The position numbers and the translations under genes are program-made. 33,460 bases of DNA from a virus, in IMG/VR virus record IMGVR_UViG_3300009151_000223, positions 1 through 33,460 of that record, one strand, 5' to 3'. How positions within the stretch are numbered: the stretch's first letter is position 1; every line of letters begins with the position of its first letter. The notes below the pieces were generated by a model, which saw nothing but the letters and a program-made list of their open reading frames with translations, made no database searches and had not been told where the DNA came from. Positions 1 through 33,460 of this stretch are shown here, piece by piece.

Positions 1-1238
1 AAAGTTTGACCAAAAGCTTTGAATGTATCTCCTGGAGTTTTGATAGCCTGTTGCTTCATGTAAGAAGTTTTATCCATTTCATACATATCGTCTTCCATAG
101 CAGGCTCACGCATAGCTTGATCTGCCATGCCAGGTAATGTTGCTGGTGGATTTGTCTCACCAACATAACCTTGAATTGGCATTTGACCATAGCATTCATC
201 TAGACCTTCTTTGTAGCCTTCATGATAGTGTCTTGATTCTTCCATATCGTCATATGAACAATTGTACCCTTGTTTACCAAGAGCATGTGCCTTACCTGTG
301 TGACGTGCGGCTTTTAATCTTGTATTCATACCTTCTTTCACTTTCTTTTTCTTAGACAATTCTTTGAAATCTTTAGCATCTAGCTTACCTTTTGGTTCTG
401 CTACATCTAATTTATCTTGTTTGCCCGGTAAGTCTTTAGCTTCAAATTGCTGACTACGACCAGCACCTAATCCTGCGCCCATGTCACCATCATGTGTTGG
501 CATTTCAGCTTCTTTAATTTTTTTCATTTGTGAACCAGCAATTCTTGTTGCGGCTTCTTTACCGTACTTAGGTGTTAGTTTACGAACTAGTGCATCAAAG
601 CCCGTAGTAGCATTGTTGTGCTTACCGATATCGCCTTCTGCCATTTCTTGGTCAGGCATTAGTGTCATTTCACCCTTGCCAATAGATTGTTTAATCTGAT
701 TAGCTAATTGTGGATTGTCAACTGTACCTAATGTCTTATCACCTTGAGCAATAACTTGCGTTTGCTTCTGTGGCTGACCTGCTACTTGCTGTGGCTGACC
801 GGGTTGTGTTGTTTGACCAGGTTGTCCTGGCTGTCCAGGTTTCTTAGGCATTTGACTTGCTGGTTTAATTTGAATCTGGTCAGCTTCATTCAATGCAATT
901 TCTAATTGGTCTAAATATTCTTTCAAACTGTGTTTAGTAGTTTTCTTTTTGTCGTGTTTTGGTAGCTTAACATCTTTGCCTTGGTTAACACCAAATGCAC
1001 TGAAGTCATAGTTCTTAACTTTACCTGTCTCATCAGCACCTTTCTTAGGACGGCCGCGCCCTTTTTTTGGTGCATCTTTCTTTTCTTCTGCGTCTTTATT
1101 GATTTTGCCAATTTTGTGACCATACTGGTCACGAACATCTTCTTTGCCGTAACTTGTACCATAAGTACCTTTGTGTACTGTTGTACCTTCTGCTTCGTTC
1201 AACTGGTCTAGTTGTGATATTAAACTTTTGAAATCCAT
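1..1238 (-). CDS. AT-hook, Pro/Gln-linker structural-type protein (partial)
   Basis: The reading frame is open from an ATG at 1238 to the left window edge, giving 412 residues without a stop, so the C-terminus is missing. A good ribosome-binding site (AAAGGAAC) precedes the ATG. Residues 57-67 hold a lysine-rich AT-hook core (RGRP at 61-64), which suggests contact with AT-rich DNA. A low-complexity linker of PGQ-type repeats follows around residues 150-185, and the rest is hydrophilic with charged stretches. The N-terminus resembles those of conserved T4-like cyanophage proteins located in structural gene clusters. It is the last gene of the minus-strand virion block. A packaging, core or internal-head role is possible, but I cannot assign a function. 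Confidence 0.75.
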   Translation of the reverse strand, partial: MDFKSLISQLDQLNEAEGTTVHKGTYGTSYGKEDVRDQYGHKIGKINKDAEEKKDAPKKGRGRPKKGADETGKVKNYDFSAFGVNQGKDVKLPKHDKKKTTKHSLKEYLDQLEIALNEADQIQIKPASQMPKKPGQPGQPGQTTQPGQPQQVAGQPQKQTQVIAQGDKTLGTVDNPQLANQIKQSIGKGEMTLMPDQEMAEGDIGKHNNATTGFDALVRKLTPKYGKEAATRIAGSQMKKIKEAEMPTHDGDMGAGLGAGRSQQFEAKDLPGKQDKLDVAEPKGKLDAKDFKELSKKKKVKEGMNTRLKAARHTGKAHALGKQGYNCSYDDMEESRHYHEGYKEGLDECYGQMPIQGYVGETNPPATLPGMADQAMREPAMEDDMYEMDKTSYMKQQAIKTPGDTFKAFGQT

Positions 1239-1253
1239 TTTATGTTCCTTTAA

Positions 1254-1877
1254 TTATTTACTTGCGCCAGTTGCAGGCTTTGCAGGTCGCTTGATTGTGC
1301 TCATTGGGCTTTTAATTCCTCTTGGATCATTATCCAAGTATGGCTTGAACGGATCAAACGCATCAGGAGTTTGTTTACCTGCATAAGGTATATCAATTTT
1401 AGAATTTTTTGCTTGTGACTGTATAGACTTCAAATATGAATCGCTATAATTTTTACTTGCTTCTTTAGCACCCGGTTGTTCTTCTAATTCAGGGTGTAAT
1501 AGTAATGGATTGTGATCCATTTCATTAGCATAGCCTACCTGTTCATTATCAATGCTATCATCAAAATCAGTACCAACAACACGAACCATATCAACTTGAT
1601 AACCTAACAATTGAGCAATCTGCTGAATCATTGGCTCAGTCGCTGGATAGCGAAATTCTGCTTTTAAAATTGTAACACTTTGATTACTCAAATTAGGAAA
1701 TCCAAATGGTGATTTCTGTATTGGCGTGCTAGTAGGTTCACTAATTTTAACTGGGTCAAATTTATTCAAGTTATATTTAAACAACTCAAGGAAGTTCTTG
1801 TCGACCTCTCCGGCAATTTTAATAGTGTAGTTGTAAGTGTGAACACTCTCTACAATGTAATGTTTAAGGCTCTTCAT
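1254..1877 (-). CDS. conserved phage structural-type protein, unknown role
   Basis: This 207-residue protein starts MKSLKHYIVES, an N-terminal style common in T4-like phage virion and prohead proteins. Residues 1-105 look like a compact alpha/beta domain, including the stretch ILKAEFRYPATEP. Residues 115-207 are hydrophilic, proline-rich and probably disordered. It lies 25 nt downstream of the 160-residue gene, and a GATAAATA late promoter with an AGGAA ribosome-binding site precedes it. The neighbours on both sides are late virion genes, so a virion or assembly role is likely by context only. I do not recognise a named family. Confidence 0.7.
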   Translation of the reverse strand: MKSLKHYIVESVHTYNYTIKIAGEVDKNFLELFKYNLNKFDPVKISEPTSTPIQKSPFGFPNLSNQSVTILKAEFRYPATEPMIQQIAQLLGYQVDMVRVVGTDFDDSIDNEQVGYANEMDHNPLLLHPELEEQPGAKEASKNYSDSYLKSIQSQAKNSKIDIPYAGKQTPDAFDPFKPYLDNDPRGIKSPMSTIKRPAKPATGASK

Positions 1878-1896
1878 TTCTTATTCCTATATTCAG

Positions 1897-1904
1897 TATT
1901 TATC
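1897..1904 (-). promoter_or_regulatory. T4-type late promoter, GATAAATA
   Basis: The octamer GATAAATA followed by CTGAATATAGG lies 19 nt upstream of the ATG at 1877, with the AGGAA ribosome-binding site in between. It partly overlaps the stop codon of the preceding gene. Confidence 0.6.
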
Positions 1905-2385
1905 ATTTATCGTCTGTTTTAGCAGCCAACATCTTAAGCAGTTCATTGCGGTCTAGACTCTTGCCCTCGCCTAACGGAGTAGCTTCAATTTCTTCAGTTT
2001 TTCCAGCAATTTTTTGATCTAGACCAGCTTTTTTAAGCTGTAAATCAAGCATTTTTAATTTTTTATTAATCTTTGCTGTTTTAGCTGTAATAGCATGGCC
2101 TAACATTGTTCCCGCACTATTGAATATTTCACTAGCAAAACGACTGTCAACTTGCATACCCAAATCCATTAAGTCTTTGTAGCTTGAGGTAGCCATACTT
2201 GCTAATTCATCCATCTCATTATCAGCCACCTCTAATCCTCTTACCTGGGGTAATGCGTTCTCAATCTTCTCTAATGTATTAAGTGCTTCACTGGTTATTT
2301 CTTCAGCATTTTCTGGCATGGAAAGAGTCAATCCTCTATCATTGTTTTCAGGAAGATCAAAAAGTTCTTGCAATTTTTTTGTCAT
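1903..2385 (-). CDS. probable small terminase subunit (gp16-like)
   Basis: This 160-residue acidic, helix-rich protein has a central segment (about residues 66-125) of long amphipathic helices, with MLGHAITAKTAKINKK as a key stretch. Length and helical layout fit T4 gp16 (164 residues), the DNA-recognition subunit that forms rings and stimulates the packaging motor gp17. The match is by layout and resemblance to marine T4-like gp16 proteins, not by a diagnostic motif. It follows gp4, another late head/packaging gene. An AATAAATA octamer ends 5 nt before the ATG, and no Shine-Dalgarno sequence is well placed. It could instead be another small coiled-coil head protein. Confidence 0.55.
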   Translation of the reverse strand: MTKKLQELFDLPENNDRGLTLSMPENAEEITSEALNTLEKIENALPQVRGLEVADNEMDELASMATSSYKDLMDLGMQVDSRFASEIFNSAGTMLGHAITAKTAKINKKLKMLDLQLKKAGLDQKIAGKTEEIEATPLGEGKSLDRNELLKMLAAKTDDK

Positions 2386-2390
2386 AAAAG

Positions 2391-2398
2391 TATTTATT
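2391..2398 (-). promoter_or_regulatory. late promoter-like octamer, AATAAATA
   Basis: AATAAATA followed by CTTTT leads directly to the ATG at 2385. Typical T4 late start spacing would put +1 at or next to the ATG. The octamer abuts the gp4 stop codon. Confidence 0.5.
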
Positions 2399-2835
2399 TA
2401 CTTTCTTTTACCGTTGTAGAAAAGGTCATCTTCAGTTATTACCCTAAAGGTATAGCCCTGACTTTTACAATATGCCATTGCAGAATGCCACTTAGCATGA
2501 TTTATTGCTACTACCATTTTGTCTTTGGCATTGGCAACTTTACTCTCAATGATGCTTTGTTTCTTAGGCTTAATCTCAACTACTTCTGCTATTTGCTTGC
2601 CAAACTTGTTTTGATAAACTACAAAAAAGTCAGGTATGTAATTCTTTGCTTGTCCTGTAAAAGGATTACGATATGGTATACTTATTGCTTCACTAGCCCA
2701 ATACAACACACTGTTGTTGTTATCACAGAAATTCATAAATGTAAGTTCCCAACCACTACGATATCTAGGAGTATGTTTACCTACATATTTTTGAGGATTT
2801 TTAGGAGTAAACGACCCCTGTGCATACTTTGCCAT
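2398..2835 (-). CDS. 4: head completion protein gp4 (gp50)
   Basis: This 145-residue protein matches T4 gp4 (150 residues), which acts late in head maturation, after packaging and before tail joining. Shared features in order are a basic N-terminus with PKN..KY, YRSGWELTFMNF near residue 25, W..E...IPY near 46-54, PDFFV near 69, EIKPKK near 86, and a C-terminal FRVITEDDL. The P-D-x(n)-E-x-K arrangement is that of a PD-(D/E)XK nuclease fold, noted for this family. The ATG overlaps the stop of the upstream gene by one base (TAATG), indicating translational coupling. Alignment to gp4 by memory is clear over the whole length. Confidence 0.88.
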   Translation of the reverse strand: MAKYAQGSFTPKNPQKYVGKHTPRYRSGWELTFMNFCDNNNSVLYWASEAISIPYRNPFTGQAKNYIPDFFVVYQNKFGKQIAEVVEIKPKKQSIIESKVANAKDKMVVAINHAKWHSAMAYCKSQGYTFRVITEDDLFYNGKRK

Positions 2836-3194
2836 TACAATACAATGTTTCTAGCAACTGATTCATTGGGTTGGGGCACAGTACCAAAACCATAGATTGC
2901 AGTTTTACTTTTAAAACTGTTTAAATAATAAGCAATGACTGTGTTAGTTTCAAGTTGTGTTTTACCTTGAATATAACTTAATAACTCTAGTACAGGGATT
3001 TGTGTTTCTTGCGATATTCTAAACAAATATACTGTAAAGTTACCTGCTATTTGTACTGAATCACATGTACTTTTAAAGTATGAAAATACAATATCATACT
3101 CGCTGGAATTGATAATTAAGTTGAATCCATAGAATTCATCAAAAATTTTAACTGTTTGGTCTAATTGTGATCGTGAATCGATAATTTGTGCCAT
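2835..3194 (-). CDS. conserved T4-like phage protein of unknown function
   Basis: This 119-residue protein is coupled to gp4 by a TAATG overlap. It is a mixed alpha/beta protein with FDEFYGFNL near residue 18, NFTVYLFRISQE near 52 and a conserved-looking C-terminus, GTVPQPNESV. Proteins with this pattern occur in marine T4-like phages beside structural genes, but no role is established that I know of. A TATAAATA late promoter and a GGAG ribosome-binding site precede it, so it is expressed with virion genes. Confidence 0.75.
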   Translation of the reverse strand: MAQIIDSRSQLDQTVKIFDEFYGFNLIINSSEYDIVFSYFKSTCDSVQIAGNFTVYLFRISQETQIPVLELLSYIQGKTQLETNTVIAYYLNSFKSKTAIYGFGTVPQPNESVARNIVL

Positions 3195-3210
3195 ATAAAT
3201 CTCCGTAGAG

Positions 3211-3218
3211 TATTTATA
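3211..3218 (-). promoter_or_regulatory. T4-type late promoter, perfect TATAAATA
   Basis: A perfect TATAAATA followed by C lies 16 nt upstream of the ATG at 3194, with GGAG between. It sits in the 27-nt gap after the tube-like gene. Confidence 0.75.
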
Positions 3219-3274
3219 CTATTAAGCTTGACCAGAACCGATACCAGTTACAATTGAGCCACCTAATACACGAC
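3217..3274. repeat. direct repeat copy A (58 bp)
   Basis: These 58 bases match 4528-4585 with only two mismatches (positions 3252 and 3258). The repeat covers the last codons and stop of the 429-residue tube-like gene. It encodes RVLGGSIVTGIGSGQA. Confidence 0.9.
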
Positions 3275-4511
3275 TAATATTTTGCCCGGGTGTAGTTTGT
3301 ACACCCGCGTTCGGCACACTGTTATTGATACCAGTACCGGTAGTATTACCTGTAGATATAATTTGCGCCGGCGCGCCTAATCCTAAATTAGGTGCTCCTG
3401 CGGTGTTGTTAGGGCTTGATCCATAACCGGGATAGTATGTATTAGTTCTTACTGCTCCGGGCAACTGTTGTTGTACTGTTGTTGCTAATAATGAATTCAA
3501 GTCTTGCACAGCTACTTGTTTTAAATTCTTATTTTTAAATGTATTATATGTTGTGCCTGCTGTACGAATAGCACCTAATATATTGCCATTTGATAAATCA
3601 TTGATAAATCCGCCGGCGGCATCTACTAAGCCACCTTGTCCCAAGATACTAGAATTAGAACCAAGTCTGTTGATAGGACTAGGTGTTCTATCATAGTTTG
3701 TTTCTATACCAAATCCAGTAACTATATTACTAGGTGAACGACCGTCAATAGCGCCTTCGGCATATTTTACTGTTTCATAATCAATAGTCATTGTGTTTGC
3801 CATTGTGCCATTGCCTTGGGCATAATCATATGTATCATGGTTGAATGCAGTAATAACAGGATTAATTAAAGTATATTGCATAAAATTATGTTGATTTATT
3901 CCATAAATTTGAATACTCTTAAAGAATGGAATCTTACTTATGCCTTGATTTGATTGACTAGTTGTACCTGATTGTTGACTAGTTTCACCAATGTAACCCC
4001 AGTCTTCATCTCCGGAAATATCACCATCATATAAATTTCTTCTATTGAAATTTATTGAACCAGTATTGTTACCATTGGTAGTTTGTCTACCTGAAGTAGA
4101 TGTAACTGGTTTATCTGCATCTTTAAAATAATATGTGTAGTAGTTATACCACATGTCATTTACTAAGTTACCCCTATCATCATGAAATGCAATATTTATA
4201 GGTTGATATTTAATTTTAGTCTGAACTAGTCGTTTTCTATTATACTGATTTAATGTAGCTGTATCAATTGTATACTTAGGTAAATCGATTGTCTTTACAG
4301 TCAAGCCAAAATTGGCACCCTGCGCTATACCTTTAGCATAGACAGCAGGGTTTATTTCAAAGTATACGTGAAATAAGAACTTTAATTTAGGAGCGTACTG
4401 GTAAGAGTTAGTCCTAAATGTTTTTGCGGCATGAGTGTAATCTCTTACATAATCGTTGCCGAAGAATCCTTTGGCAGTATCTGTTAAGAGATTTTGAAAA
4501 AATCCACTCAT
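3222..4511 (-). CDS. tail tube-like virion protein (gp19 paralogue family)
   Basis: This 429-residue protein begins with a short hydrophilic region. About residues 40-110 resemble the tail-tube/baseplate-tube fold (LKFLFHVYFEIN, then FGLTVKTIDLPKYTIDT). A central region names a native-like tube core (FHDDRGNLVNDMWYNYYTYYF). The last 130 residues are Gly/Asn/Thr-rich and probably flexible. Its final 16 residues equal those of gp19 next door, and the DNA is also repeated. It follows gp19 with a 21-nt gap and no clear promoter, so it is probably co-transcribed. T4 has tube-related baseplate proteins (gp48, gp54) and this could fill such a role, but homology to either is not shown. Confidence 0.7.
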   Translation of the reverse strand: MSGFFQNLLTDTAKGFFGNDYVRDYTHAAKTFRTNSYQYAPKLKFLFHVYFEINPAVYAKGIAQGANFGLTVKTIDLPKYTIDTATLNQYNRKRLVQTKIKYQPINIAFHDDRGNLVNDMWYNYYTYYFKDADKPVTSTSGRQTTNGNNTGSINFNRRNLYDGDISGDEDWGYIGETSQQSGTTSQSNQGISKIPFFKSIQIYGINQHNFMQYTLINPVITAFNHDTYDYAQGNGTMANTMTIDYETVKYAEGAIDGRSPSNIVTGFGIETNYDRTPSPINRLGSNSSILGQGGLVDAAGGFINDLSNGNILGAIRTAGTTYNTFKNKNLKQVAVQDLNSLLATTVQQQLPGAVRTNTYYPGYGSSPNNTAGAPNLGLGAPAQIISTGNTTGTGINNSVPNAGVQTTPGQNISRVLGGSIVTGIGSGQA

Positions 4512-4527
4512 TTAATAACTCAAATGT

Positions 4528-4585
4528 TACTATTAAGCTTGACCAGAACCGATACCAGTTACGATTGAACCACCTAATACACGAC
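4528..4585. repeat. direct repeat copy B (58 bp)
   Basis: This is the partner of 3217-3274, with 56 of 58 positions identical. It covers the end and stop codon of the gp19 gene. The protein ends are identical apart from one residue before the shared RVLGG stretch. Confidence 0.9.
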
Positions 4586-5168
4586 CGATGTTTGTACCAA
4601 CACCTGAAGTTAATGGTGACTGAACTGCATTATCATATCTGATTGTCATAGCAATTTGTACTACTTCGTTTGTACCATAGTTTAAGTTATTATAGTTTGC
4701 TTGTTGCAAGAAGCAACCATAGCATTCCCAAGTTTCTAATACTATTGGTGCGGCTGTACCGTTACCACCGTCTAGTACTTCAATATTTGTCTGAAACTTA
4801 TAGTCTTGACCAGTTGCCGCAGATGCCTGCTCAACAAAGTCTAATTGTTTCTGTAATTGCTGTCCAACTAACTTAGATACTTGACCCTGTGCGTCATCTC
4901 TAACGTTAACTGTTAATGCTTGCCATTCATGACGACCAGCAAGATACAATGTTGAATTGTAAATTGGTATTGTAATTTCACCAAAACTAACTTGAGGACG
5001 TGTGATGTCTACAACTTGTTTAGTTAATTCAATAGTTTGACCAACACCAAAATTCAGAAAGTTAACTCTGAAACGGTATTGTAATTTGGGCATCAACAGG
5101 CCTTGGTTACCACCGGCATTATCGCTAGCTACGGTCATGTTGAACAATGATTGTGAGGCTGTTGCCAT
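4533..5168 (-). CDS. 19: tail tube protein gp19
   Basis: This 211-residue protein forms the inner tube of the contractile tail. The core matches the T4 gp19 family in its opening (LQYRFRVNFLNFG near residue 30), the VVDITRPQVSF segment, YLAGRHEWQALTVNVRDD near 74-92, and the ETWECYGCFLQQANY segment near 144. It is longer than T4 gp19 (163 residues), with a Gly/Ser-rich C-terminal tail shared with the next gene. It follows the sheath gene, as gene 19 follows gene 18 in T4. It has its own GATAAATA promoter and an AGGAG ribosome-binding site, fitting very high late expression. Confidence 0.92.
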   Translation of the reverse strand: MATASQSLFNMTVASDNAGGNQGLLMPKLQYRFRVNFLNFGVGQTIELTKQVVDITRPQVSFGEITIPIYNSTLYLAGRHEWQALTVNVRDDAQGQVSKLVGQQLQKQLDFVEQASAATGQDYKFQTNIEVLDGGNGTAAPIVLETWECYGCFLQQANYNNLNYGTNEVVQIAMTIRYDNAVQSPLTSGVGTNIGRVLGGSIVTGIGSGQA

Positions 5169-5188
5169 TTTTTAATCTCCTGTATACT

Positions 5189-5196
5189 TATTTATC
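5189..5196 (-). promoter_or_regulatory. T4-type late promoter for tail tube, GATAAATA
   Basis: GATAAATA followed by AGTATACAGGAG lies 20 nt upstream of the ATG at 5168. Confidence 0.7.
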
Positions 5197-5204
5197 TTTA
5201 ATAT

Positions 5205-5226
5205 TGATACCCCTTTCGGGGTATCA
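5205..5226 (-). terminator. stem-loop between sheath and tube genes
   Basis: A perfect 9-bp stem (TGATACCCC with GGGGTATCA) closes a GAAA tetraloop on the minus-strand RNA. It starts one base after the gp18 stop codon. No U-run follows, so it may partly terminate transcription or protect the 3' end of the sheath mRNA instead of acting as a full intrinsic terminator. Confidence 0.7.
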
Positions 5227-5227
5227 T

Positions 5228-8200
5228 TTATACGTTACCTGCTATCTCACCTGTGTTTAAAATACGAACCGGGATATAGATGAATTCAGCAGCCTTAACT
5301 GGTTCAATTGCAACATCAATCCATAATTCACTTCTATCTATACGAGCCGGTGTATTGTTACTGTCGTCACAAATTACCAAATAGTCATATAGACCACGTT
5401 TAGCAACTAAATCAACCAACAATGTTTGTACAACACCTGCAATCTGATTGCGTGTTAATTGATCGTTAGGTTCGAATACGAACGGACGAGCCGCAATAGT
5501 CAACTGACGGCGTACATAGTTAATCAAACGTGCAACGTTAATTCTATCTAATGCACTTGAACTATCATAGCTGTTCTTGTTACCATAGTTTAGTAAGCCA
5601 ACGCCAGTGAAGAATACCATTGGGTTAATTTGGTTAATGTATAGTACATCACGGATACCAATACGTGTCTTAATTGGTTGAAACTCACCTGTTGTGCGAT
5701 TCAAATAACCAATGTTCAAGGCATTGTCAATATTACCACGGCGAGTACCAGCTGGGGCTAACCAAGGATAAGCCACTGTATCATTACGTAAGAATGTACG
5801 CAACATCATATGTGATGACGGTACAACTACTTGATTTCCACTTAAGTCATTTGTAATTCCGCTTGGATAGAATAGACCCAAGTAAGTATTGCGTGTGACT
5901 AAACCAGCTTCTCCTGTACTTGCGGCGCCAGCATCATTGTTAGCCCAAGCTTGAATGTCAGTTGCACTATCAGCTAATCCCAACGGAGTATCACCAATTA
6001 TATAACCTGTCTCTCCTCTATCGTTGTTTAACACAACCATGTTAGGTTGTAGTTCTGGATAATTAGGAGTAGCCATCAAATTGAAATAATTATCTTCGTC
6101 ACGGATTGCAGTGTTAGTGTCAATAGAAGCACGTAATGCCTGTACAACCATAGCACGTTGTGCGTTACGACCCATGTATGCTACGCCCTTAGTGTTGTTC
6201 CCACTTACTGATACCCAGGTATAACTGAATTCAGGTAAGTTATCAACGTTAGTTGGTGCAGCCGGATTATATGCACCTGCATTAGGATAATTTGCACTTG
6301 TAAAATAGTTTGTTCTAAATTGTTTTACATTATAACCAGATCGGCGTGTGTTAAACAACAACATACCTTGTGGATATAATGTTGCTGTTGGTACATCCAA
6401 ATCAACATAATTGCTTGATAACAACGACTTGATTGTTGGAATAGGATCATCAACTGGGCTAATTGCACCAGAACTAGACCAACGTGCATCTTGGAATAGA
6501 ACACCGTTTTGACTTGTTTGGTCAGTGGTGTCTAATAACACCCACTGATCGATCCCACTAATCTCTTGCCAACGATAAATGATTGGATATAATTCTAAAT
6601 CGCCTGTGTCAACCCATAAATCACCATATACCAATGCAGTTCCATCACTTTGAACTGTTGGCGCAGTTGCCGCTATGATAGGACCATTTGGGTCAGTTGC
6701 AGGGCTACCGGTTGTTGATGGGTGGCCGTTACTATCATATGCTGTTGTGCGATATCCTACCCAAGTGCCAGCTTTTTGAACCATGATATCTACTTCATCA
6801 ATAACAGAGTAGAACCAATTTGTGTTGTTAGCAGGATCTGCGACCGGCGCGCCCTCATTACTTGTATATGTAAATTCTACCCAGTTACTTAATTGAGTAT
6901 CAAAACTATTAATAGATGCACCTGAATAATAAGATACGCCGGTAATAGCAGTACCTCCGCCCCCAATTTTAGTAACTACCAATTGTAAATCATTAGCAGG
7001 GCTGGTGCCATTCAAAACAGTTCCCGATATAGTAATAATATTACCCACTGCGTACCCGGTACCACCTGTATAAATTCCACTACTCACCCCTAAGTAATAA
7101 GCACCAAATCTTGAGTTAATATTAAAGGTAGCTCCTGTACCACTGCCACCGGTACATGCTACATTACTCCAACCAAATATTTTGTTAGGACCATATTTAA
7201 CGCCGGAAGTTGTTCCAATTGTAAATCCTGCTTCTGCAATAACTCCATTACTGACATTAGATACAACATCACTTAAAATTATTTCACCACCTTCTGTGTG
7301 AGTTAACGTTATTGCACCGTCTGCTGATACACTGGCTATCGTGTATGGTGCACCGGATGCTGACCATGCTGTTACAAAGCCCGTAGCATTTGCACCGTTG
7401 GGAATAGTTACTACATATCCAGTTGATAAGCTTGTGCTTCCAGGAACACTAACTGATACATACAAAGTATATGGACCTACCCCAACACAATTCGTACTAT
7501 TAAATACAGGACTTGTGTTATCACCTGTTATTATTGTTGCACCTGTAGAAATTCTTTCCCATAGATAATAAGGGGCAGATGACAATGTGCCATTGAAGTT
7601 ATATTGACCATAAATTGTACCAGCTGGGATTAGGGCTCCGCCGGTTGAGTCGAGTGGTGCAGTCACTGCCCAGTCAGAATTAGCTTGACTTACATTTTTT
7701 GCTACCCAACTTGCAGTAGCAGTTTTCCATTGAGATATGCTAGGGTACAAACCGTTACCTGAAGTTCCAATCTTTATCCACACAGAACCAGTTGGTCTTG
7801 GAGTGGTTTGCGAACTAGACCACAATGGCATTTGAGCAGAAGTACCATACGCAACAATAGCTTGATTATATGTTCCTGGAGTAATTCCACATAATGCTAA
7901 TGGAGTGTTACTTCCGTCAGTAAGAGTAATATAAGCAACTGCTCCTGGCGCAACTATTTGATTTGATATAATTTGTAATTTACCGCTAACCACTCTAGCA
8001 GTTACAACCGGAGTATTAATGTTGTTAATTGCAGTTGCAACATTTGCCACAGTTGTACCAGTAACGCTAACAGTAATAGTATAAAGCCCGCTTACATCCA
8101 TTGTAAAGTTACTTGTAGCACTCAATGTAGGGTTAGATGTAGAACCTTGAACAGTAGGAACATCACTTCTCCAAGTGCCGCCACCTACGCTACCCCAAAT

Positions 8201-8833
8201 ATTATTGGATGTTTTATAAAAGAAAGTTTTTCCTGAAGGATTAGATGGTGAAGTCGTGGATTCTAATGCGTTAACAGCATAATCTCCAATATTACCAATA
8301 CTGTTTAATGGCACGCCACCACTCAATGATGCTGAGTCTGAAATAACAATAGGATTTACTAATTCAAACTGACCAGTAGTAGCATTAAATTCATAGATAC
8401 CCCAAGTACTAGTAGTAGTGTCTAACCAGTATGTGCCGTTATCAGGCGCGCCTGTTGGGCGACTTGTTTGACCAACTAAGCTAGCTAGGTCGATGTCACA
8501 ACGTAAAACGTAGCAACGATTAGTTACACCCAATAATGAGTACGCAGCCAATAAACCGTATTCGTTGAGTTCATAACCTTGAATAGGTGTGCCATTTGTC
8601 GTTGTGTAGAAGAACGGAGTACCATATAAGTTTACAAGGTCACGTTGACTTGTTACTTGATATAATTTATTAGCGTTTGCAGCCGTAGTTGCTGCCGCAA
8701 CCCCTGTACCACTAGCGTTTGCTTTGTTTTGAGCAGTTGCTAATAGAACCAGCGGGACTGAATTTGTTGGGGCTGGAAGATATTGACTTTGGTCTGTGAT
8801 CGTTACTTCTACGCCTGGGGATACTAGTGCCAT
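5228..8833 (-). CDS. 18: contractile tail sheath protein gp18, with large insertion
   Basis: This 1201-residue sheath protein is nearly twice the T4 length (659). The N-terminus (MALVSPGVEVTITDQS, then a SVPLVLLATAQNKAN segment) and the C-terminal 300 residues are typical. The C-terminus includes DRINVARLINYVRRQL, ARPFVFEPND and IAIEPVKAAEF-like sheath motifs. Between about residues 125 and 790 lies a large variable insert of repeated beta-type modules. WLDTTTSTWGIYEF (about 136), VWIKIGTSG (about 349) and GDLWVDTGDLELYP (about 736) look like versions of one motif. The insert also has a flagellin-IN-like stretch (ATAINNINTPVVTARVV, near 265) and a Gly-rich GGTGYAVGN module. The insert probably decorates the tail surface. 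An AAAGGAA ribosome-binding site fixes the ATG. Confidence 0.93.
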   Translation of the reverse strand: MALVSPGVEVTITDQSQYLPAPTNSVPLVLLATAQNKANASGTGVAAATTAANANKLYQVTSQRDLVNLYGTPFFYTTTNGTPIQGYELNEYGLLAAYSLLGVTNRCYVLRCDIDLASLVGQTSRPTGAPDNGTYWLDTTTSTWGIYEFNATTGQFELVNPIVISDSASLSGGVPLNSIGNIGDYAVNALESTTSPSNPSGKTFFYKTSNNIWGSVGGGTWRSDVPTVQGSTSNPTLSATSNFTMDVSGLYTITVSVTGTTVANVATAINNINTPVVTARVVSGKLQIISNQIVAPGAVAYITLTDGSNTPLALCGITPGTYNQAIVAYGTSAQMPLWSSSQTTPRPTGSVWIKIGTSGNGLYPSISQWKTATASWVAKNVSQANSDWAVTAPLDSTGGALIPAGTIYGQYNFNGTLSSAPYYLWERISTGATIITGDNTSPVFNSTNCVGVGPYTLYVSVSVPGSTSLSTGYVVTIPNGANATGFVTAWSASGAPYTIASVSADGAITLTHTEGGEIILSDVVSNVSNGVIAEAGFTIGTTSGVKYGPNKIFGWSNVACTGGSGTGATFNINSRFGAYYLGVSSGIYTGGTGYAVGNIITISGTVLNGTSPANDLQLVVTKIGGGGTAITGVSYYSGASINSFDTQLSNWVEFTYTSNEGAPVADPANNTNWFYSVIDEVDIMVQKAGTWVGYRTTAYDSNGHPSTTGSPATDPNGPIIAATAPTVQSDGTALVYGDLWVDTGDLELYPIIYRWQEISGIDQWVLLDTTDQTSQNGVLFQDARWSSSGAISPVDDPIPTIKSLLSSNYVDLDVPTATLYPQGMLLFNTRRSGYNVKQFRTNYFTSANYPNAGAYNPAAPTNVDNLPEFSYTWVSVSGNNTKGVAYMGRNAQRAMVVQALRASIDTNTAIRDEDNYFNLMATPNYPELQPNMVVLNNDRGETGYIIGDTPLGLADSATDIQAWANNDAGAASTGEAGLVTRNTYLGLFYPSGITNDLSGNQVVVPSSHMMLRTFLRNDTVAYPWLAPAGTRRGNIDNALNIGYLNRTTGEFQPIKTRIGIRDVLYINQINPMVFFTGVGLLNYGNKNSYDSSSALDRINVARLINYVRRQLTIAARPFVFEPNDQLTRNQIAGVVQTLLVDLVAKRGLYDYLVICDDSNNTPARIDRSELWIDVAIEPVKAAEFIYIPVRILNTGEIAGNV

Positions 8834-8887
8834 TTTGTTTTTCCTTTATGTAAAATTATGAGGTTTACTACCTAAAATGCATACTAT

Positions 8888-8895
8888 TATTTAGT
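8888..8895 (-). promoter_or_regulatory. late promoter-like octamer for sheath, ACTAAATA
   Basis: ACTAAATA lies 54 nt upstream of the gp18 ATG. It differs from TATAAATA at the first two positions but fits the CTAAATA variants seen elsewhere in this window. The leader between it and the ATG carries the strong AAAGGAA site. Confidence 0.45.
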
Positions 8896-8940
8896 AGAAA
8901 ATTTAAAAAAGACGGTATTACCGTGCCTTCGAAGGTTCTT

Positions 8941-8948
8941 GCTAAATA
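8941..8948 (+). promoter_or_regulatory. possible late promoter, GCTAAATA
   Basis: GCTAAATA followed by CATC leads to an ATG at 8953 on the plus strand. The arrangement is almost identical to that before the IscA-like gene (TATAAATACATCTATG). If it is used, the mRNA would be leaderless. Confidence 0.35.
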
Positions 8949-8952
8949 CATC

Positions 8953-9300
8953 ATGTTAAGACCTATATGTAATACATGCGGAAAGAATCACTGTGCAGTA
9001 AATTATATCCGTGAGGGTGTTACACACTATCGCAGTGGATGTGATGAATGTGGAAGGAAAAAAAAGAAGTTAAAGCCTAGAAAAGCTAATTGGACTAAAA
9101 GTGGTTATAAGAAAAAAATCACATGTGATTTATGTGGTTTTAAAAGTTTGTTCCCATCACAAATGACAGTATATCACATTGATGGTAATTTAGAGAATAT
9201 TACTCTTATTAATTTACGAACTGTTTGTTTGTGCTGTATTGAAGTTGTTAAACGTAAAGAGATAACTTGGCGTAGGGGAGATTTAGAAGTTGACCACTGA
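8953..9300 (+). CDS. small zinc-binding, HNH-like protein
   Basis: This 115-residue basic protein is rich in paired cysteines: C6-x2-C9, C14, C30-x2-C33, C58-x2-C61 and a late C-x2-C pair. The segment YHIDGNLENITLINLRTVC has the H..DGN..N...LR.LC shape of an HNH finger, so DNA binding or nicking is plausible, though the catalytic first histidine is unclear. Similar zinc proteins occur next to gp17/gp18 in marine T4-like phages. The frame also extends to a GTG at 8923 without a convincing ribosome-binding site, so I chose the ATG. The 3' end overlaps the convergent dNMP kinase gene by 18 bases. Confidence 0.78.
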   Translation: MLRPICNTCGKNHCAVNYIREGVTHYRSGCDECGRKKKKLKPRKANWTKSGYKKKITCDLCGFKSLFPSQMTVYHIDGNLENITLINLRTVCLCCIEVVKRKEITWRRGDLEVDH

Positions 9301-9915
9301 GTTTATTTGTTTATGTAACTCATCAATAGTACCATTATTGTCAATATAGTGGTCGTAGTCTAATCCAACACTAGAATACTCACTTGCATGAACACGATTT
9401 CTATCTAGTTTAGCTTTGCTAGTGGCCCAGTACATATTGTTGTTTGACCCCTTGTTAAATTCAACTGCGGCATCATACCAATTAGGTGGTTGACCTCGAC
9501 TAACTCGCATTGTAGTGCCACCTGCTGATTTGATAGCAATAACTTCATTAGCAAAACGACAATCAGTGATGACTATGTTGTCACTGGCTTGGCGTAATTT
9601 GTTCTCTACGCTAGCGACCCAGATATCACTGTGAAAGCCGTTACGACAAACTTCAGTTCCCCAGTATTGTAGTATCCAACGAGGGGTAATTTCCATACCA
9701 AGTCGTTCACTCCACCACACATCTTTTTGTTCTCGCCACTCTCTACTAGCTTTAGTAGAACCTTCTAAATATTCTCTGTTCCAACCAAAGACACTTGATA
9801 CAGCATCTTTAAGACTGGCTGCAAAACTTAATCGTTTGAATCCATGAAATGTGCAGAGATAGTCTGCAATCGTGTCTTTACCCGAACCAATGAAACCGGT
9901 GATACCTATAATCAT
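9283..9915 (-). CDS. 1: deoxynucleoside monophosphate kinase (gp1-like)
   Basis: This 210-residue protein has a P-loop at its start, GFIGSGKDT at residues 7-15. It transfers phosphate from ATP to deoxynucleoside monophosphates, feeding phage DNA synthesis. A WREQKDVWW stretch near 60, a DCRFANE motif near 117 and a hydrophobic C-terminus fit the T4 gp1/dNMP kinase family (T4 gp1 is 241 residues). A sigma70-like promoter (TTTACT, 17 nt, TATACT) and a TAGGAG ribosome-binding site precede it, consistent with early expression. Its 3' end overlaps the convergent zinc-protein gene. Confidence 0.85.
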   Translation of the reverse strand: MIIGITGFIGSGKDTIADYLCTFHGFKRLSFAASLKDAVSSVFGWNREYLEGSTKASREWREQKDVWWSERLGMEITPRWILQYWGTEVCRNGFHSDIWVASVENKLRQASDNIVITDCRFANEVIAIKSAGGTTMRVSRGQPPNWYDAAVEFNKGSNNNMYWATSKAKLDRNRVHASEYSSVGLDYDHYIDNNGTIDELHKQINSVVNF

Positions 9916-9941
9916 AAAAGAAAAACTCCTATCAGATACAT

Positions 9942-9970
9942 AGTATATGACAGGAGAGTTGTAAAGTAAA
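9942..9970 (-). promoter_or_regulatory. sigma70-type promoter for dNMP kinase
   Basis: The -35 TTTACT (9970-9965) and -10 TATACT (9947-9942) are separated by 17 nt. The expected start near 9935 leaves a leader of about 20 nt holding TAGGAG. Confidence 0.7.
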
Positions 9971-9980
9971 GAGTTTTAGG

Positions 9981-10781
9981 TTAACCTTGAATCCATGTCA
10001 ATGGTTGACTATAATCTACATAGCGTTTCAATTCATCAATGAGGGCTTCTTGTGCCGCTTTTGATTCTGCTTTCATAGCGGTTCCATTCAATGTTGTTCC
10101 ACCACCGGGGCCAGCAATCGTTCCAAACTTCTCACGTGCCTCACCAATTATCCCCTTTAGTACGGCAAGTATATAATCGCCGATCCAAACACCTGCGCCC
10201 GGGTCTTGCAACAATACTTCTTCTGTACGTTGTACATCTGCCCAGACTAAGATACGTTCTCCCGATGCTTTAGGGTCACGCACAATACGCAAAACTTTAG
10301 TAACAGGATCAAAAGTGTAAACTACATAGCCACCAAACATACGTGCGGCTAATTCAACATAACCTGCATAAAAGTCATAAGTTGCCATACCGCCTGCATT
10401 GTTATAGTTTAATAGGTAAGTGTTTAGAATAGCACTACTAAATGGATCAAAACTGCTAGAGCCAGGTCCAGTATCTAATCCAACTGTACGTCTGTACAAA
10501 CATCTAACGTTGATAAATTCTTGTGGTAATGTATATGTGTCAACATTTTTAATGGTAGTCATTAAAACGTATGCTTCTGCGGTGGAATTTTGCGCCCTTT
10601 GACGATATAATTTAATTGTATAGTTATATGCCGCTTCGTAGTGTTGCGGATCTAATTCTAAGTCAATAATACCGTCACCCAAACGATATCGTAAATTATT
10701 AAATAGAGCTTGTTTCAACTCCGATAGTGTCATGCCATTGGGAGTTGAAAGAATGTTTGGCGTTATAATTGGAATAGTCAT
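9981..10781 (-). CDS. 13: neck protein gp13-like
   Basis: This 266-residue protein resembles the gp13 neck proteins of marine T4-like phages, which join the head portal to the tail. Shared features are an N-terminal LSELKQALFNNLRYRLG segment followed by an acidic helix (DLELDPQHYEAAYNYTIKLY), a middle region predicted to be beta-rich, and a C-terminal amphipathic helix (KAAQEALIDELKRYVDYSQP). T4 gp13 is 309 residues. It lies 41 nt downstream of mazG. Its late promoter sits inside a perfect inverted repeat that also covers the ribosome-binding site. gp14 and gp15 are nearby but on the other strand. Confidence 0.72.
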   Translation of the reverse strand: MTIPIITPNILSTPNGMTLSELKQALFNNLRYRLGDGIIDLELDPQHYEAAYNYTIKLYRQRAQNSTAEAYVLMTTIKNVDTYTLPQEFINVRCLYRRTVGLDTGPGSSSFDPFSSAILNTYLLNYNNAGGMATYDFYAGYVELAARMFGGYVVYTFDPVTKVLRIVRDPKASGERILVWADVQRTEEVLLQDPGAGVWIGDYILAVLKGIIGEAREKFGTIAGPGGGTTLNGTAMKAESKAAQEALIDELKRYVDYSQPLTWIQG

Positions 10782-10785
10782 ATTG

Positions 10786-10814
10786 GTTACCTGATATTGT
10801 ATTTATCAGGTAAC
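10786..10814 (-). promoter_or_regulatory. RBS-masking hairpin around a late promoter (gp13)
   Basis: A perfect 10-bp inverted repeat, GTTACCTGAT and ATCAGGTAAC, has a 9-nt loop. On the minus strand the first arm and loop contain the late octamer GATAAATA (10807-10800). The second arm contains the AGG of the gp13 ribosome-binding site, 8 nt before the ATG. A transcript reading in from mazG would fold and hide the site. A late transcript starting near 10794 would lack the first arm. Confidence 0.75.
10800..10807 (-). promoter_or_regulatory. T4-type late promoter, GATAAATA (gp13)
   Basis: GATAAATA followed by C lies 18 nt upstream of the gp13 ATG, inside the inverted repeat at 10786-10814. Confidence 0.7.
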
Positions 10815-10822
10815 ACACTGTA

Positions 10823-11260
10823 TTAGATATCTCCGGCTTGGCGATTCTCGCTGTAATGAGCATCAAAACTACCACCGGGATAGCGACTTTCTAATTTACG
10901 AACATTTTCGTCAATGACTTCATTGGGGTCAAGATTCAATGCCCTACATGCATTTATCCAGTACCAGATAACATCACCTAATTCACGCTTCATGTGAAAG
11001 ACATTTTCATCAGTCAATGGTTTACCCTGAAAAATAATTTTTTTGGGCACTTCAATGAACTCACCTGCTTCAGCTGCCAATCCAAGACATGCTGTTAGTA
11101 ATAGTGGTAGATTAACATCAGGGCCATGTGTGTCCGTTGCTGAATTAAAGTTCCCATCGACTTCATCAAGTCGGTTCATGAATGTAGTCAAGTCATTACT
11201 TGCTTTGCTAGTAACAGCCTCTACAAAATCTTTGTATTTGTTTAAATCAATATTCTTCAT
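10823..11260 (-). CDS. mazG: MazG-type nucleotide pyrophosphohydrolase
   Basis: This 145-residue protein hydrolyses nucleoside triphosphates or alarmone-like nucleotides to the monophosphate. The MazG metal-binding pattern is present: E67-x2-E70, then 22 residues, then E93-x2-D96, within AEAGEFIE and KRELGDVIWYW. Phage MazG proteins are common in marine T4-like phages and are thought to adjust host nucleotide pools or starvation signalling. The ATG overlaps the stop of the upstream gene by one base (TAATG), so it is translationally coupled and driven by the consensus sigma70 promoter at 12454-12482. Substrate cannot be told from sequence. Confidence 0.88.
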   Translation of the reverse strand: MKNIDLNKYKDFVEAVTSKASNDLTTFMNRLDEVDGNFNSATDTHGPDVNLPLLLTACLGLAAEAGEFIEVPKKIIFQGKPLTDENVFHMKRELGDVIWYWINACRALNLDPNEVIDENVRKLESRYPGGSFDAHYSENRQAGDI

Positions 11261-12426
11261 TAAAATGCTTTCAAAATAATCATACTCTCATTAAAGCGAC
11301 CGTTAGGTGTAGTAGCTACTGCTTTAATGTCATTGAAGAATTTACGTGCCGCCGGCTTGCTTCCCATAAGTTCTTTAAGTTGTTCTGCGGGTTTACGTAA
11401 TGTTTTAACCTCACTCTTTGTAGAGTCAAACCCTAGCAACGTGTTACCCTTCACGGTAAATGCTTTTGAATACTCATCGGCAATATAGTGATGCACCTTG
11501 CGCTTTGCACTATCATAAATCCAAGCTTCACTTGCACCTTGTAACTTGACAGGACTGATACTAATCAAATCAAGTTTTGCGGCTGTGTCTTTGAATGTCT
11601 TAAGATACTTTAATTTAGCTACAATTTTTTCTACCGGTACAGCTTTACGAGCCCTAGGAGCTTTAGCGGCTTTCTTAACACTAATGTAACTGTTCAAATC
11701 ATTGAGTACTTGTTCAATAAATTTGATTACATTTTTAATTTGTGTTTTGTTGAGATATGTATAGCCCTCAACTAATTGTTTATCTTCACCCTTGAGTAAT
11801 TCTTCAAACTCATTTTGTTTCTTTTTCCACACTTCAGTTAACAAACTGATATGTTGTGGCATGACATTCTTTTTGGCAACCTCATCCATTGGACGTAATG
11901 TATGTTTTGTGGGCGCGCCCGATGTAATGAATTCGTCAAATAAACCTTCAAGTTCACCTGCGGCATCACGTGCCTTTTCTTTTAGAATGTCCTGAATGTT
12001 GGGTCGTGCAGGGGCCTCAACTACGGCTTTTTCTTCCTCAGGTTTATGTACTAATTTCAATAATCTATTGATTTCATTTTCGAGAGTTAATTCTTCATGC
12101 TCGGTTAATGACAATCCGCGCAATTGCATACGGGCTAACCAGCACAATGTCATTAAGAATTCATTTTCGTGAACCCTACGCATAATCTTAGAATCAGCGG
12201 TTCTATTATTAAATTCCAAATATTGGCTCAATAATTCTTTAGCATCTTTTTTACCGTAGAAACGATTATACCAAGTAAAACTACGCATCAATGCTACCCT
12301 ACGCTTATCCTCATCAGGTTGTAGTACAAATAGAGGTTCATCTCCATAATATTGAACATCTACATCCCGTGGATTTAATGCTTTAACTAGACTGTGGTCC
12401 TCTGAATTACGCTTACGTGTTGCCAT
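11260..12426 (-). CDS. conserved marine T4-like phage protein, unknown function
   Basis: This 388-residue, lysine-rich protein has three parts. An N-terminal helical region (1-130) contains LSLTEHEELTLENEI. The middle part is charged and coil-like (135-250). The C-terminal domain (about 255-388) looks well folded, with VAKLKYLKTFKD, GASEAWIYDSAKRKVHHYIADE and VKGNTLLGFD. The C-terminal part resembles proteins conserved in cyanophages. A function is not known to me. A perfect sigma70 promoter and an AAAGGAG ribosome-binding site precede it, and mazG is coupled behind it, so it belongs to an early or middle operon with nucleotide metabolism. Confidence 0.8.
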   Translation of the reverse strand: MATRKRNSEDHSLVKALNPRDVDVQYYGDEPLFVLQPDEDKRRVALMRSFTWYNRFYGKKDAKELLSQYLEFNNRTADSKIMRRVHENEFLMTLCWLARMQLRGLSLTEHEELTLENEINRLLKLVHKPEEEKAVVEAPARPNIQDILKEKARDAAGELEGLFDEFITSGAPTKHTLRPMDEVAKKNVMPQHISLLTEVWKKKQNEFEELLKGEDKQLVEGYTYLNKTQIKNVIKFIEQVLNDLNSYISVKKAAKAPRARKAVPVEKIVAKLKYLKTFKDTAAKLDLISISPVKLQGASEAWIYDSAKRKVHHYIADEYSKAFTVKGNTLLGFDSTKSEVKTLRKPAEQLKELMGSKPAARKFFNDIKAVATTPNGRFNESMIILKAF

Positions 12427-12453
12427 TAGGCACTCCTTTACTATGATTTAATT

Positions 12454-12482
12454 ATTATAACACAAGCCATATTTATTGTCAA
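12454..12482 (-). promoter_or_regulatory. perfect consensus sigma70 promoter
   Basis: TTGACA (12482-12477) and TATAAT (12459-12454) are separated by exactly 17 nt. The expected start is near 12447, leaving a leader of about 20 nt with AAAGGAG. This is the strongest host-type promoter in the window, and it drives the 388-residue gene and mazG. Confidence 0.9.
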
Positions 12483-12509
12483 CCTTAGGATTCATGCGTA
12501 GGACATTGC

Positions 12510-12517
12510 GATAAATA
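12510..12517 (+). promoter_or_regulatory. T4-type late promoter for gp14, GATAAATA
   Basis: GATAAATA followed by CTATT leads directly to the ATG at 12523. With T4 late spacing +1 would be the A of the ATG. Confidence 0.7.
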
Positions 12518-12522
12518 CTATT

Positions 12523-14292
12523 ATGCCAAAGTTATCCCTATACCGTCCAAATAAACAAAATGATTATCGTTTCTTTGATAGAACAATATCCGAAGAATTA
12601 CGGGTTGGCGGCACGGACTTATATATTCATAAATATTTAGGTCCTACAGATCAGGGTGTTAGTATTGATTATACCCAACCGCAATATGAAACATTAAATC
12701 CTACTAATATTCAAGATTTATTGTTTTTAGAGAATAGAGATAGAACATATGACCCAAACATTTATCGTTTGCGTGGTCACTATAATGTACAGAATTTAGA
12801 TTTTGATTTAAGTCAATTTGGTTTATTCTTAAACAATGATATATTATTCATAACCGTCCATTATAACGATATGATTGATATTGTCGGTCGGAAACTAATG
12901 GTAGGTGATGTATTAGAATTGCCTCATTTATTAGATTACAATCCATTAAAAGAAACTATCCCAGTTGCATTAAAACGATTTATGCAAATTACTGATAGCA
13001 ATTATGCGAGTGAAGGATTTAGCCAGACTTGGTTCCCGCATCTATGGCGCATTAAATGTGAACCATTAGTTGATAGTGAGGAATTTAGTCAGATATTACA
13101 AGAGCCCATTAATCAAGACAATTATCTTGGATTATGGGATAAAACTAAACCATATCCAGAAGGATATATTATCAGTTATGGCGATAAAAATTATATTTCT
13201 ATAGCTGATGTGCCGGCGGGTACTAATCCACCCAATAATGATTATTGGCGATTAACAGAGGAACAGAATCTTAAAGATATTCTATCTACATATAATCAGA
13301 ATATTGCAATTAATAATGCCGCACTTGAAGAAGCCAAACGCTTATTACCTAAATCTGGTTATGACAATAGCAATCTATATATTGTACCTACATACGGCGC
13401 ACTTAGTGAAAACGGTGTTCCTTCAGGAAAGTATAATCAGCCTGCGCCACCTGTCAATGTGGTTACTAGTGCATCAGGTTCCGGAGCTCCTAATCCTGTA
13501 GTAGAAATTTATACAAGCACTGCATATGTGAATGACAGCCCATATCTACGCATACCGGCAGCCACAATAGCATTTATTAAATCTAATATATTAGATGTAG
13601 CATTCCCCGGAATACCATCTGCACCCATACCAAGTAATGTGGTAAATACTCCTACTCCTACTCCTACTCCTACTAATCAAGTAATGTTGTTGTCTGCTAT
13701 TCGTTTTGCGGCGCCGATGACAGACAGTGGGTCAGGTTCGGTTGAAGCAGAAATGATGTTGACTATTGATAGTATGATGACTATCACTGGACCATATGGT
13801 ACCGCAGATAATACATATGCTACTGCTGACCAAAATCCTGTTGCGCCAGGCTTTACAGGTACAGAACCGTACGGTCCTAACACAATGGACTATCGTGCTG
13901 ACTGTGATCCTCGATTCCAATTCATTGCACGTGGCAGTCCAAGAAGTTTTGGTTATACAACAGGTTATATGGCAGGAGATGGACAGGCTCCAAATGGCTT
14001 CCCAACTGGTGCAGGCATTAGTTTCCCGCAAAATCCACAAGTAGGAGATTACTTTTTACGAATTGATTACTTACCGCAGTTACTATATCGATGGGATGGT
14101 CAACTATGGGTTAGAATTAGTGAGAATGTTCGTACGGATACTGGATTGATTGATGACGATAAGACACAAACAGCAAGCTTCATAAATAACAGCAATGTTA
14201 CTGTAACAACGTCGGGAACAATAATTCCGCAGAAACAAGCATTGTCTACTATATTGACAATTGCACCCGACCCACTACCACCCAAACCCTAA
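12523..14292 (+). CDS. 14: neck protein gp14-like, enlarged with extra modules
   Basis: This 589-residue protein is twice the T4 gp14 length (256). The first 190 residues carry the gp14-like core: an N-terminal YRFFDRTISEELRVGGTDLYIHK-type region, FGLFLNNDILFITV near 99, GRKLMVGDVLELPH near 122, and GFSQTWFPHLWRIKCEPL near 165. Residues 203-244 look like a CBM5/12-type carbohydrate-binding module (YPEGYIISYGDKNYIS, then PPNNDYWRL). A Thr-Pro linker (376-384) is encoded by a hexanucleotide repeat. A late module, VGDYFLRIDYLPQLLYRWDG, lies near 507. No ribosome-binding site is well placed. gp15 follows 10 nt downstream. Confidence 0.8.
   Translation: MPKLSLYRPNKQNDYRFFDRTISEELRVGGTDLYIHKYLGPTDQGVSIDYTQPQYETLNPTNIQDLLFLENRDRTYDPNIYRLRGHYNVQNLDFDLSQFGLFLNNDILFITVHYNDMIDIVGRKLMVGDVLELPHLLDYNPLKETIPVALKRFMQITDSNYASEGFSQTWFPHLWRIKCEPLVDSEEFSQILQEPINQDNYLGLWDKTKPYPEGYIISYGDKNYISIADVPAGTNPPNNDYWRLTEEQNLKDILSTYNQNIAINNAALEEAKRLLPKSGYDNSNLYIVPTYGALSENGVPSGKYNQPAPPVNVVTSASGSGAPNPVVEIYTSTAYVNDSPYLRIPAATIAFIKSNILDVAFPGIPSAPIPSNVVNTPTPTPTPTNQVMLLSAIRFAAPMTDSGSGSVEAEMMLTIDSMMTITGPYGTADNTYATADQNPVAPGFTGTEPYGPNTMDYRADCDPRFQFIARGSPRSFGYTTGYMAGDGQAPNGFPTGAGISFPQNPQVGDYFLRIDYLPQLLYRWDGQLWVRISENVRTDTGLIDDDKTQTASFINNSNVTVTTSGTIIPQKQALSTILTIAPDPLPPKP
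13648..13674 (+). repeat. hexanucleotide microsatellite, 4.5 copies of ACTCCT
   Basis: The repeat encodes alternating Thr-Pro at residues 376-384 of the gp14-like protein. Copy-number change by slippage would keep the frame and only alter linker length. Confidence 0.9.
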
Positions 14293-14302
14293 AGAATAAT
14301 AT

Positions 14303-15676
14303 ATGGCCGCTTTTTTCTATGATAATCAGATACGCAGATTTTTAATTCAATTTGCAAAAATCTTTAGTTATTGGGAGGTAACCAAAGGTAAAGACCCTGC
14401 AGGAAATGAGATTCGTGTGCGTGTGCCTATAATGTACGGAGACAGTAGTAGACAAGCAAGTACAATAATTGCTAACAATAGTGCAAGCAATTTACCAAGT
14501 GCGCCTTTGATTACTTATTACATCAGTGGACTAGAGTACGATCAAAGACGTACACAAGATCCTACTTATGTAGATAGAATTAATGTTAGACAACGAACAT
14601 TTAATACTGAAACAGGTCAATATGAAAGTGTTCAGGGGCAAGCATTTACAGTTGAAAGACTAATGCCTGTTCCATATACATTGCGTGTCACTGTAGATTT
14701 TTGGACTACTAACTATCAGCAAAAATTAGAATTAATAGAACAATTGGGTACACTGTTTAATCCATCTATGGAAATTCAATCAACAGACAACTTTATTGAT
14801 TGGACTAGTTTAAGTGTTGTGTATCAAGATGGTTTAACCTTTAGTAGTAGAACAATACCCCAAGGTACTGCAAACCCCATTGATGTTATGTCATGGAAGT
14901 TTTACATGCCTATCTGGTTAAGCAATGCGGCAAAACTTAAAAAGCTTGGTGTTATTGAAAAAGTTATTGCAAGTATTTTCAAAGGTAAAGCATTACAAGA
15001 TATACAAGACGATGACTTATTATTAGGTACTCGTCAAAAGATTACACCATATGGTTATAAAGTATTGTTGATGGGTAACAGACTGCAACTATTACCGGCT
15101 GATAATAATAATTTTGTAAGTAATATAGATTTGAATTATCCTGCACCACCTGATACTAGTTTGTATTGGACAAGTTTATTAAATGTGTACGGGACTATAA
15201 GACCGGGTATCAGCCAGATATGGTTACAAAATCCATATATGACAACCGACATTGTTGGTACAATTGTTCCGGATCCAACAGATGATAGACTATTAATATA
15301 TAATATTGACACTGATACATTACCGCAAAATACATTAAGCCCTGTCAACAGTGTAGTAAATCCTTTAATATCAGGACCTAACGCAGGGTTACCGGGGCCC
15401 ATTAATGGTGTCAGATATCTGTTGGTTGAGTCTGTTGGTAGTGAAGGAAGTCCTACTATTGCCTGGGGTGAGTTAATTGCCCATGCAAATGATATTGTAG
15501 AATATGATAGTGCTTCTGCTTCATGGTATGTTAGTTTTGATAGCCGATTATCCACTACAGTTGAATATGTAACTAATCTAACAACTGCAATTCAATATCG
15601 TTATACCCCCGACGGTGTTTGGATGAAATCATATGAAGGTTGGTATGATCAAGGTGATTATTCTATCGTGATCTAA
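14303..15676 (+). CDS. 15: tail terminator / sheath stabilizer gp15-like
   Basis: This 457-residue protein resembles gp15, which caps the tail tube and sheath and joins the tail to the neck. Recognisable features are YDNQIRRFLIQFAKIF at the start, VPIMYGDSSRQASTI near 41, YVDRINVRQRTFN near 88, FTVERLMPVPYTLRVTVDFW near 115 and FNPSMEIQSTDNFIDW near 152. The WKFYMPIWLSNAAKLKKLGVI segment near 200 ends the conserved part. T4 gp15 is 272 residues, so residues 270-457 are an extra, probably beta-rich, C-terminal region. It follows gp14, as in T4, with an AAAGAA ribosome-binding site. Confidence 0.85.
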   Translation: MAAFFYDNQIRRFLIQFAKIFSYWEVTKGKDPAGNEIRVRVPIMYGDSSRQASTIIANNSASNLPSAPLITYYISGLEYDQRRTQDPTYVDRINVRQRTFNTETGQYESVQGQAFTVERLMPVPYTLRVTVDFWTTNYQQKLELIEQLGTLFNPSMEIQSTDNFIDWTSLSVVYQDGLTFSSRTIPQGTANPIDVMSWKFYMPIWLSNAAKLKKLGVIEKVIASIFKGKALQDIQDDDLLLGTRQKITPYGYKVLLMGNRLQLLPADNNNFVSNIDLNYPAPPDTSLYWTSLLNVYGTIRPGISQIWLQNPYMTTDIVGTIVPDPTDDRLLIYNIDTDTLPQNTLSPVNSVVNPLISGPNAGLPGPINGVRYLLVESVGSEGSPTIAWGELIAHANDIVEYDSASASWYVSFDSRLSTTVEYVTNLTTAIQYRYTPDGVWMKSYEGWYDQGDYSIVI

Positions 15677-15677
15677 C

Positions 15678-15695
15678 ACTATGATAAATCATAGT
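15678..15695. repeat. perfect inverted repeat at the Nudix gene start
   Basis: ACTATGAT and ATCATAGT, 8 bp each with a 2-nt AA spacer, end immediately before the ATG at 15696. GATAAATC, one base from the late octamer GATAAATA, lies across the centre and ends 5 nt before that ATG. The repeat could be a protein site or a hairpin controlling Nudix translation. Confidence 0.7.
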
Positions 15696-16112
15696 ATGAG
15701 CAATATTTCTGCAGGTGTTTTTTTCTATTCTACAATTACTGATCGTTTCTTATATCTGTTAAGAAATGATAGTAAAAACCCTGATAACTGGGGTATACCC
15801 GGTGGCAAGATAGAAGTTGATGAAACACTACTTGAAGGGTTACAGCGTGAGTGTATAGAAGAAATAAACTACTTTCCAAATAATGCAAAATTAATACCTA
15901 TTCAAAAATTCGTAAATAAAACTTTTACATATCATACATTCTTTTGTAAAGTAACGAATGAGTTTACCCCTATATTAAATGACGAGCATTGTGGTTATGC
16001 TTGGGTGGGTAATAAGCAATATCCTAAACCATTACATCCGGGATTGTTTAACACGGTTAACTTTGACGTTGTTCAGAAGAAACTACACGCACTTACAAAA
16101 AAAGAGACCTAA
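15696..16112 (+). CDS. Nudix hydrolase
   Basis: This 138-residue protein hydrolyses nucleoside diphosphates linked to another moiety. The Nudix box is GKIEVDE followed by 7 residues and RECIEE (G37, E43, R51, E52, E55, E56), and it binds the metal. The usual Gly after the EE motif is replaced by Asn. An upstream ATG at 15681 gives five more residues. I prefer 15696 because MSNISAGVFFYS is a typical Nudix start and because the inverted repeat and octamer-like sequence precede it. The stop codon lies in the loop of the terminator. The substrate is not predictable; sugar nucleotides, ADP-ribose compounds and oxidised dNTPs are all possible. Confidence 0.85.
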   Translation: MSNISAGVFFYSTITDRFLYLLRNDSKNPDNWGIPGGKIEVDETLLEGLQRECIEEINYFPNNAKLIPIQKFVNKTFTYHTFFCKVTNEFTPILNDEHCGYAWVGNKQYPKPLHPGLFNTVNFDVVQKKLHALTKKET

Positions 16113-16125
16113 GTCTCTTTTTTTT
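16097..16125. terminator. bidirectional intrinsic terminator
   Basis: The stem AAAAGAGAC with GTCTCTTTT around a CTAA loop has an A-run on one side and a T-run on the other, so it can terminate both strands. It separates the convergent Nudix and coiled-coil genes and overlaps both gene ends. Confidence 0.88.
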
Positions 16126-16441
16126 ATTTTAGCAATTTTGCTATTGTATCAAACCCAAGTGATCCTATTACAACTCCGGCGCCCATCATCATCCATCTCC
16201 ATTTTTCTAATGCAGTGATTTTGTCAGACATAGCCTGATGTGCGGTCGAACTAGCGTCTTTCATGCTCTTTAACATCCCCCTAGTATCATCGTTGTTTTT
16301 AACCATTTCAACGTGTATATCTTTGATATCTGTTTTTATCTCACGAATATCATCGGTTATGTTTTGAACTTCTACTTGAAGAACTGCTATATCGGTTTCA
16401 GTTTTTGGCATTTTAATAGTTCTACCTGTTGTCATGATCAT
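16124..16441 (-). CDS. coiled-coil protein with C-terminal membrane segment (XhlA-like)
   Basis: This 105-residue protein has a long coiled coil (about 15-60, heptads through VLQVEVQNITDDIREIK) and one C-terminal hydrophobic segment (about 82-103, WRWMMMGAGVVIGSLGF) ending in AKLLK. This layout is that of XhlA-type phage proteins, which act with holins at the inner membrane during lysis. Here that is an inference from topology, as no endolysin is next to it. The ATG overlaps the upstream stop (ATGA), and further in-frame ATGs exist at 16435 and 16411. It ends at the bidirectional terminator. Confidence 0.68.
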   Translation of the reverse strand: MIMTTGRTIKMPKTETDIAVLQVEVQNITDDIREIKTDIKDIHVEMVKNNDDTRGMLKSMKDASSTAHQAMSDKITALEKWRWMMMGAGVVIGSLGFDTIAKLLK

Positions 16442-17808
16442 GCACTCGCAATAGTTACGATTGGGTTAGGTTGACCTGCGTATGTATTAGCGGCATATGC
16501 AGTATTGAATGTAGCGATAACATCAGGGTTAACACTATTAACAACAGCAGTACCTGTACCAGTACCTGCGGCTGTAGCAAGGAATGTAACACCTGTCATA
16601 TTAGATGCCGCACCGCATACTGACCAATCTGTTGTACCACTAGAGTAAATTGTATACAATGTACCTACTGACAATGAGCCGGCTGCAACTTGCGTTGGGA
16701 AGATTTCACTGTTGTAATCATTAATACTTGAAACAAATGCTGTACCAGAGGCTGCATCGGTAGACAAGATGTTCATTGTATTTGGTGTTAATGCTGTATT
16801 AGCTACATTTGCAGTAAAACATTGTGCAATTAAACCAGTTGTACCACCTTGTACTAGATACTTTGTTTTACCTTTTTGACGCAAGATGAAACCTGCTTCG
16901 TCATTTGCATAAACATAATTCTGACCTACACCGGTGATAGTTGCTGATGCGTTTGCTCCCAATGTAATGCTATCTTGCAATGCATTTGGTGTGCCGGTTG
17001 CGGCACTCATAACTTTTGGCGCACCGCCTAATGAGGCAGAAACAGTGAATGCGGCTGCGTTAGGAGTTGAATTAACAAAGTATGTTGTACCTGTAACTAA
17101 TGTACCTAAGTTAGCACTGAACGATACTGGCTGATTAACTGCCAATGTCAATGCATTACCCGTTGTACCAATGACGTTTCCAGAAACAACTGTATTAGCA
17201 ACTGCAACTGCTACATAACCAAATGTAGCTGTAGCAAATCCTAAGTTAGTAGTTGTACCATATGCGTCAACAGCTTGAATTGCAGAACCAGATGAAAGTG
17301 TGTTTGCAAAGTCTGTGCCAGCACCATATACTAATGCACTAGCATCGCTTGAGTAAATGTTACCTGTACCAGAGATACCGATAGCGACACGTGGTAGAAC
17401 CTGTGAACCAACGATTGATGTATTACCACCAACTACACCATATGTGTTAGCATTAGTTGACGGGAAACCTGCACCACCGTCTGGGTTGTTGAAGTATGCA
17501 TCAACCACACCAACTGAAGCTGATACTGATTGACCAGTTGTGTCAGACAATGTAACTGCTGTGCGTGTTGTATTTGCACTTAGGTCAGTAGCGGAAACTG
17601 TAAAGTTATTTGCGTCAATAACTACTAAAACGTAGTATGTTGTTGCAGTAACTAAATTACCAACATTGGATGCTATTACGAATGGCATACCTGCGATAAT
17701 ACCAGCTGTTGTAAGACTTTGAGATACTGTAACGGCACCTGTTGCCGCTGTTGTAGCTGTGATTGTTAAGACTGCTTGAGCCTTTGCGATTTTTAGAGGA
17801 CGTCCCAT
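16438..17808 (-). CDS. modular virion surface protein
   Basis: This 456-residue protein starts MGRPLKIAKAQ, a start shared with marine T4-like virion proteins. It has low charge and is built of Ala/Thr/Gly/Val-rich beta modules. The motif LVTATTYYVLVVIDANNFTVSA (about 52) recurs as LVTGTTYFVNSTPNAAAFTVSA (about 236). A third module near 385-425 contains GTLYTIYSSGTTDWSVCGAA and GVTFLATAAGTGTGTA, a sequence type frequent in aquatic phage surface proteins. It has an AAAGGAA ribosome-binding site and an 85-nt leader with three hairpins behind a late promoter. It is likely a decoration or fibre component; which one is unknown. Confidence 0.72.
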   Translation of the reverse strand: MGRPLKIAKAQAVLTITATTAATGAVTVSQSLTTAGIIAGMPFVIASNVGNLVTATTYYVLVVIDANNFTVSATDLSANTTRTAVTLSDTTGQSVSASVGVVDAYFNNPDGGAGFPSTNANTYGVVGGNTSIVGSQVLPRVAIGISGTGNIYSSDASALVYGAGTDFANTLSSGSAIQAVDAYGTTTNLGFATATFGYVAVAVANTVVSGNVIGTTGNALTLAVNQPVSFSANLGTLVTGTTYFVNSTPNAAAFTVSASLGGAPKVMSAATGTPNALQDSITLGANASATITGVGQNYVYANDEAGFILRQKGKTKYLVQGGTTGLIAQCFTANVANTALTPNTMNILSTDAASGTAFVSSINDYNSEIFPTQVAAGSLSVGTLYTIYSSGTTDWSVCGAASNMTGVTFLATAAGTGTGTAVVNSVNPDVIATFNTAYAANTYAGQPNPIVTIASA

Positions 17809-17828
17809 TTGTTTTTCCTTTGAATAAT

Positions 17829-17884
17829 TAGTGAGTTCTAGTCACTACGCAGTGGGTTACTGCATAAACTCTCAGAATGAGAGT
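17829..17884 (-). promoter_or_regulatory. three tandem stem-loops in a late mRNA leader
   Basis: In order on the plus coordinates: TAGTGA/TCACTA (17829-17847, 6 bp, 7-nt loop), GCAGT/ACTGC (17849-17863, 5 bp, 5-nt loop) and ACTCTCA/TGAGAGT (17868-17884, 7 bp, 3-nt loop). All are perfect and lie between the late promoter and the ribosome-binding site of the 456-residue gene. Confidence 0.8.
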
Positions 17885-17892
17885 GTATGTTA

Positions 17893-17900
17893 TATTTATC
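17893..17900 (-). promoter_or_regulatory. T4-type late promoter, GATAAATA
   Basis: GATAAATA followed by TAAC lies 84 nt upstream of the ATG at 17808, just before the three-hairpin leader. Confidence 0.65.
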
Positions 17901-17914
17901 AAAAAAGAGTAAAA

Positions 17915-18469
17915 TTAAGTTGTAGGACCGCCAAAATTTGGTGTAGCAAAGACACCAGTAGTACCAGTATTGGCGTGAGGTGCACCTAGTTCAGTAATAC
18001 TTATCTGATCAACGCCTGCGCCGTTTTTAAGAAATGATACGATATTTCCTTGACCTACAATAATACTATTTCTAATAGTATTTTTAGGAATAATGGTACT
18101 GTTAGCATCTGCTATTGTATATGGTACACCGTATGGACTATATCTTGCTGTTGCATTACTAATTGCCACAACTGAATTAGCAGTTAATGTTAGGCTTGTA
18201 TTATTAGCAATTCCTTTTACAATACCCGCAGTACTACCTGCTGTGTTTCCAATCCATGCACCAACGTTAAGTTCTGATAAGAATAATGTACCTGATCCCG
18301 TAACAGTTGTAGTATTAGTGGCACAGGTAATTGTTCCAGTCAATGCTACATTGGGGAAACTAGTTGTGTATTGAATTGCAGTATCAGTTGTAGCAATTTG
18401 TACTTTATCGGTAGCAATGATTGCTGATGTTGTTACTGCTGAACTTGGTGTATATACATATGATGCCAT
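17915..18469 (-). CDS. virion-type protein with one beta module
   Basis: This 184-residue low-charge protein is rich in Thr, Ala and Val. Residues about 44-103 form a module (GTITCATNTTTVTGSGTLF, ELNVGAWIG, NTSLTLTANS) seen in many phage structural proteins, where it often connects fibre or baseplate parts. The last 30 residues are Gly/Thr/Pro-rich. An AATAAATA octamer and an AGGAA ribosome-binding site precede it, and it follows the tail fibre gene. It is probably a fibre-associated or surface protein, but not identified further. Confidence 0.65.
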   Translation of the reverse strand: MASYVYTPSSAVTTSAIIATDKVQIATTDTAIQYTTSFPNVALTGTITCATNTTTVTGSGTLFLSELNVGAWIGNTAGSTAGIVKGIANNTSLTLTANSVVAISNATARYSPYGVPYTIADANSTIIPKNTIRNSIIVGQGNIVSFLKNGAGVDQISITELGAPHANTGTTGVFATPNFGGPTT

Positions 18470-18488
18470 TTTAAATATTCCTATATTA

Positions 18489-18496
18489 TATTTATT
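18489..18496 (-). promoter_or_regulatory. late promoter-like octamer, AATAAATA
   Basis: AATAAATA followed by TAATATAGGAAT lies 19 nt upstream of the ATG at 18469. Confidence 0.5.
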
Positions 18497-18497
18497 C

Positions 18498-20753
18498 TTA
18501 TAATCTACCGACTGCTACTTCAATGATACCTTCTATACCATCAAAGTTTTCTAATGATTTACCGATGACTGTTCCCATATATGGTGCTGAACTTGATCTA
18601 GCATAGCCATCACCACCTGACACTAACATGTCACCTTTACTTATTGTACCACACACTTTGGTTGGTACACGACCTTGTAGTGCAATAGCTACAGCAATAC
18701 CTTGACAGTTTGCATTCATAGCATATGCTGGGTTAGTTGATACTACGCCTGCTACTTTATTAGTACCGTCTTTAGCGATGGTGACTTCCTTTTCTCCACC
18801 AAACTCCAACACAGTACCCGGTTTGTATTCAGCATCAGCCTCATAATATTCTGCCAAGTCAGCATATGTTGAATTCAATCGTGAACCCGCAGTAAGTTGC
18901 CAGTTACCAGTAATGTTCCCCAATGTTGTATTAGCACCAGTTGTTAATGTGGTTGCACCCACAGTACCAGTAAACGTAGGCAAGTATGCCGCAACATTTG
19001 AATTGCTATATGCTCCGTCAAAACTGATTGCTACACCATTAGCATAATAATAGTTGTCAGTCTTAATGCCAAGTACGCTAGCATTGCCAGTAGCACTAAC
19101 AACACCACCTGTTATTAAATTACCCGCAGTAGAATTACCGGATACTGAAACAGAAGTTAGTGTACCAACTGAAGTAATATTTGGTTGATTGTTAGTTGTT
19201 ACAGTACCCGCTGTTGTTGCACTTCCTGCACTTGTTGCGTAAGTTGCATTTGCTACAGTACCTGACACATTAGCGCCTGCTACAGCATTTGCTGTTGTCG
19301 CATAATTCGCTAAATTAACTGTTCCGGATATATTGCCGGCAGCCACACTGTATGCTGTCCCGGCGGTTATTGCATATGTTGCATTTGCTACAGTACCTGA
19401 CACATTGGCGCCGGGTATACTTGTCAATCCTGTACCAGCACCATAGAAAGTACCATTAATGTTTGCACCAGAAATATTGCCGGTGGCAGTAATTAAACCA
19501 CCTGTGCCAATATTTCCAATATTTGCATTTCCAGAAACTGAGACAGATGTTAATGTACCAACACTCGTAATGTTTGGTTGTGCATTCGTTGTTACAGTGC
19601 CTGCTGTCGTTGTATTTCCAGAAACATTACCTACTATATTAGCAACAAGATTTCCCGAGATAATAACTGATGAGGTGTTAGCACTGATTGTTTGTGCACC
19701 AATATATATTGTACTGTTAGCTAGATACAAATCACGGAATCTGTTTGTGTTATTTCCTAAACTATATGTAATGTTTGCATTTGGAGTAATGTTACCCGCA
19801 ACAACAATACCTGCTAAGGTACCAGTTGAAGTGATGTTTGGTTGTGCGGAAGTTATTAAGGTACCTGCTACAAAACTAGCAGTTACTAAATTTCCACCTG
19901 CTATATTGCTTGCGCTAAAATTGCCATTTAATGTAACTAGACTACCACCGGTGATTGTAAAATTAGCAGAACCGTCTAGTACACCTGAATTATTAAATTG
20001 AATTGTATTTACAGAACCACCTGCATTAGATACACCCCCACCGCTAATAAGTGCGGTAGCGATACCTGAATTGGCAGTATATGTACCTAAAGTTGTACCT
20101 ACTACTGCATTTGCATTTGCCAAATCTTGAGTCTGATACAGTGCGGCATTACCTGATGTGGGGAAATCAACTGCAACCTTTACATAAAAGGTTTGACCGT
20201 TAACAATAGTATTTGCATTGGTAGCGTTTGCGCCACTAATAGTGACTGCCAAACCATTAGTATATGGTGTGGTATTCGCTACTGTCATAATCACCGGTGT
20301 AGCATTTGATAAAGCTACAATACTAGTCCGTAGTGTGCCTTTGCTAGTCCAAGATACATTACCCACACCATCAGTTTCTAGCACATAACCGGTTGCGCCG
20401 CCATCCATTTTAATGTTGCCAACGTCACCCAAATCAAGTTTGAAGTTAGCGTTTGCAGTCAGAATGTCAGTGCTGGGCCAATTTTCCCATGTGTTAGTAG
20501 TACCAACATATGTCAAAACTTGACCGCTAGTAGCAGTTGAAATATTAAAATTACCACCATCTGATCCATCAATTTGACTAAAACTAATGTTAGAATAAGA
20601 AGTTAATACTTCGATGTTTTCATTAGGAGTGGTTTTACCGATGAACAGTCGTTTGGCGTCACTTGCCCAACCGAATTGTGCTTCATCTAGTTGTGGCAAA
20701 TCAACCAGATTACCTGATCGTTGCTGAATTTTCGAGATTTGAATGATTGCCAT
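18498..20753 (-). CDS. tail fibre protein
   Basis: This 751-residue protein begins MAIIQISKIQQRSGN, the start of marine T4-like fibre proteins with an Mtd-like N-terminal domain (LDEAQFGWASDAKRLFIG near 23). The middle (about 240-610) is a long Asn/Gly/Ser/Thr repeat region. It contains three copies of a TTxxQPNITSxGTL motif and repeated NVSGTVANATYA units, giving a beta-rich shaft. The C-terminus (about 620-751) has DLAEYYEADAEYKPGTV, a fibre-tip domain common in T4-like phages. The fibre probably recognises the host surface. Its start codon abuts an inverted repeat that overlaps the late promoter. It lies 43 nt downstream of the nuclease gene. Confidence 0.85.
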   Translation of the reverse strand: MAIIQISKIQQRSGNLVDLPQLDEAQFGWASDAKRLFIGKTTPNENIEVLTSYSNISFSQIDGSDGGNFNISTATSGQVLTYVGTTNTWENWPSTDILTANANFKLDLGDVGNIKMDGGATGYVLETDGVGNVSWTSKGTLRTSIVALSNATPVIMTVANTTPYTNGLAVTISGANATNANTIVNGQTFYVKVAVDFPTSGNAALYQTQDLANANAVVGTTLGTYTANSGIATALISGGGVSNAGGSVNTIQFNNSGVLDGSANFTITGGSLVTLNGNFSASNIAGGNLVTASFVAGTLITSAQPNITSTGTLAGIVVAGNITPNANITYSLGNNTNRFRDLYLANSTIYIGAQTISANTSSVIISGNLVANIVGNVSGNTTTAGTVTTNAQPNITSVGTLTSVSVSGNANIGNIGTGGLITATGNISGANINGTFYGAGTGLTSIPGANVSGTVANATYAITAGTAYSVAAGNISGTVNLANYATTANAVAGANVSGTVANATYATSAGSATTAGTVTTNNQPNITSVGTLTSVSVSGNSTAGNLITGGVVSATGNASVLGIKTDNYYYANGVAISFDGAYSNSNVAAYLPTFTGTVGATTLTTGANTTLGNITGNWQLTAGSRLNSTYADLAEYYEADAEYKPGTVLEFGGEKEVTIAKDGTNKVAGVVSTNPAYAMNANCQGIAVAIALQGRVPTKVCGTISKGDMLVSGGDGYARSSSAPYMGTVIGKSLENFDGIEGIIEVAVGRL
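19138..19870. repeat. degenerate coding repeats of the fibre shaft
   Basis: Three related DNA units at about 19138-19220, 19528-19612 and 19799-19869 encode QPNITSxGTL. A short near-identical pair at about 19245-19278 and 19379-19412 encodes NVSGTVANATYA. Such repeats could recombine to change fibre length. Confidence 0.75.
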
Positions 20754-20788
20754 AAGTGTAATTCTTTACAGATTTACACTTATTTATC
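20754..20788 (-). promoter_or_regulatory. inverted repeat overlapping late promoter at fibre start
   Basis: AAGTGTAA and TTACACTT (20774-20781 and 20754-20761, 12-nt loop) form a perfect 8-bp stem. The second arm ends directly at the fibre ATG, and the loop holds the AAAG ribosome-binding element. The late octamer GATAAATA (20788-20781) ends in the first arm, so a late transcript starting near 20775 would lose that arm. Confidence 0.65.
20781..20788 (-). promoter_or_regulatory. T4-type late promoter for tail fibre, GATAAATA
   Basis: GATAAATA lies 27 nt upstream of the fibre ATG at 20753 and touches the inverted repeat described at 20754-20788. Confidence 0.65.
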
Positions 20789-20796
20789 AATTTTTA

Positions 20797-21483
20797 TTAT
20801 AGGAACTGTGTATAGTACTGTTCAACTCTTTTGAACCACATATCAGTGTATTTGTCGAATTCACTACCTTCTATAATGAATTCCTGATATAAGCAAGTAG
20901 GATCACACATAAAAATAACCCCTTTACGGATCTTAGTACCATGTACTTCATTGTGAGCATTAGCATAAGCCGCTAATTGAACAAAGTAGTCATCAATCCA
21001 TTCACGTTTCTTTGGTTTGTTTGTTTGCTTGTGGTCCATGATAGCTTCATTACCATCATGCACCCCTGCTAAGTCTGTAGTACCTGCGTAAATTTTTGGA
21101 TAATAGAGGGGAACTTCCGTTCCCCAATATTCATTGCATTTACTAAGGCCCTGAGAAATGATTGATTGGGCCATTTTATGGCTCTGCTGGCTATAAGGAT
21201 TACTTCCGGGCTCATTGATAATTCCTGTTTTTATGTAATCCTCGATCCACTTGTGCATACGAGTTCCGCGACCTGCGGCTTCTGTAGTGATTTCTTGAGC
21301 TTTCTGAGTGCCAACACGCTTGCGCCAGTTTTGTAATGCTTGTTTAGATTCTTCTGATTTAGTGAAGTCTAGTATTGTAGTGACACTAGGTAATTTTTCA
21401 CCATCCGGTGTAGCATATTTTCTAGAACCGTTGATTGTTTCTCTAAGTAAAGGGACATAATTATATTTGTTTGGTATATACAT
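20797..21483 (-). CDS. PD-(D/E)XK exonuclease, RecB/Cas4-like
   Basis: This 228-residue protein has the RecB-family nuclease motifs in order: H77 in GRGTRMHKWIE, E123 in TEVPLYY, D137 in GTTDLAG, D150-x-K152 in MDHKQT, and Q169-x3-Y173 in QLAAY. Such enzymes degrade or process DNA ends and in phages support recombination, host DNA breakdown or packaging intermediates. No cas genes are present, so it is not a CRISPR component. The frame extends to a GTG at 21498. I chose the ATG at 21483 because a TATAAT at 21505-21500 would start transcription near it. A read-through transcript would enter the fibre gene. Confidence 0.82.
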   Translation of the reverse strand: MYIPNKYNYVPLLRETINGSRKYATPDGEKLPSVTTILDFTKSEESKQALQNWRKRVGTQKAQEITTEAAGRGTRMHKWIEDYIKTGIINEPGSNPYSQQSHKMAQSIISQGLSKCNEYWGTEVPLYYPKIYAGTTDLAGVHDGNEAIMDHKQTNKPKKREWIDDYFVQLAAYANAHNEVHGTKIRKGVIFMCDPTCLYQEFIIEGSEFDKYTDMWFKRVEQYYTQFL

Positions 21484-21499
21484 TGTATTATTGTACACT

Positions 21500-21505
21500 A
21501 TTATA
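21500..21505 (-). promoter_or_regulatory. possible -10 element for the nuclease gene
   Basis: A perfect TATAAT lies 16 nt upstream of the ATG at 21483. I see no good -35 at the normal distance, so use by host sigma70 alone is doubtful. Confidence 0.35.
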
Positions 21506-21531
21506 ATAAGTTGTAAAGCTTAAAGGGCGCA

Positions 21532-22419
21532 CTATACGTGTGAGTCTCTTGGCATAGGGTATATTTTATTAGTAAAGCCTAATCCTATTTTTCCAGTTGA
21601 GTTAAGCCAAAATTCTACTATTTTTGTATCTTGTTCAGTCATAGTTGATAAGATTTCTCTGTGCAATCCAACTACTTTGATATCATTGTCCATCAATATT
21701 TGAAATAATTTTTTAGTAAGAGTAGATTTTTCATCTCCCCATATAGTTATATTTTTTTTAAAATGTGTTCCTACCTGTTGAGTAATTTCATCACGTACTA
21801 GAAAAGAATAAAAAATACCCTCAGAAGCCGGCTTCCTACTATATTCAGGATAAAATAATTGATACCCCAATTCACTTAGTTTACATTTTGATACTAGTGG
21901 TTCTCGTTTGACTTTAAAGGGAGTGTGTGGCCCTATATAATATTCAAGTTCATATTCAAATAATTCTGTATATTTTTTATAAGTTCCTACAAAATTATGC
22001 ATTGAACCAAATCCTAAAAAACTACCGCTGCCTATACAATTATCCCATTCAGCAAGGTCTGTTGGTTTTATAAAAAAGTTTTTAGAATCTAATAATAAAT
22101 AATCGTCTTCAAATTTATATGCCAATAGCATTTTTTGTAGTTGTTGAGTTCTCCAGCCATTACTTATCTGATCGACCTCCCCGTAAACATCTCTTGTTCC
22201 TATGCAACTAGATGGATATGCATATTCAATTCTAGGAATAATTACTAATTCATGCTGGGAATAATATGGTTTTAACCATCTATTCCAAAAATCTAAATCA
22301 GGATTCGATTCATTGATGATAATTACATGCTTGCATGGATTTAAAAATCGTTGAATGCTTTCAGCTTGTAATAACATTTGCTGAAAATCTCTATTACAAG
22401 TCACTGTTGCAAGGTACAT
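21532..22419 (-). CDS. glycosyltransferase-like protein (DUF6492-type)
   Basis: This 295-residue protein has a GT-A style start (MYLATVTCNRDFQQMLLQAES) and a motif YLLLDSKNFFIKP near 107-119. There D111 sits where GT-A enzymes carry the metal-binding DxD. HNFVGTYKKY (near 142), an EGIFYSFLV segment (near 200) and many aromatic residues fit sugar-binding enzymes of the DUF6492 group. It may glycosylate a virion protein, DNA or host glycan; the target is unknown. Its ATG directly follows the IscA-like stop codon (TAAATG), so the two are probably co-translated. An SGNH hydrolase lies two genes upstream. Confidence 0.65.
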   Translation of the reverse strand: MYLATVTCNRDFQQMLLQAESIQRFLNPCKHVIIINESNPDLDFWNRWLKPYYSQHELVIIPRIEYAYPSSCIGTRDVYGEVDQISNGWRTQQLQKMLLAYKFEDDYLLLDSKNFFIKPTDLAEWDNCIGSGSFLGFGSMHNFVGTYKKYTELFEYELEYYIGPHTPFKVKREPLVSKCKLSELGYQLFYPEYSRKPASEGIFYSFLVRDEITQQVGTHFKKNITIWGDEKSTLTKKLFQILMDNDIKVVGLHREILSTMTEQDTKIVEFWLNSTGKIGLGFTNKIYPMPRDSHV

Positions 22420-22740
22420 TTATACTCTGAAACTTTCCCCGCATCCACAACGGTCTCTCTCGTTTGGATTATTAAATTCAAAACCTTCATTTAATCCATT
22501 GCGTACAAAATCTACAGTCATGCCCTGTACGTATGGAATGCTTTTGGGATCGACATAGAAGATACATCCGCTACAGTCTACTCTTATATCAGTTTCATTT
22601 GGATTATCTACATATTCAAGTACATATGCTAGACCAGAACAACCTGTTGTTTTAACACCTATTCTTATACCTACGCCCGTACCTCGTTTTGTAAGGGTTT
22701 GATTAACCTTTTTTGCGGCTTTATCGGTCAGTGTTATCAT
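22420..22740 (-). CDS. IscA/HesB-type iron-sulfur carrier protein
   Basis: This 106-residue protein has the A-type carrier signature. C34 lies in TTGCSGLAY and C98 and C100 in RCGCGESF, the three cysteines that bind an Fe-S cluster or iron. Two further cysteines, C56 and C59, form a CSGC pair not needed for the family. Length is typical. MITLTDKAAKKV is the standard start. A TTG seven codons upstream (22761) also fits the frame but overlaps the SGNH gene. Phage-encoded homologues are known in marine T4-like phages and may help mature host or phage Fe-S proteins. TATAAATA ends 5 nt before the ATG. Confidence 0.9.
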   Translation of the reverse strand: MITLTDKAAKKVNQTLTKRGTGVGIRIGVKTTGCSGLAYVLEYVDNPNETDIRVDCSGCIFYVDPKSIPYVQGMTVDFVRNGLNEGFEFNNPNERDRCGCGESFRV

Positions 22741-22745
22741 AGATG

Positions 22746-22753
22746 TATTTATA
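22746..22753 (-). promoter_or_regulatory. T4-type late promoter, perfect TATAAATA
   Basis: TATAAATA followed by CATCT leads directly to the IscA-like ATG at 22740. The octamer contains the stop codon of the upstream SGNH gene. Confidence 0.65.
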
Positions 22754-23606
22754 GGCCCCAACGGTTCTTGATAATATTATAAAATCCATCTGCTATAAAT
22801 TGCTGACCTTCTATGCTAGTATGATAGCCGGGATCATTTGGGCCATATGGATCTTTTGGAGTAGAGCCAGGTGGGGGCATAATGCAAAACACGCTGTAAG
22901 GATTTTTTTTATCATCATCCAATATATATATCTCATCAATCACATTAGTTAATGCTTCTTTCATATAGTTAATATGGGGCCACAATGAGTAACCGGTGTT
23001 GATTAAAAATGGTATATTATTTGCTTGTAATTGAACTAGCCCATCTCGTATAATCCATTCATCCATTTGTCTTTTCCAAGAACCATCATATATGTAATTA
23101 ATATACATTTCTAATGCTGTTTGCACTTCAGGCAGGACAGGTTGATTAAGTCTATATGGATGATGGTGATTATCTGCCAATGAGTGTATGGTTTCTACTA
23201 TCAACCTAGAATAATTATTACCATAATTTATATTATCTAAGCCTGCATCTTTGTAATATGACTTACCATCATCTTTTTTAAAAGTGTCATATATTACAGG
23301 TCGCAACAACATATCCATCAAGATATGTGTCAACTTACTAAAATCAAGTTTAGTCTTTTCCTTAATAAAATTAGGAATTTCTATTCTGTCATATGAGGTA
23401 GGGGTGATAATAGCAAAATCAGGTTTTTGTCTGAGTACCTCATCAATTTGAATTCTAATACCACCGTTACTGCAACCCTGTCGAGCAATATTTTGTAAGT
23501 TCCAGCCTAATTTATCTACTAGAATTTCGCTCCACGCTGTACCGTTATATTCTTCTTTAGTGCTGACTGCGCTGAAGCTACAGCCACATACCATAAGTTT
23601 TTTCAT
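22749..23606 (-). CDS. SGNH/GDSL-type hydrolase-like protein
   Basis: This 285-residue protein has block I as CGCSFS (S10 the likely nucleophile, with Cys in place of the Asp of GDS), GCSNGGI near 44 as block II, and D258-x3-H262 in DPGYHTSIEG as block V. Such enzymes are esterases, often removing acetyl groups from sugars. The match is by motif only. Its ATG follows the stop of the 106-residue gene without a gap. With the downstream glycosyltransferase-like gene it suggests a glycan-modifying role, which is inference. The N-terminus MKKLMVCGCSF is typical of phage-encoded SGNH proteins. Confidence 0.72.
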   Translation of the reverse strand: MKKLMVCGCSFSAVSTKEEYNGTAWSEILVDKLGWNLQNIARQGCSNGGIRIQIDEVLRQKPDFAIITPTSYDRIEIPNFIKEKTKLDFSKLTHILMDMLLRPVIYDTFKKDDGKSYYKDAGLDNINYGNNYSRLIVETIHSLADNHHHPYRLNQPVLPEVQTALEMYINYIYDGSWKRQMDEWIIRDGLVQLQANNIPFLINTGYSLWPHINYMKEALTNVIDEIYILDDDKKNPYSVFCIMPPPGSTPKDPYGPNDPGYHTSIEGQQFIADGFYNIIKNRWGL

Positions 23607-23927
23607 TTATTTCATTGCTTGTTTGGCCATTTGTTGTACAACTTTTTTGCTTTCATCGGGAGCTTGCTCGCCACCTTCTGTTTGTCCTTTAAACACAATA
23701 CTATCACCTTGTATGTTGGTAATATATTTGTTCAATGGAGGATTTTTAATCATGTTGTACAAATCTGACTTATCAATAATGATATCATTATCTCTATAAT
23801 ATTGCAAGAGTTCTGGAACGGTCCAATTTGGTTTAACTTTACCAGCATTGATTTCACTGGTTAGTTGGCTGGTCGTTGCAACCAACCCAACTAATAGTGG
23901 ACTAGTGTCAAACTCAAAGAGTCTCAT
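23607..23927 (-). CDS. conserved T4-like phage protein, unknown function
   Basis: This 106-residue protein has an N-terminal MRLFEFD and an alpha-helical body with KVKPNWTVPELLQYY near 30 and SDLYNMIKNPPLNKYI near 54. The C-terminus is hydrophilic (EQAPDESKKVVQQMAKQAM). The pattern recurs in marine T4-like phages beside structural genes. It is one base downstream of the 240-residue gene and joined directly to the SGNH gene. I cannot assign a function. Confidence 0.7.
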   Translation of the reverse strand: MRLFEFDTSPLLVGLVATTSQLTSEINAGKVKPNWTVPELLQYYRDNDIIIDKSDLYNMIKNPPLNKYITNIQGDSIVFKGQTEGGEQAPDESKKVVQQMAKQAMK

Positions 23928-23928
23928 A

Positions 23929-24651
23929 TTATCTTTTGGCGCGGCCTACAGAACCTAAATCTTCTGGTTCTTCGTCACCCATGTTTAGGTCAACTTCTTC
24001 TTCGCCGCCGTCCGGCAGTTCTTCAGTTGCATCCATGTTGAAATCTTCTTCACCACCTAAATCACCACCGATATCAGTACTCATATCATCGGCGCCGTCA
24101 AATGCACCCATATCACCTTGACCAGTGATACCATTTACAGCGTCTTTCATTGTGCCTTGGCTTTGTGTCAATGCGGCTTGTAATGAAGTCAATGCTTCTG
24201 TGGCTTGTTGACTGAAGGAAGAACTCTCGTTAACACCAATTTCAGATTGAACTGAGTCAACCAATGCAGGAAGTTCTTTAACAATCATATCACTAACTTG
24301 CTCAACCATCTTCTGAATAGAGTCAACCATATCTTGTGCGGCTAGAATAGTCTGTGACTTTTCTACTTCCTCATTCTCGACAACGATACGCGGGCGGTGT
24401 GTGCTTAAGTAAGCAAATTGCTTGCTCAATGCTTGTTCCATAAAAACTAGTTTCATGTATGAACTGTTTGCAGTACTTTCATAGAACTTGGTTGATTCTT
24501 TAGATTCACTCATCAAGCCGCGAACTTTACTAAGCATGTTACGCACTTGTGCATAAGTCATTCTGCTAACATCAATGGATGTGCCATAATGCTCTTTTAA
24601 TGCTCTTTGAGCACTGTATACTGGTTGTTTGTCAAAATCTGTTAATTTCAT
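23929..24651 (-). CDS. acidic coiled-coil protein, possible prohead core or scaffold protein
   Basis: This 240-residue protein has a helical N-terminal two thirds (MTYAQVRNMLSKVRGLM near 31, YMKLVFMEQALSKQFAYL near 65) and a very acidic, Gly-rich C-terminus from about 178 (repeated DMSTD, GGEEDF, EEEVDL) ending in a basic RAKR. Acidic helical proteins of this shape are typical of T4 prohead core components such as gp22 and gp67, but no direct motif proves this. A GATAAATA late promoter lies upstream, and conserved phage genes follow. A chaperone-like or internal-head role is equally possible. Confidence 0.65.
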   Translation of the reverse strand: MKLTDFDKQPVYSAQRALKEHYGTSIDVSRMTYAQVRNMLSKVRGLMSESKESTKFYESTANSSYMKLVFMEQALSKQFAYLSTHRPRIVVENEEVEKSQTILAAQDMVDSIQKMVEQVSDMIVKELPALVDSVQSEIGVNESSSFSQQATEALTSLQAALTQSQGTMKDAVNGITGQGDMGAFDGADDMSTDIGGDLGGEEDFNMDATEELPDGGEEEVDLNMGDEEPEDLGSVGRAKR

Positions 24652-24678
24652 AGTTGTGGTCCCAAGACTAATATAAAG

Positions 24679-24686
24679 TATTTATC
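24679..24686 (-). promoter_or_regulatory. T4-type late promoter, GATAAATA
   Basis: GATAAATA followed by CTTTATATTAG lies 27 nt upstream of the ATG at 24651. Short flanking arms AAAGT and ACTTT surround it but do not reach the ribosome-binding site. Confidence 0.6.
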
Positions 24687-24696
24687 ACTTTTGGCT

Positions 24697-25182
24697 TTAA
24701 TGTGCGGTTTTTAATTTAAACTGATGCTTCTGCCAATAGTCAGACTGTCCCACATAACTCTCTAATTCTCGATGCATTGTACTGCGTCTAAACTGGTCCT
24801 CGTTCAATTTTGCTAGGAATATTAATTTATCCTCTGTTTTTTTTGATTTTTTGAATAAGTTTTTATGAATTGACATTTGGACCTCTTCATTAGAGATACA
24901 CCTGTCTAATGTTATTATTCTATCAGCCATAACATATTTGCCACGTTTGTCAAAAATGCACCAACAAATAGCATTACGCATACTAGAAAAAGAATGCACC
25001 AAATCTCCGTTTGTCAAACAAACATCAATGTCTGTTTTGGACTTTTTCTTTATACGGTATTGTTTGAATACGACATAATTATCCTTAGTCATTTCAAAAA
25101 TAGAAACATCTTGCAACTCATTGATTTCTTTTGTAGAAATCATTCTGTTAAATTTTCGTTCTAGTTCAATATCATTCATCAT
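24697..25182 (-). CDS. conserved phage protein, unknown function
   Basis: This 161-residue basic protein has NYVVFKQYRIKKKSKTDIDV near 34, MRNAICWCIFDKRGKYVMADR near 71 and a helical C-terminus with Arg/Lys-rich ends. Similar proteins exist in marine T4-like phages in late gene clusters. I chose the ATG at 25182 because AAGGTGG lies 6 nt upstream. The frame extends to 25218, but that would overlap the previous gene deeply. The present start overlaps the upstream gene by 11 bases. Confidence 0.7.
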   Translation of the reverse strand: MMNDIELERKFNRMISTKEINELQDVSIFEMTKDNYVVFKQYRIKKKSKTDIDVCLTNGDLVHSFSSMRNAICWCIFDKRGKYVMADRIITLDRCISNEEVQMSIHKNLFKKSKKTEDKLIFLAKLNEDQFRRSTMHRELESYVGQSDYWQKHQFKLKTAH

Positions 25183-25627
25183 TTTCGACCACCTTAAAAT
25201 AAATGTTTCTAAGTTCATCCGAACTATCCAAAAATACTGGTAGTTTATCCCAGGCTTTACTTGTCTTTATCATTGGAACTTGGTCACAATCTGAATATAA
25301 TGAACCCAAATCAGTTATTCCATCATGGTATACACTGGCATGTTGAACAGTAAAATCAAAGGTCCAGCAATTTATTTCAATATCTTCTTCAAAAAGAAAA
25401 CCAAAACTATCAAATTCATTTAACTTAATTTTATTAAGCACAGGAATAGTAATATTCTCTGGCTGTGACCTCAATGATACTGCTTGCACTATTGTATCAA
25501 AATTACATTGCGTGTTTCTTCTATGTAACCATACTTCAGGATCATCGTCTGTTCCGGGTCTGGAACGATTAATAACACCTGTCTGCGTGATATCAAATAA
25601 TGTATAGCAACTTATTTTAAAACTCAT
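25172..25627 (-). CDS. conserved phage protein, unknown function
   Basis: This 151-residue protein begins MSFKISCYTLFDITQTGV, a start seen in conserved T4-like phage proteins. It contains VWLHRRNTQCNFDTIVQAVSLR near 32 and an aromatic beta segment EINCWTFDFTVQHASVY near 77, and ends with VPMIKTSKAWDKLP. An in-frame TTG at 25645 is less likely, because it lies upstream of the promoter octamer. TCTAAATA ends exactly 5 nt before the ATG and a terminator sits just upstream, so its mRNA would be leaderless. Function is unknown to me. Confidence 0.72.
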   Translation of the reverse strand: MSFKISCYTLFDITQTGVINRSRPGTDDDPEVWLHRRNTQCNFDTIVQAVSLRSQPENITIPVLNKIKLNEFDSFGFLFEEDIEINCWTFDFTVQHASVYHDGITDLGSLYSDCDQVPMIKTSKAWDKLPVFLDSSDELRNIYFKVVENDE

Positions 25628-25632
25628 ATGTG

Positions 25633-25640
25633 TATTTAGA
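25633..25640 (-). promoter_or_regulatory. late promoter-like octamer, TCTAAATA
   Basis: TCTAAATA followed by CACAT leads to the ATG at 25627. It lies between the terminator of the 140-residue gene and the next gene, the only obvious promoter there. Confidence 0.5.
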
Positions 25641-25643
25641 GGC

Positions 25644-25673
25644 AAAAAAAATCCGAGAATAAATCTCGGATTT
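25644..25673 (-). terminator. intrinsic terminator after the 140-residue virion gene
   Basis: A perfect 10-bp stem, AAATCCGAGA with TCTCGGATTT, has a 5-nt loop and is followed by a T-run on the minus strand. It lies about 20 nt after the stop at 25694. Confidence 0.88.
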
Positions 25674-25693
25674 CTTTGAAGTTAAACTTCTGA

Positions 25694-26116
25694 TTAGCTT
25701 GCGCTTGTAGCTGAAGAAGCTAAACGGAAACCAACGTTAGTAACAACAGCACCACTTAGGTCATAACCGTTAACTGTACCTAAAGCACGAGTTTGTGCTT
25801 GTAGTGCAGCCGCGGTGTATGCGCCTACTGGATAAACAGCAACAGACATGTTTGTTGTGTTTGCGGTAGCTTGAACTGCATAAATTGCAACTGTAGCTAA
25901 TTGTTCGATAGAAACCATAACTTGTGCAACCATCTCGTCAACACCTAATTGTGCTGTTGGAGCGGCCCCTAAGTCAAAACCGAAGAAGTCAAGTGCTGGA
26001 CCATATAAATTAGTAGTCGTGCCGTTAGCTGCCGTATCTGGAGCTACTGGACCATTTTGTACGTCAATTGCGAATACTGGTTGTGCATCGCCGTGTGTTC
26101 TTGTAAAACCTGCCAT
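25694..26116 (-). CDS. probable abundant virion surface protein
   Basis: This 140-residue Ala/Thr/Val-rich low-charge protein starts MAGFTRTHGDAQPVFAIDV, resembling conserved marine T4-like virion proteins. The middle has a helix-like VAQVMVSIEQLATVAIYAVQ segment followed by SVAVYPVGAYTAAALQ. It is a single gene unit. A CATAAATA octamer and an AAAGGAAA ribosome-binding site precede it, its leader begins with a small hairpin, and a strong terminator follows. That layout suggests high independent late expression, as for a head decoration protein, but its place in the particle is not shown. Confidence 0.7.
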   Translation of the reverse strand: MAGFTRTHGDAQPVFAIDVQNGPVAPDTAANGTTTNLYGPALDFFGFDLGAAPTAQLGVDEMVAQVMVSIEQLATVAIYAVQATANTTNMSVAVYPVGAYTAAALQAQTRALGTVNGYDLSGAVVTNVGFRLASSATSAS

Positions 26117-26129
26117 GATAATTTTCCTT

Positions 26130-26169
26130 TAAAATGTTTGAATCATATAGATTCATACACTTATTTATG
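26130..26169 (-). promoter_or_regulatory. late promoter CATAAATA and 5' leader hairpin
   Basis: CATAAATA lies at 26169-26162. About 6 nt downstream TGAATC and GATTCA form a 6-bp stem with a TATAT loop (26139-26155), close to the predicted 5' end. AAAGGAAA follows near the ATG. A 5'-terminal hairpin could slow mRNA decay. Confidence 0.5.
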
Positions 26170-26196
26170 CCTAGCAATTAAAAAAGTCGGTTTTGG

Positions 26197-27345
26197 TTAG
26201 GTTCTTCCAGCCAAATTCTGACGGCTGAAGCCCATTCTATCTACAAATTTGAGTCCGTTACTGACAAAACCTTCTTGAGTCTGTGTTCCGTCATCTAGAT
26301 AGCCCTTCACAGGACTTGCTTCTGCGGCTTTATTGAGTTGGTCTACGATAGCCATTTTCAATTGATATAAACTAACCCATATAGTGAATGCTCCAACTAA
26401 TCCTGCTTTATTAGCTTCTAGGTGCTGAGTCAACTTTGTTTTCATAGCATCAGTCATTGGACGACTATTAAAGTATTCCATAAATCCATCTACTAAATTA
26501 TTCAAATCACCTGCAACAATTTTCTTATTGATATAGGTAGTAAACAATCCACGAAATGTTGTTGCGGCTTGCGGAGCTGTATTTAACAATTGATCCACAG
26601 CAGGACCATACTTTTTAATATCAGATTGTGCTTGGTTAACTAATTTACTGCTTATCTTTAATTTAGGAGTGATGGGCATTTTTGCAGGAACAATAGCTAC
26701 ATTACTGTTATTTTTCAAACTACCAATGCCACCGTCCAATGGTGTGGCTTCATCTGTTGTAGCGGCATTTGGAGGAATAAACTGGTGTACCACAATAGCG
26801 GCTTGTTTTCCTTTAAATAACTGTCCTACTTCACTGTTTGCCTCAACTGTGTATGCAATACCATTGGGATTAGCTTTGAACTTATACATACCGTTTTGTT
26901 CTTGCAACGGTTGACTGAATAGTAAGTCTCCCCAGTAATAACCTTTGCTTCTATCTGACTTTTCTAGTCCTGGCCAAATTTCGGCAATTAATTGATGTAA
27001 TCCACTACGGTCAACTCCTCGGGCTCTATCATATTCAACAAATTGTTCGGGGCTGAATACTTGACGACCTGATAAGTCTTTTTTATTGAACATATGTTTG
27101 TCCATAATACTGAACTTGCCATTTGTACCACGCCCAAAAATCAATGCAGGATATCCATCCCACTTAATTGTGACTGTTGCTGGATTTTTAACTGTGTCTA
27201 CGCTTGCTTGAACAGCACGGTTAGCACCTTGAGTGCCGTCTAAAAATATTAAATCCTCAGGATGGTCTAAATGTCCCTTAGCCTCTTTAATGGAAAATTT
27301 ATCAATTTTAGACTTTAATATCGACAGGGACTCAGATAGGCTCAT
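26197..27345 (-). CDS. conserved phage protein with nucleotidyltransferase-like KWDG motif
   Basis: This 382-residue protein belongs to the DUF6267-type group of marine T4-like phages. The front contains GHLDHPEDLIFLDG (24-37), then TIKWDGYPALIFGRG (59-73) and GKFSIMDKHMFNK (76-88). The KxDG at 61-64 equals motif I of DNA and RNA ligases and capping enzymes, where the Lys is adenylated. YYWGDLLF (136-143) could be motif III, and AAIVVHQFI (182-190) a later strand. Motifs IV and V are not clear, so activity is unproven. It overlaps the 84-residue gene by 14 bases. Confidence 0.68.
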   Translation of the reverse strand: MSLSESLSILKSKIDKFSIKEAKGHLDHPEDLIFLDGTQGANRAVQASVDTVKNPATVTIKWDGYPALIFGRGTNGKFSIMDKHMFNKKDLSGRQVFSPEQFVEYDRARGVDRSGLHQLIAEIWPGLEKSDRSKGYYWGDLLFSQPLQEQNGMYKFKANPNGIAYTVEANSEVGQLFKGKQAAIVVHQFIPPNAATTDEATPLDGGIGSLKNNSNVAIVPAKMPITPKLKISSKLVNQAQSDIKKYGPAVDQLLNTAPQAATTFRGLFTTYINKKIVAGDLNNLVDGFMEYFNSRPMTDAMKTKLTQHLEANKAGLVGAFTIWVSLYQLKMAIVDQLNKAAEASPVKGYLDDGTQTQEGFVSNGLKFVDRMGFSRQNLAGRT

Positions 27346-27586
27346 TGTTGCTATTCTTTTTTAGTGATTTTGCAAATTTACTCTGGTCTTTATTTTTTAT
27401 AGCACTTAGTAGCTTACGCTCTAAAATTTCAGCCTGAACAGGCGTATAATGCCTGTTAATCATTTCTAGTAAATTAATTGCACTGGTAATGATGTTATGA
27501 CCTCGGCTCTCAATAATGTGACTGGTGTCACGGTTATTACCGATTGACTCTAATTCTTCCAACAGGCTGCGAGTTTGTTTTTGCAT
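27332..27586 (-). CDS. small conserved phage protein, unknown function
   Basis: This 84-residue helical protein contains RSLLEELESIGNNRDTSHIIE and NIITSAINLLEMINRHY (about 30-47). The C-terminus is basic (KFAKSLKK). It resembles small proteins conserved next to the KWDG gene in marine T4-like phages. It overlaps that gene by 14 bases, so the two probably act or are made together. The octamer ACTAAATA lies 7 nt before the ATG, while the nearest GAGGTAAG is too far for a normal ribosome-binding site. Confidence 0.68.
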   Translation of the reverse strand: MQKQTRSLLEELESIGNNRDTSHIIESRGHNIITSAINLLEMINRHYTPVQAEILERKLLSAIKNKDQSKFAKSLKKNSNNEPI

Positions 27587-27593
27587 GATATAG

Positions 27594-27601
27594 TATTTAG
27601 T
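27594..27601 (-). promoter_or_regulatory. late promoter-like octamer, ACTAAATA
   Basis: ACTAAATA followed by CTATATC leads to the ATG at 27586. It is in the 16-nt gap after the helicase stop. Confidence 0.4.
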
Positions 27602-27602
27602 C

Positions 27603-29063
27603 TTACCTCTTCAAACTGTTGAGTAAATTTTTGAGTTTAGAACCCTGAACGTCTACTGCGACCTTTTTATTTAAGGGTTCTAATACTTCACCTGTAGCTT
27701 GGTCAATAATAGGTTCTGTAGAAACTAACGTAGATTGTGCTCTCACTTGATTCATAATGTCGGTTGGACTAGGACTAGGTCTATACTTTGCTTGTTGATC
27801 CGCATACCCGTCAGGATCGCTATCACTGATACGCATTGTTTCAATGTCATATTCTAAGTCAATTTTCATACCCACACCCGTTGAACTACGACTTTTCATA
27901 CATTGAATCTGATACTTACCACGCTCACGCATACTGCGACTTGTAAAGATACCAAACACATTATCTGCTGTATTAATTTTACTGATACCACCGGCAATGT
28001 GACTGTGGTCGAATTCAATCTCATCGACTGCACTACGATTCAACTGCGATGCAGTTACTAATAACACGCCCATCTCTTTAGCTAAGTTACGCAATTCTTC
28101 TGCAACATATTTGTCTTTAATGAACTGATCGTTAGGATTAACTTTAACAGAGACCGGCATAACCAAATCTAAGTAGTCAACCATTACAAAATCAATTTTA
28201 ATGCCTGTTTGAATTTGTACTTCTTTTAAGTAAGCACGAATATCATTTACATTACTTTGAGCGGGTAATCCTTTAACACGATACTTTCCTGCTTTTTTAC
28301 CAACCATCTTAACCTTGAGATCGGTAGTGTCAATGTCTTTACGAATTGCTTTAGTACCCATCTGTGTTAACATAGCATCAGTACGCAAACTTGTTAGTTC
28401 TTCACTTAATTCAAGTGTGATGTAGACTCCGCTCATTCCTGCTTGTAACCAGTTCAATGCCAAGTTCATCATTACTAATGACTTACCTGATCCTGAGCCA
28501 CCTGCAAAGATGTTAAGTTCACCCCGACTCATACCACCATATAAGATACGATCCATCTGGGGCCAGCCTGTGCTAACTTGTCCGCCTGCGTTGAAGTATT
28601 TGTTAATACGACCTTTAGGATCAAAGAAGTAATCTGTACCCATGTCTCGTTGTAAACTAATTTGTACTGCATCTTTGATTAATTTTTCAACAGGACTAAA
28701 GTCACCTTTCTCAAGTAAGTCTGCGGCTTTAAGAATTGCTCTTTCTAGTTCTTGCCGTTTAGTAAATGATTCAAACGCATCAAAGAACCATTCGTTGTGA
28801 CCTTCATTCAGTTCTGGGATAGGTTCTATATCAATTCCAGTCATTGCTTTAACTTGAGTATGATCTGGTAATACTTTGTATTTGTTTGTATGTTCTTTAA
28901 ATAACTCTGCGGCAGGTCTCAATGACTTATCAAAGTTTTCGCTGTTCATAATGTTCATAACCCGAGTGTATAATTCGGCGTTAGTCATCATCATTCGTAA
29001 AAAGTACTTTTGTACTTCCGGGGTATAGTCAATTTGTTTTTTAGAATCCGTTTTGTTTACCAA
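27603..29063 (-). CDS. 41: replicative DNA helicase gp41
   Basis: This 486-residue DnaB-type helicase unwinds DNA at the replication fork, working with primase gp61. Walker A is GGSGSGKS (188-195) and Walker B VMVDYLDL (293-300). A helical N-terminal domain (1-135) and a linker precede the RecA-like core, and the downstream ASQLNRSAV and AGGISKINTADN segments fit DnaB motifs H3 and H4. The frame starts with TTG, not ATG, preceded by AAAGGA at 8-nt spacing, so TTG is a good start. It overlaps the primase gene by 23 bases and is likely co-expressed from the primase promoter. Confidence 0.93.
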   Translation of the reverse strand: MVNKTDSKKQIDYTPEVQKYFLRMMMTNAELYTRVMNIMNSENFDKSLRPAAELFKEHTNKYKVLPDHTQVKAMTGIDIEPIPELNEGHNEWFFDAFESFTKRQELERAILKAADLLEKGDFSPVEKLIKDAVQISLQRDMGTDYFFDPKGRINKYFNAGGQVSTGWPQMDRILYGGMSRGELNIFAGGSGSGKSLVMMNLALNWLQAGMSGVYITLELSEELTSLRTDAMLTQMGTKAIRKDIDTTDLKVKMVGKKAGKYRVKGLPAQSNVNDIRAYLKEVQIQTGIKIDFVMVDYLDLVMPVSVKVNPNDQFIKDKYVAEELRNLAKEMGVLLVTASQLNRSAVDEIEFDHSHIAGGISKINTADNVFGIFTSRSMRERGKYQIQCMKSRSSTGVGMKIDLEYDIETMRISDSDPDGYADQQAKYRPSPSPTDIMNQVRAQSTLVSTEPIIDQATGEVLEPLNKKVAVDVQGSKLKNLLNSLKR

Positions 29064-30021
29064 TTTTTTTCCTTTGCATTTCTATTTTAATTTTGCTCAT
29101 TGTAGCAGACTGCAATATACTGAGTAGTGTAGGTAGTCTACCATATTTGACAATTGCATCATTAACATCTTTTACGTCCTTGTCCCAGTGTGGGATACTG
29201 ACGCTATAGCCTAGTTGAATAGCCCTCTCACAGGAGTCAAATCCTGTTTTATCACGGTCGGGAACAAAAATGATTTGTCTGTTAAGTTGTGCTAGTAGTT
29301 CTGCTTGGTCATCGTTAATCGTGTTATGAGTTAACGCACAAGCACCTAGACTCAATGCATCAAAGATGCCCTCGACTAGTATACAAACACTTTGATTGGG
29401 TTGTTGAAAATCATATCCAAATACATAACCAGGTTGTTGTTCGTTGATATATTTTGGAATCTTATTGTCTAAGAACCTACTTGTGTGACCAACAATCTTG
29501 TTTTTGTATGTATAGGGAATGATGATGCGATTTCCCATGCGACTTGATTCGTTGGGAGTGACCATGAAAGGATATTCACTACTACTTATACCTCTTGATT
29601 TTAGATAGTCTACATATACTTTGTGTAATTGATTATTTTGGTCAAGTAGTTCTGCATCGTCAGGCAGCTTATGTTCGTCAAACTTAATTTTAGTTTTCTT
29701 TTTAGGTTGAGTAAAGTCTAGTATATCTTTTTGTTGTAAACTTTCTAAACTCCACTTACTAATCTGCGTATCATCTACTCCGCACCAAGTTAATAGTTGT
29801 CGTGTATTCTTTGTTAAACTTCTTCCAAGTGTGAACCCACACTTGAACCCACAATTAAAGCAATGGTATAACCAATTAATTGATCCATCAAAATGAACAC
29901 CACCTCGGCTTCTGGCATCAGTTTTGTGGCCGCGATGGTTACAACATACAGCATTGAAACTGTGCCATCCACCTTGAGTGAGTTTTTTCTTGCCTGGAAT
30001 TATAGACAGAATATCGAACAT
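29041..30021 (-). CDS. 61: DNA primase gp61
   Basis: This 326-residue primase makes RNA primers for lagging-strand synthesis. A zinc-binding module at the front has C26/C27, H29, H32, C54 and C57 (CFNCGF). The TOPRIM part has VEG at 216-218 within LVEGIFDALSLGA, and DRD at 255-257. Size is close to T4 gp61 (342). A sigma70-type promoter lies immediately upstream with no room for a ribosome-binding site. The gene overlaps the helicase start, a typical primase-helicase pair. Confidence 0.93.
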   Translation of the reverse strand: MFDILSIIPGKKKLTQGGWHSFNAVCCNHRGHKTDARSRGGVHFDGSINWLYHCFNCGFKCGFTLGRSLTKNTRQLLTWCGVDDTQISKWSLESLQQKDILDFTQPKKKTKIKFDEHKLPDDAELLDQNNQLHKVYVDYLKSRGISSSEYPFMVTPNESSRMGNRIIIPYTYKNKIVGHTSRFLDNKIPKYINEQQPGYVFGYDFQQPNQSVCILVEGIFDALSLGACALTHNTINDDQAELLAQLNRQIIFVPDRDKTGFDSCERAIQLGYSVSIPHWDKDVKDVNDAIVKYGRLPTLLSILQSATMSKIKIEMQRKKIGKQNGF

Positions 30022-30027
30022 CTACAT

Positions 30028-30056
30028 AGTGTAACATAAATCTGTCACACAGTCAA
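30028..30056 (-). promoter_or_regulatory. sigma70-type promoter of primase-helicase operon
   Basis: TTGACT (30056-30051) and TACACT (30033-30028) are separated by 17 nt. ATGTAG then leads to the ATG at 30021, so the normal start site coincides with the start codon. Confidence 0.78.
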
Positions 30057-30059
30057 TAC

Positions 30060-30770
30060 TTATCTTGCCAATATGTTGGTTACTACGCCCGCATTGCTCA
30101 CAAACCCCATACGAATGAATGGGTGGAATCCATTAATGTTATAATGGAATGTGTCTGTTGTTTCAGTATAACTATATATTGTACTAATTGGATACCAGTC
30201 TGTATTACCAATAGTAGAACCTTCAATCAATACATTACCATAGAAGTCGGTATATGTGGCTTGTAGTGTTAATCTAGGATTATCAGTTGTGGTATAAACA
30301 CTGGTATAATATACAACCGAATTAGAATCAGGTACATACGATCCGTCATTTGAATACCAATCTGGATTAGGATAACCTTGTCCAGTAGGAATAGTTATTT
30401 CATTGCTAGGAACAAAGCTAGGTAATATACTATTAACAATATTCATATCACCCCGGCCACCTGCATTTTGGTCTACAAATACAGGGTAATCAAATGTGCC
30501 TACTGGAATTTCTAATGTATAATAACATTTTTGTGCCTCAATTTCTTCTAGCTCTCCGGGATTTAACATCAATGCGGCAATACCGGTTGCACCTAATTGA
30601 ATAGTAAGTGCTTTTCTAATAAGAACTGTGACACCGGTAGAATTTAAAATTCTACAAGATATTTCTTTTCCTGTGATATTGACGGGTTTTTGTTCTTGAT
30701 TTAAGAACTGAAATTGAATTTGATTATCTACACCTTTGTGTAGAGTGAGTGGCTTTGCATACTGGGGCAT
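30060..30770 (-). CDS. virion protein, possibly baseplate or fibre-associated
   Basis: This 236-residue protein starts MPQYAKPLTLHKGVDNQI. Its first 110 residues form a beta-type domain (FQFLNQEQKPVNITGKEISC, then LMLNPGELEEIEAQKCYYTL) like BppU-type baseplate upper-part N-domains. The rest is Tyr/Thr/Asn-rich beta sequence (VVYYTSVYTTTDNPRLTLQ), which would suit fibre or baseplate contacts. I chose the ATG at 30770 because AGGAG lies 6 nt before it. Upstream in-frame starts at 30848 and 30863 would add 26 or 31 poorly supported residues. A late promoter lies about 84 nt upstream. Confidence 0.65.
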   Translation of the reverse strand: MPQYAKPLTLHKGVDNQIQFQFLNQEQKPVNITGKEISCRILNSTGVTVLIRKALTIQLGATGIAALMLNPGELEEIEAQKCYYTLEIPVGTFDYPVFVDQNAGGRGDMNIVNSILPSFVPSNEITIPTGQGYPNPDWYSNDGSYVPDSNSVVYYTSVYTTTDNPRLTLQATYTDFYGNVLIEGSTIGNTDWYPISTIYSYTETTDTFHYNINGFHPFIRMGFVSNAGVVTNILAR

Positions 30771-30853
30771 ATAACTCCTAGGGGAATTTCCTGATAAAAG
30801 AATAACGATTTGTCGTTGGGTATAAACGAATACTTGAGTTGAGTACATAATCG

Positions 30854-30861
30854 TATTTATC
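30854..30861 (-). promoter_or_regulatory. T4-type late promoter, GATAAATA (minus)
   Basis: GATAAATA followed by CGATT ATG gives a leader of about 78 nt to the AGGAG-supported ATG at 30770. It would also place +1 on the ATG at 30848, which is in frame. Confidence 0.6.
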
Positions 30862-30886
30862 AAAATATATTGCCAGGCTACCCGAT

Positions 30887-30894
30887 GATAAATA
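30887..30894 (+). promoter_or_regulatory. T4-type late promoter, GATAAATA (plus)
   Basis: GATAAATA lies 20 nt before the plus-strand ATG at 30915 and 25 nt from the minus-strand late promoter, so the two are divergent. Confidence 0.6.
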
Positions 30895-30914
30895 TTTCGG
30901 TCATAAGAACAACA

Positions 30915-31295
30915 ATGTTACCTAACGAATTTTTCACAAAACTAACAGAAAACCACCCCTTCATCACCGTGTGCTCCTACGCTAATCAAGATTATGTGGG
31001 GATTGTACAGAATAGAGATGATGTTGTCACTACTATTTACGATTATGGTGCTATAATCGACCCAATGGCTAAAGAGAAATTCTTAGAATTAGGTGATATA
31101 TGGTGGTGGGAATCTAACAGATTGATTCCTATTAATTTATTCCTTAAAGATGAATGGATCATATTCAAGCCATATATACGAACTTTTCACAATAAAAGTC
31201 TAACTATCGTGCATGGCCCTGCTTGTAGCATAAATGAACTACACAAACGTAGGACAAAACGCCGTAGTATTACGCTTGTGAAACGGATGTTGTAA
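30915..31295 (+). CDS. conserved marine T4-like phage protein, unknown function
   Basis: This 126-residue protein begins MLPNEFFTKLTENHPFITV. It has an aromatic-rich core (KFLELGDIWWWESNRLIPINLFL near 52) and a basic C-terminus (ELHKRRTKRRSITLVKRML). The pattern is conserved in marine T4-like phages without a known role; the basic tail could bind nucleic acid. I chose the ATG at 30915 over a TTG at 30870, because the late promoter lies between them. It converges with the PolIII-alpha-like gene and overlaps it by 26 bases. Confidence 0.7.
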   Translation: MLPNEFFTKLTENHPFITVCSYANQDYVGIVQNRDDVVTTIYDYGAIIDPMAKEKFLELGDIWWWESNRLIPINLFLKDEWIIFKPYIRTFHNKSLTIVHGPACSINELHKRRTKRRSITLVKRML

Positions 31296-31851
31296 GTAAA
31301 TTCATATGTACAACGACTAACTGTGCATAAGCTATAGCATGACTCTTTTTGAAACTATATCCGTCATTCTCACGGTCCCATATAGTTTGACTCACTTCTT
31401 TCCAACTCTTACCAATTAAATGCTTTTTAGCAGGACGAATCAATGCTAAAAACATTGCTAATCTAGGGATACTATCAATTGGCTCAGTCATCTTCTGAAT
31501 ACTTTGATAGTGATTTGATAGGTGAATTAATTTCTCAACAAATACTCTATCATTTAGTTTAGACCAATTTGGTTCATACATCAATTCAACTAAATGTGTT
31601 TCATCACGAACCTGTGAATACACATGCACATTCAACAAGTCTAGTTTGAAATATCCACGTTTTTCTGCGTCTTCATAATGTAGTGCTGACATATTATTAA
31701 CAGGATCATATGGGATATCTGTTATGTAGACACCAGTATTGTGTCTACGAATAGGAGTGATATTACGCATTGATGCAGGTGTATGTTTGATTAGAGACAG
31801 TAGTTTATCTCTATCTCCAAAATCTATGTCAATGTCTGAATCAATTCTCAT
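31270..31851 (-). CDS. very small DNA polymerase III alpha-like (C-family palm) protein
   Basis: This 193-residue protein shows ordered motifs of the bacterial polymerase III alpha palm: SDIDIDF (5-11, catalytic pair D8 and D10), RRHNTGVYI (35-43), RGYFKLDLLN (65-74, third catalytic Asp D71), LAMFLALIRP (131-140) and FKKSHAIAYA (167-176). DnaE counterparts are PDFDVDF, HAxGVVIA, GLVKFDFLG, ALxRPGP and FNKSHxxAYA. PHP, most fingers, OB and beta-binding parts are missing; normal DnaE has over 1000 residues. It has an AAAGGAAC ribosome-binding site. Whether it polymerises DNA, or is a dead or regulatory derivative, is unknown. Similar small proteins occur in cyanophages. Confidence 0.72.
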   Translation of the reverse strand: MRIDSDIDIDFGDRDKLLSLIKHTPASMRNITPIRRHNTGVYITDIPYDPVNNMSALHYEDAEKRGYFKLDLLNVHVYSQVRDETHLVELMYEPNWSKLNDRVFVEKLIHLSNHYQSIQKMTEPIDSIPRLAMFLALIRPAKKHLIGKSWKEVSQTIWDRENDGYSFKKSHAIAYAQLVVVHMNLLTTSVSQA

Positions 31852-32605
31852 TAAAGAATGTTCCTTTAAAAAATCTATTGTCTTTTTGTAACTGTATCAA
31901 TTTTGGTCTTGTTTGCTCGGAATTAAATATCTCTGATATAATTGATGCCAGAACTTTATTATTATCCAATGATAGGTGTGATGCTCGTTTATCAAAAACT
32001 TTTCCTTTAAAACTATCTTTATGTACTAAACCGCGTTGATCCAATAATTCACCAAAACTTACATCTGCTAAACCAGTTAAGCACGGCCCGAATGCTTCCG
32101 ATATATCTATATATAAATCTACTAATTTATTATTTGTTGGAAAATCTACATAACTTTGCTCAAAAGGCATTAAGTTAATCAATTTTATATTTGTATCTTT
32201 GCACAATTTGTTTACACTATTGAAGATATTTTGATATGTAAATAATTGTAACTCCTCAGAATACAATATAGGATGAGCTTCAAGTAATATATCAACATAT
32301 TTTTTTAGTGAGTCATCACCGTGCGAATCAAAACCCCCGACATGACCTTTAGGTCTAATAAGAGATAGTTTAGTAAGGTGTTCAGGCAAATAACTCCACC
32401 TACTATAATGTGAGTATGTAAAAACTATCTTGTCATATTTTTTATAATGTTTTAAAAAAAGTTCATATGACCACCATATAGAAGTAGATGGTTCACCGTA
32501 GCATACATATCCTTCGTCTAATATCTCTGCTAATAGGCCTGTCCAACTTCGATTTTTGTGGTTATCAACTACTGCAAAACTATCTCCAAATATACCTATT
32601 GTCAT
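31841..32605 (-). CDS. second SGNH-like protein
   Basis: This 254-residue protein begins MTIGIFGDSFAV, block I of the SGNH fold with S9 as possible nucleophile. SIWWSYELFLKHYKKYDKIV follows, and a SHLS segment near 214 could supply the catalytic His. A classical block III is not clear, so the enzyme may be divergent or inactive. It overlaps the exonuclease by ATGA and the next gene by 11 bases, so it is translated with them. It differs strongly from the SGNH protein at 22749-23606. Its role between an exonuclease and a polymerase-like gene is unexplained. Confidence 0.65.
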   Translation of the reverse strand: MTIGIFGDSFAVVDNHKNRSWTGLLAEILDEGYVCYGEPSTSIWWSYELFLKHYKKYDKIVFTYSHYSRWSYLPEHLTKLSLIRPKGHVGGFDSHGDDSLKKYVDILLEAHPILYSEELQLFTYQNIFNSVNKLCKDTNIKLINLMPFEQSYVDFPTNNKLVDLYIDISEAFGPCLTGLADVSFGELLDQRGLVHKDSFKGKVFDKRASHLSLDNNKVLASIISEIFNSEQTRPKLIQLQKDNRFFKGTFFNEN

Positions 32606-33150
32606 TTTGTCTCCATTAATCCTACTTTAATTAACTTAGTATACGCTTGTTGCACAACAATTGCTTGTCTTTCGGCATCTTCTACAGCTTTGTGTGTCGT
32701 AACATGTCCACCATCTTTTAATTTTACGCCGGCAATATCATACAATGTTCTTGTGTCTCTAATGTCCCAAAAGTTCCACGGTGTGTTTTTATCAAATTGT
32801 TTCCAAGCATGATCCATAACTACTACATCAAAACTTGCACCGTTACTCCATGCACACTTACTACGATTCCAGCAGAATTTGTATAATTGATTCATTGCAT
32901 TTTCGTATGACACACGGTCTCTGTCGCCCATAGCTTCTTCAATTGCTTCTGGACTTTGTTTGCCCCACCATTCCATTGTTGCATCATTGATACTGCGATT
33001 GTAAATCTCTGTTTGATCCTCAATCGTAGGACGAATCTCAATTTTATCAATAATGCCATGACCACGTGGGTCAAATAATACTGCACCAATAGTTAGAATC
33101 ACACAGTCTGGTGTTGTGTCTAGTGATTCAATGTCAATCATTACATCCAT
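32602..33150 (-). CDS. DEDDh 3'-5' exonuclease (DexA/RNase T-like)
   Basis: This 182-residue enzyme has D6 and E8 in MIDIESL (exo I), NGASFDVVVMDHAW near 103 (exo II, Asp) and HKAVEDAERQA near 154 (exo III, H-x4-D). T4 DexA has 227 residues and degrades single strands 3' to 5'; the DnaQ proofreading subunit has the same motif order. AAAGGC precedes the ATG at 33150, and MIDIE at 33141 is an alternative start. The stop overlaps the next ATG (ATGA). Name dexA is plausible but not certain. Confidence 0.87.
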   Translation of the reverse strand: MDVMIDIESLDTTPDCVILTIGAVLFDPRGHGIIDKIEIRPTIEDQTEIYNRSINDATMEWWGKQSPEAIEEAMGDRDRVSYENAMNQLYKFCWNRSKCAWSNGASFDVVVMDHAWKQFDKNTPWNFWDIRDTRTLYDIAGVKLKDGGHVTTHKAVEDAERQAIVVQQAYTKLIKVGLMETK

Positions 33151-33151
33151 G

Positions 33152-33460
33152 TTATGCCTTTAATATTTTCCATACGTATTTTTTTTCTAGTATGTCTTGA
33201 AATTTTCTTGCTTCACTTTCTTTGTGGAAGACTGCTCCTCTAATCTCATACATCTGTTCCAAATAATTACCATATTCATGTCTAGTGTCCTGATAATACT
33301 CTATGTCATCAATCCATAATGTATCATACTCACCACTATTAAGCATTATTGCTAATCCTGCCTGGTTACATTTTACTTCACCAAATAATATATCTAACAA
33401 TTTTATGTTAGCTACACTATCTTTGATGTTTTTAAATGTAGGCCATTCTACTGACCAATT
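33152..33460 (-). CDS. hypothetical protein, cut by right window edge
   Basis: The frame stays open from the stop at 33152 to the window edge, giving 102 residues of the C-terminal part. It contains LDILFGEVKCNQAGLAI, DTLWIDDIEYYQDTRHEYGN and an acidic helix before KKYVWKILKA. A TTG at 33400 is the only possible internal start seen, and the open frame beyond it suggests the gene begins outside the window. It ends one base before the exonuclease ATG. I do not recognise it. Confidence 0.6.
   Translation of the reverse strand, partial: NWSVEWPTFKNIKDSVANIKLLDILFGEVKCNQAGLAIMLNSGEYDTLWIDDIEYYQDTRHEYGNYLEQMYEIRGAVFHKESEARKFQDILEKKYVWKILKA

Follow-up and report, generated by a model that had tools for sequence, protein, structure and literature searches.

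What would a very small relative of a bacterial replicase do in phages that also carry a B-family DNA polymerase? The question is raised by an open reading frame on the minus strand (31270-31851) of the 33,460-nt stretch of viral DNA analyzed here (the window). The ORF starts at an ATG and encodes 193 aa, and all five DnaE/PolC motifs that a preliminary description had recognized in it are present in the order given there. Two issues must be separated: (i) whether the protein is a C-family polymerase and, if so, a complete one, and (ii) what job it could have.

Addressing the first issue, a PHROG search assigned the ORF to phrog_11778, 'DNA polymerase' (E = 7.6e-58). Together with 63 phage records and with structure matches to DNA polymerase III alpha (PolIII alpha), this confirms the proposed relationship to the bacterial enzyme. 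Single-sequence Pfam and PDB searches with the ORF found no polymerase. Pfam searches with four relatives gave two sub-threshold fingers matches, one unrelated sub-threshold match, and one blank, and a PDB search with the family profile returned DnaE chains only at E values of 1.6 or more, below an unrelated GCN4 coiled coil (0.19). Aligned by hhalign with Escherichia coli DnaE, the family matched over parts only (best E, 9.9e-5). We refer to the protein as the C-half, the C-terminal half of a split minimal PolIII alpha with the Mg-binding palm strands and reduced fingers, for reasons developed below.

The 63 records with a C-half relative come from a tblastn search of 50,697 phage records, in which a phage present in both RefSeq and GenBank is counted twice; two other family members used as queries again returned 63. 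By organism name all are phages of proteobacteria, with hosts in Pseudomonas, Klebsiella, Erwinia, Salmonella, Escherichia, Xanthomonas, Agrobacterium, Pectobacterium, Cronobacter, Serratia, Sinorhizobium, Salicola, Vibrio, Alishewanella, and Stenotrophomonas. No cyanophage is among them, so the cyanophage relatives suspected in the preliminary description find no support in this collection. Nor are the relatives unnamed hypotheticals, as had been supposed: PHROGs names the family DNA polymerase, and a 2021 survey described the split enzyme. The C-half is also widespread in IMG/VR metagenome-derived viral contigs, with 435 stretches in one peptide-pattern search (one of its six patterns holds DIDID) and at least 594 in a second that included the KKSHA motif. 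A search of genome_contigs for cellular relatives of this mini-form yielded 13 loci, all on metagenome-assembled-genome contigs of varied phyla, which suggests that they are probably mis-binned phage DNA. In phage Atu_ph07 (L084, 3941-4516) the annotated start (4022) is internal to the gene and leaves out the DxDxD motif; translation from an in-frame ATG at 3941 gives the N terminus typical of the family.

The catalytic residues can be read against those of E. coli DnaE, whose motifs are GRGS from G361, PDFDVDF from P400 (within MPDFDVDF), KFDFL from K553, RPGPL from R639, and NKSHS from N757. D401, D403, and D405 align to D6, D8, and D10 of the C-half (DIDID, 31822-31836, minus strand, as are the sites that follow). 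The metal ligands of the E. coli enzyme are reported to be D401, D403, and D555 (PMC3919608), and by this alignment the ligands of the C-half are their equivalents D6, D8, and D71, the last within K69-L70-D71 (31639-31647; E. coli K553-F554-D555). D10 falls at the position of D405, which the same source gives as absolutely conserved in DnaE groups and as Asn in PolC (PMC3919608); the C-half has Asp, as in DnaE. R139-P140 (31432-31437) corresponds to R639-P640. S170 and H171 sit at the NKSHS motif, with H171 (31339-31341) equivalent to H760, proposed as a steric gate against ribonucleotides (PMC8485763). D8, D10, and D71, named earlier as the three palm aspartates, are all conserved, as is D6, but the ligand set is D6/D8/D71.

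Across 143 distinct ORFs, leaving out the two to four with a gap at a given position, D6 and D8 are each kept in 139 of 139, D10 in 140 of 140, and K69, D71, R139-P140, and H171 each in 141 of 141; the counts for H171 and for the DIDID aspartates arise partly by selection, as the fetch patterns include KKSHA (H171) and, in one, DIDID. In the 11 named phages, by comparison, the C-half was found by tblastn and its partner (below) by a PF07733 profile, neither by motif. A 17-row alignment that contains these phages has D6, D8, D10, H37, K69, D71, R139, P140, K142, H171, and Y175 invariant.

The reduction in size is as large as first described. D10 and D71 are 61 residues apart, versus 150 for D405-D555 in E. 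coli DnaE, and D8 and D71 are 63 apart versus 152; the 89 residues lost between the second and third Asp lie where we take the thumb to be inserted. R139 and H171 are separated by 32 residues, versus 121, and a further 89 have therefore gone between RP and the steric-gate His, a stretch presumably in the fingers. These spacings were read off motif positions because global hhalign runs against E. coli DnaE misplaced alignments A1 and A5. The latter comprises 53 rows hand-chosen from 161 (the window plus 160 IMG/VR loci), leaving out L196 and L207, which have a stop codon in the stretch, and loci whose match began after DxDxD. As seen from motif spacing, then, large parts of the thumb and fingers are gone. 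The earlier statement that most of the fingers is absent needs qualification, in that the C-half retains the RP motif and the helix bearing the steric-gate His.

What the C-half lacks most conspicuously is a GS motif: it begins at the metal-binding DxDxD strand. The nucleotide-binding part that precedes this strand occurs as a separate protein of ~170 aa, here called the GRGS half. Of 17 related records searched with Pfam PF07733, 14 have its gene; the other three are contigs of 20, 112, and 88 kb. It is also present in 62 of the 63 phage records with a C-half, by comparison of the accessions of two listings by eye; the exception is the 109-kb record PP728206. In the same virus, represented by a 174-kb contig (G001) that is 100% identical to the window over 1-8000 and 99.97% identical over 26273-33460, the GRGS half lies ~43 kb from the C-half gene. 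The GRGS-half family is phrog_11127 (E = 7.4e-39 or better in four members tested), and its profile matches E. coli DnaE at 318-392 (E = 3.2e-6). R99, E103, G134, G136, R137, G138, S139, and S143 are invariant in 13 aligned members, all 13 of which have the GRGS motif, although the IMG/VR loci were fetched with patterns that include it.

The two proteins are complementary at the break. GRGS-half proteins stop 29-31 residues past the GRGS motif (14/14), and the C-half has a lead of 1-18 residues before its first Asp with the start codons chosen. Counted across both halves, 35 residues separate the GRGS Ser from the first motif Asp in this virus (31-49 in 14 pairs), versus 37 in the unsplit E. 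coli DnaE. Tree distances of the two halves are correlated (r = 0.91 over 14 pairs, with 0 of 2000 permutations as high), and the trees differ at several weakly supported nodes; the correlation fits joint inheritance and is not by itself proof of interaction. Among the frames of 266 loci, no single ORF matched both halves.

Predicted structures place the halves side by side on solved chains. AlphaFold2 models of the GRGS half (pLDDT 89) and the C-half (pLDDT 91) both have PolIII alpha as their best PDB match, and for the C-half the seven best Foldseek matches are PolIII alpha chains (probability 0.93-0.99), as expected if the palm is that of DnaE/PolC. Foldseek E values are weak, the best being 8.2e-3 (C-half) and 2.6e-2 (GRGS half), with none below 0.001. 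In structural alignments, residues 69-168 of the GRGS half fall on E. coli DnaE 279-393 (4jom, Z 10.5) and residues 77-168 on PolC 825-965 (3f2b, Z 8.0). The C-half falls with its whole length, 1-193, on E. coli DnaE 397-784 (2hnh, Z 8.7), and also on PolC 968-1299 (3f2b, Z 9.6) and Taq 458-841 (2hpi, Z 9.1); by the tool's own guidance, Z values of 8-10 are moderate. On the solved chain, the regions matched by the two halves are separated by two or three residues that neither alignment covers. Residues 1-68 of the GRGS half have no structural match, and the C-half ends at the equivalent of DnaE residue 784, with nothing beyond. The PHP domain is absent, as first proposed: PF02811 was found in 0 of 17 related records at E 0.001, and the same search was positive in 14 of 14 control genomes. 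A search for a separate fingers gene with PF17657 exceeded the cutoff in 1 of 17 records, where the match is the XacN1 member of the C-half family itself.

Turning to the second issue, the genes around both halves include those of a replisome. Downstream of the C-half in the window follow a convergent ORF of phrog_11637 (30870-31295, plus strand), whose end overlaps that of the C-half gene, then another gene, a gp61-like DnaG-type primase (29041-30021, minus strand; Pfam Toprim_2, 1.1e-5; phrog_47 DNA primase, 1.6e-36), and a gp41-like DnaB replicative helicase (27603-29063, minus strand; PF03796, 1.3e-18; phrog_19, 9.4e-68). A phrog_11637 homologue adjoins the C-half in 9 of the 11 named phages, and a gene annotated as primase or helicase lies no more than ~4 kb downstream in 10 of 11, with XacN1 the exception in having a C-half outside a primase neighborhood. 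A phrog_11058 gene occurs zero to three genes upstream of the C-half in five of seven named phages tested; in Slicko01 and XacN1 the gene tested near the C-half gave no phrog_11058 match. A UvsW-type helicase gene is found a few genes upstream of the C-half in GAP32 and RaK2.

The GRGS half was examined in three phages for nearby gp44 clamp-loader genes. Counting downstream, gp44 is the fourth gene in RaK2 and Atu_ph07 and the third in PA5oct, whose copy carries the annotation hypothetical and matches phrog_168 at 2.4e-81. In Slicko01 it is the C-half that lies ~1.4 kb downstream of gp44. One IMG/VR contig (L191) unites these elements on one strand within 4 kb, in the order gp44, a gp62-like gene, a phrog_11058 gene, the GRGS half, at least one other ORF, and the C-half, with the two halves less than 1 kb apart. 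In varying arrangements, then, both halves are accompanied by clamp-loader or primosome genes.

Several other genes in these regions deserve mention. A stand-alone 3'-5' exonuclease is encoded near the C-half at 32602-33150 of the window (PF16473, 1.8e-33; phrog_255, 1e-40) and could be a proofreading partner. Proteins of phrog_11758 occur in RaK2 (L087, 1995-2789), in L191 (1527-1997), and in Slicko01 (L091, 2452-2877); the members in L191 and Slicko01 come after gp44 and match phrog_225, 'clamp loader' (5.8e-6 and 3e-4). From these matches, phrog_11758 proteins look like the gp62 small subunit of the clamp loader, and they may fill the gp62 gap that is reported in the CBB paper (PMC5259590). 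Farther away, at 22420-22761, the window encodes an iron-sulfur cluster assembly protein (PF01521, E = 2.4e-19).

As the preliminary description had assumed, a B-family polymerase is present in the same phages. We identified it in 12 of 17 related records, namely all 11 named phages and a 524-kb relative (G002). The five records in which it was not found are IMG/VR contigs of 20-174 kb, among them G001 (174 kb), a possibly incomplete contig of this virus. Slicko01 and Slickus01 carry both halves of the C-family enzyme in genomes of 141 kb. The 524-kb relative has two separate B-family polymerase ORFs (C1, 19736-21112 and 508767-510176, in frames of 1117 and 917 aa). PF00136 matches fall in two frames each in Atu_ph07 (L084; 418 and 578 aa), PA5oct (L083; 825 and 379 aa), and Slicko01 (L091; 578 and 322 aa), and on these grounds the B-family polymerase of these three phages may be split too.

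We consider it probable that the C-half forms the C-terminal subunit of a minimal, split C-family polymerase, whose likeliest task is short distributive synthesis at the phage fork. Homology, fold, complementarity, co-occurrence, and the conserved active site of the halves are established by computation; their physical assembly, DNA synthesis, and the job are what we infer. From the C-half would come the three aspartates that bind metal and that part of the fingers in which the steric-gate His lies, and from the GRGS half, encoded elsewhere, the nucleotide-binding GRGS helix. Assembling noncovalently into one palm, they would form a polymerase of ~360 residues with no PHP domain, much reduced thumb and fingers, and probably none of the C-terminal parts of DnaE. 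Between them the two proteins keep the residues that bind metal and nucleotide and select the sugar, and the pair is therefore most likely an active DNA polymerase. It should be distributive, given that the thumb and the clamp-binding tail are reduced or gone, and loss of thumb and fingers could also mean weak or altered activity. Working beside the B-family replicase, it might extend gp61 primers or fill gaps, possibly contacting the clamp loader or primosome of the phage; these two tasks are our best guess, taken from the gene neighborhood alone. We propose more tentatively, as a possibility a little short of even, that the active site is divided between halves that are never rejoined, in a C-family polymerase with little or no thumb that is linked with clamp loader and primosome in a B-family replisome. 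Were that so, synthesis would be open to control at the step of assembling the halves.

The main competing account of the job, rather unlikely in our judgment, is that an active two-subunit enzyme serves repair or lesion bypass and not routine work at the fork. The reduced thumb and the lack of a proofreading domain in either half would fit low-processivity synthesis of this kind, and a B-family polymerase is at hand in 12 of the 17 records. The text of the 2021 survey, moreover, gives repair as the alternative to one-strand synthesis (PMC7824862). Against repair, the neighborhoods examined carry primosome and clamp-loader genes, though with the UvsW-type helicase near the C-half in GAP32 and RaK2 they are not without repair genes.

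Much of the fingers and thumb has been lost, and the pair could on that account be a relic without activity that serves in regulation or as a scaffold, or, as first suggested for the C-half, a decoy that binds PolIII partners of the host. We regard this as improbable. The catalytic residues of both halves are invariant in all 11 named phages, and D6, D8, and D71 are kept in every one of the distinct ORFs with a residue there (139/139, 139/139, and 141/141). A decoy in particular would have little to bind with, as no PHP was found and the C-half has nothing past the equivalent of DnaE residue 784. Weaker again, and very improbable, is the original view of the C-half as a stand-alone mini-palm that needs no partner. 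The C-half has its own open frame and a well-folded model (pLDDT 91), but it lacks the GS motif. The part with this motif is encoded as another protein at a different place in the genome, in 14 of 17 related records and 62 of 63 phage records, and matches residues just ahead of those matched by the C-half in the same PDB chains. Rejoining by a split intein, by which the split DnaE of cyanobacteria is joined, can be dismissed almost entirely, as neither the GRGS tail of 29-31 residues (14/14) nor the lead of 1-18 residues before the first Asp holds an intein-sized extension at the break. The separate GRGS half, the invariant catalytic residues, and the lack of an extension at the break led us to reject the stand-alone, decoy, and intein readings, respectively.

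If the two-subunit polymerase is real, it would be unusually small for the C family, and its catalytic site would be a natural example of one formed by two separate chains. The enzyme also makes the role of a second polymerase in a T4-like replisome testable.

Compared with known enzymes, the split polymerase shares with E. coli DnaE the palm fold and the equivalents of D401/D403/D555, GRGS, RP, and the steric-gate H760. DnaE is a single chain of 1160 aa with a PHP domain, full thumb and fingers, and HhH, OB, and C-terminal domains. Longer, unsplit phage C-family polymerases make up phrog_11165 (782 positions); they are single chains about twice as long as the split enzyme, to which both halves match weakly, the GRGS half at positions 39-111 and the C-half at 458-494. 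Only ~40 positions precede the GRGS-half match, which suggests that these polymerases probably also lack PHP. The direct matches of the two halves, phrog_11778 and phrog_11127, stand in the library output as two families that are not linked as halves of one enzyme.

The division of a minimal PolIII alpha into two proteins was already predicted in 2021, in a survey in the journal Viruses reportedly by Iyer, and the window gene adds a member. The survey text describes, for group 2.2 jumbo phages with genomes over 200 kb, a minimal PolIII alpha peculiar to phages, whose NTP-binding and Mg/DNA-binding parts are different proteins with genes far apart (PMC7824862). There, as in the named phages here, the enzyme accompanies a family B polymerase and a T4-like replisome, with which polymerase it is suggested to cooperate in one-strand synthesis or repair (PMC7824862). 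Parts of the system also surface in genome papers, as a truncated 172-aa alpha-like protein in that of CBB (PMC5259590) and as PolIII alpha in that of Atu_ph07 (PMC6102473). Searches of open-license PubMed Central papers showed us no report of an experimental test of the split enzyme. Like the survey's system, this virus has the halves as separate proteins, ~43 kb apart; it differs from the survey's jumbo phages (PMC7824862) in being an uncultured relative, and we find that the pair extends to phages of 141 kb. What our analysis adds to the survey is the breakpoint, the reductions, the linkage to clamp-loader and primosome genes, the pair less than 1 kb apart in L191, and the 141-kb phages, some of which may stand in the survey's figures. 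The survey also proposes minimal forms of this kind as a model of the ancestral bacterial replicase (PMC7824862), a proposal on which the split enzyme would bear.
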